Assembly (NCBI RefSeq): GCF_015223195.1
Contig: NZ_JADFUA010000001.1
Location: 1-64,000 of the forward strand
Origin: Chitinilyticum piscinae
GTDB lineage: Bacteria; Pseudomonadota; Gammaproteobacteria; Burkholderiales; Chitinibacteraceae
DNA length: 64,000 bases
Reading direction: 5' to 3'
Position numbers and translations under genes: made by a program. A model generated the notes under the pieces. The model saw only the letters and a list, made by a program, of their open reading frames with translations. It searched no databases and was not told the origin of the DNA. Of the stretch, positions 1 through 64,000 are shown piece by piece. The number at the start of each line of letters is the position of its first letter. The stretch's first letter is position 1.

Positions 1-29
1 CCAAGCACTCACACTCATCGGCTGTAATT

Positions 30-41
30 TGTTAAAGATCG
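30..41 (-). promoter_or_regulatory. boxA-like antitermination site of an rRNA leader
   Basis: Read on the minus strand this is CGATCTTTAACA, close to the rRNA boxA consensus (TGCTCTTTAACA). It is followed by a tract (about 1-25) of the kind found in betaproteobacterial rRNA leaders and spacers (ACAGCCGATGAGTGTGAG). With the strong promoter just upstream (120-148), this suggests the leader of a 16S rRNA operon running off the left edge. The 16S itself is not in the window. Confidence 0.65.
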
Positions 42-119
42 TTGCCCTGACGCCGCCAAACTCGCTAAACTCGTCGTTTCGCTTCGTTTGTTTCGCTGCG
101 TCAGCAGCAGAGAGGCCGA

Positions 120-148
120 ACTATACGGCTCAACCCTCAAAGCGTCAA
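120..148 (-). promoter_or_regulatory. Strong sigma-70 promoter, probably rRNA operon P1
   Basis: On the minus strand TTGACG (143-148) and TATAGT (120-125) are separated by exactly 17 bases, a near-ideal sigma-70 promoter. Transcription would start near 113 and run left through the boxA at 30-41. No gene is visible between 149 and 320. Short open frames there overlap the promoter and look spurious. Confidence 0.65.
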
Positions 149-320
149 CACCCCGCCCGACAATTTCGCACGCCAAGTCGATAAGTTGTTGTTTTTCCTA
201 CACCACAGCATGCACCAACCTCCCCACATCTAGTCAAGTCAGCCCACTCAAGGCCCGAGCTCCCCATCGCTTGAAAAGGGCAAAGCATGAAGTCAAGCAG
301 CCAACGCCGCAGCCCAAATG

Positions 321-351
321 AATAACAGCCCCGCAATGCGGAGCTGTTATT
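321..351 (-). terminator. Rho-independent terminator-like hairpin
   Basis: AATAACAGC and GCTGTTATT flank a CCGC/GCGG inner stem with a 3-base loop, giving a long near-perfect hairpin. It lies just past the stop codon of the minus-strand operon ending at 379, so it probably ends that transcript. The T-rich tail on the minus strand is short. Confidence 0.65.
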
Positions 352-378
352 CGATTACATATGCTACTTGCTCGCCAC

Positions 379-684
379 TCAACTTCCGGTTGCCGAAGGA
401 GGAGAATCCGCTGTCTCTGACTGGGTACGACGACGCTGCCGCCAATACACCATCAGCAAGCCAATCACCCCCCTGAGCAGAGGATTGCGCAAATGCTGCA
501 ACAGCATCCCAAGCCATCCGACCGAACCCGCCGCCTGTGGCTGCGGACTCAGTAACTTGCTCATTAACTCAACCGGCCGCCCCAGCTCTCGACCACTAGC
601 CACCAGCGCCAGACGATGCTGCCTGGCTTTCAACTGCAGAATGTCCTTGCGCACCGTTCGCTGTATTACGCGATCCATCGTCAT
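379..684 (-). CDS. Small hypothetical protein, YqjK-like position
   Basis: A 101-residue basic protein with an Arg-rich N-terminus, a short hydrophobic stretch near residues 70-80 and a polar tail. I do not recognise the family. It overlaps the preceding YqjE-like gene by 4 bases (ATGA), so it is probably co-translated as the last gene of nadC-yqjD-yqjE-like. In E. coli a small basic protein, YqjK, sits in the same place after yqjD-yqjE. The analogy rests on position and composition, not on a sequence match. Confidence 0.6.
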   Translation of the reverse strand: MTMDRVIQRTVRKDILQLKARQHRLALVASGRELGRPVELMSKLLSPQPQAAGSVGWLGMLLQHLRNPLLRGVIGLLMVYWRQRRRTQSETADSPPSATGS

Positions 685-1052
685 GCATCCTCTCCGTCTT
701 CACGCACAAGCAAGCCACGGGTCTGGCGCAACTCTTCGATGGTCGCGGCAAACAATGTCGGAGCGGCAAGAAAGCGCTTGCGCAACTGCCAACCGGCAAA
801 TGCTGCGGCGAACAGATAGAACAACAGCAATGACAAAGCAGTGGCAATACGGTACGTATCCCAGAAAAGAATCAGCAGCAACACTGAAAGCAACAGACAC
901 GCCAGGCCTGCAAATACAGTCAGAATGCAGAGCCATATCAGATGCCCTAACCAGCGCTCGACAGCCTCCTGCACTTCAATACTGAATAATTCGGCGATCA
1001 CGCCAGACAGCCCAACTGCGTGACCGACGAATTGCTTCAATGGGTGTCGCAT
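681..1052 (-). CDS. YqjE-like membrane protein (phage holin 3_6 superfamily)
   Basis: A 123-residue protein with an amphipathic N-terminal helix and two hydrophobic segments (about residues 37-65 and 70-90) separated by a short polar turn, ending in a charged tail. This is the layout of the YqjE/holin-3_6 family of small inner-membrane proteins found next to YqjD. It lies 6 bases after the DUF883 gene and overlaps the next gene by 4 bases. Function is not established; an inner-membrane partner of YqjD is inferred from neighbourhood. Confidence 0.7.
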   Translation of the reverse strand: MRHPLKQFVGHAVGLSGVIAELFSIEVQEAVERWLGHLIWLCILTVFAGLACLLLSVLLLILFWDTYRIATALSLLLFYLFAAAFAGWQLRKRFLAAPTLFAATIEELRQTRGLLVREDGEDA

Positions 1053-1058
1053 AGTCGA

Positions 1059-1379
1059 TTAGCGCCGCGAGATCAGCATACCAACCAGCACACCGACAGC
1101 GGCCGCAATACCTACAGCCTGCCAAGGATGGTCGTGCACATAGGTGTCGGTCGCCTTGGCTGCCTGCTTGGCACGATTGATTACCACCTGCTCAGCCTCC
1201 AGCAACTGCCCTTTGGCCAGTCGCAGGCGCTCTGCCACTCGCGCATACAGCGCCTGAGCCTCTGCGCCGCCGGATGCAGCTGCCTCGGCCAGCAACTGCT
1301 CGGCGTCCTTCAGCAAGGCCTGGGATTCATCAAGCAATTCCGTGGATTGCTGCTCATTACTCATGGTGCTCTCCTTCAT
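1059..1379 (-). CDS. DUF883 (YqjD/ElaB-type) membrane-anchored protein
   Basis: A 106-residue protein: a long Ala/Glu/Gln-rich helix (about 1-75), a conserved DHPW motif near residue 83, then a C-terminal Gly/Ala/Val-rich membrane segment ending in Arg-Arg. This is the DUF883 pattern. YqjD and ElaB of E. coli are C-tail-anchored inner-membrane proteins that bind ribosomes in stationary phase. The start overlaps the nadC stop by 4 bases, and an AGGAGAG-like ribosome site precedes it inside nadC. Confidence 0.85.
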   Translation of the reverse strand: MKESTMSNEQQSTELLDESQALLKDAEQLLAEAAASGGAEAQALYARVAERLRLAKGQLLEAEQVVINRAKQAAKATDTYVHDHPWQAVGIAAAVGVLVGMLISRR

Positions 1380-2230
1380 TGAATACGCATGGACAAATCA
1401 ATGGCCTGTACATCCTTGGTCAGGCCACCCACCGAAATCCGGTCAACCCCGGTTGCGGCAATCTGGCTGATCGACGAGAGATGCACCCCGCCAGAAGCCT
1501 CTAGCAGCGCCCTTCCCGCCGTGATCGATACAGCCTTGGCCATATCGGCAAGACTCATATTATCCAGAAGCACTGACACAGCCCCCGCGGCCAATGCCTC
1601 CTCCAACTCAAGAAGATTCTCGACCTCGATTTGGATGCCGACCCCGGCAGGCGCAAGCTCACGAGCGGCATGCAGAGCAGCGGTAATGCCGCCAGCCGCA
1701 GCAATGTGGTTTTCCTTGATCAGGATGCCATCATAGAGCGCCAAGCGTTGATTCGCGCCCCCCCCCACACGCACAGCGTACTTTTGCGCCAACCTCATGC
1801 CCGGAATAGTCTTGCGTGTATCGAGTACCAGTGCTTGGCTTTCTTTGACCGCAGCGACATACGTTGATGTTTTGGTCGCAACGGCCGAGAGTGTCTGCAG
1901 AAAATTCAAGGCAGTCCGCTCACCGGTGAGCAGACTACGCGACGAGCCACGCAGGCAGCAAAGTGACTGACCGGCTATAACACGATCCCCCTCTTCCACC
2001 TCCCAATCAAGCACCACGGAGGGATCCACCTGCCGGAATACCTCTTCAACCCACGGCAAGCCGCAGATGACCGCCTCCTCACGAACCACGATAGTCGCAA
2101 TAGACCTTTGCAACTCAGGAATAAGCAATGCGGTCCAGTCGCAAACGCCGATATCCTCGACCAGTGCCGTAGCAACCTGGGCCGCGATTTCATGATGAGG
2201 AGGCGGGGAAAACGTGGTATTCATGGTCAT
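1376..2230 (-). CDS. nadC: Nicotinate-nucleotide pyrophosphorylase (quinolinate phosphoribosyltransferase)
   Basis: Converts quinolinate and PRPP to nicotinate mononucleotide, CO2 and pyrophosphate in de novo NAD synthesis. The 284-residue length is normal. Family signatures are present: E-D-I-G near residue 26, the DTRKTIPGMR active-site block near 138, KENH near 173, the EVEN strand near 203, and a C-terminal ISVGGLTK phosphate-binding loop. It is the first gene of a minus-strand cassette with YqjD/YqjE-like genes. A second in-frame ATG lies at 2224. No Shine-Dalgarno is visible; a TATACT box sits 7 bases before the first ATG. A run of nine C (about 1758-1766) encodes the Gly-Gly-Gly of VGGGANQR. 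Confidence 0.95.
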   Translation of the reverse strand: MTMNTTFSPPPHHEIAAQVATALVEDIGVCDWTALLIPELQRSIATIVVREEAVICGLPWVEEVFRQVDPSVVLDWEVEEGDRVIAGQSLCCLRGSSRSLLTGERTALNFLQTLSAVATKTSTYVAAVKESQALVLDTRKTIPGMRLAQKYAVRVGGGANQRLALYDGILIKENHIAAAGGITAALHAARELAPAGVGIQIEVENLLELEEALAAGAVSVLLDNMSLADMAKAVSITAGRALLEASGGVHLSSISQIAATGVDRISVGGLTKDVQAIDLSMRIQ

Positions 2231-2265
2231 GTTGATCAGTATAGGCGCGACGGGCGGGTGGGCGC

Positions 2266-3258
2266 TCAGCGGGGCGAGTGGAAATTGAAAAAGCGCATCA
2301 GCACGTCAGGCAGCCAACTCAGTTGCCCGGGCATCCATCCCGAAACAAATCCTGCGTGCCCGCCTTCTTCTGGCTGCAATAGTAGCACGGCCTCGGACAC
2401 ATCATCCGCCCCCGGCAAGCTCCCTGGGGGGATAAATGGATCGTTTCGGGCATTGATCATCATGGTAGGCAGCACAATCTGTCGCAACACCGGTTTGCTG
2501 CTGGCCACACGCCAGTAATGCTCCACACCATGAAAGCCATGCAACGGCGCAGTGACCAGATCATCGAAATCACGCAATGTACTCACCCGCCTAACCTTCT
2601 CAATATCAATAAATGGATTATTGTTCAGTTTGAGACTGGCCAGCGTTTTGCTCTTGAGCGTCCGGAGAAATTCGCGCGTATAAAGATAGCGATTAGCACC
2701 TTGATCAAGCGCGGCACCGCATGCCGCCAGATCAGCCGGCGCTGATACCGCTGCGGCCGCCTGCAGCAGGTCCTGTGCACGCCCCCCCTGCTCGCCCAGC
2801 CACTTAAGAAGGGCATTTCCTCCCAACGATATCCCAACCGCGAAAAGGGAAGAATCCGGGTGCATCAGCCGCACCCGCTCCAGCATCCAGCCGATCTCAG
2901 CGGAGTCCCCCGCATGATAGGCACGCGATAGACGGTTCGGAACATTGCCGCAGGTGCGGAAGTGCGGCACGACCGCATGCCAGCCCTGCCGGACGACCCG
3001 TTCGGCGATCGACTCCGCATAATGACTGCGGGAGCCCCCCTCCAAACCATGAAAGATCACGACCACAGGCTTGCCGACACGGCCATCTGCCCAGTCAACC
3101 GCCACGGCGTCGAGGTCCGGGGTAATCCATCCCTCCCTGCGCCAGGCGTTACTGCGACGCCAGAACATCAGCGCCGGATAAAGCGTCTGCGCATGTCCGC
3201 CGGGCAACCAAGCGGGGGGCTGATAAGGTGGCAAGGTCAGGGTATGGTCACGTTGCAT
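2266..3258 (-). CDS. YheT-family alpha/beta hydrolase
   Basis: About 330 residues, typical of the YheT/UPF0017 hydrolase family. Visible features: PAWLPGGHAQT near the N-terminus, an HG-L-EGG oxyanion region, the nucleophile elbow GISLGGN (Ser), the ARNDPF acid region and a late GGHAGF histidine. Substrate is unknown; family members act on small esters. The frame is open to an upstream start at 3288, but the internal Met at 3258 matches the usual family N-terminus; neither has a clear ribosome site. It stands alone between nadC and the ABC-F gene. Confidence 0.85.
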   Translation of the reverse strand: MQRDHTLTLPPYQPPAWLPGGHAQTLYPALMFWRRSNAWRREGWITPDLDAVAVDWADGRVGKPVVVIFHGLEGGSRSHYAESIAERVVRQGWHAVVPHFRTCGNVPNRLSRAYHAGDSAEIGWMLERVRLMHPDSSLFAVGISLGGNALLKWLGEQGGRAQDLLQAAAAVSAPADLAACGAALDQGANRYLYTREFLRTLKSKTLASLKLNNNPFIDIEKVRRVSTLRDFDDLVTAPLHGFHGVEHYWRVASSKPVLRQIVLPTMMINARNDPFIPPGSLPGADDVSEAVLLLQPEEGGHAGFVSGWMPGQLSWLPDVLMRFFNFHSPR

Positions 3259-3311
3259 AGGGCAAGTGTGGCCCAAGTACACCGCCAAATCCAGCCACCG
3301 GATTCACTGCA

Positions 3312-3341
3312 ACAAAAAACCGCCTTGAAGGCGGCTTTTTG
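3312..3341 (-). terminator. Bidirectional rho-independent terminator
   Basis: CCGCC-TTGAA-GGCGG stem-loop flanked by A6 on the left and T5 on the right, so it can act on both strands. It lies 16 bases past the stop of the minus-strand ABC-F gene and upstream of the YheT gene. Confidence 0.85.
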
Positions 3342-3356
3342 CAAAGCAGCGTGGGC

Positions 3357-4961
3357 CTACTCTAGCCCACGACTTTCGAGGTATTCCTCGTAACCACCAA
3401 GATAGTGGACAAATGTACCATCGCCATTAAGCTCAAGAACCTGAGTAGCCAGGGAAGAAACAAACTGGCGGTCATGGGATACAAACACCAGTGTTCCCTT
3501 GTAGAGCTCCAGGGCAATGTTCAGTGACTCAATGGATTCCATATCCATGTGGTTGGTTGGCTCGTCCATGATAAGAACGTTCGGCTTTTGCAGGATTAGC
3601 TTGCCGTACAACATGCGCCCTTTTTCACCACCGGATAGCACCTTCACCGACTTCTTCACGTCATCACCACTGAACAGCAGACGCCCGAGAATGCCACGAA
3701 TGACCTGATCATCATCGCCCGGCTGCCCCCAGTTCTTCATCCAGTCGAACAGGGTTTCGTCCTTCTCGAAATCCACCTCGTGATCCTGAGCAAAATAGCC
3801 AGGCTGCGCCTTCTCAGCCCACTTCACTGAACCGGCGTCGGGCTTGAGTTCGCCAACCAGCAACTTCATCAGCGTGGACTTGCCTACACCGTTACCACCG
3901 ATCACGGCGATTTTCTGACCAGCCTCCAGAATCAGGTTCAGGCTCTGCAGCAGCGGCTTATCGAAGGATTTGGACAGATTGGTTGCCTCAAAGGCCTGAC
4001 GGTGCAGCTTGGACTTGTCATCCATATCGAAACGGATGTAAGGATTCTGGCGAGATGAGGGCTTCACCTCGACCATATTGTCCTTGATCTTGTCAGCCAG
4101 CTTCAGCCGACTGGTCGCCTGGCGGCTCTTGGACTTATTGGCTGCAAAACGAGCGGCAAATGCTTGCAGTTCCGCCACGCGCTCCTTGGCCTTGGCGTTA
4201 TCGGACAGAAGACGTTCGCGAGCTTGGGTAGACGCCAGCATGTAGTCATCATAGTTGCCCGGATAGATCTGGATGTTGCCGTAATCGACGTCGGCAATAT
4301 GCGTACAGACCTGATTCAGGAAGTGGCGATCGTGCGAAATGATGATCATGGTGGAGTTGCGCTCGTTCAGCGTGTGCTCCAGCCAGCGGATGGTATTGAT
4401 GTCCAGGTTGTTGGTCGGCTCGTCCAGCAGCAACACATCCGGATCGGAGAACAAGGCCTGTGCCAGCAGCACCCGCAGCTTCCACCCTGGAGCAACCTCG
4501 CTCATCGGTCCGGTATGCTGGTCGGTTGGGATGCCGACACCCAGCAACAAAGCACCGGCGCGCGCCTCGGCGGTATAACCGTCATACTCGGCGACTTTAC
4601 CCTCCAGCTCAGCCGCATGCATGTAATCGTCTTCAGTTGCATCGGGGTTGGCGTAGATCGCATCACGTTCGTGAATCGCCGCCCACAACTCGGCATGCCC
4701 CTGCATGACCACATCGATCACGCGCTGATCTTCATAGGCGAACTGATCCTGCTTCAACTTGCCCAGACGCACGCCCGGCTCGAGGCTGACATTGCCGGCA
4801 CTCGGCTCCAGGTCACCGCCGAGAATTTTCATGAAGGTGGATTTGCCACAACCGTTGGCGCCGATCAGACCGTAACGGTTGCCGTCGCCAAACTTGACCG
4901 AAACCTTCTCGAAGAGCGGTTTCGCGCCGAACTGCATGGTGATATTGGAAGTACTGATCAT
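3357..4961 (-). CDS. ybiT: ABC-F family ATPase, YbiT-type
   Basis: A soluble twin-ATPase ABC-F protein of about 534 residues with no membrane domain. Two Walker A loops ([18 protein letters not shown]), two signature regions (an APGWK-type degenerate first, LSGGEKGRM second) and two DEPTN Walker B ends are visible. The N-terminal block [12 protein letters not shown] and the overall order match E. coli YbiT closely. ABC-F proteins act on the ribosome E site. The frame continues to an ATG at 4982, but the Met at 4961 aligns with the family start. It is divergent from the aminotransferase gene. Confidence 0.92.
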
Positions 4962-5094
4962 GGTGTGCGTATCACTGGCCATTGCCGCACATCAGGACTC
5001 AGCCCGTGCACAGCGATAAAATGAGGGAAAACAGCGGCCCGCCGACACGGGCTGGCCATTAAATCGCTGAATTTTAGCACAAACGGACCTTGCC

Positions 5095-6270
5095 ATGCCG
5101 CACACTGCACCGCGCCTCGCCCGGATCGAGCCCTTCCACGTCATGCGCATCCTTGGAGAAGCACAGGCGCTGGCCGCCAGCGGCCGTGATGTCATTCACC
5201 TCGAAGTGGGCGAGCCCGATTTCCCCACCCCGCAACCGGTCATTGATGCCGGCATCGCCGCCTTGCAAACCGGGAAAACGTTCTATACGGGAGCCTGTGG
5301 TTTGCCAGAGCTACGCGAAGCGATTGCCGGTTTTTACCGTGAGCGCCTCGGTGCAGCCGTTACTGCTGACCGTGTCATCGTCACTCCTGGAGCCTCGGGC
5401 GCGCTGCAGCTGATTCTGGCTCTGCTGGTCGGGCGCGATGACGAAGTTCTGCTCACTGATCCGGGCTATCCCTGCAACCGGCACCTGGTGAGTCTGCTCG
5501 AAGGCAGACCGGTCAACATTCCGGTGGATGCGCGCAGCAACTTCCAGCTCACACCCGAACTGATTCGCTCCCACAGCAGTGCGCGCACCGTCGCCACCTT
5601 GCTCGCCAGCCCCGCCAACCCGACGGGTACAGTACTCGACGTCGACGAGATCAAGATACTCCAAGATGTATGCAACCAGAACCAGCAGCAATTGATCGTT
5701 GACGAGATATACCAGGGCCTGGTTTACGATAGCCCGCACACAACGGCACTGACTGCCAGTGACCAGTTATTTGTGGTGAACAGTTTCTCCAAGTTTTTCC
5801 AGATGACAGGCTGGCGACTGGGCTGGCTGGTCGCGCCAGAATGGGCGGTGGCTGATCTGGAAAAACTGGCGCAGAATCTCTTCCTTGCCCCCCCGACCAC
5901 CGCACAGCATGCCGCCCTGGCCGCATTCCGTCCGGACACGCTGGCCATACTGGAACAGCGCCGGCAGGAGCTGCAAGCCCGGCGCAACTACCTGCAGCAT
6001 GCTCTCGGCCAACTGGGGCTGATCGTTCAGGCGAGGCCAGAAGGCGCTTTCTACCTCTGGCTAGATTGCCGTCGCTTCACAAATGATGCCGAGCAGTTTG
6101 CCCGGGAACTGCTGCACGCCGAAGCCGTCGCAGTCACGCCCGGGCGGGATTTCGGTGATCAAGGCAGCGCCTACAGCATCCGGATTGCCTATAGCCAACC
6201 CATCAACCGACTGGAAGAAGCCATCACCCGCATTGGTCGCCATCTGCGCAACTATTGCGCTGCAGCGTAA
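5095..6270 (+). CDS. PLP-dependent class I/II aminotransferase
   Basis: A 391-residue fold-type I aminotransferase. Visible: G-E-P-D-F near residue 39, the YTGACGLPELREAI substrate loop, the ASPANPTG motif near 175, DEIYQGL near 207, and the Schiff-base lysine in NSFSKFFQMTGWRLGW near 233. A C-terminal RIAYS arginine probably binds the substrate carboxylate. It belongs to the aspartate/alanine aminotransferase subgroup; exact substrate cannot be read from sequence. The PilZ-like gene starts 47 bases downstream, possibly in the same transcript. Confidence 0.9.
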   Translation: MPHTAPRLARIEPFHVMRILGEAQALAASGRDVIHLEVGEPDFPTPQPVIDAGIAALQTGKTFYTGACGLPELREAIAGFYRERLGAAVTADRVIVTPGASGALQLILALLVGRDDEVLLTDPGYPCNRHLVSLLEGRPVNIPVDARSNFQLTPELIRSHSSARTVATLLASPANPTGTVLDVDEIKILQDVCNQNQQQLIVDEIYQGLVYDSPHTTALTASDQLFVVNSFSKFFQMTGWRLGWLVAPEWAVADLEKLAQNLFLAPPTTAQHAALAAFRPDTLAILEQRRQELQARRNYLQHALGQLGLIVQARPEGAFYLWLDCRRFTNDAEQFARELLHAEAVAVTPGRDFGDQGSAYSIRIAYSQPINRLEEAITRIGRHLRNYCAAA

Positions 6271-6317
6271 CGCGGATTACCCTCTCAGTCAGAAACCCAT
6301 GCAATCAGGAAGCATTC

Positions 6318-7844
6318 ATGTTTGACTTCAAAGGCTTGATTGGCGCACTGTTTCAGAAAAAGGAACAGGAAGGCGTCCACGATCTCAAGTCTGCAACCAC
6401 AATGATGCGCGAACTGCCGGAAAGCGACATCCTCAACGCGCAGATCGAGATCGTCAAAGCCCTGCAGCAGCTCAACAGCAACCCGTCGATTCCCCTGAAA
6501 GAGCGCTTGCGTACCATTCCCTACCTCGACGAAAAAGCCCGCTCGCTGCAGACCCATCTGATCGACATCTATTACGGACGCCAGATCGATACCGGCACCA
6601 GCCCGAAGCAGGTGCTTCCAACGATACTGGCCTTCTGGAACGACATGGGCGAAGCCTATCGGCTATGCCTGAAGCAGGCGTCGCAAACCAGCGCCCGGGG
6701 CCATGAAAAACAACTGCAGCTCTGTGCACTACGGGCCATGCGCTATTTCGGCGAACACATCAAGTGGGCCTATCTACGCTATCTGGAAATCGATCCCCGT
6801 ACCTGGCGCCGGCTGAACAAGCTCTACCAGCATGCCGAACAGCATGGCTTCGCCATGACCCCACAGCAGGCTTATCCCGATAGTGAGGGTGGCACCATCC
6901 GTCACGAGTTCCTGCGCATCCAGATGCTGTCGCTGGCCAACCCGGACAAGCTACAGCCCGAACAAATCGAACTGCTGGCAAACTGGCTGGGCGAATGGTC
7001 ACATCGGATTGATCTGGAAGACCAGATCCGCCCGAATCGCCAACTGTTTGCAGTCAACATTGCCGGGACCACCTCAGCCAAACGCTTGCGTCGTGACATG
7101 GTCGGCGAGAACTGGCGCTACTGGTATACCGAAGCTCTGATCCAGCACATCAAGGATGTGCACGACAAGTTGCGCAGTGGCGTCACACCCGATCACTTCG
7201 GCCTACCCGCCGCTTCAGCCAAACCAGCCAATCTCGATCTGTTGCAGGAACTGCTGGCCTGGTGGTCGCGCGACACCCCCGCTCCTGTCCGCAAGACCGA
7301 ACGTCATGCCAGCGACAAGAAAATCCATGTACTGCGCGGATTCGACGCCGTTTTGCACAAACTGGGCAGCCCGGACAGCAGGATCAATCGCTACCCGCAA
7401 CAGCAATGGCACGTCGTGAATGAAAGTGCTACTGGCATCGGCGCTAGCTACCAGGGCCTGCATGAGGATCACCTACGCGTCGGCGAGATTGTCGGTCTAA
7501 GCGACGGACCAGCCAACCTACCCAGCATCGGCATTGTGCGTCGCATCAACAAGCGTCTGGATGGGCAGGTCAATATCGGCATTGAAACCCTGACACACTC
7601 ACCGATTCTGGTCGAACTGGCCCCAGCTCAGGGCGGCGACAGTCGCCAGGCTCTGTATTCACCGGAAAACACCACGGCCTACCAGAGCCGATTCCTGATG
7701 ATTTCCGAGCGCGATTTTGCCGAACAACAAGAATACCGCCTCGCCGCACAAGGCAAGGCGTACCGCATCCGCCTGTCGCCCGCCATGGAACGCGCTACGG
7801 ACTGCTCGCTGGCCAACTTCGCGGTACTGGAAAAACTGAACTGA
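6318..7844 (+). CDS. Large cytoplasmic protein with PilZ-like C-terminal region
   Basis: About 508 residues, no signal peptide. The first 350 residues are mostly helical with no motif I recognise. The C-terminal 130 residues have a PilZ-like pattern: N-E-S-A-T-G-I-G near residue 373, then VGEIVGLSD, a short beta hairpin, GIVRRINK and VNIGIETL. PilZ domains bind c-di-GMP, but the upstream RxxxR half of the motif is not obvious here, so ligand binding is uncertain. The start was set at 6318 because AGGAA lies just before it. The longer frame from 6255 has no support. Confidence 0.75.
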   Translation: MFDFKGLIGALFQKKEQEGVHDLKSATTMMRELPESDILNAQIEIVKALQQLNSNPSIPLKERLRTIPYLDEKARSLQTHLIDIYYGRQIDTGTSPKQVLPTILAFWNDMGEAYRLCLKQASQTSARGHEKQLQLCALRAMRYFGEHIKWAYLRYLEIDPRTWRRLNKLYQHAEQHGFAMTPQQAYPDSEGGTIRHEFLRIQMLSLANPDKLQPEQIELLANWLGEWSHRIDLEDQIRPNRQLFAVNIAGTTSAKRLRRDMVGENWRYWYTEALIQHIKDVHDKLRSGVTPDHFGLPAASAKPANLDLLQELLAWWSRDTPAPVRKTERHASDKKIHVLRGFDAVLHKLGSPDSRINRYPQQQWHVVNESATGIGASYQGLHEDHLRVGEIVGLSDGPANLPSIGIVRRINKRLDGQVNIGIETLTHSPILVELAPAQGGDSRQALYSPENTTAYQSRFLMISERDFAEQQEYRLAAQGKAYRIRLSPAMERATDCSLANFAVLEKLN

Positions 7845-7854
7845 GGGGCTGCAC

Positions 7855-7886
7855 GAGGCCGCATCTTTTGCTAGAATCGCGGCCTC
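7855..7886 (+). promoter_or_regulatory. Inverted repeat enclosing a -10 box, tRNA-Ser promoter
   Basis: GAGGCCGC (7855-7862) and GCGGCCTC (7879-7886) form a perfect 8-bp inverted repeat whose 16-base interval contains TAGAAT (7872-7877), a good -10 box about 40 bases before the tRNA. The -35 region is weak. It probably drives the first tRNA-Ser copy; the repeat might also end the upstream PilZ-like transcript. Confidence 0.45.
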
Positions 7887-7918
7887 GCGTCACAAACATG
7901 GCGCGAAATTCTCAAGAC

Positions 7919-8008
7919 GGAAGCGTGGCTGAGTGGTTTAAGGCAGCGGTCTTGAAAACCGTCGGGGATTTACGTCCCCCGTGAGTTCGAATCTCACCGC
8001 TTCCGCCA
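7919..8008 (+). tRNA. serT: tRNA-Ser (UGA), left copy
   Basis: A 90-base class II tRNA: acceptor GGAAGCG paired with CGCTTCC, anticodon loop CTTGAAA with anticodon TGA, a long variable arm (GGGGATTTACGTCCCC), the TTCGAAT T-loop and an encoded CCA. It is identical to the copy at 19753-19842 and forms the left border of the island. Confidence 0.97.
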
Positions 8009-8027
8009 CACTCTTGAATAAAACACT

Positions 8028-8054
8028 AAAGCCTTGATAAATCAGGGCTTTTTT
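8028..8054 (+). terminator. Terminator after left tRNA-Ser
   Basis: AAAGCC-TTGATAAATCA-GGGCTTTTTT, a short stem with a six-T tail, 20 bases beyond the tRNA. A similar but not identical hairpin follows the right tRNA copy. Confidence 0.75.
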
Positions 8055-8082
8055 ATTGCCCGAAATTTACTCAGCTGGATTT

Positions 8083-8118
8083 GTTACACGCACTGCTACA
8101 CAGCGTGCTACACAAAGG
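8083..8118 (+). repeat. Three 12-bp-phased direct repeats (GYTACACR), candidate integrase arm sites
   Basis: GTTACACG (8083), GCTACACA (8095) and GCTACACA (8107) begin exactly 12 bases apart, just ahead of the integrase start. The same motif occurs twice with the same 12-base phase at 19592-19611 near the other end. Paired clusters inside both borders resemble arm-type binding sites of tyrosine recombinases; this is inference. Confidence 0.6.
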
Positions 8119-8127
8119 ACAGCGGCC

Positions 8128-9666
8128 ATGGCTCACCTCAGCAAACGCAACGGCATTTATTACTTCCGTTGCCGCATCCCCAGTACATTAATCAGCCACT
8201 TCAAAAAAACAGAGATTTGGAAATCACTCCGGACATCAGATCGTAAGACTGCAATCCTCAGATGTGCCAAAATCCAGATTAGCTTTCAATTGCAGATGCT
8301 AAAAATGGTCAAACCCATCCCTACCGTCGAAGAAATGCTTGAACAAGAGTTGCGCGATGCCAGTATTGCAGCCATTGAAAACGGCACCTATTGGGATAGC
8401 TGGACAGCCCCCGATCCACAACCAGAACTTGAGCTTAGTAAAGACCAAATTGAAGCCATTGAGACTGAAGGCGCTGCATTTACACGCCATTACGAGTGGC
8501 TAGGCGCTAGACGCGAAGGCATGGCTATGATGGCTGCCACGCACGAAGAAGAGCAAAGACGTGTTGCTGCTCAGCCCACTTCAAACCAGCTTGTAAGCGA
8601 TTTAATCAAAACGCTGAAAAGCGCAGAGATGAACATCAAGCAAGACGGCAAACTCAGCAAAATATACGAAATGTATATTGAAGAAAAAACGCTATCTGGT
8701 GTGGGTGTGGCGCAAATCACCTCGCTCAAAGAAGTCATTTATGGCATCTTGACGGGGTTCTTTGGAGCGGAAGCTGTCTGCTCTGATGTAACGGATGAAC
8801 GCGTCCATGAGCTTTTTACCTTAATCCAGCAATTGCCTCAAAAATTCACACTGACACCAGACTGGAAAACCAAAATCGACCGTGCAAGAGAGCTGGAAGG
8901 CACGCTTTCATTCACCACAGTAAAACGCAAATGGCTCACTGTGCTGGAAATTTTCAGCTCAAACTCCGCGCTGACATTTTTTAAACGCTCACCGTTTGAA
9001 GGTGTTCGTTTCAAAAAAAATGACAAGCGAAACAAACAGAAAAAAACATATAAACTCTTCAATGACACCGAACTTGTAGCCCTATTCGCGCAAAGTCACC
9101 TGAAATTCAATGCCAAACGACCAGCCCAATACTGGGTGCCATTGATTGGCTTGTATGCAGGGCTACGACTGAACGAAGCCTGCCAATTGCTTGTCGCAGA
9201 TATTAAGCAGCATGATGGCATTTGGTGCTTCCGGGTGCAAGAAAGCGCAGATGATAACGACCAAAGCATTAAAACAGAGTACAGCGAACGCAACACCCCG
9301 ATCCATTCGAAACTGATCCAGCTTGGCCTACTCGAATACGCCAATTCGCAAGCAAAAACCGGAAGACTATTCCCAGAGTTGACTTGGACTGCGAAAAACA
9401 AATGGGGCGGTTCAACTTCAACTTGGTTCGGTCGATATAAAACAGGGCACGGAATTAATGACCCAGAAAAGGTTTTTCACAGTTTACGCAAACACTTTAA
9501 CCAATCCATGAAAGACAATGGCGTAACCGAAGAAATTCGAGAAGCCGCCTCAGGGCATGCACCGACAGGGATCAACTCTGAGATTTATGCTAACAAAACA
9601 TTAACATCCATGCTTAAGGATGCGGTCGAAGCAGTGCGCTTTCCTTGCTTGGATGGCGTTATTTAG
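8128..9666 (+). CDS. int: Tyrosine-recombinase integrase
   Basis: Site-specific recombinase of about 512 residues expected to integrate the island at tRNA-Ser. The N-terminus (YYFRCRIPSTL) resembles the DUF6538-type domain of phage-like integrases. The catalytic set is complete: Arg in GLRLNEACQ (about 347), a beta-hairpin Lys in SIKTEY, HSLRKHF (His about 451, Arg about 454), the SGHAPTG histidine (about 476) and the nucleophile Tyr in EIYANK (about 487). Start 8128 was chosen because AAAGGA lies 8 bases upstream; the longer frame from 8056 merely translates the 12-bp repeats. It is convergent with the replication gene. Confidence 0.93.
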   Translation: MAHLSKRNGIYYFRCRIPSTLISHFKKTEIWKSLRTSDRKTAILRCAKIQISFQLQMLKMVKPIPTVEEMLEQELRDASIAAIENGTYWDSWTAPDPQPELELSKDQIEAIETEGAAFTRHYEWLGARREGMAMMAATHEEEQRRVAAQPTSNQLVSDLIKTLKSAEMNIKQDGKLSKIYEMYIEEKTLSGVGVAQITSLKEVIYGILTGFFGAEAVCSDVTDERVHELFTLIQQLPQKFTLTPDWKTKIDRARELEGTLSFTTVKRKWLTVLEIFSSNSALTFFKRSPFEGVRFKKNDKRNKQKKTYKLFNDTELVALFAQSHLKFNAKRPAQYWVPLIGLYAGLRLNEACQLLVADIKQHDGIWCFRVQESADDNDQSIKTEYSERNTPIHSKLIQLGLLEYANSQAKTGRLFPELTWTAKNKWGGSTSTWFGRYKTGHGINDPEKVFHSLRKHFNQSMKDNGVTEEIREAASGHAPTGINSEIYANKTLTSMLKDAVEAVRFPCLDGVI

Positions 9667-9690
9667 ATTTTTATTCAAAAACGGGCACCT

Positions 9691-9719
9691 GGCAGTTCGT
9701 AGAACTGCCATTGTTTTGT
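9691..9719 (+). terminator. Terminator between integrase and replication gene
   Basis: GGCAGTTC-GTA-GAACTGCC followed by ATTGTTTTGT, 25 bases after the integrase stop and 15 before the stop of the convergent replication gene. Confidence 0.7.
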
Positions 9720-9733
9720 ACAGCTCACAATGA

Positions 9734-12700
9734 CTACTCCAAAGCCTGTAAAAATGCGGTAGGCAAGCCACCCACAGCAGTAATCAGTAAACTTTTCTTG
9801 GCTCTTGTGATACGCACATACCATTCGTTAGTCGTTTCCAGACCATCGACTTCTGCACGCTTCCTTTTCCCGCATCGCAAAACAACATTCTCAGCCTCAG
9901 CTCCTTTTGCAGCATGAATAGTCATGACGCTTGCTTTGTTAGCAAGGCCTTTTTCCCATAATCGTTTTTTGATTTTAATTCGTTCGGAGTTCTGCCTTGT
10001 AAGCACAAGTGAATGACTCTGCTGATTTTGGACGAAAGTGATAATTTGTTGATGCTCCGATACCTCATCTTTACACTGCTTGCTAATTACTGAGCCGCCT
10101 CGCTTGATTGCAATGGATGAGGCATAGTCACTGGCTAGCTTGTTGGCTAAGCCAATAATTGCAGCACATGACCTCCTACTATGAGTCATTAATATACGGC
10201 CCGAAGTACCAAACAGGTCTCGCTGGCAGGAATTTAGAAAATGGATAAACTGCGTAGATTCTGCACCTCTCCAGCCATAGATGGATTGCCTCGCATCACC
10301 GACTGCGTAGATTGATGCACCCAATGCGTGAAGCAGCTGCCACTGATCCGCATCCAAATCCTGAGCTTCGTCAGCCAGAACATGAAATTCTTTGATTGCA
10401 ACTTTTGCTGCTAAAACGATCAGTTGATCGTAGCTATTACAAGCATGTGAAGCACCGTTCTGAGCAAGCACTTGACCTGCAAAATGATGCAGCGTCCCCA
10501 CCATAACTTTGGTGATTCCTAATTCAGCCAGTCTTGTTTTAAGTTCATTCGCAGTATGACTGGTGTAGGTGGTTACCAGAATTGAGGATGCAGAAATCCC
10601 CGCTTTGAGCATGATTTGGACTCTTCTGATGAGCACATAAGTCTTGCCTGAACCTGCTGCGGCCATGATGGCGTGGTTTTTACCAATTGGCGCATAAATG
10701 GCAATGTTCTGCGCCAAATCTGAATCAGTGGACGCACCAAGAATGGCGTGTTCAATCAGTTTTTGTGTGTGATCAGTTGTTAATACTGAGTCATTCCCCA
10801 CACTCGTATAATTTGGATTTTTTAAAACGGACACATTTTTGTTTTCGTCTTGATGATGTTCTTGGGCTGGTTCACCAGACCTTGCCAATACATTTAACTG
10901 CGTAAGATATGCCATGTAACTGTCACGATGGTTATGTGTAGTAATTTTGTAATCACCCAATTTAGTCTTGACCGTGGTTGCTATAGCTAGTTTCTGTTGA
11001 TTTTTTCGAACCAATAGGCGCTGCTTTCGCAGAATCAACAATTGTCTTTGCTTTGACAGTTCTTCCTGCAGTGGATAAATGTTTTTACCTGCACGCGCCC
11101 AGTCAATGACCTTTTTTTGTAAGCTTTTGATTTCCCTTTGTCGTTGCTTGACTTTGATTTGAGCCGGATTGTCACGCATTAGAACGGCAAGCCGTTGTAC
11201 GTCGTATACCATTAGTCCAGTGACCTTACCGCTTGATTTGTCGGGCTGAATTTCTTTCAGTACTTCAACTTTGTAAGTATCTGCGTTTTTCTGCATCCAC
11301 ACCCAGAGTTCGAAAAGCCTTGTATGAAACTGCACCTGATCGTTCGAGTTCGACCATGCCGAAGGCATCTTTTTACAATGCCTGATCAAATTGATCAGGA
11401 TTTCGGTTCGCTCGGTTTTGTCCGGTCTTTTTTCTAAGGCTTTCAGCACATGTTCTGGAGTGTGTAAGGCCACATCCCATACACCAAGCGAGCCATCAGG
11501 AATTCCCGATGCCTGCATCGCCTTCAGTCCATGAGCACTTCTATGTGCCATGACAGCTAAAACCGAATCTGTCAGCACACCAGATTTTGGAATTCCTTTT
11601 GAGATGTATTTGATCAGGTAACTGATTAATGACTGTTTACCTGATATGGGCGAAAGCTGGTCGGGCGGGATCATTTTGGAAGAAATTGCCTCCAGATCAA
11701 ACCTGACGCCGCCTCCGCCTTTGTTTAAATCAAATGCCTCTCCTTTCGATGGACTGCCATTATGAATGGCATAAACAGTGCCTTGCCTGTTGTTGATTTG
11801 ATATTTCAACTTGTCATCTGCACGTTCAATGACATTTGCTGTACGAGTACGGATCACCAACCCAATATTATGTTTAAAGCTGAAACCTTGGCCTGTGATT
11901 GTGCTCCTGTGGCCATATAGCCTTGGCAAATCCATCACCAATCGGTGCTTAATGGCATCAAACCATTCAGGTTTATACCAAATGACGATGTGGTAATGTG
12001 GTGTGCCATCCTCTTGTGGCTCCTCCACCTTGACGGCAAGCAGCTTGATCTTGCATTTCAATAGCACCGCTTTGACAGCGTTGAAATAGTCAGTGATCAG
12101 TTTTGCGCCACGCTTGATGGTGTGCTTGGAAGTCCATTGTGGTGTGTTTGTACGGTCTTTGGCTTCTTTGGGATTCGAGTGATATTCAGGAGGCAAAGTA
12201 ATGGTCAACATTCCGCCAGAAGTTAACCCTTGATGCTCTGCCAGCAGACGCATCGCTTGTAGCTGGCAGTACCATTCCGCAAATTTTATGTCGGGCTTCT
12301 GCGGTGTTATTGCACATTTCTCTGCTCGCCTTGAATCGAACAGAACTCGACTTTTCGCAAACTGGCGACAAGCATCGATTTGTGATTTTTTGTGCGAAAT
12401 CGCTGCCTTAGAGGCATAGGACTGACCCGAATCACCACCAATTTGCTTTCTCTTCTGCGCCGCAAGTTCAACCGCTTGCAGAACATTCGCCCTGTACAGC
12501 CTTCGCCAGTTTTTGGGATTTGTCGCCTTACCGAGCACCCATTTTAGCGTAGGCGGGACATAAATTTTCTGATCATAAAGGCTGGAAAACGATGGAAACT
12601 GACCAAAAATCTCGTCTTTTAAACGATGAATATGGTGCTCGGGGATCAGGAAATTTTTGTTTTCCAGCTCAAGATGGCTGAAATTCGCTTGGATGTACTC

Positions 12701-12808
12701 AAGGCATTGATTGGCTTTTTCTATCGCGGCAGCCTGAATGTCAGGCCTGCCCCAACTTATTCGCTCAGCGATGTTCTGCCTGATGTATTTGTATTGTGAT
12801 TTCGTCAT
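9734..12808 (-). CDS. Fused HUH replication endonuclease (phage gpA-like) and UvrD-type SF1 helicase
   Basis: About 1,024 residues in two parts. The N-terminal half resembles the P2 gpA/replication-endonuclease family: a metal-binding HUH motif H-Y-H in TPHYHIVIW (about residue 270) and paired catalytic tyrosines in YLIKYISKG (about 396 and 400, the Y-x3-Y pattern of gpA). A Gln/Lys/Arg-rich helical linker (about 560-690) leads to a compact helicase: Walker A AAAGSGKT (about 715), TTYTSHTANE (Ia), LADEAQD (Walker B, about 812), VGDARQSIYGWRGAES (III), TIHAAKGAEAENVVL (V), YVRITRAK (VI). At about 330 residues the helicase lacks room for the large 1B/2B insertions of UvrD/Rep. In P2, gpA nicks while host Rep helicase unwinds; here both roles seem joined. 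Start 12808 follows a G7 run serving as ribosome site; the frame is open to 12862. Confidence 0.88.
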   Translation of the reverse strand: MTKSQYKYIRQNIAERISWGRPDIQAAAIEKANQCLEYIQANFSHLELENKNFLIPEHHIHRLKDEIFGQFPSFSSLYDQKIYVPPTLKWVLGKATNPKNWRRLYRANVLQAVELAAQKRKQIGGDSGQSYASKAAISHKKSQIDACRQFAKSRVLFDSRRAEKCAITPQKPDIKFAEWYCQLQAMRLLAEHQGLTSGGMLTITLPPEYHSNPKEAKDRTNTPQWTSKHTIKRGAKLITDYFNAVKAVLLKCKIKLLAVKVEEPQEDGTPHYHIVIWYKPEWFDAIKHRLVMDLPRLYGHRSTITGQGFSFKHNIGLVIRTRTANVIERADDKLKYQINNRQGTVYAIHNGSPSKGEAFDLNKGGGGVRFDLEAISSKMIPPDQLSPISGKQSLISYLIKYISKGIPKSGVLTDSVLAVMAHRSAHGLKAMQASGIPDGSLGVWDVALHTPEHVLKALEKRPDKTERTEILINLIRHCKKMPSAWSNSNDQVQFHTRLFELWVWMQKNADTYKVEVLKEIQPDKSSGKVTGLMVYDVQRLAVLMRDNPAQIKVKQRQREIKSLQKKVIDWARAGKNIYPLQEELSKQRQLLILRKQRLLVRKNQQKLAIATTVKTKLGDYKITTHNHRDSYMAYLTQLNVLARSGEPAQEHHQDENKNVSVLKNPNYTSVGNDSVLTTDHTQKLIEHAILGASTDSDLAQNIAIYAPIGKNHAIMAAAGSGKTYVLIRRVQIMLKAGISASSILVTTYTSHTANELKTRLAELGITKVMVGTLHHFAGQVLAQNGASHACNSYDQLIVLAAKVAIKEFHVLADEAQDLDADQWQLLHALGASIYAVGDARQSIYGWRGAESTQFIHFLNSCQRDLFGTSGRILMTHSRRSCAAIIGLANKLASDYASSIAIKRGGSVISKQCKDEVSEHQQIITFVQNQQSHSLVLTRQNSERIKIKKRLWEKGLANKASVMTIHAAKGAEAENVVLRCGKRKRAEVDGLETTNEWYVRITRAKKSLLITAVGGLPTAFLQALE

Positions 12809-12915
12809 TCGCGCCCCCCCAATTGTGGTTATTAAATGGAGGTAGAACGCTGAAAACACCAAATAATCGCTACACTACATAGACGTGATTCCTCTTCACT
12901 CCCCCCCCTCTGATG

Positions 12916-12939
12916 TCCAACCACTTGCAGGTGGTTGGA
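12916..12939. repeat. Perfect 9-bp inverted repeat upstream of the replication gene
   Basis: TCCAACCAC-TTGCAG-GTGGTTGGA, a perfect hairpin about 110 bases upstream of the replication gene start and next to a C8 run (12901-12908). On the plus strand it is followed by TATTTCTTT, so a weak terminator is possible. A nick-site hairpin or operator is equally plausible. The flanking interval 12809-13028 has no convincing gene. Confidence 0.55.
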
Positions 12940-13028
12940 TATTTCTTTGTGCGTTCATTTGGTCTCTAGGATTTGATCGCAACAATTGAAAGTATATGCC
13001 CGAAGCACCGTGCTTGATGAACTCGCAA

Positions 13029-13059
13029 AAAATAAAAGCCCCGCCGAAATTGGCGGGGC
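13029..13059 (-). terminator. Strong rho-independent terminator
   Basis: GCCCCGCC-GAAATT-GGCGGGGC; on the minus strand it is followed by TTTTATTTTTT. It lies about 80 bases past the stop of the Replic_Relax-like gene and separates it from the replication gene, so the two are probably transcribed independently. Confidence 0.88.
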
Positions 13060-13138
13060 TATTACCGACACGAAGTCGAAATCAAGTGCAGTGTGCTCCA
13101 AAATATGAGCATCACATCGTATGGCCTACTAGGTATAG

Positions 13139-14095
13139 TCAGCAATTCGAATTTGGATCAAAGACTAGCGAAAAATTCTTGTCCAAATATGCGCTTGAAG
13201 CAATGACGGAAGCAGTCGGAGTTTTATGGTGCAAATAATCGCTTAATGCATAAGGGATAAACTTGATGAATTGCATGCTTGTTAAATAATCGTAAGTTTC
13301 ATCGTCTAACCTATTTTTCAATCTGCTTTCAAAATCCCCTGCGCCACGAGGTGATGTATTTACGTAAAACAACACGTTCCTGAGCTGTGCTGCACCGTGC
13401 AACAGCTGAATGCTTGCTAGCATTTGCGACGCCCGATTTCCTTGAATCGCCTGACTTTTATCTAATCGAATACCAGTCAGAAAAGTAGCTAAATGACGAA
13501 ATTGCTTCTGCCCTTTGGGGGTTTTCTCGTTTTCTATCCAAGTCACTGCTGCGGGTTCGTTCGGATCGGTAGATCGCGTCATAATCAGCCCATCGGCGAG
13601 TTTTCCTTTGCAAGTGTAACGGGCTTTATCGACGTAGAAGTCCAACTCGGAAATCAGTGATACTCTTGCCAGCAGTCGATTAACCTTACTGATGGCATCC
13701 ACTGAGTTTGCCGAGGTATTCACTGTCTTTTCTAGCCGACGGGCAGTGATTTGCAACCGCCTTGCCAGCATGATGTTGGCTGTGTACATCCTGTGAACCC
13801 GTCGCCCCATGCTAGTCTTGGCATAATCTGCATGGTGGCGCACTCCAGTTTCAAAATGTGCAGATACGAAACTTACTCCCTTTTTCGTAATGAAAATGAT
13901 GTCTGGCCTAAAACCAGTAATCTTCCTTTTTGCCAGCAATCCTTGCCGAAAAAGGTATGCCAAATCGCTTCTTGTCGTTTTGATATTGCCGCACTGAATG
14001 GCGCATGCTTCATCAAAACTCAGAAAGCCAAACTTCGCAAAACCTGCAAGCAGGTTGATCTTTCTATCGCTTGGGCGTAGCTGGATGTATTGCAT
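13139..14095 (-). CDS. Replic_Relax-like plasmid/element replication-relaxation protein
   Basis: About 318 residues. The N-terminal 75 residues look like a winged helix (AKFGFLSFDEACAIQ, then TTRSDLAYLFRQGLLAKRKI and FITKKGVSFV), the arrangement of the Replic_Relax family of plasmid and mobile-element proteins. The rest is alpha/beta with a D-F-Y-V-D strand and a T-W-I-E-N-E-K segment that could be nuclease-like acidic residues; this is weak evidence. An AGGAG (14103-14107) lies 7 bases before the Met at 14095, so the longer frame to 14140 is rejected. Family members are linked to replication or mobilisation; exact activity is unknown. Confidence 0.65.
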   Translation of the reverse strand: MQYIQLRPSDRKINLLAGFAKFGFLSFDEACAIQCGNIKTTRSDLAYLFRQGLLAKRKITGFRPDIIFITKKGVSFVSAHFETGVRHHADYAKTSMGRRVHRMYTANIMLARRLQITARRLEKTVNTSANSVDAISKVNRLLARVSLISELDFYVDKARYTCKGKLADGLIMTRSTDPNEPAAVTWIENEKTPKGQKQFRHLATFLTGIRLDKSQAIQGNRASQMLASIQLLHGAAQLRNVLFYVNTSPRGAGDFESRLKNRLDDETYDYLTSMQFIKFIPYALSDYLHHKTPTASVIASSAYLDKNFSLVFDPNSNC

Positions 14096-14258
14096 ATAAA
14101 ATCTCCTAGTGCCGTTGAAACTACGTATAGCTAACAACATCGGAGCTTTGTCACCTCATGAGAAAACCACATGAAATTATCAAAAAACGCTGGAAAAACA
14201 CAGCAAAATCAAAATCACGGATTCCCCGCTAAAATATGCAGCCCTGCCGAACTGATAT

Positions 14259-14444
14259 ATGGATACACCAATTACAAACATACTGCGCAAAACGTCGGAC
14301 AATCTCAATGTTCTCCGCTGGACGCGGCATCTCGAATTCGGCTGGGGCCTCTGCGACCAAGTTTTTTGTCAAGGGGGGGGCCATACCTCATCACATATGA
14401 TGATGGGCTTTGAGAAAATCCACTCAAAGCCCATCATCAATTAA
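14259..14444 (+). CDS. Doubtful 61-residue ORF in the replication-module intergenic region
   Basis: Within the 765-base gap 14096-14860 this short frame (N-terminus MDTPITNILRKTSDNLNVL) ends inside the hairpin at 14398-14439 and crosses a G8 tract (14373-14380). No ribosome site is visible. An overlapping 80-residue frame (14171-14413) is equally weak. A real small gene, perhaps length-variable at the G tract, is possible but unproven. The rest of the gap contains a C8 tract near 14508 and no supportable gene. Confidence 0.2.
   Translation: MDTPITNILRKTSDNLNVLRWTRHLEFGWGLCDQVFCQGGGHTSSHMMMGFEKIHSKPIIN
14398..14439. repeat. Perfect 17-bp stem-loop
   Basis: TGATGATGGGCTTTGAG (14398-14414) and CTCAAAGCCCATCATCA (14423-14439) are perfect inverted copies separated by 8 bases. 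There is no T tract on either side, so it is not a standard rho-independent terminator. It could be a terminator of unusual type, a single-strand origin or a folded recombination site. Confidence 0.7.
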
Positions 14445-14860
14445 CGCTCACATTCATTTTCCCTTTGGGGAAACTGTGTTCCGTAACATTGTCTCGGTCT
14501 GGCGGAGCCCCCCCCTGTCATGCTGACCGTAGCCAATGACCAGCCATTGGGATGGCTTTCCATCAGGAGTCGCAAAATTTCGCAAGCTCAATTATTGCTC
14601 AACCTGATGAATTCATTAGCTCCTCCTTGCACGTACTCGCCGTAGGCGTCGAGCATCGCCCTCCACGACGCTGCAAATAGCCATAAAGCGGACTATTTTT
14701 GCTGCGGAATTCGACCCTTTGGGCTTTAAAACAGCAACAGCACTTCGCTTCAAGTCAACATCTGCGCCAGTCGCTATGCTTTGTGGCACACATCTCGACA
14801 CTCAAAACTCAGCCAAGCCCAAAATCATCGAAGCAAGCCAACTGAATCTCACCAACTTTT

Positions 14861-15336
14861 CTAGAGACTCTTGAGCCGTTGGAAATACTGCTTTTCAAAC
14901 TCTACCGGCGATAGCCCATTTGCGGAACCGTGACGACACTTCGGGTTGTAGAACAGCTCGATGTAGTCGAAGATGTCCCGCCGGGCTTCTTCCCGGTCGT
15001 TATAGGTTTTTCGCTTGATGCGCTCCCGCTTCAACAACTGGAAGAAGCTCGCCGCAACCGCATTGTCGTGGCAATTCCTGCGCCGTCTCATGCTCGGCAC
15101 CAAACGATGCGCCTTCAAGAAGTTCTGCCAGTCATAACTGCTGAACTGGCTTCCCTGATCGGAATGCACGAGCACCTCCTGCGTGGGCTGGCGTCGCCAT
15201 ACCGCCATCCACAAGGCATTCAAGACCAGCTCCCTGTCGATGCGTGACTGCATCGACCAACCAATCACCTGCCGTGAGAACAGATCAAGCACCACCGCCA
15301 AGTACAGCCATCCCTCATGCGTGCGGATGTATCCAC
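14861..15336 (-). pseudogene. Truncated IS3-family transposase (OrfB C-terminus)
   Basis: The reading frame begins abruptly near 15336 with YIRTHEGWLYLAVVLD and runs to 14861, giving the last ~155 residues of an IS3 OrfB. The rve core retains both Asp (VLDLFSR and VHSDQGSQF), but the glutamate normally in the N-x-x-x-E-S-F-F block reads A-V-A-A-S-F-F, so the catalytic Glu is replaced by Ala (GCG). OrfA, the N-terminus of OrfB and the left inverted repeat are missing. This is a dead remnant. The gap to 15477 holds nothing else identifiable. Confidence 0.88.
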
Positions 15337-15476
15337 GTTGTTATTCCGATTACTCCAGCATCATATATTTGAACTTTTATGCCAACGGAGGTAAGCTCGA
15401 ACTCAGCAGAAACAAAAAAATATTATGGAATTTAACAGCTAAGTTTTCATAAATTCTAATATTCGGAGATGGCGCA

Positions 15477-16400
15477 GTGGGAAAGATCACAACTAAATAC
15501 AACCATATCTTGCGCACCACCGCTTTGCTTGCACTAGCATCTAGCGCAAACGCAGGCCTGCTGGATGATGTAACGAAAGAAACCAACAACAGCAAGGAAT
15601 ACTTCGCGATTTGGGACATTCCGAACGTTACCAACCCAGATGCACTGTACGACCAGTTGAAAGACTCAATCCGCGTACAGGCCACATCTGCCCATGCCAC
15701 TCGCCCAGTGCAAGCAGATGAACCGCCAGAGTTCCCGAACAAAATGGAATTCAAAGGCATCACCGTCATGGGCATCACCATCCCGATGCCCAGCTGCAAC
15801 GGCCATACTTTCCAGATCACCACGATGGACAACAGCATGGCGCAATACGGTGATAGCACGATGATGATGGCTTGTGTATTTCCTTATCGCACAGGCATGC
15901 GCATCAACTATTACGCACGGTTTTCTGAACAAGTAGGCACCAGCTCACTACTTTCAGGCGCACTACTGGGTAAAATGATTACAAAGGCAGTTGGTTTAGG
16001 CGATACCAGCAAGTTTGTTGGCTCAACCATGAATCAAATCGACTCTGATTTGAAAAATATGGGTTTGCAAGCCACTTTAGTGCAACTGCAACCAGCGATG
16101 GAAGGCAAAGTCGTCAGCGCAGACCCTCTAGCCGCCCAACAGCAAAAAAACAGACAATCCGCCAGCAACACCCAAGCAGCTCTTGCAGCTCGCAAAGAGC
16201 TTTTAGGTATTGGCCTGACTTATTCAAATCGGGACCAATTTGTTGACGCCATTAAACGCGGCGACGCCATTACCGTCGATTTATTCGTTAAAGCACGTGG
16301 CGTGGATTTGAAATCAGCAGATAACAGCGGAAAAACACCACTTCGCTATGCCACCGATGAAGAAGTAATTGGTATTTTAAAGGGTGCAGGAGCAAGCTAA
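15477..16400 (+). CDS. Exported protein with C-terminal ankyrin-like segment
   Basis: A 307-residue protein with a signal peptide (basic start, hydrophobic LLALASS core, SANA-G cleavage near residue 27). The body has no motif I can name. The last 60 residues (DAIKRGDAITVDLFVKARG, then SADNSGKTPLRYA and VIGILKGAGA) look like one or two ankyrin repeats. GTG is used as start, with GGAG 8 bases upstream. Predicted periplasmic; function unknown. First of four exported or membrane cargo genes on this strand. Confidence 0.7.
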   Translation: MGKITTKYNHILRTTALLALASSANAGLLDDVTKETNNSKEYFAIWDIPNVTNPDALYDQLKDSIRVQATSAHATRPVQADEPPEFPNKMEFKGITVMGITIPMPSCNGHTFQITTMDNSMAQYGDSTMMMACVFPYRTGMRINYYARFSEQVGTSSLLSGALLGKMITKAVGLGDTSKFVGSTMNQIDSDLKNMGLQATLVQLQPAMEGKVVSADPLAAQQQKNRQSASNTQAALAARKELLGIGLTYSNRDQFVDAIKRGDAITVDLFVKARGVDLKSADNSGKTPLRYATDEEVIGILKGAGAS

Positions 16401-16541
16401 GCGACCTTAAACCCTTTAATACATCGGACAAGGCCGAATGCAATTACACATAAAATCCGAGCAGCACTCAACAATGAGTTTTCGACTGCCGTGCCGCGGA
16501 AGCCAATAACATTGGCAATCAAATTTAAAGGACACTATGAA

Positions 16542-16970
16542 ATGAATTGGAAAAACCATTCAAAAATCATTATCACTATCTGCATTTTTTCTATTTCTTT
16601 TTGGTGTCCGATGGCTCTAGCACATACAGCTGTTGCCACCGTCAAAAACCATGCTACGGAAGCCTTTGGATATGCATATAACTACCCAACACAGAAACTA
16701 GCCGATGAAAATGCCGTTAAAGCATGTCGTAGTGATGCACTAAAAAATGGGGTAGGTCATTTAGCCAAACAATGCAAAGTTGATTTACGTGGCAAAGGCC
16801 CGGGTTATGGAGCAGTCACTTGTGGGGAGAATGGCTGTGGATACGTCACAGGTTTTGATGATTCACAAGCAGCTATTGATGCTGCATATGTGCTTTGCAA
16901 CACGTATTACACAAGCTGCAACACAAAAAATATTAAATACTGGGAGGACTTTGTCGGTTTTGGAAGATAA
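16542..16970 (+). CDS. Small secreted cysteine-rich protein, DUF4189-like
   Basis: About 142 residues with a signal peptide (hydrophobic IIITICIFSISF, MALA-H cleavage). The mature part has a repeated YAYNYPTQKLADENAVKAC / DDSQAAIDAAYVLC pattern and about six cysteines, resembling secreted DUF4189-type proteins in which aromatic and Ala-Cys repeats alternate. Start 16542 follows AAAGGA; the longer frame from 16491 would bury the signal peptide. The 210 bases after it hold a short Cys-bearing frame (about 17020-17110) that may be a decayed coding remnant. Confidence 0.6.
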   Translation: MNWKNHSKIIITICIFSISFWCPMALAHTAVATVKNHATEAFGYAYNYPTQKLADENAVKACRSDALKNGVGHLAKQCKVDLRGKGPGYGAVTCGENGCGYVTGFDDSQAAIDAAYVLCNTYYTSCNTKNIKYWEDFVGFGR

Positions 16971-17181
16971 CAATTAGCTGCATTCCTAGGAACAGTCAGT
17001 GAAACTGCTAGTCTTTATGCAAAGACGGTGGTTACATTATTAAGTATTCCTATGACTGTAAAATTAGAGCACAGGTTAACCCAACCTTTGATTCACTCCC
17101 AAATCAATGACCCAGTCCCAGTAAATACTGCTAGCAAAATATACCCCCCATCAGTTATAGCAATATCAACTTTTAGGTAAA

Positions 17182-18108
17182 ATGCACATGCACAAACAGA
17201 GTTATTTTTTTGTTTTATTAGGTTTCTTAGCACTAATCGGTGCATTTGGCAATCTTGCCCATCAGCCGACTCCACTCGGAACATTTGAATATGTTTACAA
17301 TGACATCAGTTATGTAGGTGGTTTGGCATGGCTATTACCGCTCTTGGCACTTACTGGAACTTGCCTTGGCTTTTTGCGAGTATTTAAATGGAGCAAAATA
17401 CCCGACTTGCGTTGGTGGAGTGTTTTATTCTCTATAATTAGCCTAGTGGTGCTATTTATCGTTCAAGTACAGTCAGTCCAAAAACTTAACGAATATGCCA
17501 GCATTCCGGGAAGTAGCCCGGGCTGGGGTGCATACCTGCAATGGACTGCATATCTGCTTTATTTTGTTTACTCCTTGCGTTGGTATTCCAGCGAAGCAAA
17601 TGAGCAAAACGGAACTACTGATACTGATGGACTTTCATCGTTCATAATTAATGATTTTATACCTGATGCACCAAGCAAACTCGTCAAAGTGGCGCTTTGC
17701 CTCTCCTGCCTGCTAACGGTTTTAGTATTTGAGGCTCCAGTTATCCAAGTCTCCTTGCTGAATAAAAGCGTCGGGATCAACATCAGTGCATCTGACTGGA
17801 TCTGGGCCTCTTATTTCAGTGCAATTCAAATCAATCTGATTGTTCTAGCACTTATATTTGCTCCGGCAAGAATAAATTCAAGTTATTTATTTTCTGGGAA
17901 AACAGCCTGCATCGTGATTGCAATTGCTTATGCTTACATTTGGTGGGAGAGCAAACAACCAATGACAGAAGAGCTTGCAATACAAAAAGAAATGGTTTTC
18001 CAAACTACTGCATGGCCTTTTTTAATTGTGATTCTTGTTGCTATAATCGCTACATCTTTACTGCTAATCAACAAGTCACGCAAGAAAAATTTAAAAATGG
18101 CTGATTAA
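17182..18108 (+). CDS. Polytopic membrane protein of unknown function
   Basis: A 308-residue protein with about seven or eight hydrophobic segments (near residues 7-24, 44-66, 80-98, 117-133, 172-190, 210-228, 238-254, 273-294) and a short basic tail (KSRKKNLK). No recognised family. AAT-rich codons differ from the backbone. AGG lies 5 bases before the start. It sits among secreted proteins of the island cargo. Confidence 0.65.
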   Translation: MHMHKQSYFFVLLGFLALIGAFGNLAHQPTPLGTFEYVYNDISYVGGLAWLLPLLALTGTCLGFLRVFKWSKIPDLRWWSVLFSIISLVVLFIVQVQSVQKLNEYASIPGSSPGWGAYLQWTAYLLYFVYSLRWYSSEANEQNGTTDTDGLSSFIINDFIPDAPSKLVKVALCLSCLLTVLVFEAPVIQVSLLNKSVGINISASDWIWASYFSAIQINLIVLALIFAPARINSSYLFSGKTACIVIAIAYAYIWWESKQPMTEELAIQKEMVFQTTAWPFLIVILVAIIATSLLLINKSRKKNLKMAD

Positions 18109-18113
18109 CAAAC

Positions 18114-18580
18114 GAAGCCGCAAGCACTTAACTGGTTTCGCAAAGCGGCCGAACAGGGCGAAGACACGGCGCAATATAACCTTTCGGCCGTGCAAGCAAC
18201 TGGTCAAGGCGTTCGGCAAGATTTTGTTCAAACGAGCCGCCGAACAAGAGCTAGCCAAAGGTCAATGAGTCCAACAGGATAATACCCTTGCTGCTCACTG
18301 GTATACCAAAGCTGCCGATCAAGGAATAGCAATGGCGCAAACCCATCTTGCTCAATTGTATATGGATGGGCAACAGGCGCCACAAAACTGGGAAATTGTT
18401 TATGCACCATTCAATCTTGCCGCCAATGACGCCACCACCAATGCAGCAATAAGCATAGTGCTCGCCGCCGAACAGCTAAGCGCCAGAGACCTTGCCGAGG
18501 CAGAGCGACTTAGCAAAGACATAGCCAGACCAAATAATTTGAAACGTGCCATTGAAGCCTACCTCAGACTCTCGATTTAA
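18114..18580 (+). pseudogene. Decayed Sel1-repeat protein
   Basis: Sel1-like repeat fragments are readable in two frames: ALNWFRKAAEQGEDTAQYN with GQGVRQDF first, ending at a stop near 18280, then AHWYTKAADQGIAMAQTH and the tail NLKRAIEAYLRLS. There is no start or signal peptide, and an internal frameshift and stop break it. The tail parallels the end of the intact Sel1 gene next door (NLLKALDAYLKKS), so this is a decayed tandem paralogue. Confidence 0.75.
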
Positions 18581-18610
18581 AAACATGCAGCTTAAGAAAT
18601 TGGAAGCCTC

Positions 18611-19567
18611 ATGAAAATCAACCCCACACTACTTACCCCACTCATTGCAGTGCTATTTTCGTTTTCAACTGCTGCCTACGCAGGATTTGATGAAGGCCTC
18701 ACAGCCTATCAAGAAAAGAACTATCCGCTTGCCCTAAAAGAATTTTCTGCTGCGGCAACCCAAGACGATGCGAGAGCTCAATTCGGCCTCGGCCTCTTAT
18801 ATTCCAAGGGTCTTGGTGTAGCACAGGACCATATACAAGCCATCAGTTGGTACCGCAAAGCAGCGGAGAAAGGTAATGCTCAAGCGCAGCATAATCTCGG
18901 TCTCATGTATCAAAAAGGCCAAGGTGTTGCACCGGATTACCCGCAAGCCGTCAGCTGGTATCGCAAGGCAGCCGAGCAAGGGTATGCAGATGCGCAAAAC
19001 AACCTCGGTCAAATGTATGACGAAGGTCGAGGCATAGCACAAAGCTACAATCAAGCCCTGTATTGGTATAGGAAAGCCGCCGAGCAAGGCAATGAAGCTG
19101 CACAATTAAATCTAGGCATCATGTACCACTTGGGCCAAGGTGTGAAACAGGATGTCATGCAAGCCTTCAACTGGTATAGCAAAGCAGCCAAGCAAGGACA
19201 TGCGGGTGCTCAATACAATCTCGGCGTCATGTATGGCAGCGGCCAAGGTACAACACAGGACTACTTGCAAGCGTTCTACTGGTATCGTAAATCAGCCGAG
19301 CAAGGGAACGTAGGGGCACTCAACAATCTCAGTGCGATGTTCCTCGGCGGCCAAGGTGTACAGCAAAATCCAATCGTTGCTTATGCTCTATGTAATGTCT
19401 CCGCCTCACTAGAAGGATCAACGGACAATAAGGCAATCAAGGTTCGCGATATATTAAAAACTAACATGACGCCCAAGCAAATCACTATTGGGGATGCCCT
19501 CAGTCGAGAAATGCTCAAGCCAAATAATTTGTTGAAAGCATTGGATGCCTATTTGAAAAAAAGCTAA
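18611..19567 (+). CDS. Exported Sel1-like repeat protein
   Basis: A 318-residue protein with a signal peptide (VLFSFSTAAYA-G near residue 24) followed by about six 36-residue Sel1-like repeats of the form A-Q-x-N-L-G-x-M-Y-x-x-G-x-G-V-x-x-D-x-x-Q-A-x-x-W-Y-x-K-A-A-E-Q-G, then a non-repeat C-terminal domain. Such solenoids mediate protein-protein contacts, often in the periplasm. The start follows GGAAGC. It is the last gene before the island's right border, next to a decayed paralogue. Confidence 0.9.
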   Translation: MKINPTLLTPLIAVLFSFSTAAYAGFDEGLTAYQEKNYPLALKEFSAAATQDDARAQFGLGLLYSKGLGVAQDHIQAISWYRKAAEKGNAQAQHNLGLMYQKGQGVAPDYPQAVSWYRKAAEQGYADAQNNLGQMYDEGRGIAQSYNQALYWYRKAAEQGNEAAQLNLGIMYHLGQGVKQDVMQAFNWYSKAAKQGHAGAQYNLGVMYGSGQGTTQDYLQAFYWYRKSAEQGNVGALNNLSAMFLGGQGVQQNPIVAYALCNVSASLEGSTDNKAIKVRDILKTNMTPKQITIGDALSREMLKPNNLLKALDAYLKKS

Positions 19568-19591
19568 AAAGTCAGCAGGGGGACTAGACCT

Positions 19592-19615
19592 GTTACACAA
19601 ACTGCTACACAATAC
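19592..19615 (+). repeat. Two 12-bp-phased direct repeats, candidate integrase arm sites (right end)
   Basis: GTTACACA (19592) and GCTACACA (19604) start 12 bases apart and share the spacer ACT with the left-end cluster at 8083. They lie about 140 bases inside the right tRNA copy. The interval 19616-19752 is AT-rich and holds no gene. Confidence 0.6.
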
Positions 19616-19752
19616 TCACCTCGATTGCCACTTAGCCTTAAGAGTTATTTAAAATTAATTTTTAGAATTTACAGAAATTAAGGCAATCTAAAAACTTAAA
19701 TCATTGAATTTAAACACAAATTCAGCAATGGTTGCGGTGTTTTATCAAGTAC

Positions 19753-19842
19753 GGAAGCGTGGCTGAGTGGTTTAAGGCAGCGGTCTTGAAAACCGTCGGG
19801 GATTTACGTCCCCCGTGAGTTCGAATCTCACCGCTTCCGCCA
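19753..19842 (+). tRNA. serT: tRNA-Ser (UGA), right copy
   Basis: Base-for-base identical to 7919-8008, complete from acceptor to CCA, with anticodon TGA. Identity extends only two bases upstream (AC) and stops at CCA. Upstream sequence is AT-rich island DNA, and no clear promoter like that of the left copy is seen, so expression of this copy is uncertain. Confidence 0.97.
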
Positions 19843-19854
19843 AGACGAAAGAAT

Positions 19855-19886
19855 AAAGCCATGTTTTTACAGGGCTTTATCTTTTT
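19855..19886 (+). terminator. Terminator after right tRNA-Ser
   Basis: AAAGCC-ATGTTTTTACA-GGGCTTT followed by ATCTTTTT, similar in stem to the hairpin after the left tRNA copy. Confidence 0.7.
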
Positions 19887-19967
19887 CACCCGCAGTCAAC
19901 CCCACACTGCCGTATGAGTCCACCGACAGGATCGAATATCCCTTCAGAAAGGCGCGCCCCATGCTGC

Positions 19968-20096
19968 ATGCACGAGACAGTGGAACGGATTGAGCTTGAT
20001 GTACTGGAGAAGCCTTGCAAGTACTTCAACTGCAAAATCGAAGATCTGATTGAGTACATCCCTGGTGATGAAACAAGACAGGCACATACAGACTAA
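19968..20096 (+). pseudogene. Truncated XRE-family (Cro/CI-type) regulator, C-terminal fragment
   Basis: ERIELDVLEKPCKYFNCKIEDLIEYIPGDE matches the last third of small XRE regulators (recognition helix, then L-x-x-L-C-K-x-F-x-C and D-L-I-E-Y). The first helices are absent upstream, so this is a fragment, apparently a deletion scar beside the island. From 20097 to 20590 I see no gene. Confidence 0.65.
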
Positions 20097-20595
20097 TCCC
20101 CACATAACGAGGTGCGAAGCGGATCGCCTATGACTGACCAAGGAAGGTCTGCCAGGTGATGAATTCAAAAGCCCCATGCCCGCAAGCCATTACACCCGTT
20201 AGGCTGTTTTTGTGCATTACAGCCAATAAGCTGTAAATGCTCTACGGTAAGGTTGTCGTTGCTGTTCTGAATAGCCTGCAGACATGCAGCATACTGCCAC
20301 GCCACATCGTGCAGACGCGCGGGCGGCCGCTAGCCCTCACTGTGTCTTGCTGTGCAGAGGCACCTGGGTTTCTGCCTTGCGAGTGGATGGAACGAGTAAC
20401 AATCCCAAATCTGTGCCCAAGCGTGATTTTCAAATGATTTCCTGCACGGACTCAGCGCAGCCTCGGGGCACATGTGACCAATGCTGACGGCATGATCGAC
20501 TCTGATGGCGATAAATATACATTAATAATCAAGGCATTGAACACAAACAAATCATGCATGCTTGTCATCTGATGTGCATCGAAATGATCTGAGGC

Positions 20596-20758
20596 CTGTG
20601 CCCATCCTGTGCCCATTGGGCACAAAACGGTGGAAAAGCCCGAAGGTCAGGGCGACTGGTGCGCCCAAAACTGCCCGAAGGTCAAAAAAGGCTGTTTTTC
20701 AGGGAGCCGGGGCACAGGATGGGCACAAAAATGGGCACAGAGTGGGTTCTGTGCCCAT
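20596..20758. repeat. Cluster of CTGTGCCCAT / ATGGGCACAG decamers
   Basis: CTGTGCCCAT occurs at 20596 and 20607 (11-base phase) and 20749, and inverted as GATGGGCACA near 20718 and ATGGGCACAG near 20731, all within about 160 bases beside the tRNA pair. The layout resembles integrase arm sites or iterons, but no integrase is present here. Confidence 0.55.
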
Positions 20759-20777
20759 TTCGGGGAGCCAAAAAGAC

Positions 20778-20815
20778 AAAACCCCTGACCAATTTTTCAA
20801 TTGAATCAGGGGTTT
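20778..20815 (-). terminator. Terminator of the tRNA-fMet transcript
   Basis: AAACCCCTGA and TCAGGGGTTT form a 10-bp stem; on the minus strand it is followed by TTTTGTCTTTTT. It lies 5 bases beyond the second initiator tRNA. Confidence 0.8.
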
Positions 20816-20820
20816 ATGCT

Positions 20821-20896
20821 TGGTTGCGGGAGCAGGACTCGAACCTGCGACCTTCGGGTTATGAGCCCGACGAGCTTCCAACTGCTCCATCCCGCG
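20821..20896 (-). tRNA. Initiator tRNA-fMet (CAU), distal copy
   Basis: 76 bases with encoded CCA. Initiator hallmarks: unpaired C1 against A72 at the acceptor end, and three G-C pairs next to the anticodon loop (GGGCTCATAACCC). Identical to the copy at 20953-21028. Confidence 0.95.
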
Positions 20897-20952
20897 TCAG
20901 GATGCTTTTAATGCTGTGCCGTTTCGCGTTTTGCGAACCGGCTGGAATTCTT

Positions 20953-21028
20953 TGGTTGCGGGAGCAGGACTCGAACCTGCGACCTTCGGGTTATGAGCCC
21001 GACGAGCTTCCAACTGCTCCATCCCGCG
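20953..21028 (-). tRNA. Initiator tRNA-fMet (CAU), proximal copy
   Basis: Same 76-base sequence and initiator features as 20821-20896; the two are in tandem, 56 bases apart, behind one promoter. Confidence 0.95.
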
Positions 21029-21043
21029 CCAGATGAGCCATGC

Positions 21044-21072
21044 ATACTACAAGGAGGTGCTACTTTCGTCAA
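21044..21072 (-). promoter_or_regulatory. Sigma-70 promoter of the tRNA-fMet pair
   Basis: On the minus strand TTGACG (21067-21072) and TAGTAT (21044-21049) with a 17-base spacer, about 15 bases before the first tRNA. Confidence 0.75.
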
Positions 21073-21185
21073 GCCGGAATTACTCACAACGCTGAATTAA
21101 ATTCGCGACAGGGTCAGAAACATAGCGACGTATGCTCGGGAAATGCTTTTTTAGCAAAATTCCGCCAAGCATACCCATGCACGTA

Positions 21186-22172
21186 TCAAGCGGAAATCTC
21201 CTCGATGCGGTGACAGGCGATCTGCCGCCCGGAGAGCTCCCGCAGCTGTGGCACTTCGCTGCGACAGCGTTCGGCGGCATAAGGGCAGCGGGTACTGAAG
21301 GCGCAGCCGGCCGGCGGGTTCAGGGGGGATGGCAGCTCGCCGACCAGCTTGATCTTGGCCTGCCGATCCTTATGGTGAATGGCCGGTGTTGCCGACATCA
21401 GCGCACGGGTATAAGGATGCAGCGGCTGCGCGAAAATCACCGATTTCGGTCCGGTTTCTACCGTACTGCCGAAGTACATCACCATTACGTCGTCGGCGAT
21501 GTGCTCGACCACGGCCAGATTGTGGCTGATGAACACGTAGGCGGCATTCAGCTCCTGCTGCAGATCCATGAACAGGTTGAGAATCTGCGCCTGGATGGAC
21601 ACGTCCAGCGCCGAAGTCGGCTCGTCGGCCACGACAATTTCCGGCTTGAGCATCATCGCACGGGCAACGGCAATACGCTGCCGCTGGCCGCCCGAGAACA
21701 TGTGCGGGTAGCGGTGGTAATGCTCGGGACGCAAGCCCACGCGCTGCATCATGTCGCGAACGGCAGCTTCGCGCTCGCCTGCACTGAGCGAGGTATTGAG
21801 TAGTAGCGGCTCGCCCAGCATCGTTCCGACCTGCTTGCGAGGATTGAGGCTGGCGTAGGGATTCTGGAACACCATCTGCACGCGCGGGCGGATTGCCTTG
21901 AGCTGGGCGGGCGTCGCCGTGGCAGTATCGATGCCATCAACCAGCAATTGTCCGCTGGTGGGCTGCTCGATCAGGGTGAGCTGGCGCGCCAGCGTCGACT
22001 TACCGCAGCCGGATTCGCCGACCACCGCCAGCGTTTTGCCCGGCTGCAGCCGGAAGGACACTTCATTGAGCGCCTTGACCGTGGCATGTCCACGCAGAAA
22101 GCCGCGCGCGACACTGTAGTGGCGCGACAGCTGCCGCGCCTCGAGAATAATTGGCACGGCCGTTTCAGACAT
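21186..22172 (-). CDS. dppF: Dipeptide ABC transporter ATP-binding protein DppF
   Basis: One of two ATPases energising a dipeptide/oligopeptide importer. Walker [10 protein letters not shown] near residue 50, signature [14 protein letters not shown], Walker [13 protein letters not shown] and the C-terminal oligopeptide-transport block [14 protein letters not shown] are visible. The Met at 22172 has GGAG upstream and overlaps the dppD stop by 8 bases; the frame remains open to 22193. Last gene of dppABCDF. Confidence 0.92.
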
Positions 22173-23178
22173 GGCTGGGCTCTCCGGAATCACTCAATGG
22201 GGTATAGCAGCGAACCTTAAGCAAATCGTTGATTTCTTGCGTATACCCTTCAGAAATAAACGGAAACAAGGGCGGACGGGCTTCTGCGCAGCGCGGTTTG
22301 GCGTAGGGGCAGCGCGGCGCGAGCAGACAGCCATGCGGGCGGTCATACTGCCCGGGAACCACGCCCGGCAATGTCGCCAGCCGCTCAGCGCCCTTGCTGT
22401 GTTCCGGTATCGCCGCCAGCAGCGCCTGCGTGTAGGGATGGCGCGGCGTGTCGAAGATTGCCGGCACACTGCTGGTTTCCACCACTTCGCCGGCGTACAT
22501 CACCGCGACGCGGTCCGCGACCTCGGCCACCACGGCCAGATCGTGGGTGATCAGGATCAGCCCCATGTCGTGCTGCTGCTGCAGGCTGACGAGCAGTTCC
22601 ATGATCTGTGCCTGCACGGTTACATCCAGCGCCGTGGTGGGCTCGTCAGCGATCAGCAGCTTGGGATTGCAGGCCAGCGCCATCGCGATCATCACCCGCT
22701 GGCTCATCCCGCCGGACAACTGATGCGGGTAAGCATCCAGACGGCTGCGTGCCGCGGGGATTTCGACCATTTCCAGCAATTCCAGCGCCCGCCGCCGCGC
22801 ATCGCCACGCGACAGTCCGCCGTGCAGACGCAGCGTCTCGCACAGCTGGAAGCCGACGGTGTACGCCGGATTCAGGCTGGTCAGCGCATCCTGGAAGATC
22901 ATCGCAATATCGCGACCGAGAATGGCGCGACGCTGCCGGGCCGACATGGCCAGCATGTCCTGCCCGTCAAAGATCAGGCGTTCGGCGCTCACGCGCCCCG
23001 GCGCGTCGATCAGCCCCATCAGAGCCAGCATGGTGACACTCTTGCCGGAGCCGGATTCACCGACAATGCCGACGATTTCACCACGGCTAACCGTCAGATC
23101 CAGGCCGTCAACGGCACGGAAAGGATGTACGGTACTGCCGAATTCGACCGAAAGGTTGCGGATTTCGAGAAGGCTCAT
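22165..23178 (-). CDS. dppD: Dipeptide ABC transporter ATP-binding protein DppD
   Basis: A 337-residue ATPase partner of DppF: Walker A GESGSGKS near residue 39, signature [14 protein letters not shown], Walker [14 protein letters not shown]-loop ITHDLAVV, and the Cys-containing C-terminal block [13 protein letters not shown] of the oligopeptide family. It lies 3 bases after dppC. Confidence 0.93.
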
Positions 23179-23181
23179 CGC

Positions 23182-24099
23182 TTACCCCATTTTCTTCAGC
23201 TTCGGATCAAGCGCATCGCGCAGGCCATCACCCATCAGGTTCAGCGCCAGCACGGTAATCAGGATCGCCAGACCAGGCATGGTGACCACCCACCAGGCGC
23301 GCTCGATGTAATCGCGGGACGAAGCAAGCATGGCGCCCCATTCCGGTGATGGCGGCTGCACGCCAAGGCCGAGAAAGCCCAGTGCTGCCGCATCGAGAAT
23401 CGCAGCCGAAAAACCCAGCGTGGCCTGCACGATCAGCGGCGCCATGCAGTTGGGCAGCACGGTATTGAACATCAGCCGTGCCTGACCGGCGCCGGCCAGC
23501 CGGCTGGCAATGACGTAATCCTTGTTCAGCTCGGTCATGGCCGCCGCGCGGGTGAGGCGGACGCTGGCCGGCAGACAGACAATGGCAATGGCCAGAATGG
23601 TGTTGGCAAGGCCTGGGCCAAGTACGGCTACCACAGCCACGGCCAGCAATAGCGAGGGCAGCGCCATCATCACGTCCATCACGCGCATGATCGCCACACC
23701 CAGCCTCTGCGGGTAGAACGCCGCCAGCAGGCCCAGCACGATGCCCGGCAGGATGGACATCAGCACCGACAGCAGGCCGATGAACAAGGAAAGCTGCGCG
23801 CCGTAGATCAGCCGCGACAGGATGTCGCGGCCCGCATCGTCGGTCCCCAGGATGAAGCGCCAGCTGCCGCCCTCCATCCACACCGGCGGTGCCAGCAATG
23901 CATCGCGGTATTGCTCGCTGGGCGCGTGCGGCGCCAGCAAGGGCGCCAGCAGGGCAGCAACAACCAGCACCACGAAATATGCCAGTGCGATGGTAGCGCC
24001 GCGGTTGCCGCGGTAGGCCTGCCAGAATTCGCGCAGCGGCGACGGATAGTCCTGCACCGTCATGGTTTGATGCGTCCCGGATTGAATATCGGCGGCCAT
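23182..24099 (-). CDS. dppC: Dipeptide ABC transporter permease DppC
   Basis: A 305-residue inner-membrane permease with six predicted segments and an N-terminal cytoplasmic arm. It has the GTDDAGRDILSRLIYG block typical of DppC/OppC and the EAA-like loop (MTELNKDYVIASRLAGAG) contacting the ATPases. It lies 3 bases after dppB. Confidence 0.93.
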   Translation of the reverse strand: MAADIQSGTHQTMTVQDYPSPLREFWQAYRGNRGATIALAYFVVLVVAALLAPLLAPHAPSEQYRDALLAPPVWMEGGSWRFILGTDDAGRDILSRLIYGAQLSLFIGLLSVLMSILPGIVLGLLAAFYPQRLGVAIMRVMDVMMALPSLLLAVAVVAVLGPGLANTILAIAIVCLPASVRLTRAAAMTELNKDYVIASRLAGAGQARLMFNTVLPNCMAPLIVQATLGFSAAILDAAALGFLGLGVQPPSPEWGAMLASSRDYIERAWWVVTMPGLAILITVLALNLMGDGLRDALDPKLKKMG

Positions 24100-24102
24100 G
24101 GC

Positions 24103-25113
24103 TTACCTCGCGTGGCGGATGCGCGGATTGATGACGCCATACAGCACATCAACCAGCAGATTGACCAGAATGATCATGGTGCCGATCAGCAGGATGCCGC
24201 CCTGCACCGAGGGATAATCGCGCTGGCCGATTGCGTCGATCAGCCATTTGCCGACACCCGGCCAGGAAAAGATGGTCTCGGTCAGCACGGCACCAGCCAG
24301 CAGCGTACCAACTTGCAGGCCGATGACCGTCACCACCGGCATCAGCGCATTGCGCAGCGCATGCACGACGATGATGCGCAGCCGCGACAGCCCCTTGGCA
24401 CGGGCGGTGCGGATGTAATCCTCGCGCAGCACTTCCAGCATTGCCGAACGCGTCATCCGCGCGATCACCGCGAGCGGAATCGTTCCCAGCACGATGGCGG
24501 GCAGCACCAGATGATGCAGCGCCGAAAGGAACGCCCCTTCTTCATCGGACAGTAGCGTATCGATCAGCATGAACCCGGTTTTTGCCTCGATGTCGTACTC
24601 CAGCGCGATGCGCCCGGATACCGGCGTCCAGCCCAGATGCACCGAGAACAGCATGATCAGCATCAGCCCCCACCAGAAGATCGGCATCGAATAACCGGTA
24701 AGTGCGGCGCCCATCACGCCATGATCCACCACCGTTCCGCGCCGGGTTGCTGCCACCACGCCGGCAACCAGCCCCAGCGGCGTAGCGAACAGCATCGCAG
24801 CAAGCGACAGCTCGACCGTCGCAGGGAAGAGCGTGAAGAACTCTTTGACCACCGGCTCGTGGGTGCGGATCGATGTGCCGAGATCGCCCTGCAGCAAACC
24901 GGACAGATAGTGCCAGTACTGCAGGTACAGCGGCTGGTCGAGGCCAAGACGGTGCATCGCCGCCTTGTAGAACTCCGGATCGAGGTTGCGCTCGCCGACC
25001 AGCAGCAGCACCGGGTCGCCCGGAATCATGTGAATCAGCGCAAAGGCCAGCAGCGTTATTCCGAGAAAGGTTGGAATGACGACGGCCAGTCGGCGCAGGA
25101 CAAATCCAAACAT
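24103..25113 (-). CDS. dppB: Dipeptide ABC transporter permease DppB
   Basis: About 336 residues: N-terminal RRLAVVIPTFLGITLLAFALIHMIPGDP, a signature of DppB permeases, followed by six membrane segments and the EAA-like loop (LREDYIRTARAKGLSRLRI). Met 25113 follows GGGGAGGGGAG; the longer frame from 25146 lacks support. Confidence 0.93.
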   Translation of the reverse strand: MFGFVLRRLAVVIPTFLGITLLAFALIHMIPGDPVLLLVGERNLDPEFYKAAMHRLGLDQPLYLQYWHYLSGLLQGDLGTSIRTHEPVVKEFFTLFPATVELSLAAMLFATPLGLVAGVVAATRRGTVVDHGVMGAALTGYSMPIFWWGLMLIMLFSVHLGWTPVSGRIALEYDIEAKTGFMLIDTLLSDEEGAFLSALHHLVLPAIVLGTIPLAVIARMTRSAMLEVLREDYIRTARAKGLSRLRIIVVHALRNALMPVVTVIGLQVGTLLAGAVLTETIFSWPGVGKWLIDAIGQRDYPSVQGGILLIGTMIILVNLLVDVLYGVINPRIRHAR

Positions 25114-25190
25114 GGCAATACTCCCCTCCCCATGTCGCCGGAGCACCCATAGAAATTAAGGGATAGAAAGATACGTACTAGAGACGACAA

Positions 25191-25223
25191 GGCCGGCACA
25201 CCGCCGCAACGGTGCTGCCGGCC
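25191..25223 (-). terminator. Hairpin between dppA and dppB
   Basis: GGCCGGCA and TGCCGGCC pair around a 17-base interval that itself contains CACCG/CGGTG. On the minus strand it follows dppA by about 11 bases, without a strong T tract. It may partly stop transcription or protect the dppA mRNA end, allowing more binding protein than permease; this is inference. Confidence 0.5.
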
Positions 25224-25234
25224 GGATCATGGGC

Positions 25235-26836
25235 TTACTTCAGCGAAACGCCGTAGAAGGACATCAGGTTGAACGGGCTGATCTTGAAGCCCTGCACTTC
25301 CTTGCGCATCGGCTGATAGACCGTCGAGTGGGCAATGGTCGTCCAGGGCACTTCCTGCTTGAAGATCTCCTGCGCCTTCTCGTACATCTTGCTGCGCTCG
25401 GCCTGATTGTTGATGGTGCGGGCTTTGACGATCAGATCGTTGAATTCTTTCTGGCACCACTGGGCGTAGTTGTTGCCACCCACCGCCGAGCAGCCAAGAT
25501 TCACACCCAGCCAGTTGTCCGGATCACCATTGTCACCGTTCCAGCCGACCAGCATGGAGTCATGCTCGCCCCCCTTGCCGCGCTTGAGGTATTCGCCCCA
25601 CTCGTAGGTCACAATCTTGGCCTTGATGCCGATCTTGGCCCAGTCCGCCTGGATCATTTCGGCCATCAGCTTGGCATTGGGGTTGTACGGACGCTGCACC
25701 GGCATCGCCCACAGGGTGATTTCGGTGCCTTCCTTCACGCCGGCCTTGGCCAGCAGCGACTTGGCCTTGGCCACATCAAAGGCCGGGTCCTTCAGCTTCT
25801 TGTTGTAGGACCACTGTGTCGGCGGCATCGGATTGGTCGCCGGCTGGCCGGCGCCCTGATACACCGCATCGATGATGGCTTTCTTGTTGATCGCCATGTC
25901 GAGCGCCTGACGCACCGCCAGCTGATCCAGCGGCTTGTGCTTGACGTTGTAGGCCAGGAAACCGACGTTGAAACCGGCCTGGTTGGGCACGGTCAGCGCG
26001 GCATTACCCTGCATGGCCTTCAGATCGGCCGGCTTGGGGAAGGACATGATGTGGCACTCGCCCTTCTGCAGCTTCTGATAGCGCACCGAGGCATCCGGCG
26101 TAATCGCGAAAATCAGCTTGTCGAGCTGGACTTCACCCTTGCGCCAGTAGTCCTTGTTGCCATCAAAGCGGATATTGGAATCCTTCTGGTAGCTCTTGAA
26201 CACAAAGGGGCCGGTGCCAACCGGCTGGGCATTGATCTGTGCAGCCTTGCCGGATTTGAGCAGGCTGTCGGCATACTCAGAAGACTGAATGGATGCAAAC
26301 GACATCGCCAGATTCTGCAGGAACGCCGCATCAACCGCCTTCAGTTTGAAGCGCACGGTATTGGCATCGACCTTCTCGACCGCAACGATATTGCTATCCA
26401 TGCCCATGTCGGTGACGTACGGGTATTCCGCCGGCGCCGCCTTGTTGAACGGATGGTTCTTGTCGATCAGGCGCTGGAAGGAAAACACCACATCATCGGC
26501 GTTGAAATCACGGGTGGGCTTGAAGTTCGGTGTGGTGTGGAACTTCACACCGCGGCGCAGGGTGAAGGTGTAGGTCAGACCATCACTGGAAATGTCCCAT
26601 TTCTCGGCCAGCCCCGGGCGGATCTGCGTCGAGCCGCGCTCGAATTCCACCAGACGGTTGAACACGGTTTCGGCCGAGGCATCCATGTCGGTGCCGGCGG
26701 TGTAACGTGCCGGATCAAAACCGGCCGGGCTGCCTTCGGAGCAGTAGATCAGGGTCTTGCCAGCGGCAAATGCACTGCCGGCACCCAGCAGCAGCGCGGT
26801 AGCCAGCGTAAAAGTACGCAACGGGGTATGCATCAA
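25235..26836 (-). CDS. dppA: Periplasmic dipeptide-binding protein DppA
   Basis: A 533-residue SBP_bac_5 protein with a signal peptide (ALLLGAGSAFA-A near residue 24). It closely tracks E. coli DppA: TLIYCSEGSPAGFDP, GLAEKWDISSDGLTYTF, FTPDASVRY-type block, LAVRQALDMAINK, LWAMPVQRPYNPNA and GWNGDNGDPDNW. It delivers dipeptides to DppBCDF. It is the first gene of the operon; AGGAGAGG lies 5 bases before the ATG. Confidence 0.95.
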   Translation of the reverse strand: MMHTPLRTFTLATALLLGAGSAFAAGKTLIYCSEGSPAGFDPARYTAGTDMDASAETVFNRLVEFERGSTQIRPGLAEKWDISSDGLTYTFTLRRGVKFHTTPNFKPTRDFNADDVVFSFQRLIDKNHPFNKAAPAEYPYVTDMGMDSNIVAVEKVDANTVRFKLKAVDAAFLQNLAMSFASIQSSEYADSLLKSGKAAQINAQPVGTGPFVFKSYQKDSNIRFDGNKDYWRKGEVQLDKLIFAITPDASVRYQKLQKGECHIMSFPKPADLKAMQGNAALTVPNQAGFNVGFLAYNVKHKPLDQLAVRQALDMAINKKAIIDAVYQGAGQPATNPMPPTQWSYNKKLKDPAFDVAKAKSLLAKAGVKEGTEITLWAMPVQRPYNPNAKLMAEMIQADWAKIGIKAKIVTYEWGEYLKRGKGGEHDSMLVGWNGDNGDPDNWLGVNLGCSAVGGNNYAQWCQKEFNDLIVKARTINNQAERSKMYEKAQEIFKQEVPWTTIAHSTVYQPMRKEVQGFKISPFNLMSFYGVSLK

Positions 26837-26916
26837 AACCTCTCCTTCTGGTGGCGCCCGGCGCCATTTTTATCGGAAAACAGGCTCATCCTAGGCGCAG
26901 CCCCGTTCATCCGTTA

Positions 26917-26931
26917 TCGGGAATATCCCGA
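26917..26931. promoter_or_regulatory. Short inverted repeat upstream of dppA, possible operator
   Basis: TCGGGA-ATA-TCCCGA lies in the 281-base gap between divergent dppA and mnmE, about 80 bases before dppA. The symmetry suits a dimeric repressor site, but no regulator gene is nearby. Nothing else recognisable is in the gap. Confidence 0.3.
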
Positions 26932-27117
26932 ACCGCCCAGAAATGCTGACCAGCGTCAAGCGACAGCCTGTGCAATTGCAGGACAACACACTGACCCGGC
27001 ACTGCCACTGTGCGGCACCCGCAGGCCAGCACAGCCATGGGCTGGCCAAACGCCCGGCTGCCGCCCGCCGTTCTGGCGCGGTATGATGCGGCACTACACA
27101 ACCCGCACGCGCCCGCC

Positions 27118-28455
27118 ATGCCGCTTTACATCCCCGACACCATCGCTGCCATTGCCACCGCCCCCGGACGCGGAGGGGTCGGCGTGATCCGCATCTCCGG
27201 CAAGGCGCTGGGTGAATTCACCGAACGGCTGCTCGGCCGCAGCCTGACACCCCGCTACGCGCACTTCACCCGCTGGCGCGACGAGCGGGGGCAGGTGCTC
27301 GACGAAGGGCTGTCGCTGTCTTTCCCGGGTCCGAATTCCTTTACCGGCGAGGACGTACTGGAACTGCAGGGCCACGGCGGGCCGGTCGTGCTGAACATGC
27401 TGCTGCGCCGCTGCATCGAGCTGGGCGCACGCCATGCCGAGCCGGGCGAATTCACCAAGCGCGCCTTTCTGAACGGCAAACTCGATCTGGCACAGGCCGA
27501 AGCCGTCGCCGACCTGATCGACGCACAATCGGAAGCGGCCGCCAAATCGGCGCTGCGCTCGCTCGACGGCGCCTTTTCCAGTGAAGTGAACGCCCTGGTT
27601 GATCAGCTGATCAACCTGCGCATGCTGGTCGAGGCCACACTCGATTTTCCCGAAGAAGACATCGACTTCCTCGAGGCTGCCAACGCCCGCGGCAAGCTGG
27701 GGGGCATTCGTGAACAGTTGCTGAAGGTGCTGGCCACCGCCACCCAGGGCCGCCTGTTGCGCGAAGGCGCGCACGTGGTGCTGATCGGCCAGCCCAATGT
27801 CGGCAAATCCAGCCTGATGAACGCACTGGCTGGCGAAGATGTCGCCATTGTCACCGACATCGCCGGCACCACGCGGGACACCGTGCGCGAGCTGCTGAGC
27901 ATTAACGGCGTACCGCTGCACGTGATCGACACCGCCGGCCTGCGCGAGACCGACGACCTCGTCGAACGCATCGGCATCGAACGCACCTGGGCGGCGGTCG
28001 GCAAGGCCGATCTGGCGCTATTGCTGCTGGACAGCCGCGAAGGCATCACCTCCCACGATCAGGCCATTCTTGAGCGGCTTCCGGTCGGATTGCCGGTGCT
28101 GCGCGTATTCAACAAGATCGACCTCACCGGCGAGCAGGCCGGAACAGTGGCCGAGGATGAAGTCCACGTCTCGGCCAAGCAGGGTATCGGCCTGGACGCA
28201 CTGAAGAACAAGCTATTGGAGCTGGCCGGGTGGCAGGGTATGGATGACAACATCTGGATCGCGCGCGAACGCCATCTGGACGCAATCCGTCGCGCACAGG
28301 AACACCTGGATCTGGCCGATGCCGCCTACCAGCAGATCGAGCTGCTGGCGGAAGAGCTGCGGCTGGCACAGAACGCGCTGAACGAAATCACCGGCGCCTT
28401 CAGCGCCGATGACCTGCTCGGCGTGATCTTCAGCCGCTTCTGCATAGGAAAATGA
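27118..28455 (+). CDS. mnmE: tRNA modification GTPase MnmE
   Basis: With MnmG it installs the carboxymethylaminomethyl (or related) group on U34 of certain tRNAs. 445 residues: N-terminal folate-binding domain ([21 protein letters not shown]), helical domain, and a G domain with GQPNVGKSS, a TTRD switch, DTAGLRE and NKID. It ends in FCIGK, the hallmark C-terminal Cys motif. Start 27118 gives the conserved N-terminus; the frame open to 27010 is not homologous. It lies in a single-gene unit, convergent with the pilin operon. Confidence 0.97.
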
Positions 28456-28516
28456 CAACAATGACCCAGATTGATTTCTGCAATGCAGATGCAAAGCAAC
28501 TCAGAATCTGAGTCGG

Positions 28517-28536
28517 CATCTTGGTTACCCAAGATG
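28517..28536. terminator. Small hairpin between convergent mnmE and pilin operon
   Basis: CATCTTGG-TTAC-CCAAGATG, an 8-bp stem in the 80-base convergent gap. It has no T tract, so terminator function is tentative. Confidence 0.4.
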
Positions 28537-28537
28537 A

Positions 28538-29251
28538 TCATGGCAACTTGCCCGTTGTGACCAGTTTGCTCATGATGGTTGTCGTGGGTAGCCAGACCAC
28601 CTGATCGTCGAAATTCTCATCGGCATTGCGGCTGACAAACACGGTGTCTCCATCGCCATTCTCCTGCTCATCCGCATTGCTGGTGCTGCTGTAGCGGCTG
28701 CCATCGGGCAGGTAGGCACCCAGCCCGTTGGCACCCACTGATATGACCACAGCCGGGACATTGCTGACCAAGGCTGCACCGGACAACCCCTTCAGATCGA
28801 TATCTCCGGCAGTGGGAAGAGTAAAGCACGGCTTGCTGTAGGCCTTGTCACCGCATTGCGCTCCGGTATCGCGCTTGGTAAATGCAGCAGTAACCCGATA
28901 GTTCAAACGGCGCCCCCAGGCATCCAGCTGGGGCACACCCAGCGTTACCCAGGGAAGGCCCCCCTCCTTGAGCGCGCACTGACCCGAAGCATCCCTGCTA
29001 CTGTCTTCGACGCCAGCGCCTGCAGCAGTCTCTGCCAAGGTCGCCACGGATGGGCAGGGCAGCCGGTTATTGATCAGCAGATAGCCGAGCAGCGCTTCCT
29101 GCGCCTGCGCCAGCCCGCTGCGGGTTTCTGCCAGGCGCCGAGAATCCAGTTGTGCTGACAGGGGAGCCAGCATGGCCCCCAGCAGCAAGCCGATAATCAG
29201 CAGCACCACTGACAACTCAACCAGGCTAAAGCCACGCTGCACTTCCTTCAT
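28538..29251 (-). CDS. Type IV prepilin-like protein, last gene of the MSHA-like operon
   Basis: About 237 residues. The N-terminus KEVQRG-FSLVELSVVLLIIGLLLG is a class III prepilin signal: cleavage after Gly, Phe+1, Glu+5, then a hydrophobic helix. The body has paired cysteines and a C-terminal acidic stretch (ADEQENGDGD). It resembles pseudopilins of MSHA loci such as MshO/MshD-type minor pilins, but the exact orthologue is unclear. Start 29251 is the Met just before the prepilin signal and overlaps the upstream gene stop by 4 bases. Confidence 0.75.
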   Translation of the reverse strand: MKEVQRGFSLVELSVVLLIIGLLLGAMLAPLSAQLDSRRLAETRSGLAQAQEALLGYLLINNRLPCPSVATLAETAAGAGVEDSSRDASGQCALKEGGLPWVTLGVPQLDAWGRRLNYRVTAAFTKRDTGAQCGDKAYSKPCFTLPTAGDIDLKGLSGAALVSNVPAVVISVGANGLGAYLPDGSRYSSTSNADEQENGDGDTVFVSRNADENFDDQVVWLPTTTIMSKLVTTGKLP

Positions 29252-30684
29252 GGCGGATCTCCCAGCGCCAGCGTACACAGGCGATCATTATTGGCAGCAC
29301 CTCGCTGGCTGCAGCGCCAGCGCGTCTGCCAGATGCCTGGCAGCTGATAAACGTCCGCGGCAGGTGTCGAGTTGCTCCAGCCATCCTGGTTGGCACTGTC
29401 TTCGAGATAGTCGCCGAGACTGGTACTGACCAGCAGGTTTTTGCTCTGGGGTGTTGCGATGCGCACAATACTGCCTCGCGGAGAGCCGGGGAAAATGACC
29501 AGCGCATCCGGATTGTCGCTCAGCCCGGTAACGGTGATCGTCCCGCAATCCGAATACACCGGCTTGCCATTGCAACCGGGCGTATTGATGTCATTGCCAT
29601 GCCCATCGGTGCAGTGACTTGGCTTGCCATTGCCATTGCCATTGCCATTGCCATTGCCCGTGGCAGCTCCGTCACTGGCAACGGCAAAGTACACCGCGCG
29701 ATACCACAGGTTCTGCTTGAACCAGACCGGGTAGGCCAGCACGATGTCGCTCCCGCCGGGTGGCGCATCGACTTGCGGCAGAATGCCGCGACAGACATTG
29801 CTCTGGCTGCGGCAGATACTGCTGCCGGTGGTGACAATGCCCGGGTCATTGTCCCGGCACTTGCTGTCCGAAATGAGTGCAGGCCGGGGATAGGGCACAT
29901 GATCCGGATTATTGGCACTGTTGCGGTACGCACTAATCGCCTGCCGTACAGCTGCAGCCAGGCGGGGAACGATGGCATCCAGCAGATCGCTGCCACTAAG
30001 GACAATCAGCTGGTCATTGAAATCCGTGGCCGCATCGGCCGCGATAAAGGGCCCGCCCGCTGTGGCATTGTTCCGCCCGCCGGTGGCATCCAGATAGTTG
30101 GCCGCCGCCGTTACGCCAGCAACACGATCCTGTGCAGGCAAGGCCGGCCCGGGGGCAAAAATCACCGCCGCGGCTTCCTCGCCGGCGGGGGTCTGCAACT
30201 GGATGCCTCCGCCGGCATAGACCTGCAGGCTGGCACGGGTATCACTGTTGACCAAGCGAATTTCTGAAGAGGTACGGCGCTTGAAGCCGCCATCGACGGC
30301 ATACCAGAGCGGCTCGCCATAGCCGTCGACCAGTCTGGCAATACCCAGTGTCCGCCAGGGCAACCTCCCGAGCGCGCCTGCCGCGCAACTGGCGGCCTCG
30401 AGACCTTCGCTGGCCGAGCCCGGCGGACTGGTATCCGGGCACGGCAGCTCGCCCGGGCTGCCAGCCGAACTGGAGCTGGCATCGTCGCCACGGGCGATAC
30501 TCCAGGCCAGCAGCGCACTGCGCGCCTGCTGCAGGGCTTCCGCCGATTTTCTACGCTTGATTTCGTCCGGACTGATCCGGTTCAGCGCCCGAACCAGCAA
30601 GGTCAGCGCAAGCGTCCCAACCAGCAGCAGAAGCAGCAGCAATACCGCTCCGCGCTGGGCACTCGCAATTCCCGGGGCCTTCAT
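29248..30684 (-). CDS. PilX/MshP-like minor pilin-type protein with Gly-Asn repeat
   Basis: A 478-residue protein with N-terminus RGAVLLLLLLLVGTLALTLLVRAL, a single hydrophobic helix after Gly that lacks Glu+5, as in PilX/GspK-type minor pilins. A large Cys-containing extracytoplasmic domain follows. A Gly-Asn tract (GNGNGNGNGNGK) is encoded by a TGCCAT hexamer repeat at about 29624-29658. It overlaps both neighbours by 4 bases. Probably a component of the MSHA-like fibre tip or its priming complex; the orthologue is not certain. Confidence 0.65.
   Translation of the reverse strand: MKAPGIASAQRGAVLLLLLLLVGTLALTLLVRALNRISPDEIKRRKSAEALQQARSALLAWSIARGDDASSSSAGSPGELPCPDTSPPGSASEGLEAASCAAGALGRLPWRTLGIARLVDGYGEPLWYAVDGGFKRRTSSEIRLVNSDTRASLQVYAGGGIQLQTPAGEEAAAVIFAPGPALPAQDRVAGVTAAANYLDATGGRNNATAGGPFIAADAATDFNDQLIVLSGSDLLDAIVPRLAAAVRQAISAYRNSANNPDHVPYPRPALISDSKCRDNDPGIVTTGSSICRSQSNVCRGILPQVDAPPGGSDIVLAYPVWFKQNLWYRAVYFAVASDGAATGNGNGNGNGNGKPSHCTDGHGNDINTPGCNGKPVYSDCGTITVTGLSDNPDALVIFPGSPRGSIVRIATPQSKNLLVSTSLGDYLEDSANQDGWSNSTPAADVYQLPGIWQTRWRCSQRGAANNDRLCTLALGDPP
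29624..29658. repeat. Hexanucleotide (TTGCCA) tandem repeat in a pilin-like gene
   Basis: About six copies of TTGCCA in a row. Each copy adds a Gly-Asn pair in frame, so copy-number change would lengthen or shorten a linker without a frameshift. Confidence 0.85.
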
Positions 30685-31007
30685 CGTGGCTCCACCCTGA
30701 CACGCGGCCCGCCGATCACCCGGCCATCACTGCTCTGCCAGAGCTCGCCGGGCTTGACCTGAGCCGGGGGAGCTTGACGCCCCGGCTGGCCGTCCAGCCA
30801 GTAGATGGCTTGTCCTTGCTGGCGACGCATCTGCCCGTCATAGCGGCGTACGGCTGGCGCAGCAGCCGAAGCCGGCAAAGCCTGCTGCTGCACCGGCGCA
30901 GTGCGCTCCTGCGGGGAATAGAACAGTCTCCCCCACTCGGGCTCTGCAGCCATTCCCTGGCCCAGCAGCAGCCACGTCGCCATGACCATGAATCCCCCCC
31001 GCCTCAT
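30681..31007 (-). CDS. Small exported protein in MshK/PilP-like position
   Basis: A 108-residue protein with a signal-like N-terminus (MVMATWLLLGQGMAA-E), a Pro/Gln/Ala-rich middle and a short beta-rich end (AIYWLDGQPGR, VIGGPRVRV). The C-terminal pattern suits the small periplasmic proteins (MshK, PilP, GspC-like) that link the assembly platform to the secretin. It overlaps its neighbours by 4 bases on both sides. Assigned by position and layout only. Confidence 0.55.
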   Translation of the reverse strand: MRRGGFMVMATWLLLGQGMAAEPEWGRLFYSPQERTAPVQQQALPASAAAPAVRRYDGQMRRQQGQAIYWLDGQPGRQAPPAQVKPGELWQSSDGRVIGGPRVRVEPR

Positions 31008-31594
31008 CCCCCACCCTCCTGCGCTTGCGGCGACACCATCGTGGCCCAGTCATATTCGCACTCCACGCTGATGCCGGTTTGCGGTGGAAGCAATCGCAGC
31101 AGGGTACAGTGTCTGGGCAACAGGCGACCGGGTTGTGACTGCAACTGCGCGGTGACCCGCGAATACTGCAACTCATCACTGGCACGATAGCTCAGCTGCA
31201 AGCGGCTCACCCGCACGCTGGCGTGAGCTTCCCCCGCACCGGCCAGGGCCTGCCGGGCCCCCAGGTCATAGGACAGCGCCAGCCCTGGCTGCCTGGCCTG
31301 CAGCAAATCCAGCGCTTCGATCCAGGCCAGGCGCGGCTCCTGCCCCAGTACGCCCTCTTGCTGCAAACGCGAATATGGCACCATCCGGAGGGTCAGCGTA
31401 TCCCAGCGCTGTTCCGCAAGCCGGGCATCGGTCTCGGCCGCATCCGCACGCAGTTGCAGCGCCCTAGCAAACTGAACATCCCTGAGCTGATACAGCCACG
31501 CACCAACCAATAGTGCCAGTGCGATCGCCACAGCAATGCCAGACCAGATCAATGCAGGGCGCAGCTCCTGCCAATCCTGCGCAGAAAGCTTCAT
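31004..31594 (-). CDS. MshJ/PilO-like assembly protein
   Basis: A 196-residue bitopic inner-membrane protein: short cytoplasmic start, one membrane helix (about 17-36), a coiled-coil-like stretch rich in Ala, Arg, Glu and Gln (about 40-70), then a periplasmic domain. This is the PilO/MshJ/GspM layout. It follows a GspL/PilM-N-like gene, as expected for the inner-membrane platform. Confidence 0.6.
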   Translation of the reverse strand: MKLSAQDWQELRPALIWSGIAVAIALALLVGAWLYQLRDVQFARALQLRADAAETDARLAEQRWDTLTLRMVPYSRLQQEGVLGQEPRLAWIEALDLLQARQPGLALSYDLGARQALAGAGEAHASVRVSRLQLSYRASDELQYSRVTAQLQSQPGRLLPRHCTLLRLLPPQTGISVECEYDWATMVSPQAQEGGG

Positions 31595-33141
31595 GGCATC
31601 TCCTTGGCGGCCGGGCGCGCCAGCAACAGCAGAAAATCATGCCGCCCGTTCACGGCGGCCACCGATTGCGCCTGCTCGCTCCCACGGGTACCAATGGGTA
31701 GCTGTACGGGTTCAACCGACACGCCGGGCATAGCCGCGATCCGTTGCATCAAGCGCTCGAATTCCTGCATGGCCTGGCGATATTCGCCAGCCTCGGCCTG
31801 CAGATGCCCTCCCAGCAATACGAACTCGGTGCCGGGCAAGACTGAAACTTCGGCCTCTTCTGCAACCTGACTGGCCGCGCTTTGCTGCAACGTCGCCGCC
31901 AGCTGCGGCCGCTGCCCAAGCTGCCATTCGTAACGGTCAATTGTCAGTCCGGGGAAATCGAGCAGAATCTGACTCAGCTGCCGTGCAGCCAGCTCCGGAT
32001 CCGGCCAACGCCGGAACAGCGTTTCTTCGATGCGCACACTGGCATCCATCCAGGCCGGATCAAAACCGGGCCGGGAATCCAGCAGAATACTGAATTGCCG
32101 CTGCTGTGCCAGCGCTGCATTCAGCCGCTGCTGCAAGCGGGCATGTCCGGGCTGCTGCGAATCGACACCCCAGAGCATTGCAGCCGCAACCAGCAAACTA
32201 GCCAGCACCAGCCCCGCGCTCATCCAGTGCAGGGCACGGATTCCTTGCCGAAGGCGCTGATAACGGCGCTGCTCCGGTAGCGCATACTGATCGGCAACCC
32301 GCCCCCTTGCCAGCTCACCCAGCGCCGCCTCAAGCCAGCTAGCGGCCGGCTGGCCGAGCTCGGCCAGCCCGATAAGCCGCAGCCGGATTGCCGCATCGTC
32401 ACCAGCCAGCTGGTTGCGCAAACTGGCCAGTTCGCACTCGCTCAATCCGGGGTCGCACAGCAGCACCTCAAGTATTTCGTCCCGGGCAAGCTGGCGCAGG
32501 GTTGCCAGATACTGGCGGGTACGCAGAATCTCGCTGGCCAGTGCGCTGCCACGTTCATGCTCCTGCAAGCCTGCCTGCCTGGCAAAGCGCAGTCCTTCGG
32601 CATTGAAATAGGCCTGCCGCCACAGTCCGGGCAACAACTCGCAGAGCAACAAGGTATGCGGGCTCGCCGCAGGATTGCCCCAGCGCCGGTACCACCCACC
32701 CAGCACCTGGGTTACGGAGCTGATCCCTGCCAGGGCAGCACGGCGCTGCAGCATGACGTCGACCAGAAAATCCAGCGGGGCCGGTTGGGTAAGCCCGGAC
32801 AGCAGATAGGCTTCGCCATCGGCACGGTGCCGGCGGCTGATCCGGCGCAAGCAACGATAGGGGGTCTGCCGGAAATGCTGCTCCAGCTTGCGTGCCAGCA
32901 ATGCCTTGCGATCTGCGGCACCCAGCGAGGGCAGCCGCTCAAGAACGAACTCCTCCTCAACCTGATCCACCAGAATGAACCAGGGACGCCGGGGCTCGTT
33001 CGCCAGCAATTGCGCCAGTGCCGCAGCGCCGTGCTCGTCACAGGGCAATTCACCACTCAGCGCCGCAGCACCCATACGCCGTGCCAGCCAGAGGCTGAAG
33101 CCTGCATTTCCCAGTACGGCAACATGCATTGCGCGACTCAT
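31591..33141 (-). CDS. MshI/GspL-like assembly protein (PilM-like plus membrane-anchored PilN-like region)
   Basis: About 516 residues. The first ~310 residues are soluble with an actin-like-fold flavour but no clear ATP motif. One membrane helix (about 325-345, SAGLVLASLLVAAAMLWG) precedes a periplasmic domain that begins with a coiled coil and ends in a small alpha/beta fold. This is the GspL or fused PilM-PilN architecture. The Met at 33141 overlaps the mshG stop (ATGA); the frame to 33195 is spurious. The assembly-platform role is inferred from neighbours. Confidence 0.65.
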   Translation of the reverse strand: MSRAMHVAVLGNAGFSLWLARRMGAAALSGELPCDEHGAAALAQLLANEPRRPWFILVDQVEEEFVLERLPSLGAADRKALLARKLEQHFRQTPYRCLRRISRRHRADGEAYLLSGLTQPAPLDFLVDVMLQRRAALAGISSVTQVLGGWYRRWGNPAASPHTLLLCELLPGLWRQAYFNAEGLRFARQAGLQEHERGSALASEILRTRQYLATLRQLARDEILEVLLCDPGLSECELASLRNQLAGDDAAIRLRLIGLAELGQPAASWLEAALGELARGRVADQYALPEQRRYQRLRQGIRALHWMSAGLVLASLLVAAAMLWGVDSQQPGHARLQQRLNAALAQQRQFSILLDSRPGFDPAWMDASVRIEETLFRRWPDPELAARQLSQILLDFPGLTIDRYEWQLGQRPQLAATLQQSAASQVAEEAEVSVLPGTEFVLLGGHLQAEAGEYRQAMQEFERLMQRIAAMPGVSVEPVQLPIGTRGSEQAQSVAAVNGRHDFLLLLARPAAKEMP

Positions 33142-34331
33142 CTCAACCTGCTGATCGTATCGAAAATCGGCCCCAGTACCGAGGCCATGATCCACAACAG
33201 GATCAGCCCGAGCACCACCGTCATCACCGGCTCGACCAGCGCCTGGATACGCTCGATCGCCTCACGCACATCCCGACCATAAAAGTAGGCGGCATTTTGC
33301 AGTGCATCGTCGAGCTGCCCGGTATTCTCGCCCACGCGCAACATGCGCAACACCAGTGGCGGAAAGAGGCCAAGCTGGCCGAATGCCGCACTGACCCCCA
33401 GGCCCTCGCTGATCTGCTGCTCCGCACGAACCAGTGCGGCACTGATCACCCGGTTTCCCATCAGCCCCTGACAGACATTCAAACAGGCCAGCACCGGAAT
33501 GCCTGCGGCATACATCAAGGCAAAGTAACTGGCAAAGCGCCCCAGAATGATTTTTTGCAGAATGGGCCCGAGCACCCAGATCCGCAGTTTCAGTGCATCG
33601 ACCCGGTAGCGGAACGACTCACTATACTTGTAGCTGTATCTTGCCAAAGATATTGATATAAAAGGAACACCAAGCAATACCCACCAATACGCACTAATCA
33701 GCTGTGACACTGCAATCAGCAAGCGGGTATTCCACGGCAGCGTGGAATGCATGGCCTTGATGAACTCGACCAGCTGCGGCACGAGATACACCATCAGGAA
33801 CACCACCACGCACAGCACCAGCCCGCCAACAAAGGCCGGGTACAGCACCAAGCGCTTGGCCTGAGCCGCGAGCTCATCCTGCCATTTCAGCGTTTCGGTC
33901 AAGTTGCGCAGCACTTCCGGCAAGCGCCCCGACACCTCGCCCGCCCTGACCAGATTGACGAAAACCGCGTCAAAAATACTCGGGTGCGCCTGCAAGGCCT
34001 GGGAAAAACTGCGCCCACCTTCGATGTCATCAATCAGGCTCGCCACCACATTGCGAAAGTACGGGTGCTCCAGCGAATCGCGCAGATCGGCGAGCCCCTC
34101 CAGCAAGGGCACCCCTGCACGGGTCAGCTGCTCAAGGTGGAAACAAAAGGTGATCAGATCCCGACGCCGGATCCGCCGTGTCCGCAGGCTTCCCTGCTGC
34201 AGTGCCTTCGCACGGATCAGGATCAGTCCGAGACGTGACAGCCGCAGCTCGAGATCAGCCAGATTGACGGCATCCAGCGTACCCTGCTGCAAGCGGCCAT
34301 CCTGATCTGTTGCGCGGTAATGAAATTGCAT
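33138..34331 (-). CDS. mshG: MshG, GspF/PilC-type inner-membrane platform protein
   Basis: A 397-residue GspF-family protein with two tandem repeats. N-terminal FHYRATDQDGRLQQGTLDA; FCFHLEQLTRAGVPLLEGL starts the first T2SSF domain (about 55-180) and YFALMYAAGIPVLACLNVC the second (about 260-385). There are three membrane segments, including LGLILLWIMASVLGPIF at the C-terminus. It transmits work from the MshE ATPase to pilin polymerisation. It lies 12 bases after mshE. Confidence 0.92.
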   Translation of the reverse strand: MQFHYRATDQDGRLQQGTLDAVNLADLELRLSRLGLILIRAKALQQGSLRTRRIRRRDLITFCFHLEQLTRAGVPLLEGLADLRDSLEHPYFRNVVASLIDDIEGGRSFSQALQAHPSIFDAVFVNLVRAGEVSGRLPEVLRNLTETLKWQDELAAQAKRLVLYPAFVGGLVLCVVVFLMVYLVPQLVEFIKAMHSTLPWNTRLLIAVSQLISAYWWVLLGVPFISISLARYSYKYSESFRYRVDALKLRIWVLGPILQKIILGRFASYFALMYAAGIPVLACLNVCQGLMGNRVISAALVRAEQQISEGLGVSAAFGQLGLFPPLVLRMLRVGENTGQLDDALQNAAYFYGRDVREAIERIQALVEPVMTVVLGLILLWIMASVLGPIFDTISRLR

Positions 34332-34343
34332 GCGCCCTCCCGC

Positions 34344-36050
34344 TCAGAGCACGATGCGCTCGGTAAGGTCGACCACCCGCGACACCTCATCGAGCGAAGT
34401 CGTGCCATCCAGAACACGCCGGCAGCCGTCATCGGCCAGCATCCGGAAGCCATGGCGCAGCGCCACTGCACGGATTTCCTGCATGGTCGCCCGACGGGCA
34501 ACCATTTCATCCAGCTCCGGGTTCATGCGCAGCAACTCCATGATGGCGGTACGCCCCTGATAGCCGGTTTCTGCGCAGTGGGCGCAGCCACGGGCGCGGT
34601 AGATACTTCCACTCCACCCGGCAGGCTCACCCAGCAAGCGCAGCTCGAAATCATCCGGCGCGTAGGCCTCCCGGCAATGCACGCAGAGCTTGCGCACCAG
34701 CCGCTGCGCAATGATGCCGATAATGTTGCCGGCCATGATATCCGCCTGCACGCCGATATCCAGCAGGCGCGGCAAGGCGCCCAGCGCGGAGCTGGTGTGC
34801 AGGGTCGAATACACCTGATGACCGGTCATCGCAGCCCGGAATGCCATGTCGGCCGTATCGCGATCACGGATTTCCCCCACCAGGATGATGTCCGGATCCT
34901 GACGCATCATCGAGCGGATACCGTTGGCGAAATCCATGCGGGCGGCCTCGTTGACCGAGGTCTGCCGGATCTGGGGGATCGGGTACTCGACTGGATCCTC
35001 CAGTGTCATGATGTTCACTTCAACTGTATTGATGTGATTCAGTATCGAATAGAGCGTGGTTGTCTTGCCTGATCCGGTGGGGCCGGTTACCAGAATGATG
35101 CCCTCCGGGCGGGCTATCATCAGGCGCAACAGATTGAGGTTGCGTTCCTCGAGCCCCAGCCTGTCCAGGGGCACCAGTCCTTTCTGGCGATCCAGAATCC
35201 GCAGCACCAGATTCTCGCCCCAGCTCGTCGGCTGGCTGGAGACCCGGAAATCCAGTGGCCGCCCTGCCAGCGACAAGGAAATGCGGCCATCCTGCGGGGC
35301 GCGGGTTTCCGCAATATTCATCGTCGCCATCACCTTCAGTCGCACCACCATTGCCGGCCAGTAAGTGCGGTGCAGCGCGCGAATCTGCCGCAGCACCCCG
35401 TCGATGCGGTAACGGATGCGCACAAAGGCCTGCTCGGGCTCGAAATGGATATCCGACGCCCCCCGGGTGACGGCATCGGCCAGCAAGGCATCAATCAACC
35501 GCACCACCGGCTGGCTGTAGGCGTTATCCGTGGCCGACAGGCTGCTCCAGTCGACCTCGCCGGTTTCGATCTCCCGCAAGATGCCGTCAATGGACAGCTC
35601 AAATCCGTAATACTGGTCAATCGCATGCAGCACATCCGATTCACCCGCCAGCATCGGCACAATGTCCAGGCCCTTGACCAGCGTACGCAGCTGATCCAGC
35701 GCAACCAGATTGTTCGGATTGACCATGGCGACAGTCAGGCGGCTTATCGCGTGATCCAGCGCCACCGGCAGTACCAGCAAGCGCTTGGCGACGTCCTTGC
35801 CGAGCAAAGCCAGCGCGTTGGCGGCAGGAATGACTCGCGAAAGATCAATGCTCTGGCTACCCAGATTTTCCGAGAGAGCCTCGCGCAGGACACCTTCCGA
35901 GACAAAGCCCTGCGACACCATCAGCTTGCCTAGCGGCTCGCCAGAACGGCGCTGCTCCAGCAAGGCAATGCGCAGCTGATCCTGGGTAATCAGCCCCTTG
36001 CTGACCAGCAACTCCCCCAGAGGGAGCTTGCTGCGCGTGACCCCGTTCAT
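34344..36050 (-). CDS. mshE: MshE, pilus assembly ATPase with MshEN c-di-GMP-type domain
   Basis: A 568-residue GspE-family motor. The N-terminus holds two tandem MshEN motifs, PLGELLVSKGLITQDQLRIA (about 11-30) and PLGKLMVSQGFVSEGVLREA (about 36-55), the pattern that binds c-di-GMP in Vibrio MshE. The motor follows: Walker A GPTGSGKTTT (about 330), an Asp box, Walker B LVGEIRDRDTAD (about 395), and a zinc site of two Cys pairs (LCVHC and GCAHC). The start overlaps mshN by 4 bases. Activity is likely under c-di-GMP control. Confidence 0.93.
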   Translation of the reverse strand: MNGVTRSKLPLGELLVSKGLITQDQLRIALLEQRRSGEPLGKLMVSQGFVSEGVLREALSENLGSQSIDLSRVIPAANALALLGKDVAKRLLVLPVALDHAISRLTVAMVNPNNLVALDQLRTLVKGLDIVPMLAGESDVLHAIDQYYGFELSIDGILREIETGEVDWSSLSATDNAYSQPVVRLIDALLADAVTRGASDIHFEPEQAFVRIRYRIDGVLRQIRALHRTYWPAMVVRLKVMATMNIAETRAPQDGRISLSLAGRPLDFRVSSQPTSWGENLVLRILDRQKGLVPLDRLGLEERNLNLLRLMIARPEGIILVTGPTGSGKTTTLYSILNHINTVEVNIMTLEDPVEYPIPQIRQTSVNEAARMDFANGIRSMMRQDPDIILVGEIRDRDTADMAFRAAMTGHQVYSTLHTSSALGALPRLLDIGVQADIMAGNIIGIIAQRLVRKLCVHCREAYAPDDFELRLLGEPAGWSGSIYRARGCAHCAETGYQGRTAIMELLRMNPELDEMVARRATMQEIRAVALRHGFRMLADDGCRRVLDGTTSLDEVSRVVDLTERIVL

Positions 36051-37387
36051 GGCGCATCTCCCGCCAACTGCTGAAGACGCCGCATCACCGCATCCAGATT
36101 GAAGCGGTAGGGCTGCCGCCCAGCCAGCTGGATCGCCTTGCCATAGTATTCCCCTGCCAATCGGGCCTGGCCAAGCTGGTCAAGGCATACAGCCAGATTG
36201 AAGGCCAGATCCGGGTTGTCCGAATCGCGTTCCCATGCCTGGAAATACAGCTCCTGCGCTTCGGCCCAGCGCTGTTGCCGCACATAATGCTGTGCCAGCA
36301 GCAGGGTATTGGCCGGATGATCCTGCTGATGCAGACGGCTGGCATCGACCTCATCGAAAGACTGTAATGCCAGCAGGCCCGCCTGTGCATCGGCATCTCT
36401 GGGATAGAGCTGCAACAGACGCTGATACACGGCCTGGGCCGCATCCGGGCGCCCCTGCTGCACGGCGATTGCGGCAACACCGAGCAGCGCATCACGATTA
36501 CCGGAGTCCCCCCGCAAAACAGTACGGTATGCCTGCAGGGATTGCTCCAGCTCTCCTTGCTGATAATGCTGCCAGCCCTGCTGCAGCCATGCATTGATCT
36601 CCGGGTTCGCTGGCGGTTGCCGCTCGAAACGCGGCAGCGGCGCAGCCACAGCTGGACCCTTTGCATCCGCATGTGCCGGAGAGGAGGCGCTCAGCGGGAT
36701 CGCAGTTACGATCACCGCACTGCGGGAGGACGCATCCACCACAGGCTCCATCAGCGGGGATGGCGCAAGCGCCGCCGCGTGGATCTGGCTGGTCACACCC
36801 TGTTCATGTTTCTCACTGGTAACGGCCGCGCTGGCGCGCATCGCAGTTGCTTGCGGAAGCGTGGCGGACGGTTGCAACCGATACCATTGCCAGAAGACCC
36901 ACAACGCAGCAATCAGCACCGCAGTGCCACCGGCAATCATCAGCCAGATCACGCGCCGCCCTACTCCCTCTGCGGACACCGGCATGCGGGCTTCTGCTCC
37001 TCGAGTCTCAGGGGCAGGCTGCGCGGCCGGTGCGGCAATAGCGGCAGGCTCGGTTACCGGCAAAGACGGAGGTGCAGAGGCCATTTCCGAAGCCGCCAGC
37101 AGCCCAGGCAGCACGGGGAGAGGCCCGTTTTCGCTTTGCCCAGTTTCTGAGTCCCCAGTGAGTAGAGCCGATTCGTCCACCTGCAGGGACAGACCTGTAT
37201 CGTCATCCGCTTGCTCGACGACCTGTGGCATATCGGCCTGGCTCAAGCTGGGCGTGAGCGAGCCCTCGGAAGGGTCATCCAGCTGCAGCTCCGGCAAGGG
37301 ATGCTCCGGACCGGCAGCATCCTCTGCGGACTGTTGCAGTTTCTTCTGCTCCTCGGCCTGACGCAGGGCGCGCAATAACAGACTCAT
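36047..37387 (-). CDS. mshN: MshN-like TPR protein of the MSHA machinery
   Basis: About 446 residues: cytoplasmic N-terminus SLLLRALRQAEEQKK (shared with MshN/PilF-associated proteins), an acidic linker, one membrane helix (about 146-165, VIWLMIAGGTAVLIAALWVF), then periplasmic Pro/Ala-rich sequence and four to five TPRs in the last 190 residues (WLQQGWQHYQQGELEQSLQAY, then VYQRLLQLYPRDADAQAGL). Start 37387 leaves 10 bases after the mshL stop; the frame to 37477 overlaps mshL and is rejected. Confidence 0.82.
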   Translation of the reverse strand: MSLLLRALRQAEEQKKLQQSAEDAAGPEHPLPELQLDDPSEGSLTPSLSQADMPQVVEQADDDTGLSLQVDESALLTGDSETGQSENGPLPVLPGLLAASEMASAPPSLPVTEPAAIAAPAAQPAPETRGAEARMPVSAEGVGRRVIWLMIAGGTAVLIAALWVFWQWYRLQPSATLPQATAMRASAAVTSEKHEQGVTSQIHAAALAPSPLMEPVVDASSRSAVIVTAIPLSASSPAHADAKGPAVAAPLPRFERQPPANPEINAWLQQGWQHYQQGELEQSLQAYRTVLRGDSGNRDALLGVAAIAVQQGRPDAAQAVYQRLLQLYPRDADAQAGLLALQSFDEVDASRLHQQDHPANTLLLAQHYVRQQRWAEAQELYFQAWERDSDNPDLAFNLAVCLDQLGQARLAGEYYGKAIQLAGRQPYRFNLDAVMRRLQQLAGDAP

Positions 37388-37397
37388 CGTGCCCGCC

Positions 37398-39308
37398 CTA
37401 CTTCGCAGACCTGACAGGAGTAGCGCCTGCCTCGAATGCCGAAAGTTCGAAATCGGCTGGGCTGCGGAAGAAATCATCTCCCGGCAGATAGTTTTTCAAC
37501 CCGGCCAGATCCCCGCTCATGCTGGCATCGCGAACCAGTACCGGCCGCAGGAAGACAATCAGTTCACTCTTGCCGACCCGGTCATCCCGGTAGGAAAACA
37601 GATCGCCAACCGTGGGAATTTTGGAGAGGAAAGGAATTCCCTGCCGGTCAGTGCTCATAGACTCCTGAATCAGGCCGCCAAGCACAGCGGTCTGGCCGGA
37701 CGGAACCTTCAGGGTCGAGTCAAATTCACGAACCTGGGTTACCGGAATGAGGCTCTGGATGTTCGACTTGTTGCTTGCCGCAATAATGGCCACACCGGGA
37801 TCTGCCACATAGGAGCTGATACTTGTAATGGTCGGGCGTACATTCAGGGCAATGCTGCCAGTCTCGGCGATCTGTGGCGTCACTTGCATCACCAGCCCGA
37901 CCGGGACTGTATGCAATTCGCTCTCATAGGTTGGAGGAATCACGACACCATCGGCAGACTGCCCCGGCGTCGCCTTGATCGTGAAATACACCTGCTCCTG
38001 TACCACCTTCATCACCGCAGTCTGGTTGTTCAGCGCGATGACTTTCGGACTGGACAGCACACGGGTACGGCCGAATTGTTCGAGCAGCTTGATCGTCATG
38101 TCAAAGCTGCCGCTATTGAACGAAACGGCAGCAAAGGGCGCGCTTCCCAGATTCTGCCCCAGCAGTTGCTGCGAAAACGACCAACCGCTGCCGGCCGACG
38201 CGAGTTTGCTCCAGTCCACGCCAGCCTGATACTGGTCCCCCAGATTCACTTCGACGATGGTCGCCTCAATCAAGACCTGACGCTGCGCGGCCGATTGCAA
38301 CAACGCCAGAAATTCCGCCACCTTGCGCTGATCCTTCTGGCTGGCACGCACCAACACGATGCCGCTCTCGGGATTGATGATGACCTGATTGGAACGCTTG
38401 TATTCTTCCCGCTTGATTCTGGCCTGCTTGAGCTGAAACTCCGCCAGCCGCTCCAGATCTTCGGCCTGGACACGATAAATGCCCCCCAGGGTCTGCTGGG
38501 CTTGCGCCAGTTCCTGGCTGATTGCATTCAGCTTTTCCTTCTGCGCGGCAGCCACCAGTTCGCTTGAGGCCGTGGTATCCGTACCCCCTGTCTTGCGATT
38601 GGCAACCGCAGCCAGTGCCGCGACATCCCCAAGCCGGCCGGTGCTGGTCGCAACAGCCTCCAGCCCCAGAATATCTTTCAGATTGCGCTCCAGTCGGACC
38701 CAGAACTGGTTTTCGCTGCTGTAATCGAGCATGGTGCAGGACGAATTCGAACCCGCAGCGCACGAACCCTGCCCATCACCGCTGCGTGCGGCATTTCCCG
38801 AAGTGCCGGCGGAGGACACTGTATTGGCTACAGACACGTTGGAGCGCACCATCCGGGCGATATTCAGATAGTCCACCTTGTAAGTCTGGAAGTAGGGCTC
38901 ATCCGGACGCACGACCAGCACCCCTTGCTCAAGCGTCCAGCGTAGCGGTAACTGTGCCGACAGCCGTTCCATGATCTGCGGCAAGGTCTGATTGATGGCG
39001 TTGATTGACACCAATCCGGAAATGCCGGGATGCAGATCGATGTTGATCCTCGCATCCCGCGCCAGCGCAAACAGCAAATCGTGGATGTCCACGTTACTGA
39101 CAACCACGCTATAGGTTTCTGCCTTGCGGGCAGCAGTGGGTTTGGGCAAGACAGGAGGCACGACGACCGTCTGGGGGATCGCACCGGTCGCAACGGCACT
39201 GGCCTGTCGTCCGGCAAGATTGCGCGATGGTTCAGAAGGCAGCGGATCACGGGTGGCGCAACCGGCCAGAAACAAAACTGCAGTAGCAGACAAGCAGCAC
39301 AAACGCAC
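37398..39308 (-). CDS. mshL: MshL, outer-membrane secretin lipoprotein
   Basis: A 636-residue secretin. Lipobox LFLAGC at about residues 13-18; an N0/STN-like domain (VDIHDLLFALARDARINID); N1-type repeats; then the beta-barrel gate, with VPVGLVMQVTPQIAETGSIALNVRP and the C-terminal VPSGQTAVLGGLIQE and RKSEL-type signature (VGKSELIVFLRPVLV). It forms the outer-membrane channel for the MSHA-like fibre. First gene of a nine-gene operon in which almost every neighbour overlaps by 4 bases. Confidence 0.93.
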   Translation of the reverse strand: MRLCCLSATAVLFLAGCATRDPLPSEPSRNLAGRQASAVATGAIPQTVVVPPVLPKPTAARKAETYSVVVSNVDIHDLLFALARDARINIDLHPGISGLVSINAINQTLPQIMERLSAQLPLRWTLEQGVLVVRPDEPYFQTYKVDYLNIARMVRSNVSVANTVSSAGTSGNAARSGDGQGSCAAGSNSSCTMLDYSSENQFWVRLERNLKDILGLEAVATSTGRLGDVAALAAVANRKTGGTDTTASSELVAAAQKEKLNAISQELAQAQQTLGGIYRVQAEDLERLAEFQLKQARIKREEYKRSNQVIINPESGIVLVRASQKDQRKVAEFLALLQSAAQRQVLIEATIVEVNLGDQYQAGVDWSKLASAGSGWSFSQQLLGQNLGSAPFAAVSFNSGSFDMTIKLLEQFGRTRVLSSPKVIALNNQTAVMKVVQEQVYFTIKATPGQSADGVVIPPTYESELHTVPVGLVMQVTPQIAETGSIALNVRPTITSISSYVADPGVAIIAASNKSNIQSLIPVTQVREFDSTLKVPSGQTAVLGGLIQESMSTDRQGIPFLSKIPTVGDLFSYRDDRVGKSELIVFLRPVLVRDASMSGDLAGLKNYLPGDDFFRSPADFELSAFEAGATPVRSAK

Positions 39309-39383
39309 GTGGCAACCCAGGTCATGTCGAGGTCATTCAAGGCTAGATCATGCTTTGGCTGACAACAAATTTACCGCAGCGCA

Positions 39384-39626
39384 ATGACTCAAACGGCAGA
39401 TCCTCTGCCTCCAGTACGGCGTGATGGTATTAATGCCAGCAGCAGCACACGGCATAAGCACTTACTTTATACTGACAGTGCGCGCCGTTACATCAATCCG
39501 GAACGAGTTCCTTTACCATCTGCATCAATTATCCAGCTCGTGGCGGAAGCCCAAAGGAACGCGCCGCCTCCGGCGTCGCCGGAGCACAAGCAATCCAACC
39601 TGTGGAATATTCAGATAAAACCATGA
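39384..39626 (+). CDS. Possible 80-residue ORF translationally coupled to mlaF
   Basis: A basic, Pro-rich soluble frame (with ARRYINPERVPLPSASIIQL in the middle) whose TGA overlaps the mlaF ATG as ATGA, the coupling used elsewhere in this operon. No Shine-Dalgarno precedes its own ATG, and I do not recognise the sequence. It may be a real short gene or a chance frame in the 315-base mshL-mlaF gap, which must also contain the promoters for both operons. Confidence 0.35.
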   Translation: MTQTADPLPPVRRDGINASSSTRHKHLLYTDSARRYINPERVPLPSASIIQLVAEAQRNAPPPASPEHKQSNLWNIQIKP

Positions 39627-40426
39627 CCGATGCGCTGGTTGAATTTACTGCTGCCAGTTTCTCCTACGACGACACTCCGCTGCTGAAAAACATCAGCATG
39701 CAGGTTCGCCGAGGGCAACTTGTTGCCATCATGGGAGGATCCGGCTCAGGGAAAACGACACTGCTGCGATTGATCGGAGCCCAGCTCCAGCCTGATGAGG
39801 GCACAGTCAGCGTTGCCGGCATTGATACGCGCAATCTGGATGAGGCAGGACTGTATAATCTGCGCAGCAAGATCGGGATGCTGTTTCAGTTTGGAGCCCT
39901 GTTTACCGACCTGAACGTGTTCGACAACGTGGCATTTCCCCTGCGCGAACGCAGCCGGCTGCCGGAGAGCATGATCCGCGACCTGGTGTTGCTCAAATTG
40001 CAGGCGGTCGGCCTGCGCGGCGCCGCTCAATTGATGCCTCAGGAGCTTTCGGGCGGCATGGCACGCAGAGTCGCACTGGCTCGCGCCATCGCGCTGGATC
40101 CGGCCATCATGCTGTATGACGAACCCTTCACGGGCCTTGATCCCATTTCACTGGCGACCATCGGCAAACTCATCCGCGAGCTCAATGATGCCCTTGGAAC
40201 CGCTTCGGTGATCGTGACCCATGACGTGCAGGAATCCCTGCAGCTGGTTGATTACATCTATTTTCTTGCCGATGGCGTGATCGTGAGTGCCGGAACTCCC
40301 GATGAAATCCGTGCATCAACGCATCCCTTTGTCCAGCAATTCATCCATGGACGCGCCGATGGACCAGTTGCCTTTCACAAGCCTGCCCCTCCCTATCTTG
40401 CACAACTGGGAATCGGGGTTCAGTAA
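39623..40426 (+). CDS. mlaF: MlaF, phospholipid transport ATPase
   Basis: ATP-binding subunit of the MlaFEDB complex that moves phospholipids between outer and inner membranes to keep outer-leaflet asymmetry. About 267 residues: Walker A GGSGSGKTTLLR, Q-loop FQFGALF, signature ELSGGMARRVALARA, Walker B IMLYDEPFTGLDP, H-loop VTHDVQ. ATG 39623 fits the family start; a GTG 21 bases earlier is in frame. Overlaps mlaE by 1 base. Confidence 0.94.
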   Translation: MTDALVEFTAASFSYDDTPLLKNISMQVRRGQLVAIMGGSGSGKTTLLRLIGAQLQPDEGTVSVAGIDTRNLDEAGLYNLRSKIGMLFQFGALFTDLNVFDNVAFPLRERSRLPESMIRDLVLLKLQAVGLRGAAQLMPQELSGGMARRVALARAIALDPAIMLYDEPFTGLDPISLATIGKLIRELNDALGTASVIVTHDVQESLQLVDYIYFLADGVIVSAGTPDEIRASTHPFVQQFIHGRADGPVAFHKPAPPYLAQLGIGVQ

Positions 40427-41220
40427 TGGCTGAGTGGTTCTACCGTTTCTGCCAGAATCTCGGGCATCCGCTGAACACCAGGCTGATCAAGCTTGGCTTT
40501 GCCTGCCGGTTTTTGCTGGCCATTCTGCGCCATACGCCCGGCATATTGCGCCGCCCTCGACTGCTGGCGCGCGAAATCTGGTTCGCCGGTGTACTGTCGG
40601 TACTGATCATCAGTGTATCGGGCCTGTTCGTCGGCATGGTACTGGCCTTGCAGGGCTACGATACGCTACAGCGTTTTGGCGCCTCCTCCTCACTGGGCAT
40701 CCTTGTGGCACTTTCACTGGTCCGCGAACTAGGCCCGGTTGTAGGCGCCCTGCTGTTTGCCAGCCGGGCCGGTTCAGCCATCACCGCCGAGGTGGGCTTG
40801 ATGAAGGCCACAGAACAACTTTCAGCCATGGAGATGATGGCTGTGAACCCCATAGCGCGAGTGATAGCGCCTCGCTTCTGGGGGGCATTCATCTCAATGC
40901 CGCTGCTGGCTGCCATGTTCAGTGCAACCGGCATCCTGGGTGGCTACCTGATTGGCGTAGAGCTGCTAGGGCTTGATGCAGGCAGCTTCTGGTCGCAGAT
41001 GCAGAGCGCGGTTGACTTTCGCCAGGACGTTCTCAATGGCCTGATCAAGAGCGTTTTCTTTGGTACTGCCATTGCCCTGATCGCGGTCTTCGAAGGTTAT
41101 GATGCGCCGCCAACGGCCGAAGGCATTTCCACGGCAACGACACGCACTGTCGTGACCAGTGCGCTCGTTACGCTGATTCTGGATTTCATCCTCACCGCCT
41201 TTATGTTCCGCGGTGTGTAA
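40426..41220 (+). CDS. mlaE: MlaE, phospholipid transport permease
   Basis: A 264-residue inner-membrane permease (MlaE/YrbE family) with about five membrane segments. Family blocks seen: GLFVGMVLALQGYDTLQRFG, LVRELGPVVGALLFASRAGSAITAEVG, TEQLSAMEMMAVNPIARV, and a C-terminal TTRTVV-ALVTLILDFILTA. Confidence 0.95.
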   Translation: MAEWFYRFCQNLGHPLNTRLIKLGFACRFLLAILRHTPGILRRPRLLAREIWFAGVLSVLIISVSGLFVGMVLALQGYDTLQRFGASSSLGILVALSLVRELGPVVGALLFASRAGSAITAEVGLMKATEQLSAMEMMAVNPIARVIAPRFWGAFISMPLLAAMFSATGILGGYLIGVELLGLDAGSFWSQMQSAVDFRQDVLNGLIKSVFFGTAIALIAVFEGYDAPPTAEGISTATTRTVVTSALVTLILDFILTAFMFRGV

Positions 41221-41237
41221 CAAGGATATAGGCAATA

Positions 41238-41717
41238 ATGAAACGAGGTCTCATTGATTTCTGGGTTGGTCTTTTTGTACTGGTCGGGCTTGCCGCAATA
41301 CTGTTTCTGGCACTCAGGGTCAGCACGGTATCCGGCCAGCCGGCAGGCAGCAGCTACACGATCACCGCCACCTTTGACAATATTGGCGGCCTGAAAGTGC
41401 GGGCCCCCGTGAAAAGTGCCGGCGTGCTTGTGGGGCGAGTCGACAGCATCGACCTGGATACGGAACGCTATCTGGCAAAAGTCACTCTGAGCATCAACCA
41501 GCGCTACCGCTTCAGCCGGGACAGCAGCGCAGAAATCCTGACCTCAGGGCTGCTCGGCGAGCAATACATCGGAATTACCAGCGGGGCTGACGATAAAATG
41601 CTGCAAGACGGGGATGCCTTTAAAATCACGTCCTCGGCCATCATTCTTGAACAACTGATCAGCCGCTTCCTCTTTTCCAAGGCGGCTGGCGACCACGAAG
41701 CAACACCGGAGAAATAA
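41238..41717 (+). CDS. mlaD: MlaD, MCE-domain lipid-binding subunit
   Basis: A 159-residue membrane-anchored periplasmic protein: one N-terminal helix (DFWVGLFVLVGLAAILFLAL), then a single MCE domain (ITATFDNIGGLKVRAPVKSAGVLVGRV, then LTSGLLGEQYIGI). It forms the hexameric ring that passes lipid between MlaFE and MlaC. Confidence 0.95.
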   Translation: MKRGLIDFWVGLFVLVGLAAILFLALRVSTVSGQPAGSSYTITATFDNIGGLKVRAPVKSAGVLVGRVDSIDLDTERYLAKVTLSINQRYRFSRDSSAEILTSGLLGEQYIGITSGADDKMLQDGDAFKITSSAIILEQLISRFLFSKAAGDHEATPEK

Positions 41718-41721
41718 CTCG

Positions 41722-42327
41722 ATGCCCAAACTGATCGGCCTCATCCTTGCCATCACGCTGACCGGCCTGATGCCCGCGGCTCTCGCCACAAACGAGACGC
41801 CCGAGCAACTGGTGCGCCAGAGCAGCAAGGACGTTCTCGACATCATCCGCAAAAATGACAAGGATCCGGCAAAGATCCGCGATCAGGTTGACGCCCGCGT
41901 GGCGCCGCTGGCCGATTACACCCGTATGACCCAGCTGGCAGCTGGCCGCTACTGGAAAACGGCAACACCGGAGCAGCAGCAGGCACTGACGCGCGAATTC
42001 CGCACCATGCTGGTACGTACCTACCTCTCGGCGTTGTCGATCTACAAGAATGCCCAGGTCGAGGTGCGCTCGGTACGCCAGGGCAGCTCCAGCGATGAAC
42101 AGGATGTCCGCACCGAAGTGACACTACCGGGGGAGAAGCCGATTCCGCTGGATTTCAGCTTCGAAAAGAACAGCAACGACTGGAAAGTCTATGACATCTC
42201 GGTGAATGGTGTCAGCTTCATCAACAATCACCGCAACACCTTCGCATCCGTCATCAAGAGCGAAGGTATCGATGGCTTGATCAAGCAGCTCGCCAGCCGG
42301 AATGCTTCAGGCAGCAGCAACAAATGA
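41722..42327 (+). CDS. mlaC: MlaC, periplasmic phospholipid shuttle
   Basis: A 201-residue exported protein (signal LTGLMPAALA-T) of the MlaC/Ttg2 family. Family pattern: FDFxxM-type region ADYTRMTQLAAGRYWKTATPEQQQALTREFRTMLVRTY, and C-terminal DWKVYDISVNGVSFINNHRNTF. It carries lipid between the outer-membrane MlaA complex and MlaD. Confidence 0.95.
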   Translation: MPKLIGLILAITLTGLMPAALATNETPEQLVRQSSKDVLDIIRKNDKDPAKIRDQVDARVAPLADYTRMTQLAAGRYWKTATPEQQQALTREFRTMLVRTYLSALSIYKNAQVEVRSVRQGSSSDEQDVRTEVTLPGEKPIPLDFSFEKNSNDWKVYDISVNGVSFINNHRNTFASVIKSEGIDGLIKQLASRNASGSSNK

Positions 42328-42611
42328 AAATAGTACAACCGGGCGACTCACTGACTCTGCAACATGCGCACCAGCAGCTCAAGCTGCTGGAGGGGCTGTC
42401 TGGCGACGTCACCGTTGATCTCTCTGGCGTTAATCAGATCGATTCAGCCGCAGTAGCCCTTTTGCTTCACTGGCTGCGAGCTGCACAACTGCAGTACATT
42501 TCCCTCCAGTTCACCGGTCTGCCCGAATCGCTGACCCGTCTGCTCCATGTTTATGACCTGGACTCCCTGCTCGCCACCGGTCAGGCGGAGTTGCAGGCTG
42601 GCCAGCACTGA
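42324..42611 (+). CDS. mlaB: MlaB, STAS-domain subunit
   Basis: A 95-residue STAS domain: DVTVDLSGVNQIDSAAVALLLHWLRAA, then LQFTGLPESLTRLLHVYDLD. In E. coli, MlaB binds MlaF and is needed for complex stability. Overlaps the mlaC stop by 4 bases. Confidence 0.88.
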   Translation: MKIVQPGDSLTLQHAHQQLKLLEGLSGDVTVDLSGVNQIDSAAVALLLHWLRAAQLQYISLQFTGLPESLTRLLHVYDLDSLLATGQAELQAGQH

Positions 42612-42629
42612 CACCCGGAGGATCGCGCC

Positions 42630-43379
42630 ATGAAACGGATCGTCCCGCTCGCACTTTCTGCGCTGCTCGTTGCCTGTGCCACACCGCACAATCATTATGA
42701 TCCACTCGAGCCGGTAAACCGCCCGATCTACGAATTCAACAATGCCATTGACAAAGCGGCTCTTAAGCCGCTGGCACAGGGCTGGCACGATTACGTCCCC
42801 CATCCGGTGCAATATGGTGTGCGCAATTTCTTCGGCAACATTGATGACCTGTTCGGCATCCCGGCCGCATTGCTGCAGGGCAAGGCGACGCCGGCCTCGC
42901 GCAGCTTTGCCCGCGTACTGGTCAACACCACTGCGGGGCTGGCAGGGCTGATTGATGTAGCCAGCACCCTACCCATCGAAAAACAGGACGAAGACCTGGG
43001 CCAGACCCTGGGATACTGGGGAATTCCGACCGGGCCATACCTAATGGTGCCCTTCTATGGGCCACTGACCGTGCGCGATAGCGCGGAGCCGATCAGCCGC
43101 TTTGCCTGGGGGCCGATTGACTACATCGACCCGCTCGGCGGGCAAATCGCCTACTACAGTACCTATCTGGTCAGCGCCCGTGCCGATCTGCTACCACTGG
43201 ATGCGGCGATCGCCGAGGCACTGGATCCCTATGCCTTCATCCGCGATGCCTATCTGCAACGACGCTGGTACAAGGTGCACGACGGTAATCCGCCACACCC
43301 GCTTGCGCTCAGCGACGACATGGACGAGCAGGACGAAGCACCAGCCCAGACAGAAACCGGAAACCAGCCAGCACAATGA
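42630..43379 (+). CDS. mlaA: MlaA (VacJ) outer-membrane lipoprotein
   Basis: A 249-residue lipoprotein (lipobox LLVAC). The VacJ family is plain: YDPLEPVNRPIYEFNN, FFGNIDDLFGIPAALLQGK, FARVLVNTTAGLAGLIDVAS, and FGQTLG-like DLGQTLGYWGIPTGPYLMVP. It removes phospholipid from the outer leaflet and passes it to MlaC. In E. coli it lies elsewhere; here it sits just after mlaB. Confidence 0.95.
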   Translation: MKRIVPLALSALLVACATPHNHYDPLEPVNRPIYEFNNAIDKAALKPLAQGWHDYVPHPVQYGVRNFFGNIDDLFGIPAALLQGKATPASRSFARVLVNTTAGLAGLIDVASTLPIEKQDEDLGQTLGYWGIPTGPYLMVPFYGPLTVRDSAEPISRFAWGPIDYIDPLGGQIAYYSTYLVSARADLLPLDAAIAEALDPYAFIRDAYLQRRWYKVHDGNPPHPLALSDDMDEQDEAPAQTETGNQPAQ

Positions 43380-44293
43380 CCATCGCCATCCGCTTTGCCG
43401 GAATCAGCAAGCAATACGGCACCTTCCAGGCGCTCAATGACGTTAGCTTCAACGTCGCAGAAGGTGACTTTTTCGCTTTGCTGGGTCCAAACGGCGCCGG
43501 CAAAACCACGCTTATCTCGATCCTTGGCGGTTTGACGCACGCCAGCTGCGGCGAAGTCACCGTCATGGGGCATGACGTACAGCGCGACTACCGCCAAGCG
43601 CGGCGCGCAGTCGGGATCGTGCCGCAGGAGCTGGTATTCGATCCCTTCTTCACGGTACGCGAAACGCTGCAGTTCCAGAGTGGTTACTTCGGCCTGCGCA
43701 GCAACGACGACTGGATTGACGAAATCCTCGCCAACCTGGGCCTGAGCGAGAAGGCCGATACCAATATGCGGGCACTCTCCGGCGGAATGAAGCGGCGCGT
43801 CATGGTCGCCCAGGCGCTGGTGCATCGCCCGCCAGTCATCGTACTGGATGAACCGACCGCCGGTGTCGATGTGGCTTTGCGCCAGACCTTGTGGGCATTC
43901 ATTCGTCGCTTGAACACCGATGGCCACACCATTGTGCTGACCACCCATTACCTGGAAGAAGCGGAAGAACTCTGCAACCGCATCGCAATGCTCAAGCAAG
44001 GCAGGCTGATCGCACTGGAAGAAAAACACCAGCTGATGAATCGCGGGCGCTCGCGCAGCCTGCTGCTGAAACTGTCCAGCGACACCCTGCCTGAAAGCCT
44101 GCAGGGGAAACTGATCGGCCGCACTGACGATGGCTATCTTGAACTAAAGCTGCCCGACTGTTCGGCACTGGAGCAGATTCTCGCAACGCTGGGCAACGCG
44201 GGCATCAGCGTGCGCGACATCCAGATCAGCAAGCCCGATCTGGAAGACATCTTCCTTGAAATGATGCAGACCCCCGCTCCGAGCCTGTCATGA
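43376..44293 (+). CDS. ABC exporter ATPase, YadG-like
   Basis: A 305-residue ABC-2-type ATPase: Walker A GPNGAGKTTLI (about 41), signature LSGGMKRRVMVAQA, Walker B VIVLDEPTAGVD, H-loop TTHYLEEAEEL, and a C-terminal DUF4162-like extension. It overlaps mlaA and the permease gene by 4 bases each, so it is co-expressed with Mla. Substrate unknown. Confidence 0.88.
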   Translation: MTIAIRFAGISKQYGTFQALNDVSFNVAEGDFFALLGPNGAGKTTLISILGGLTHASCGEVTVMGHDVQRDYRQARRAVGIVPQELVFDPFFTVRETLQFQSGYFGLRSNDDWIDEILANLGLSEKADTNMRALSGGMKRRVMVAQALVHRPPVIVLDEPTAGVDVALRQTLWAFIRRLNTDGHTIVLTTHYLEEAEELCNRIAMLKQGRLIALEEKHQLMNRGRSRSLLLKLSSDTLPESLQGKLIGRTDDGYLELKLPDCSALEQILATLGNAGISVRDIQISKPDLEDIFLEMMQTPAPSLS

Positions 44294-45045
44294 CCGGTTT
44301 TTACACTCTCTTCTACAAAGAAATCCTGCGCTTCTGGAAGGTCTCGTTCCAGACGGTGGCCGCGCCGGTACTGACTTCCTTGCTGTATCTGCTGGTCTTC
44401 GCCCATGTACTTGATGCCCATGTCGAGCCCTACCCCGGGGTACGCTACACAGCCTTCCTGATCCCGGGACTGGCGATGATGACCTTGCTGCAGAACGCCT
44501 TTGCCAACACCAGCTCCAGCCTGATCCAGTCAAAAATCACCGGCAATATCGTCTATATCCTCCTGCCGCCGCTTTCGCACCTGGAGTTCTTCAGCGCCTA
44601 TGTGCTGGCAGCCATGCTTCGTGGGTTGATGGTAGGTACCGGGGTATTTATTGCTGCGCTCTATTTTGCAATACCCAGCTTCGCATACCCACTATGGATT
44701 CTGGCTTTTGCCTTAATCGGCAGCGCCACGATGGCCATGCTGGGCATCATCGCCGGCATCTGGGCAGAGAAATTCGACCAACTCGCCGCCTTCCAGAATT
44801 TCCTGATCATGCCGCTGACCTTCCTGTCCGGGGTGTTCTATTCGGTGCACAGCCTGCCGGCATTCTGGCAGCAAGTATCCCATGCCAACCCGGTGTTCTA
44901 CATCATCGACGGTTTCCGTTACGGCTTTTTCGGAGTTAGCGACGCAAGCCCCTGGCTCTCGCTGGGCGTCACCGGCAGTTGTGCTGTCGTGCTTGCCGCC
45001 GGCACACTCCGGCTACTGGCCAGCGGCTATAAACTGCGTCACTGA
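44290..45045 (+). CDS. ABC-2 type permease, YadH-like
   Basis: A 251-residue six-helix inner-membrane protein with the ABC2 signature LIMPLTFLSGVFYSVHSLPAFWQ and N-terminal TLFYKEILRFWKVS. It pairs with the upstream ATPase. Its 3' end overlaps the convergent SNF2 gene by 7 bases. Confidence 0.88.
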   Translation: MTGFYTLFYKEILRFWKVSFQTVAAPVLTSLLYLLVFAHVLDAHVEPYPGVRYTAFLIPGLAMMTLLQNAFANTSSSLIQSKITGNIVYILLPPLSHLEFFSAYVLAAMLRGLMVGTGVFIAALYFAIPSFAYPLWILAFALIGSATMAMLGIIAGIWAEKFDQLAAFQNFLIMPLTFLSGVFYSVHSLPAFWQQVSHANPVFYIIDGFRYGFFGVSDASPWLSLGVTGSCAVVLAAGTLRLLASGYKLRH

Positions 45046-48000
45046 TCATCCAGCTCGGTCAGCGGGGCAAACAGCGCATCCAGATCAGCCTGGCCGAAGC
45101 CGGGCACCGGCTGCCCAGTCTGGCCGTACACATTGGCGGCCAGTGATTTTTTGGCGTCTTTCAGCAGCAGCATCTTTTCTTCAACGCTGCCGGCACAGAT
45201 CAGCTTGTACACAAACACCGGCTTGTCCTGCCCGATGCGATAGGCCCGGTCGGTGGCCTGATCTTCAACGGCCGGATTCCACCACGGGTCATAGTGGATC
45301 ACCGTATCGGCGGCCGTTAGATTCAAACCGACGCCGCCGGCTTTCAGGCTGATCAGGAAAACCGCCACCTCGCCATTCTGGAAACGTGTCACTGGTGTTG
45401 CACGGTCGCGCGTCTGCCCGGTCAGCTTGGCATAATCGATGCCACGCGCGCGCAATTCGGCTTCGATGTAGCTCAGCATGCGGGTGAATTGCGAGAAAAC
45501 CAGAATCCTGCGTCCCTCCTGCAAGAGCTCGCCCAGCAGTTCCAGCAAGGCCTGCAGCTTGGCTGATGCAAGGCCAGAAGAAGACTCCACCCTGCTGATC
45601 AGGCGCGGATCGCAGCAGACCTGCCGCAATTTCAGCAGCGCGTCGAGCACCAGCAACTGGCTTCGCGGCAGCCCGCGCGCGGCGATTTCCTGCTGTACCT
45701 GCTCGGACAGCGCCAGACGAATGGTTTCGTACAGGTCGCGCTGCCCTTCCTGCATCGCCACCATGCGGATCATTTCCGTCTTCGGTGGCAATTCGGTCGC
45801 CACGTCTTCCTTGGTACGGCGCAAGAGGAAGGGCGCAACCCGCTGCCGCAGCCACTCTGCACGCTGGCCGTCCCCCTGCTTTTCGATCGGAGTGCGGAAC
45901 AGCGTCGCGAACTGCCGCTCGCTCCCCAGAAAGCCGGGCAGCAGAAAATCGAAGAGTGCCCAGAGCTCGCCCAGATGATTTTCCACTGGCGTTCCGGTCA
46001 GGCACAGCCGGTGCCGCACCTCCAGCTCGCGCACAATCTGCGCGGATTGCGCCCGCGGATTCTTGATCGCCTGCGCCTCATCCAGCATGAGCAGATGCCA
46101 GCGCTGCGCCTTGAGCACCTCGCTATCACGGGAAAGCAGTGGATACGTTGTCAGCACCACATCGTAATCAGCCAGAACACCATAATGCATCTTGCGGGCG
46201 GTGCCGTGCAGCAGCAGCACGCGCAAGTCCGGTGCAAACAAGGCGGCTTCACGCTGCCAGTTGAACATCAGACTGGTGGGCGCCACGATCAGACAGGGTT
46301 GATCCAGCCGGCCGGCCGCCTTTTCAGCCTGAAGGTGCGCCAGCGCCTGAATGGTTTTACCCAGCCCCATATCATCGGCCAGCACACCATGCAGACCGGA
46401 CTGCCGCAGAAACTGCATCCAAGCCACCCCGTACTGCTGATACGGACGCAAGGTTGCGGTAAACCCGGGCACAGCAGCCACCGGCGCCAGGCGGGGCAAG
46501 TCAGCCAGGTTATCCGCCAGCTGCCGCAATCGCTCACCGCCCTGCCAGGGCAGCGCAGTCAGTCGTGGCAGACGCACAGCGTCCGCAGGGGAAAGTCGCA
46601 AGGGCACCTGCGGATCACGTTCAGCATCGAACAGCTCGGTCAATGCCTGCAAAATGGGCCGCAGACGCGCGGCAGGCAGACGCAGATACCGCCCCATTCC
46701 GGCCGGCAGCAGCAACACCTCGGCGACAGCCAGCCGCTCCAGCGCAAAATCATCCGGCGCCTGCCGGATGGCGTTGACCAGCAAGGGCAGCAAGCTGAGC
46801 CGCTCGCCCCCGACCAGCACGCCCAGGTCGACACCAAACCAGCCATCCTGCTCGTCCAGTTGCGCCCACCAGTCATCGGCATCAATCACGCGGCTGCGTG
46901 CCACAGCCTCAGCCTGAATGCTCCACCCCGCCGCCTGCAGTGCCGGGACGCTCGTTTCCCAGAATGTCAGCATCGCCGGAACGCCCAAAATCAGCTGATC
47001 CGCCTCGGCAACCGTCAGGCAAGCAAGCACCGCGCGCTCCAGAAACGCCGGGGTGCCAGGCAAACCTGCGAGCAGGTGGTTTTCCAGTTGCAGATCACGC
47101 TGCTGGACCTGCCCGCCCGGCAAGGGCTGCAAGCGCTGCTGCGGATAGGGCGCAATCGACACGCCCGCGTATTCGAAGCTTGGTCGAAGCAGCAACCCGT
47201 CTCCGGCGGCGTCCGGTAGCCTGCTGATCGCGAGCACTGGCCAGGGGGCGCCATCCAGCGTCCGCGAAAGCACCTCCTCGGGTAACTGCAAGCCGGTTTT
47301 CTGCCAGAGGCCTGGCTGCTGATTGGCCAGCAGCACCCACTGACTTGCCGGCAGCTCCGGCGCCTGCAGCAGTGCCGGCAGCGATGCCGGTGGACAAGGA
47401 GCAATCAGACGGCCAGCCCCACCTTGCCGCAAATCCAGCCATAGAGGTACATCAACAGGTATTGCCTCACAATCATCACCAATAAAAGCAAATGGCCGCA
47501 TACCCTTATGATCACCTCGCCAATCCAGTTGCAGCTCGCGCTCGCCCTGCCAGTTGAGCAGCGGGCCACTGGCGCTGCCGACATGGCAGCGCTGCAAATC
47601 GGAGAGGAGCTGCAGCAGCAAATGGGCAAGCTGCCCCGACAGGGGCTGCCGCAAGGGATCCTGGGCATAAAAACGGTTGGCGCCAGCCGTCAGCAGATGA
47701 AACAGCGTGATGTCGCCGGCGGCCGCATAGGCCGGCACGTCATAGCTGGAGAGCAGCCGCTCGACATTGGGGCGTTTGGGTGTCGACCAGCCGCCCTGCG
47801 GGAGAGGATGCTGCACTTGCGCCTCCAGCCGCAGCACCCGCACGCCCTGCTCCAGCGGGGCTGTCAAAACATAACGAATCCGCTCGGCAGCTATCGGAGA
47901 TTCCCTGGACCCCGGCTCACCGAAACGGGCCAGCCAGGCCTGTCCAACCCGAGCCTGCCGCGCATCGTCCTGCGGCAGACGAGTGGGCGCTGCGGCAGCC

Positions 48001-48065
48001 GCTTCTGCCCGAGCCCGGCTTGCGGCACCAGAAACAGTCTCGCTAGCAGTACGGCGTTTGCGCAT
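45039..48065 (-). CDS. SNF2/RapA-type DEAD/DEAH helicase-like ATPase
   Basis: About 1,008 residues. A long N-terminal region of unknown fold (about 1-520) precedes a Swi2/Snf2 motor: LRPYQQYGVAWMQFL, motif I LADDMGLGKTIQ, Ia LIVAPTSL, II MLDEAQAIKN, III LTGTPVEN; then IV RILVFSQFTRML, V GVGLNLTAADTVIHYDPWWN and VI QATDRAYRIGQ. I see no CxC-type SWIM zinc finger, which many bacterial relatives have. It probably remodels DNA-protein complexes; role unknown. Met 48065 begins the basic RKRR start; the frame to 48083 lacks a ribosome site. Confidence 0.9.
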   Translation of the reverse strand: MRKRRTASETVSGAASRARAEAAAAAPTRLPQDDARQARVGQAWLARFGEPGSRESPIAAERIRYVLTAPLEQGVRVLRLEAQVQHPLPQGGWSTPKRPNVERLLSSYDVPAYAAAGDITLFHLLTAGANRFYAQDPLRQPLSGQLAHLLLQLLSDLQRCHVGSASGPLLNWQGERELQLDWRGDHKGMRPFAFIGDDCEAIPVDVPLWLDLRQGGAGRLIAPCPPASLPALLQAPELPASQWVLLANQQPGLWQKTGLQLPEEVLSRTLDGAPWPVLAISRLPDAAGDGLLLRPSFEYAGVSIAPYPQQRLQPLPGGQVQQRDLQLENHLLAGLPGTPAFLERAVLACLTVAEADQLILGVPAMLTFWETSVPALQAAGWSIQAEAVARSRVIDADDWWAQLDEQDGWFGVDLGVLVGGERLSLLPLLVNAIRQAPDDFALERLAVAEVLLLPAGMGRYLRLPAARLRPILQALTELFDAERDPQVPLRLSPADAVRLPRLTALPWQGGERLRQLADNLADLPRLAPVAAVPGFTATLRPYQQYGVAWMQFLRQSGLHGVLADDMGLGKTIQALAHLQAEKAAGRLDQPCLIVAPTSLMFNWQREAALFAPDLRVLLLHGTARKMHYGVLADYDVVLTTYPLLSRDSEVLKAQRWHLLMLDEAQAIKNPRAQSAQIVRELEVRHRLCLTGTPVENHLGELWALFDFLLPGFLGSERQFATLFRTPIEKQGDGQRAEWLRQRVAPFLLRRTKEDVATELPPKTEMIRMVAMQEGQRDLYETIRLALSEQVQQEIAARGLPRSQLLVLDALLKLRQVCCDPRLISRVESSSGLASAKLQALLELLGELLQEGRRILVFSQFTRMLSYIEAELRARGIDYAKLTGQTRDRATPVTRFQNGEVAVFLISLKAGGVGLNLTAADTVIHYDPWWNPAVEDQATDRAYRIGQDKPVFVYKLICAGSVEEKMLLLKDAKKSLAANVYGQTGQPVPGFGQADLDALFAPLTELDDQ

Positions 48066-48130
48066 GATGCACCCCAGAAGCACAAAGCGGCCCGCAGGCC
48101 GCCTTGCACGTGCTGATCACGATTGATGGA

Positions 48131-49300
48131 TTACAGGCCGGCGGCAGCGCGCAGAGCCTCGGCCTTGTCGGTGCGCTCCCAGCTGAAATCCGGCTCTTCA
48201 CGACCAAAGTGACCGTAGGCGGCAGTACGGGTATATACCGGACGCAGCAGGTCGAGCATCTGCACGATGCCCTTCGGGCGCAGATCGAAGTGCTCTTCGA
48301 TCAGCTTGACGATTTCCTGATTGGACAGCTTCGAAGTGCCCCAGGTATCGACCATGATCGACACCGGCTTGGAGACACCGATCGCGTAGGACACCTGCAC
48401 CAGACACTGCTTGGCAATCCCGGCTGCCACGATGTTTTTCGCCACATAGCGGCCGGCGTAGGCGGCGGAGCGGTCAACCTTGGACGGATCCTTCCCGGAG
48501 AAGGCACCACCACCGTGCGGCGCTGCGCCGCCATAGGTATCAACGATGATCTTGCGGCCGGTCAGGCCGCAATCGCCCATCGGGCCACCGATAACGAAAC
48601 GGCCGGTCGGGTTGACCAGGAACTTGGTATTGGCAGTGACCCATTCTTTAGGCAGCACCGGCTTGATGATCTCTTCGATCACCGCTTCGGACAGTTGCGC
48701 GTGAGAAACATCCGGGTGATGCTGGGTCGACAGTACGATGGTGTCGACTTCCTTGACCTTGCCGGTTTCGCCGTCGTAACGCAGCGTGACCTGCGACTTG
48801 GCGTCCGGACGCAGCCACGGCAGGCGGCCGTCCTTGCGCAATTCGGCCTGACGCTGCACCAGACGGTGCGCGTAGTAGATCGCGGCTGGCATCAGCTGCG
48901 GGGTTTCATCGCAGGCGTAGCCGAACATCAGCCCCTGGTCGCCCGCGCCCTGATCGAGATCGAGGCCGGCGCCTTCGTCAACGCCCTGGGCGATGTCGGG
49001 GGACTGCTTGTCGTAGGCCACCAGCACCGCGCAGGTCTTGTAATCAAAACCGATGTCGGAGTGGTCATAGCCGATGCGCTTGATGGTGTCGCGCGCGATC
49101 TGGATGTAGTCGATATTGGCGCTGGTGGTAATTTCGCCGGCCAGCACCACCAAGCCGGTGTTCACCAGCGTTTCGGCGGCGACACGCGCGTGCTTGTCCT
49201 GCGCGAGAATGGCATCGAGAATCGCATCGGAAATCTGGTCGGCTACCTTGTCCGGATGGCCTTCGGATACCGATTCCGAGGTAAACAGGAAGTCTTTCAT
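48131..49300 (-). CDS. metK: S-adenosylmethionine synthase
   Basis: Makes SAM from methionine and ATP. 389 residues, normal length: [18 protein letters not shown] at the N-terminus, [12 protein letters not shown] near 117, [13 protein letters not shown], and the [19 protein letters not shown] loop near 265. AAGGAAC lies 8 bases before the ATG. No SAM riboswitch is recognisable upstream. It is divergent from the acyltransferase pair. Confidence 0.97.
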
Positions 49301-49381
49301 CAGGGCTTGTTCCTTGCTGAATGGCTCGCCGGCCGCGAGCTGGCTACAATATGCGTTTGCTTCGACTCACCGGACCCGCCC

Positions 49382-50251
49382 ATGTTGCTGGCTATTGCCA
49401 AGATTCTGGCCCGTATCCCCATCCCTGTACTGCAAGGCACTGGAACGTTACTGGGCTGGCTGGTCTGGTTCGCTTCGCCCTCCTATCGCCGGAAGTTACG
49501 GACGAATCTGGAACAAAGCGGCATCGCGAAAAATGAACGCGATTATAACCGATTATTGTACTCAAGTATTCGCGAGCACGGCCGCGGGGCGCTGGAAATC
49601 CTTGCGCACTGGATGCGCCCCGAGCACGAGCTGGTCCAGCTGGTTGACCGGAATGGCTGGGAGCATGTCGAGAATGCGCTGGGCACCGGGCGCCCCATCA
49701 TCTTTCTCTCCCCACATCTTGGCGCTCTGGAAATGAGCGGCATCTGCATTGGTGTCTGGGTCCCCCGACCGATGGCCCCCCTGTATCGCCCGCCCAAGCA
49801 ATCCTGGCTTGAGCCGCTGATGCTGTATTCGCGCAGCCGCGGACCTAGCACTCCGGCTCCGGCAGATGCCCGTGGCGTGCGTGTTCTGCTCAAAACCCTG
49901 AAGAGCGGTGGCGTCACCTATCTGCTCCCCGACCAGACCCCCGGCGAGGGCGAAGGAGCCTGGGCATCCTTTTTCGGCAAGCCCGCCTACACCATGACAC
50001 TCTGGGCCAAGCTGGCCAGAACCAGCAATGCGATTCTGCTCCCCTGCTACACCGCCCGCACCCGCGCAGGGCGCTATGAGTTCCGGGTTCGCCCGTTTAG
50101 CGGCGAACTGAACGGGGAGCCCGCCCATGACGCCGAACTGCTGAACCGCAATATGGAATTGCTGATCGGCGAAGAACCCTCGCAGTACCTCTGGAGCTAC
50201 AACCGCTACAAGCGCCCCAAGGGCGCCCCGCAACCGGAGTCAGGTGCATGA
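49382..50251 (+). CDS. LpxL/HtrB-family lipid A acyltransferase, first of two
   Basis: About 289 residues. N-terminal hydrophobic anchor (LLAIAKILARIPIPVLQGTG), LARIPIPVLQGTGTLLGWLVWF and RRKLRTNLEQSG typical of the LpxL/LpxM family, then the catalytic H-x4-E box in FLSPHLGALEM, YRPPK, and the LLPDQTPGEGEGAWASFFGKPA segment. It transfers an acyl chain, probably to lipid A at the inner membrane. The frame is open far upstream, antisense to metK, but homology begins at 49382. Confidence 0.88.
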   Translation: MLLAIAKILARIPIPVLQGTGTLLGWLVWFASPSYRRKLRTNLEQSGIAKNERDYNRLLYSSIREHGRGALEILAHWMRPEHELVQLVDRNGWEHVENALGTGRPIIFLSPHLGALEMSGICIGVWVPRPMAPLYRPPKQSWLEPLMLYSRSRGPSTPAPADARGVRVLLKTLKSGGVTYLLPDQTPGEGEGAWASFFGKPAYTMTLWAKLARTSNAILLPCYTARTRAGRYEFRVRPFSGELNGEPAHDAELLNRNMELLIGEEPSQYLWSYNRYKRPKGAPQPESGA

Positions 50252-51114
50252 AACGCAAACTGGCACTGTCTCTCCTGTGGCTGCTGCACCTCTTGCCGAT
50301 GCCGGTGATCCGCATACTTGGAGCCGGCATTGGTGAACTGCTGTACATCCTGCTGCGCCGCCGCCGGCATGTCGGCCTGACCAACCTGAGACTGTGTTTT
50401 CCGGATTGGCCACCGGGCCGCCATGAGCAGGTATTGCACCAGCATTTCCGTGAACTTGGCGCGACATTTCTCGCTTATGGCAAGCTTTTCTTCAGTAGCG
50501 CGGCTGAACTTAAAGCGCTGATCAAGGTAGAAGGCGAGGAACACTTTCTGGCGGCCAAACAGAGGCAACCCACCATCGCACTCGCACCTCATTTCATGGG
50601 GCTCGACTTTGGCGGCATACGGGCCACGATCGACCATGCAGGTGCCAGCATGTATGCCGCCCAGCGCGGGATATTCAATGAACTAAGCCTTGAGGTACGT
50701 AGTCGCTTTCGCAGTCCGACACTCATACGCCGCGGCGATGGCTTGCGGCCAGTCATTAAAGCGTTGCGCCAGCACATCCCGTTCTACTACTTGCCTGATC
50801 AGGATCTGGGCCCCAAGGAGTCGATTTTTGTCGACTTCTTTGGCATCCCCACCGCCACGGTGCCAGCCCTGGGGCGTCTGGCAGCAATGACAGGCGCGGC
50901 CGTCGTACCAATGGTCACACGACTGGAAGGCAATCACTTCGTCACCCGCTATTTCCCGGCACTGGGTCATTTTCCGACCGATGATCCAGCTGCAGACACC
51001 CGGCGCATGAACGCCTTCATCGAAGAGCAGATCATCACCGCGCCCAGCCAGTATTACTGGTTGCATCGGCGTTTCAAGACCCGCCCGGAAAGCACACCGT
51101 CGCTTTACCGCTGA
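50248..51114 (+). CDS. LpxL/HtrB-family lipid A acyltransferase, second of two
   Basis: A 288-residue paralogue of the upstream gene: N-terminal anchor, YILLRRRRHVGLTNLRLCFP, catalytic H-x4-D in LAPHFMGLDFGG, YLPDQDLGPKESIFVDFFGIP and a C-terminal YYWLHRRFKTRPE. It overlaps the first gene by 4 bases, so the pair probably add successive acyl chains. Which is LpxL-like and which LpxM-like cannot be decided here. Confidence 0.9.
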   Translation: MKRKLALSLLWLLHLLPMPVIRILGAGIGELLYILLRRRRHVGLTNLRLCFPDWPPGRHEQVLHQHFRELGATFLAYGKLFFSSAAELKALIKVEGEEHFLAAKQRQPTIALAPHFMGLDFGGIRATIDHAGASMYAAQRGIFNELSLEVRSRFRSPTLIRRGDGLRPVIKALRQHIPFYYLPDQDLGPKESIFVDFFGIPTATVPALGRLAAMTGAAVVPMVTRLEGNHFVTRYFPALGHFPTDDPAADTRRMNAFIEEQIITAPSQYYWLHRRFKTRPESTPSLYR

Positions 51115-51225
51115 AAGCCCGGAGCGAATGACCAGCGGCAGCTCAAGGCAGCCCGACGGCCACATGCAAAGCGCCTCTCCGCACTAGAATGACAGTGTGA
51201 ATATTTACCGTGAGGGACGTGCATC

Positions 51226-51741
51226 ATGACCGTAAAGCTGCACAAAACTCTTGGCTTTACCCTGGTTGAGTTGATGGTAGTCGTCGCCATTCTCGGCATC
51301 CTTCTGGCTGTCGGCTTGTCGTCTTACCAAGAGCGGCTCCGTAAAGAATCTCTGAATAACATTGCAGATACTTTTGCCCAAGCAATCAATAACGCTCGAT
51401 CAGCCGGCCTTGCAAAAAGCTCAGATGTTTTTCTAAGCGCAAAAGATGGGAGCAGTTGGTGCTACGGTGCCCACATTGCACCGCCAGCAGCTGCCTGTGA
51501 CTGCACCAAGGACCCTTCGGGTGCAGATGCAGACAAATGCGATGCTGCCTTTACCCTGCAGAACAACAATACCGAAATCAGCGCAAGCTTCGGTGACCTT
51601 GCAGGCAACGACATACAGATCGACTCCGTACGAGGGCTTCTCAATCCCTCATCAGTGATCTCCGTCACCTTCACAAACAGTGCTGGTGATACTGCGCAAG
51701 TTCGCATCGGCAGCACTGGCGAAGCCAGGCGAATTCAATGA
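51226..51741 (+). CDS. fimT: FimT/GspH-type minor pilin
   Basis: A 171-residue prepilin: KTLG-FTLVELMVVVAILGILLAVGL is a canonical class III signal (cleavage after Gly, Glu+5). The GspH/FimT pattern ADTFAQAINNARSAGLAKSS follows, and a Cys-containing beta domain ends the protein. GAGGGA precedes the start by 8 bases, and a TAGAAT -10 box lies at 51185-51190. It opens a four-gene minor pilin cluster. Confidence 0.9.
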   Translation: MTVKLHKTLGFTLVELMVVVAILGILLAVGLSSYQERLRKESLNNIADTFAQAINNARSAGLAKSSDVFLSAKDGSSWCYGAHIAPPAAACDCTKDPSGADADKCDAAFTLQNNNTEISASFGDLAGNDIQIDSVRGLLNPSSVISVTFTNSAGDTAQVRIGSTGEARRIQ

Positions 51742-51751
51742 GGCTATAGAT

Positions 51752-52474
51752 ATGGCACAAGTCAATTATCACTATGAGCAAGGCTACACATTAATCGAAT
51801 TGCTCATCGCCGTTGCCTTGGCAGTACTGGCCTTAGGCGCACTTGGCTATCAAATGTCTGCACAACTGACGGCCAATCGTGCTCAACTGCGAATGCAAAA
51901 AACAACCGCAGATCTGCGCTCGGTGCTGGACATCATTGCCCAGGATTTGAAGCGTGCAGGGTTCGCCAGCACTACCGATCAGGCTGTTATTACTGCATTC
52001 AGCCAGAAAAGCAATTACACCCTGTACCAGCTCACGCAGAATACCCCCGTTACTTGCGTGACATTCGCTTATGACCGTGACAGCGACGGTGCACTCGATG
52101 CAAATGAAGGGTTCGCTTACGCATTCGACTCCGCCAACAAGACGATTCGCGCTTATCAGGGGGCGACACCAAACTGCAGCAATCTGACGGCCGCAGGTTG
52201 GACAGCGCTAACCAACCCGGCACAAACAGCGATCAGCAGTCTAACGTTCACCCTCCAAGCCCCAGGTACGCCCGCAACAGCGCCAACAGAAACGCAGAAA
52301 GGCGTATGTCCATTCAATATTGCCATTACGATCAGCGGTGAATCGGTGCAAAAGTCCGGGACGCCATTTACCGGCACACAGACACTGCTGGTAAAGGTTC
52401 GTAATGACAGCAGCAGTTATCTTTCGGGAAGCAACTGCAATTACCCTACCCCGACTCCGGCCCCGGCCCCATAA
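51752..52474 (+). CDS. pilW: PilW-type minor pilin
   Basis: About 240 residues: class III signal EQG-YTLIELLIAVALAVLALGALGY (Glu+5), then the PilW pattern TTADLRSVLDIIAQDLKRAGFAS, and a C-terminal Cys plus Thr-Pro/Ala-Pro tail (PTPTPAPAP). The Met at 51752 with GAGG upstream is chosen; the frame to 51680 overlaps fimT. PilW helps prime type IV pilus assembly and forms part of the tip complex. Confidence 0.85.
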   Translation: MAQVNYHYEQGYTLIELLIAVALAVLALGALGYQMSAQLTANRAQLRMQKTTADLRSVLDIIAQDLKRAGFASTTDQAVITAFSQKSNYTLYQLTQNTPVTCVTFAYDRDSDGALDANEGFAYAFDSANKTIRAYQGATPNCSNLTAAGWTALTNPAQTAISSLTFTLQAPGTPATAPTETQKGVCPFNIAITISGESVQKSGTPFTGTQTLLVKVRNDSSSYLSGSNCNYPTPTPAPAP

Positions 52475-52490
52475 CATGCAGGAGCAGATG

Positions 52491-53705
52491 ATGAATACCC
52501 ATCCTCAATTCCGGAGACAAAAGGGCCTTGTCACACTGGCCGTCTCCATCATGACACTCGCTATCGCGTCTGTAGTGGTTATCTATGCCTATAGCAGCAC
52601 GATCAGCGAAATCGGGCAACAACAAGGCACGCTAAAGAGCATTTACTCCCGAAATGCGGCCGAAGCGGGGGTAGAGTATGCCATTGCCGCCATTAATGCT
52701 AATACAGCCACTTACCTCAACTCCGACGGCTCCATCAAGAAAAGCTCATTGGAATTACCCATCGCAAAGGTGAATGTTACCAATGCCGCTGGCGCCAACA
52801 TTCAAGTGGATCCCAAAGCTCGCTTTGCGATTGCAATCAGCCGTGCATCTACGACCTCGCCGATTCAAATTACCAGCATCGGCGGCTACAATTGCGGCTC
52901 TGCCAGCAACACCTCACAAAGTCAGCTGATTGATAGCTGCGAATCCGTTTCTCGCGTTCAGGTCATGATCAACCTAACCACAACCACAGGCAATCCCTAT
53001 CCTGGACTCAGTGATGCGTTGGTCACCCTCGGCGATGCAGAGTTTGGGGGATCGAGCTGTATTCAAGGTGGCGGTGGTGGAAATGCGGTTCACTCAGGCG
53101 GAACGATCAAGCGAACCACCAGCTTTTCTGGCGATGATTGTACCGACAATAACGGCAAAGGCGTATATGGTGAGTCCTTCCAGAATGACGGAAATCTGAA
53201 ATCCCTCGAAGGTAATAATGCCCTTGCGGCAGAGACCATTTACGGCATGTCTGCCAAAGACTTGTGCGCCGACAATAAATACAAGCCCGGCGACAACCTG
53301 GCAAAAGACCAAGACGGCAAAGTAATTGTCAATGGGCTTAAGCTTGACCCCGCCAACTTTCAGACACCCGGAGTGTATTGCTTCAAAGGGGATGTCAAAT
53401 TGGGCGGTAGTGGTAACGATACCTTTGGCCTAGAAGGTGTTGGTCAAGGAGTTGTGATCTACGTCGAAGGCCAAGTAGAAATGAACGGCAATGCCACTAT
53501 CAACGGAATTGTTCATGCGACAGGTGCAATGACGCAAGGCACCGGTAATGTTTCTGTCAATGGTTCATTGATCAGTAACGGTTCATTCAAGTCGAATGGC
53601 AACATCAAGATTCGTTTTGTCGGCGATGGTGTCCCCCCCCCTGGTGGAGGAACCAGCGACAAGAACTATCGCGTTGTTGCCGGTAGCTGGAAAGATTGGG
53701 AATAA
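52491..53705 (+). CDS. pilX: PilX-type minor pilin with Gly-rich beta domain
   Basis: About 404 residues. N-terminus RRQKG-LVTLAVSIMTLAIASVVVIYAY lacks Glu+5, typical of PilX/GspK. The body has Cys pairs and a C-terminal series of Gly/Asn-rich turns (VIYVEGQVEMNGNATINGI, then SNGSFKSNGNIKI) suggesting a beta-solenoid. A run of nine C at 53633-53641 encodes VPPP near the C-terminus. GGAG lies 6 bases before the Met at 52491. Confidence 0.78.
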   Translation: MNTHPQFRRQKGLVTLAVSIMTLAIASVVVIYAYSSTISEIGQQQGTLKSIYSRNAAEAGVEYAIAAINANTATYLNSDGSIKKSSLELPIAKVNVTNAAGANIQVDPKARFAIAISRASTTSPIQITSIGGYNCGSASNTSQSQLIDSCESVSRVQVMINLTTTTGNPYPGLSDALVTLGDAEFGGSSCIQGGGGGNAVHSGGTIKRTTSFSGDDCTDNNGKGVYGESFQNDGNLKSLEGNNALAAETIYGMSAKDLCADNKYKPGDNLAKDQDGKVIVNGLKLDPANFQTPGVYCFKGDVKLGGSGNDTFGLEGVGQGVVIYVEGQVEMNGNATINGIVHATGAMTQGTGNVSVNGSLISNGSFKSNGNIKIRFVGDGVPPPGGGTSDKNYRVVAGSWKDWE

Positions 53706-53716
53706 GGAGACGCACC

Positions 53717-55819
53717 ATGAAAACGATGCAATTACGCCGCAAACAAAGCGGCAGCATGATCCTTGAAGTGGTTGTGTCCCTCCTGATTTTAGCCATTGGC
53801 TTGCTGGCACTATACCGCTTGCAAATTGGGCTAGTTAGTCAGAGCAGCATCTCTTCACAGAAAAATTATGCTGCCATGAATGCGCTGCGGATTATGGAAG
53901 GGATACGCGGCAACAAATTCCAGCTTTCGGCGACGGATACCGAGCTGCAAAAAGCCCTGCGTGGCACCGATAGCTATCAGGGGGATGCGGCGGCATTCAG
54001 CTTCGCTCTGCTTCCCATCAACAGTGGCATCGCAGGCCTTACCCAGTACGCTACTCAAGTCAACTGGACCGATCAGTACGGCAAACCGCAGCAGCTGGTT
54101 CTGGTTAGCTATGCCAATGCACTGATGCAAACCACCCTGGGCTCGACCAGTGGTGGCGGCGGCAACAATAGCAAATTCAGCGGCATGACGGCGCCAGACT
54201 ACAAGGATGGCAAGACCTATAAAGACAAGAGCATTGTCTCGAAAGATGGCAAGCAATACATACTGAATCTGCCCAATGCCAACAATATTGTTGGCAACAA
54301 GGACACCGCCCCCGGGGTCAATCCGGACTGGAAAGAGGTGAAATATTACGCCGAGGGCACCGTCACCTGGTGGAATACCGAGGCCAACTACGGCGTCTGC
54401 AGCGTCACCGCCAATAGCAGCAATGGCAATCCCACACAATGTGCCGCACAGGAGGCCAGTGGCAAGTTATTGCGCCAACTCTGTGCCAAGCAGGATGGCT
54501 CCGACCCCAACTGCTACAAGGATGCCAAGGACAAGCAGTACTACAAGATCAATGGCACTGTGGATAGCAATGGGAAAACCAAGTATTACGCCTATTCGAT
54601 CACACTGGATTACTCCTGCCTCTCCGCATCCGACACCATGCAGCTGGTGCTGACCTGCAAGGACGCCCAGGGCAGTACTCTGACTACCATCGGCAGCACC
54701 ACGGTAACGACCAGCAAGCCATCAGGCCCCCCGTACGCCTCGGATGTACCCCTGAAGCATTTCGGTGCTGATGAAGGCGTGTCCGTCCCGTATGACCTGC
54801 CCATCGTGAAGGTCACCGACCCGGTCTTCAAAACCGATGCCCCTGCACCATTGCCGACCAACTGCACCCCGGATCTCGTATTCTGGGAAACAGTGAAGAG
54901 TATCGTTTATCGCAGCCCGTCGGACTACGACATTCTCTATCGTCAGGGTGATGCGGTGTGCTATCTCAATTCGGGTGTACCGACGATTTACATCGCCATG
55001 GCCGAAATCTCGGCACTGTACAACAACCAATGGGCCACGACCGAGACCTTCTACCCGTCGACACAGACCAACATGTGGACATCCAAGGCCATTGCCTGCG
55101 ATCCGACCACCACTCCGGCAGGCCTGCTGATTACACCCAGCAATGTGGCCAACTTCAAGAATGGTGACGTCGGCTGCTTCTCGGATACCTTCGGGAATAA
55201 CCAGACCACCGTGGGCATCTGGGCGGTAGTGACCAATCAAACCAGCAGCAATGGGTCAACCATGCCGTCGACAGTGGGTAGCAAATGGACCTTTGTCTGG
55301 GAAAATGGCCTCAATGGTGCCAACCGCAAGTGCTATAAGGCCAACACCAGCAATCCAAGCAGCAAGGACTTTGCAACGGTCATTACCTGCCCGTCCAATA
55401 GCAGTGCAACTCCGGTACCAACAGTTGCCCCCAGCGTGACTCCGACTGTGACTCCCACTGTGACACCGACCGTGGCGCCTACATCGACACCGGTTCCATC
55501 GCCGACACCGACGCCAGTTACGTACAGTGTCAACATGCAGGTGTTTGTCAATGCACCGAACAACCAGTCCACTACTTGCTCGACCAAGGTGACTTCAGGC
55601 ACTGCCACCAGCAATTGCACCAATGCCACTGGCAGCTTTACGGGTACTGGTGGCTATGTGCAGCTGAGCCCGGCGCCTGTCTGCTCGGCAACCAGTAGCC
55701 CGGCTACCGTGACCACCTCTTGCACTACGGCGAATGGCAAGGCTGCCAGCAACAATGTTTCGGTCAACATCGCCAACAGCAATGGCTGGGTACAGCTGTA
55801 TGTCGATAACTTCAAATAA
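53717..55819 (+). CDS. pilV: Large PilV-like minor pilin with CBM5/12-like modules
   Basis: About 700 residues. KQSG-SMILEVVVSLLILAIGLLALYRLQ is a PilV-type class III signal (Glu+5). A usual PilV ends near 150-200 residues; here long modules follow. Residues ~160-208 (YKDGKTYKDKSIVSKDGKQY, then PGVNPDWKEV) match the Y-x-x-G-x-x-Y-x-x-x-x-x-V-x-x-x-G-x-x-Y ... PG ... W pattern of CBM5/12 chitin-binding modules. Similar but weaker segments occur near 400 (YRQGDAVCYLNSGVPTIYIA) and 475 (FKNGDVGCFSD). A Thr/Pro/Val linker (~570-605) leads to a Cys-containing C-terminal domain. AGGAG precedes the start. Probably a pilus-tip adhesin; chitin or another glycan as ligand is inference. Confidence 0.8.
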   Translation: MKTMQLRRKQSGSMILEVVVSLLILAIGLLALYRLQIGLVSQSSISSQKNYAAMNALRIMEGIRGNKFQLSATDTELQKALRGTDSYQGDAAAFSFALLPINSGIAGLTQYATQVNWTDQYGKPQQLVLVSYANALMQTTLGSTSGGGGNNSKFSGMTAPDYKDGKTYKDKSIVSKDGKQYILNLPNANNIVGNKDTAPGVNPDWKEVKYYAEGTVTWWNTEANYGVCSVTANSSNGNPTQCAAQEASGKLLRQLCAKQDGSDPNCYKDAKDKQYYKINGTVDSNGKTKYYAYSITLDYSCLSASDTMQLVLTCKDAQGSTLTTIGSTTVTTSKPSGPPYASDVPLKHFGADEGVSVPYDLPIVKVTDPVFKTDAPAPLPTNCTPDLVFWETVKSIVYRSPSDYDILYRQGDAVCYLNSGVPTIYIAMAEISALYNNQWATTETFYPSTQTNMWTSKAIACDPTTTPAGLLITPSNVANFKNGDVGCFSDTFGNNQTTVGIWAVVTNQTSSNGSTMPSTVGSKWTFVWENGLNGANRKCYKANTSNPSSKDFATVITCPSNSSATPVPTVAPSVTPTVTPTVTPTVAPTSTPVPSPTPTPVTYSVNMQVFVNAPNNQSTTCSTKVTSGTATSNCTNATGSFTGTGGYVQLSPAPVCSATSSPATVTTSCTTANGKAASNNVSVNIANSNGWVQLYVDNFK

Positions 55820-55833
55820 TCCGTGAGCTGCAG

Positions 55834-55872
55834 CAAACAACAACAGGGGGCGATGCCCCCTGTTGTTGTTTG
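55834..55872. terminator. Bidirectional terminator between pilV and methyltransferase
   Basis: A perfect 18-bp stem (CAAACAACAACAGGGGGC and its complement) around a GAT loop, in the convergent gap. The A-rich and T-rich stem ends give T tails in both directions. Confidence 0.85.
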
Positions 55873-55881
55873 GCTATCCAA

Positions 55882-56547
55882 TCAGCGCTTCACTAACAGG
55901 GTCAGCCCATCCCCCACCGGCAGCAGGCTGCACTCGACCCGGTCATCGTCACGCAAATCCCGATTAAACTGGCGCACGACCCGCACGCCAGCAGATTCAC
56001 CCTCCACCGGCTCAGCCACCCGTCCGCCCAGCAGCATATTGTCGAGGATAATTAGCCCTCCGCGACGCACCAGCTGCAAGCCGCGTTCGTAGTAGGCCGG
56101 ATAGGCGGGTTTGTCGGCATCAATGAACATGCAGTCAAATTCACCGGCACGTCCCTCTGCCAGTAGCTCATCCAGTGATTTCATGGCGTCCTGCAGGCGC
56201 AATTCAACCCGGTGTGCGACACCGGCTTTTTCCCAGTGCTGCCGCGCGATACGAGTGAACTCGGCACTGGCATCACAGGCCACGACCAGACTGTCTTCAC
56301 CCATTGCCAGTGCGGCAGTCAGTGAGCTGTAGCCGGTAAAGGTGCCCACCTCCAGATAGCGCCTAGCGCCGATCAGACGCAGCAGCAAGGTCAACAGCGC
56401 CCCCTGTTCGGGAGCCAGCTGCATTTTCGCCAGCCGATGGCCTGCAGTTTCATGGCGCAGATCAGCCAGCGCAGGAGCTTCCCGCAAGGTATTGCGGCGG
56501 AGATAGTCCTCAAGCAGGGAGGACACAGCCAGATTGGAACGGCTCAT
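55882..56547 (-). CDS. SAM-dependent O-methyltransferase (catechol/caffeoyl-CoA type)
   Basis: A 221-residue methyltransferase_3 protein: LEVGTFTGYSSLTAALA (SAM loop, about 80), ACDASAEFTRIARQHWEKAG, CMFIDADKPAYPAYYE (metal-binding Asp), LIILDNMLLGGRV and a C-terminal LPVGDGLTLLVKR. Methylates a small hydroxylated substrate with a divalent metal; substrate unknown. Single gene, ended by the hairpin at 55834-55872. Confidence 0.93.
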   Translation of the reverse strand: MSRSNLAVSSLLEDYLRRNTLREAPALADLRHETAGHRLAKMQLAPEQGALLTLLLRLIGARRYLEVGTFTGYSSLTAALAMGEDSLVVACDASAEFTRIARQHWEKAGVAHRVELRLQDAMKSLDELLAEGRAGEFDCMFIDADKPAYPAYYERGLQLVRRGGLIILDNMLLGGRVAEPVEGESAGVRVVRQFNRDLRDDDRVECSLLPVGDGLTLLVKR

Positions 56548-56700
56548 GGAAACAGTGATGCGCTAAAAAGCGCAAGTATACCGCGTCAGGCAGGGCTCGC
56601 TTCGCTTAGCCAGACCGCATCAATATACATCATCATGTATTCGAGCGCGAACTGCACCAATATTTGGCTACAGCCATATACCAACAGAAATCAGCCCTGA

Positions 56701-57783
56701 TTATTCGCTTGCAAGCTGCAAGCGATAACGTTCCAGCTGCAGGCGGAACTCCAGATCGGCAAGTCGTCCGAGCATGTGCTTGCTCAGGCGCAATGTGGTG
56801 CCATGGCTACGGAACTGTTCACTCTGCAATTGCTGCAGGCGCTTGTAATGATGCAAGGCCCCCTGATAATCCCCCTGCTCAACCAGCAAGCCCGCCAGCA
56901 GCTCTTCGGTCTGAACCTGCATGCCCCCCACGACACCGAGGGATTGCTGGGCAACAACTTCCTTGAGGTAGTCGCTGGCACGGCGTGGGTCGCCCAGCTT
57001 GAGATAGGTACGCCCCAGAGCCAGCTGGACATGCACCTGTCCCCACACGCTGCCGCAGGCGCGCAAGATCGCCAGCGCGCTCAGCAGATGCGCTTCGGCA
57101 CGCTCATAATCACCCTGCTCGAAATGAATCAGGCCGATGTAGGAACTGATTTCGCCATCCCACTCGGGCAGATCCAGCTTGCCCTGCGCCATAATCTGCT
57201 GCGCCTGAATGATGGATGCCATTGAACTGGCGGTATCATGCAGGCGGTAATAATCGGCTGCCAGATTGATAGCTATCTCGCAAGAAAGGCGCAGATCGCC
57301 AAGACCGTTGGCAATTTCCTGCGCCATGGCATGCGCGCGCACTGCACTGCTGAAATCATCGAATGCGTAGTAAACCTTACCAATGCCAACGTAAGCCTGC
57401 GCGCACAGATTCATCTGCGAAAACTTGCTGGCTTCCTCCAGGGTCTTCAGCCAAACCTCCAGCGCCCGGAAAAAATCGCCGTTGCCGTAATGAATCCCCC
57501 CCTGGGCTAGCCGGCCCTCAAGCAGCAGCCCGGAAAGCTCTAGACGGGTTGCCAGACGGATTCCTTCATTGAGCAGGGTCTGGGCTTCGGCAAACTCGAA
57601 CAGCAAGGCATGATTCTTGCCCTGCTCGATGAATAACCGGGCCAACAATGCCTCGTCCCCCAGCTGACGCACCTTGGGCAGCAAGACTTTCAGGCGGCGC
57701 AGGCGCTGGTCGGCATGCGGCTCGGTGAGACTGATTGCATCGAGTTCAGCCAGCAGCGCCTGACGGGGTAGCTCGTCCATCAT
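56701..57783 (-). CDS. TPR protein, GGDEF-less paralogue of the upstream cyclase
   Basis: A 360-residue soluble protein made almost wholly of TPR-like helices (LFIEQGKNHALLFEFAEAQTLL, then AYVGIGKVYYAFDDFSSAV, and FEQGDYERAEAHLLSAL). It ends at ADLEFRLQLERYRLQLASE, where its neighbour continues (ANVEMRLRLLDSEMEINQLR) into a GGDEF domain. It overlaps that gene by 4 bases. It is therefore a paralogue without the catalytic part, possibly a partner or regulator of the cyclase. Confidence 0.78.
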   Translation of the reverse strand: MMDELPRQALLAELDAISLTEPHADQRLRRLKVLLPKVRQLGDEALLARLFIEQGKNHALLFEFAEAQTLLNEGIRLATRLELSGLLLEGRLAQGGIHYGNGDFFRALEVWLKTLEEASKFSQMNLCAQAYVGIGKVYYAFDDFSSAVRAHAMAQEIANGLGDLRLSCEIAINLAADYYRLHDTASSMASIIQAQQIMAQGKLDLPEWDGEISSYIGLIHFEQGDYERAEAHLLSALAILRACGSVWGQVHVQLALGRTYLKLGDPRRASDYLKEVVAQQSLGVVGGMQVQTEELLAGLLVEQGDYQGALHHYKRLQQLQSEQFRSHGTTLRLSKHMLGRLADLEFRLQLERYRLQLASE

Positions 57784-59405
57784 GCCTCCTCTGCCAGATA
57801 GACCCGGTTGCGTCCTTCGGCCTTGGCCCGGTACAGGGCTTGATCGATACGCAACAGCCAGTCGGGAACCTGTTCATCCAGTCCCAGCTCACCGACCCCG
57901 ACACTGAGGGTTACCCGCAAGCCATCCTGAATGGATTGCCAGTCCTCCCCCGGGATGCGGTTGCAGATGCGCTCGCCAATCTTGCGGGCGATCTCCAGTG
58001 GTGCACCCGGCAAGAACAGCAGAAATTCCTCACCACCGAAACGCACCAGCAAATCACTGTCCCGACAGAGCTCCAGAAACACCCGCGCGCCTTGCTGCAA
58101 GACCTTGTCACCGACAAAATGGGAATAGCGATCGTTGATCTGCTTGAAGTGATCGAAATCCAGCAGCAATGCGGAAAAAGGGACGCCAGCCAGCCTGGCC
58201 TGCCGGATCAGCTCGGGCAGACGCTCATCCATGGCGCGCCGGTTGAACGCACCGGTAAGCGTATCCCGGTAGGCTGCGCTTTCCAGCCACTGCATGCGCC
58301 GCAAGCCATCATCTGTCTGCTTGCGCAGCTGGTTGATTTCCATTTCGGAATCCAGAAGCCGCAGCCGCATCTCCACATTGGCCAGCCTGCGCACCGACAG
58401 GCTTTGCAGCCGACGGCTGGAGTCCTGCTGTGCCAGCGCCATGAAGTGCGTGTGGTAGCCGACATGATGCATAACCGCACGGATGTAATCAGCACGCGCT
58501 TCATAAAGCTGATACAGCTCTTCATGCAATTGCATCAGCAGATGCAGGGCATGGAACTGCTCGGCCAGCGCCAGCCCGGCAAGCAGATCGCTCGCGGCCT
58601 GTTCATGCAGCCCCTGCCGGCGCCGCAAGCGCCCCAGTCCCAGCAGATTGACGGTCTGCCCCCACAAGAGCTTTGCTTCGACATTAATGGCATAGGCCTG
58701 CTGCAGATACCGCTCCGCCGCATCCAGTGCCCCCTGACGCATCGCGATGTCGCCAAGGTAGTTGTAGATTTCGGCCTGCCAGTTCTGCCGGCGCGGCAGA
58801 ATCAGGAACTGTTCGGCATGATGCAGGGTCTGGGCAGCGAGCTCAAAGCGTTCCAGCGCAACCAGATCCGCAGCAAGGTGCAGCAATGCTTTGCAGCGCA
58901 AATCGACATCAGGCTGAAAAGCGGCAAAATCGACCGCAGAGGCATGGAAACGGAAAGCCGCAGCATGATCCTCATGCAGTACATAAACATTGCCGATGCC
59001 ATTGAGTGCTTCGACATAGTAGGACAAGGCTTCGCCTGCCAGGGCGGAATCAAGGGCGGCAAGCCAGGAAGTCACTGCCTGCCGCTCGTTTCCCAGTGCA
59101 AAGTGACAGGCCGCGATGGCATCATGGCAAGCAGCCAGAGCCTCTGGCTCGTCCTGCCCCTGCGCAAGCCGCAGCGCTTTGCGCAGGCGCGGCATCGCCT
59201 CCGAAGCACGCCCCAGCACCGCCAGTGAGCGCCCCCACCACAGCAATGCCCTGATCTCGCCTGCCCGGTACCCCGCCTGGGCCGATTGCAGCGCCGAATC
59301 ACGTGCAAGATCAATGGTCACGGTACAGTCGACCGTGTACATGGCCTCAGCCTGAGCAAGGCGCTCATCAATCGCGGCAGGGTGATCAGAGTCGGCGGTT
59401 TTCAT
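57780..59405 (-). CDS. TPR-GGDEF diguanylate cyclase
   Basis: A 541-residue protein: TPR-like helices (about 20-330), a coiled-coil signalling helix (SEMEINQLRKQTDDGLRRM), then a GGDEF domain (about 375-535). The catalytic motif reads RFGGEEF, and an RDSD five residues before it fits the RxxD inhibitory I-site, so c-di-GMP synthesis with product feedback is expected. The N-terminal repeats resemble cytoplasmic sensors rather than a membrane input. It lies 64 bases after ptsI. Confidence 0.9.
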   Translation of the reverse strand: MKTADSDHPAAIDERLAQAEAMYTVDCTVTIDLARDSALQSAQAGYRAGEIRALLWWGRSLAVLGRASEAMPRLRKALRLAQGQDEPEALAACHDAIAACHFALGNERQAVTSWLAALDSALAGEALSYYVEALNGIGNVYVLHEDHAAAFRFHASAVDFAAFQPDVDLRCKALLHLAADLVALERFELAAQTLHHAEQFLILPRRQNWQAEIYNYLGDIAMRQGALDAAERYLQQAYAINVEAKLLWGQTVNLLGLGRLRRRQGLHEQAASDLLAGLALAEQFHALHLLMQLHEELYQLYEARADYIRAVMHHVGYHTHFMALAQQDSSRRLQSLSVRRLANVEMRLRLLDSEMEINQLRKQTDDGLRRMQWLESAAYRDTLTGAFNRRAMDERLPELIRQARLAGVPFSALLLDFDHFKQINDRYSHFVGDKVLQQGARVFLELCRDSDLLVRFGGEEFLLFLPGAPLEIARKIGERICNRIPGEDWQSIQDGLRVTLSVGVGELGLDEQVPDWLLRIDQALYRAKAEGRNRVYLAEEA

Positions 59406-59468
59406 GGCTCGAACAGCTGTGTTGTTCCCATGTTATAGCCGGCTGGAGCATGCTATGCCCAACCGTAA

Positions 59469-61196
59469 TCAGGCATTGAGCTGTTCCAGCAAGGCTCGCA
59501 ATTCGTCACTGTCACCGACTTCGAGCATCCGGTCGATAATCGCCTGCTGCCGGGCGAGATCGGCACCGAGCAGGCGCTGCTTGACCTTCAGCAGCTGGAT
59601 CGGCAGCATCGAGAAGCGCCGCAGTCCGAGCCCGAGCAACAAACGGGTCAGCTGCGGATCACCCGCCATTTCGCCACACATGGATACCGGCTTGCCCTTG
59701 CGGTTGGCCGTGGCAATGATGTGTTGCAAGAGATGCAGCACGGCCGGATGCAAGGGATCGTAGAGATGTGAAACCGCATCATCGTTGCGATCCACCGCCA
59801 GCGAATACTGGATCAGATCGTTGGTCCCGATCGAGATGAAGTCCAGATGGTCAAGAAAATGGCCAACAGCCAGTGCTGCCGCGGGCACTTCAATCATGCC
59901 GCCCAGCTCGATGGCCTCGTCAAAGACAATCCCTTCCTCGCGCAACTGGGCCTTGACCTCATTGAGGTGCTTCATAGTCTGGCGCACTTCGCCAAGATTG
60001 GACAGCATCGGCAGCAACAGCTTGATCTTGCCGTGGGCAGAGGCACGCAACAAGGCGCGCAGCTGGGTACGGAACAACTGGGGCTCGGCCATGCACAAGC
60101 GGATACCGGTCAGCCCCAGCGCCGGATTGGGTGATTCACTTTCTTCCTGCCACTTGGGAATCTTGTCCTTGCCCAGGTCCAGTGTACGGATGATCACCGG
60201 CTGGCCTCGCATGGCCTCAGCCACCGCCCGGTAGGCCTGATACTGTTCCTCCTCGGTCGGCAGGTCATCCTCGCGCAGGAACAGGAATTCGGAACGGAAC
60301 AGGCCAATGCCGGTCGCACCGTTCTCCAGCGAAAGTGCGCAATCTTCCGGCAGCTCGATATTGGCGCAGAGCTCGACCTCCACTCCATCGGCTGTCACCG
60401 GCTGGCGGGTGCGGATATCCTGCAGCGCGCGCTGCTTGTCCTGCCACTCCAGCTGGCGAGCCCGGTATTCGACCAGAATCGATTCGTCCGGATCGACAAT
60501 CACCACACCGTTGATGCCGTCAACGATGATCAGCTCGTCTTCGTCAATCAGTTCGCGCGCATGACGCAGCGCCAGCACCGAAGGCAGATCCAGACTGCGT
60601 GCCAGAATGGCCGTGTGGGATGTCGGCCCGCCAACGTCGGTGATAAAGGCCAGATACTGCGTATCCTTGAACAGCACCATATCGGCCGGGCTGAGGTCAT
60701 GCGCCACCAGAATGGCATCCTCACCGACCGATACCGGGGTATGGTCACTGGCCTCGTGTCCGGCCAGCGTTTTGAAAATGCGCTGCGCAACCTGCTCGAC
60801 ATCGGAGCGGCGCTCGCGCAGATATTCTTCCTCGATTTCATCAAATTGCGCGAGCAGGGTTTCCAGTTGCTGGCTCAGTGCCCACTCGGCATTGCAGCGC
60901 TGCAGTTCGATGATTTGCCGTGGCTCGCGCGACAGGGTATGGTCGTTGAGCAACATGATGTGCAGAGAGAGAAAGGCGCCCAGTTCCGCAGGCGCATTCT
61001 CGGGGATGCTGCCCCAGAGCGTCTCCAGCTCCTTGCGCGTGACGCGGATGGCCTCGTCAAAACGGGCCTGTTCGGCAGGAACCTCCTCCGGCCGCAACTG
61101 GTAATGCGCAATTTCGATGTCTGCATGCGTGACCAGATGCGCGCGACCGATCGCAATCCCGCCTCCGATACCGATGCCATGCAAGGTAATGCTCAT
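59469..61196 (-). CDS. ptsI: Phosphoenolpyruvate-protein phosphotransferase (PTS enzyme I)
   Basis: About 575 residues. Transfers phosphate from PEP to HPr. The active-site histidine lies in GGPTSHTAILARS (about 189); PEP-binding and metal blocks are present (RTLDLGKDKIP, GLFRSEFLF, SIGTNDLIQYSLAVDRND, CGEMAGDP). AGGAGGAG lies 8 bases before the Met at 61196; the frame to 61217 is not needed. Third gene of EIIA-HPr-EI. Confidence 0.95.
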   Translation of the reverse strand: MSITLHGIGIGGGIAIGRAHLVTHADIEIAHYQLRPEEVPAEQARFDEAIRVTRKELETLWGSIPENAPAELGAFLSLHIMLLNDHTLSREPRQIIELQRCNAEWALSQQLETLLAQFDEIEEEYLRERRSDVEQVAQRIFKTLAGHEASDHTPVSVGEDAILVAHDLSPADMVLFKDTQYLAFITDVGGPTSHTAILARSLDLPSVLALRHARELIDEDELIIVDGINGVVIVDPDESILVEYRARQLEWQDKQRALQDIRTRQPVTADGVEVELCANIELPEDCALSLENGATGIGLFRSEFLFLREDDLPTEEEQYQAYRAVAEAMRGQPVIIRTLDLGKDKIPKWQEESESPNPALGLTGIRLCMAEPQLFRTQLRALLRASAHGKIKLLLPMLSNLGEVRQTMKHLNEVKAQLREEGIVFDEAIELGGMIEVPAAALAVGHFLDHLDFISIGTNDLIQYSLAVDRNDDAVSHLYDPLHPAVLHLLQHIIATANRKGKPVSMCGEMAGDPQLTRLLLGLGLRRFSMLPIQLLKVKQRLLGADLARQQAIIDRMLEVGDSDELRALLEQLNA

Positions 61197-61245
61197 CCCG
61201 ACTCTCCTCCTGCGCACCTGCCCGGATCTGTGCCCGGTCAGCCTC

Positions 61246-61518
61246 TTATTCGCCTTCGCCGAATCGATCCGCCACCAAGCCGGTCAACGCCTCCAGCGCA
61301 GCCGCTTCGTCCGGTCCATTGAAGGTCTCGATCAGAATGCGGCTCCCCTTGCCGGCAGCCAGCATCATCACCCCCATGATGGACTTGGCATTGACGCGCT
61401 TCTGGTTGCGGCTGATCCAGACCTCGCACTGGTACTGGCTGGCGAGCTGGGTAAATTTACTGGAAGCGCGGGCATGCAGACCCAGTTTATTGATGATCTC
61501 GACTTCCTGTTGCGGCAT
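61246..61518 (-). CDS. ptsH: HPr phosphocarrier protein
   Basis: A 90-residue HPr. The phosphorylated His lies in LGLHARAS (residue ~15) and the regulatory Ser in AKSIMGVMMLAA (residue ~46). Shuttles phosphate from EI to EIIA. It lies 50 bases before ptsI. The 116-base gap to the EIIA gene holds no identified feature. Confidence 0.95.
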   Translation of the reverse strand: MPQQEVEIINKLGLHARASSKFTQLASQYQCEVWISRNQKRVNAKSIMGVMMLAAGKGSRILIETFNGPDEAAALEALTGLVADRFGEGE

Positions 61519-61634
61519 TGCGTCTTTCCTGTCCCCTCAAGGGGTATCTTCATCCATCACACTGCCCGTCTAGCCTTCACAGCTAACCCCATGGCAGTAT
61601 CAATCACTTACCTGGCCATTCTCAGGCTGCAGCC

Positions 61635-62036
61635 CTAGCCCTGCGGCCCGGCTGGCAACATGTAGAGCACGCCCTCCAGTCCGCCCGTCAGCGCCTTGCT
61701 GACGACGATTTCGATCGGCTGATGACCATAGGTCAGCGCCCGCACCAGCATCGGCAAATTGACCCCGGCCACTGCCTCGACCCGCCCCGGCACGATCAAC
61801 CGGTTGGCCACATTGGAGGGGGTACCGCCGAAAATATCCGTCAGCAGCAGCACGCCGCTACCATCATCGACGTCAGCGATCAGCGCCTGCGCCCTGCGGA
61901 CAATTTCGTCCGGGTCGTCAGCCTTGCTGACCGCCAGCTGCTTGAGCTGCGGCAACGGTCGCCCCATGATGTGCTGGGCGCAGGTAATCAGCGCCTCGCC
62001 CAGCGCATAATGGGTAACGATAATGATCCCTACCAT
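61635..62036 (-). CDS. Mannose-type PTS EIIA component
   Basis: A 133-residue EIIA-Man domain: IIVTHYALGEAL carries the phosphorylated His near residue 9, and LLLTDIFGGTPSNVA is the family signature. No EIIB, EIIC or EIID is nearby, so, as in related bacteria with a stand-alone EIIA-HPr-EI chain, a regulatory rather than sugar-uptake role is likely (inference). Confidence 0.92.
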   Translation of the reverse strand: MVGIIIVTHYALGEALITCAQHIMGRPLPQLKQLAVSKADDPDEIVRRAQALIADVDDGSGVLLLTDIFGGTPSNVANRLIVPGRVEAVAGVNLPMLVRALTYGHQPIEIVVSKALTGGLEGVLYMLPAGPQG

Positions 62037-62140
62037 TCAAATCCCTTCCGGCGTAAGCCTACTGTTATTCATCATATCGTTAATTGCTGTTTGCGGGGAT
62101 GACAAACCACAAGATGCGACGTGGAAAAAAGACACCGGCA

Positions 62141-63178
62141 TCACGGCAGCAGCCTGACATGCGCCGGGCGCTGCAACCAGTGTAGCCGTTGCTGCATTCC
62201 GCTGGTCAGATAGACATCACCTTGCGCATCCACCAGCAACACGTCACGGATACCAAAGCGCTTGGCAAACCCTGACGCACTACCCACGCCGCCGATGAAC
62301 AGCGGCTTGCCGGCTACATCCGAATAGGTTCCCGCCAGGGCACCAGCCGGAACAATCACGGTAGCGGCCATCATGTCCCGGGCCGGCTCACCAGTGCGCG
62401 GATCAATCAGATGCGAATAGCGCACCCCGTCACGCTCGAAAAACCGCTGATAATCACCCGAAGTACCGATTGCCTCGCCATCCTGCAAAGCCACGCTCGC
62501 CATCGCCCCGGCCTGGCGCGGATGCTGAATGCCCACGGTCCAGTCCTGATCCCCTTTGTGTCCCAGGGCCAACACGTTACCGCCAATATTGATCAGCGCA
62601 TTACGTACCCCATTGGCACGCAGATACGTGGCAGCGCGGTCCAGCGCCCAGCCCTTGGCAAAGCCGCCCAGATCGAGCTGCACGGCGGGATTGCCGCTAC
62701 GCACCGTCAGGCCATTGATCTCGAGTTGCTCCAGCGATGGCTGGCGCGCCAACAGTGCCCTGAGCTGCCCGGCATCGGGGCGCACCGGCGCAAAGGTATC
62801 CTTGTGAAAGCCCCAGACCTCGACCAGCCGGCCAACCGCCGGGTTGAACAACTGGTCGCTGCGGCGGGCCACATCCTGCGCCAGCAGCAGCAGGTCGCGC
62901 AATTCGGCATCAACCGTATAGGATTGCCCGGCGGCGATGGCCGCATTCAACCGGGTGATTTCCGAGGGCTGCCAGGCGTGCAGCCTGGCATGCAGACGAT
63001 CCAGATCGCCGAGCACCGCTGCGGCGTGCTTGCTGGCCTCTGCATCAGACAAGCCGTAGATGCTGATCTGCACCCGCGTACCGAACACATAACTTTCCTG
63101 CTGGTACAGCGCCGGCTTGCCGCACCCAGCCAGCAGCAGCAGCGCCAGAATCAGCGCCAGCCATGCACTCAGGCGCAC
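62141..63178 (-). CDS. apbE: FAD:protein FMN transferase ApbE
   Basis: A 345-residue exported lipoprotein (lipobox LLLAGC). Transfers FMN from FAD to Thr/Ser of target flavoproteins. Seen: [11 protein letters not shown] near 33, [15 protein letters not shown]-like block ([13 protein letters not shown]), [24 protein letters not shown] and a late [12 protein letters not shown]. It overlaps the gshB stop by 10 bases. Confidence 0.92.
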
Positions 63179-64000
63179 CGGCGTTCCAGCGCGTCGATAA
63201 AGAGGCCGGCGACATTGATGCCGGATTGCGCGGTGATTTCCTGGAAACAGGTTGGACTGGTCACATTCACTTCGGTCAGGTGCTCACCGATGATGTCGAG
63301 CCCGACCAGAAGCAGCCCCTGCGCAGCCAGCTGCGGGCCGAGCGCTTCGGCAATTTCCCGGTCCCGGGCACTCAAGGGGCGCGCGACGCCCGATCCGCCC
63401 GCGGCCAGATTGCCGCGCGTTTCACCCTGCTGCGGGATGCGCGCCAGACACCAGTCGACCGGCTTGCCGTCAATCAGCAGCACGCGCTTGTCGCCGTCAA
63501 TGATCGCCGGCAGATAGCGCTGCGCCATGATGGTACGGCGGCCATTGTCGGATAGGGTCTCAAGTATGCTGCCCAGATTCGGATCCGTCGGGGTGATGCG
63601 GAAGATACCCATTCCCCCCATGCCATCGAGCGGCTTGACGATCACATCGCCCTGCTCGCGCACGAAATCGCGCAGTTGCACCATATCCTGGCTGACCAGT
63701 GTGGGCGCGATGAATTCGGCAAAACGCAGGATGGCGAGCTTTTCGTTGAAATCCCGCAGCGCCCGGCCGCTGTTGAAGACCTTCGCCCCCTGCATCTCGG
63801 CCAGGGTGAACAGCTGCGTCGCGTAGTAATACTGCTGATCGAACGGCGGATCGGTACGCATGATTACCGCATCAAAATCGCGCAGTGCCTGCGCCTGCCC
63901 CTCTGCCGAGGCGAACCAGTGCTTGTATTCCTGGGTCGCGGTCAGAGTCAGCGCATGAGCCTGCGCCAGGACCACGCCATCGCGTACCGAGAGTTCGTGC
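63169..64000 (-). CDS. gshB: Glutathione synthetase, N-terminus beyond window
   Basis: ATP-grasp enzyme joining gamma-Glu-Cys and Gly. The visible part (about 277 residues) runs from [16 protein letters not shown] to the C-terminus; the true start lies to the right of the window edge. Signatures: [66 protein letters not shown] and [19 protein letters not shown], closely parallel to E. coli GshB. Confidence 0.95.

Follow-up and report, generated by a model that had tools for sequence, protein, structure and literature searches.

The window, by which we mean the whole stretch of 64,000 nucleotides analysed here, contains four consecutive prepilin genes in the order FimT, PilW, PilX and PilV. 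The last of these encodes a PilV-type prepilin of 700 codons, hereafter P0001, in an open frame that begins with an ATG at 53717 and extends to 55819 on the plus strand. The features of the cluster and of P0001 are listed below.

51226-51741, plus strand: FimT/GspH-like minor prepilin of 171 aa, with G|FTLVE and Glu5 present; N_methyl match at E 1.5e-7, NCBIfam gspH and prepilin matches below cut-off.
51752-52474, plus strand: PilW/GspJ-like minor prepilin, with G|YTLIE; N_methyl match at E 1e-5, PRK10557 and gspJ matches below cut-off; the start was placed by estimate at an internal ATG, whereas the longest frame begins at 51680.
52491-53705, plus strand: PilX/GspK-like minor prepilin of 404 aa, with G|LVTLA and without Glu5; identified by its position, its N-terminus and its counterparts in the related genomes G012 and G006.
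53717-55819, plus strand: PilV-type modular prepilin P0001, 700 aa; TIGR02523 match.
53717-54151, plus strand: class III leader, hydrophobic helix and PilV pilin domain, about residues 1-145; the TIGR02523 match covers 10-91.
54191-54340, plus strand: module 1, a diverged CBM5/12 module, residues 159-208; core Y168 and W205 kept, L185-P186 at the place of the exposed aromatic pair.
54350-54751, plus strand: Cys-containing region, about residues 212-345, common to the five long PilVs aligned.
54863-55099, plus strand: look-alike module 2, about residues 383-461; support through the G006 homologue only.
55097-55333, plus strand: look-alike module 3, about residues 461-539; CBM5/12 relationship unsupported.
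55409-55516, plus strand: Thr-Pro-rich linker, about residues 565-600, read from the sequence.
55517-55816, plus strand: C-terminal domain with four Cys (621, 634, 656 and 669).

The N-terminus of P0001 matches the NCBIfam model TIGR02523 with 44.4 bits (E 2.2e-11), below the curated cut-off of 52.2 bits, and its leader, RRKQSG|SMILE, displays the G12|S13 boundary, the Glu5 and the hydrophobic helix of class III signal peptides. G12, E17 and W117 are invariant in both of our pilin alignments, A1 and A2, and the FimT, PilW and PilX genes that complete the four-pilin set expected around a PilV lie beside P0001 at 51226-53705. These results confirm the earlier note in its reading of a 700-residue frame from 53717 with a PilV-type N-terminus. 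Since the pilin module is fused to a CBM5/12-related module, a domain that is not specific to pili, P0001 is a modular pilin. A search of PDB sequences with P0001 returned two chance-level matches (E 0.7 and 1.9) and nothing else, and tblastn against plasmid records gave no match to it. The sole locus from a scan of genome contigs was a protein of a Bacteroides MAG, which was judged by eye not to be a pilin.

The PilX/GspK-like protein of the window has no Pfam or NCBIfam match, and its counterparts match Pfam PilX_N at E 3.4e-6 in G012 and E 0.036 in G006. PilX and GspK lack Glu5, as stated in a passage of PMC7541494, and the window's protein lacks it as well. A Gly-rich repetitive region brings this pilin up to about 404 aa; single-sequence AlphaFold modelled that region mostly as short strands, at low confidence (pLDDT 48.9). 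It ends in W-K-D-W, and a C-terminal W-x-D-[FWY] is found in the PilX-like proteins of several relatives. The downstream neighbour of P0001, at 55882-56547 on the minus strand, is an O-methyltransferase by eye. The host genome (3.65 Mb, 24 contigs) has four matches to PilT-family proteins over the cut-off, so that a retractable type IV pilus is plausible in this organism. The window itself contains a match to a PilT-family ATPase, below the PilT cut-off, at 34689-35495 on the minus strand.

Module 1 and the rest of the head

The earlier note had also described a CBM5/12-like segment at about nucleotides 54190-54340 and had suggested an HMM search for this family. The outcome of that search depends on what is searched. 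With the whole of P0001, Pfam gave no CBM at E<=1 and a weak N_methyl match only, and NCBIfam gave no CBM. With the isolated segment of module 1, CBM_5_12 was the sole family at E<=10 (E 0.038, 14.5 bits), below the Pfam gathering cut-off of 26.2 bits, and our custom HMMs scored the segment above shuffled sequences. Residues 140-215 reached 18.1 bits against an HMM of 35 CBM5/12 modules, which comprised 20 modules from the host's own genome and 15 pilin-borne modules picked by eye, with the P0001 locus left out; the best shuffle reached 10.1 bits, and none of 1000 attained the score. Because some of the pilin-borne modules (L050, L051, L087, L093 and L121) were missed by Pfam or matched at E 0.028 at best, the shuffle test was repeated without them, and L115 (E 0.085) was also dropped. 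The same residues scored 9.0 bits with the 20 own-genome modules, and 16.8 and 16.2 bits with HMMs of 29 and 28 modules, in which 9 or 8 Pfam-supported pilin modules joined these 20; each time 0/1000 shuffles reached the score.

Among the 303 frames of the window (stop-to-stop, >=80 aa), P0001 ranks first with the 35-, 29- and 28-module HMMs (13.2, 11.7 and 10.9, against 3.9, 4.3 and 5.8 for the next frame) and second with the own-genome HMM of 20 modules (3.6, against 5.5 for another frame). A profile of 13 pilins, from which P0001 was excluded and whose CBM heads were partly recognised by Pfam and partly by eye, matches P0001 over model positions 1-214 of 222, from the helix to the module, at E 1.4e-17. 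In a profile-profile comparison with hhalign, the alignment of module 1 from the five long PilVs to the 20 own-genome modules spanned 49 columns and scored 18.39, at a probability of only 12%; in the control, 200 column shuffles peaked at 17.78. Support from shuffling differs among the long PilVs. It is 0/1000 throughout for P0001 and 0 or 1/1000 for G024; for G006 it is 0 to 2/1000 with the pilin-containing HMMs and 42/1000 with the own-genome HMM. Module 1 is weak in G030 (8-278/1000) and unsupported in G023 (215-841/1000). The single-sequence AlphaFold model of module 1 (pLDDT 42.6) is too poor to tell the three-stranded antiparallel sheet of the CBM5/12 fold from another fold.

These results bear on the question of whether the likeness to CBM5/12 could be convergence or chance in a beta segment that happens to contain Gly, Tyr and Trp. 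The Pfam match, confined to the isolated segment, the low hhalign probability, the weak or absent scores of the G030 and G023 homologues, and the other frame of the window that scores higher than P0001 with the own-genome HMM would all suit such an explanation. However, it has to contend with the absence of any equal among the shuffles for all four HMMs, with 0/200 among the column shuffles, and with the end-to-end match by a profile built from other pilins, and we consider it very unlikely. The descent of module 1 from a CBM5/12 ancestor is thus supported at the level of sequence, at 54191-54340, where the earlier note had placed the segment.

Its binding face is a separate matter. In CBM5 modules, according to a passage of PMC8449059, an exposed Tyr-Trp or Trp-Trp pair and a third aromatic residue touch chitin, and a Tyr and the C-terminal Trp form the core. 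Module 1 keeps the core residues, Y168 and W205. In our alignment, L185-P186 stand where the exposed aromatic pair is expected, and W, Y and F are all absent between Y181 and W205, which is the sole such case among 42 aligned modules. As module 1 has no aromatics in the stretch that grips chitin, a chitin grip by this module is not predicted. The earlier note had named a missing aromatic binding face as grounds for refuting its proposal, and by our alignment module 1 lacks that face, which speaks against chitin binding by residues 150-220 themselves.

Behind module 1, the residues G214, W218, C228, C301, C314 and G319 are invariant in the five long PilVs. The two weaker look-alikes reported earlier fared differently. 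The score of look-alike 2 is reached by 53-84/1000 shuffles in P0001 itself and by 0/1000 in its G006 homologue, so that support for this module comes through its relative only; it has the aromatics Y, W, F and Y in the stretch between the core residues, and its status as a CBM is not established. Look-alike 3, the score of which is reached by 396-723/1000 shuffles, was rejected as a CBM5/12 module. The Thr-Pro linker and the Cys-containing C-terminal domain are both present as described. By eye, this Cys domain is common to the long PilVs of G023, G024 and G030, and G006 has tandem CBM5/12-like modules instead.

CBM5/12 heads on PilV-type pilins in related genomes

The best relative of P0001 was found in G006, a genome of the same family (35% identity over residues 6-528, E 2.8e-58). 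Its tandem CBM5/12-like modules score 28.2 bits in Pfam as a segment, over the cut-off, and 24 bits in the whole protein (E 3.9e-5), below it. Over the cut-off for CBM_5_12 in Pfam are PilV-type pilins of G012 (E 1.4e-24, in two stretches), G030 (5.1e-17), G015 (2e-10), G022 (6.3e-10) and G001 (1.6e-6); a PilV-type pilin of G020 (1.1e-5) lies below it, as does that of G006. The host genome has two further PilV-type genes with CBM_5_12 just below the cut-off, on contigs C4 (E 4e-5) and C24 (E 5.7e-4). The modules of G012 match solved chitin-binding domains, those of chitinase A1 (1ed7, E 2.6e-12) and chitinase C (2d49, E 3.6e-14). Fusions of PilV to CBM5/12 thus also occur in sister species, where they are clearer than in P0001, and this points to a possible direct recognition of food polymers by pili.

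The family sample comprised 43 genomes. Forty further regions were fetched, and a regular expression picked 47 pilin-like frames from them; it overlooked the locus-B PilV of G015, which was added to the reading later. Alignment A2 consists of 24 of those frames and 10 others, FimT/PilW-like frames, near-duplicates and some short PilVs having been dropped by eye. CBM_5_12 matches at E<=1 in 11/34 pilins of A2, and among 10 pilins chosen for Pfam, L087, L093 and L120 had no CBM_5_12 match at E<=1. Among the matches listed, the 13-pilin profile is matched from position 6 or earlier to position 200 or later of 222 in at least 15 of the 43 family genomes. When G012 and G022 are added, in which the match falls into two pieces of one frame, the number rises to at least 17/43 genomes in 6/11 genera; this count includes P0001, is based on the profile rather than on Pfam, draws on matches listed to about E 2e-12, and contains a match in G032 that has one internal stop.

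The genes surrounding these pilins, whose names were assigned by eye, define two recurrent, syntenic loci. Locus A has the order YciO/Sua5-like gene, FimT, PilW, PilX, PilV with a CBM-type head, and Orn/Lys/Arg decarboxylase-like gene. It is found on the host's own C4, in G001, G012, G016, G020, G022 and G030, and also in G023, where the fetched stretch showed no YciO-like gene. Its heads vary among species, being of the WW type, the HT..GW.P type or the Cys type, or absent (G018, L014). At locus B (G006, G015, G023 and G030), a long PilV lies beside thioredoxin-like and YlqF-like genes; the head is a C-terminal CBM5/12 in G015, tandem modules in G006, and a Cys domain in G023 and G030. The window's cluster encodes proteins of the locus-B type among different neighbours.

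The cluster of P0001 contains no PilY1, as had been noted before, and a search elsewhere detected one in the host genome. This single match (C20:185412) lies on a contig other than that of P0001 and adjoins a PilV of ordinary size (C20:187654). Of 13 family genomes tested, 10 have a PilY1, and its coordinates in none of them fall in locus A or B; in the other three, G015, G023 and G030, it was not found. A general rule that such clusters never occur with PilY1 is contradicted by G462, a genome outside the family, in which a long PilV is followed about 7 kb downstream by PilY1 (C1:3062414).

Outside the family, the enlarged architecture was traced in two samples. In the order sample (399 genomes, 3 candidates scored per genome), the long-PilV profile finds four genomes outside the family at E<=1e-18, with no match extending beyond about position 146 of 482. 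In the class sample (369 genomes, 7 candidates scored per genome), 64 genomes, including G000, match the CBM-pilin profile at E<=1e-15, and among the matches listed outside G000 all end at position 200 or earlier, that of G727 at 200. Frames read at 11 class loci, which did not include G727 and of which L137 yielded no frame, revealed several PilVs enlarged by other tails. Such PilV-type pilins of other families of the class (L135, L136, L138 and L139) are about 270 to 660 aa long, with C-terminal tails that have no evident CBM5/12. Given these tailed PilVs, carrying variable heads may be a general property of PilV.

The gene content of the host, with 16 GH18 and 43 CBM_5_12 matches, marks it as a chitin degrader, and the family sampled here probably resembles Chitinibacteraceae. 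Type IV pili are thought to help chitin-eating bacteria attach to particles, and the ligand of the tip is usually unknown.

Placement and possible function of the head

Several known systems resemble P0001 in part. PilB, with a vWA module, and PilC, with a lectin module, are modular type IV pilins of Streptococcus sanguinis, and the extra module of PilC binds glycans (passages of PMC8179133 and PMC9934059). Like them, P0001 combines a class III signal peptide, a pilin module and bulky extra modules with a predicted position at the tip. Unlike them, it carries a CBM5/12-derived module rather than a vWA or ConA-like lectin module, and the carrier is of the Gram-negative PilV type in a four-pilin cluster. 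The tip complexes of PilY1 with FimU, PilV, PilW and PilX in Myxococcus xanthus, as outlined in parts of PMC7541494, share with the present cluster the four pilin types side by side, the existence of several parallel clusters per genome and a PilX without Glu5, whereas the cluster of P0001 lacks PilY1 and its PilV and PilX are enlarged. With the CBM5/12 modules of chitinases and LPMOs (PF02839; 1ed7, 2d49, 6z40), module 1 has in common the core Tyr and Trp, the G-K-x-Y strand, the PG and the terminal W; it differs from them in being borne on a pilin and in lacking the exposed aromatic pair described in the passage of PMC8449059 cited above.

The passage on the 15 commonest modular-pilin architectures does not name CBM5/12, and the word chitin has 0 occurrences in the main texts of PMC8179133 and PMC9934059. 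In the chitin degrader Jeongeupia, two Flp-family pilin genes, which belong to a different pilus type, rank in the top five of the chitin-induced transcripts by significance, according to a section of PMC10455584. Among the matches listed from the open-licence PMC literature, none dealt with a PilV-type pilin that carries CBM5/12 or other chitin-binding modules. Pilins of modular build, some of them glycan-binding, are already known, and the fusion of CBM5/12 to PilV is a variant for which no report was found among those matches.

Against the computed background of architecture, homology, gene order, distribution and missing aromatics, we consider P0001, with a probability of roughly 0.6, to be a large, divergent modular tip pilin from a family whose PilVs carry variable CBM5/12 heads, and its head to be a candidate adhesin. 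Its placement at the tip and its adhesion are predicted from the behaviour of pilins in other species, and a ligand is inferred. By virtue of its PilV-type N-terminal helix, P0001 would be a substrate of prepilin peptidase and would assemble into a type IV pilus with the other three pilins of its cluster, FimT, PilW and PilX. The presence of this set without PilY1 makes a tip position plausible by analogy, and the four minor pilins would cap the pilus, as presented in a part of PMC7541494, in the manner of FimU/PilVWX and GspHIJK. The extra 550 residues, namely the CBM5/12-derived module, the Cys region, the Thr-Pro linker and the Cys domain, would then point outward. The large head would be displayed at the tip, as passages of PMC8179133 and PMC9934059 propose for modular pilins, and could be the adhesive part that other clusters obtain from PilY1. 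The family has several such clusters without PilY1 side by side, and the PilV head at a given locus is not the same from species to species; those heads that are textbook CBM5/12 modules are expected to bind chitin.

Because the heads in the family are often CBM5/12 modules, the binding of particulate polysaccharide is the simplest reading of their function. As module 1 retains the scaffold without the exposed aromatic pair, a structural or re-specialised module is likelier than a chitin grip; the ligand of P0001 is probably a different one, recognised by other parts of the head, or module 1 serves as a scaffold. P0001 could still be an adhesin in which at least one CBM5/12-like module grips chitin directly. 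The ancestry of module 1, the chitinolytic gene content of the host, the sister pilins whose CBM5/12 heads have aromatics, and the four aromatics of look-alike 2 are all compatible with this, but the loop with which CBM5 modules hold chitin is devoid of aromatics in module 1, and look-alikes 2 and 3 are insignificant on their own, which makes a direct grip rather unlikely. The same loss of aromatics from the binding stretch, with the scaffold residues remaining, and the conservation of G214, W218, C228, C301, C314 and G319 would fit a head that is mainly structural, in which module 1 and the regions behind it make the tip longer or stiffer or dock to PilX/PilW, with no carbohydrate ligand and with the CBM fold as a relic spacer. 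We think this unlikely, as the same loci of sister species bear CBM5/12 heads that exceed the Pfam cut-off.

Beyond the modular tip pilin that we favour for P0001, a wider model can be offered tentatively, with the odds somewhat against it. The family may possess multiple sets of tip pilins that do without PilY1, every set including a PilV with a different, swappable polysaccharide-binding head, such that one machine could present alternative tips for chitin or other polymers; the module of P0001 would have been re-specialised away from chitin. The PilV-type pilins with readily identified CBM5/12 modules are concrete, clonable candidates through which a pilus could recognise polysaccharide directly; the divergence of such a head is illustrated by P0001. 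As the same loci carry different module types in related species, specificity can be compared between close relatives.

A putative integrated element in the window

Elsewhere in the window, at 7917-19842, two identical 92-bp copies of tRNA-Ser(TGA), 11.8 kb apart, flank a segment. The segment opens with an ORF that is integrase-like by eye (8056-9666) and holds an ORF of 1042 aa on the minus strand (9734-12862), in which replication-initiator-like and helicase-like parts were recognised by eye. It is probably an element integrated in a tRNA gene.
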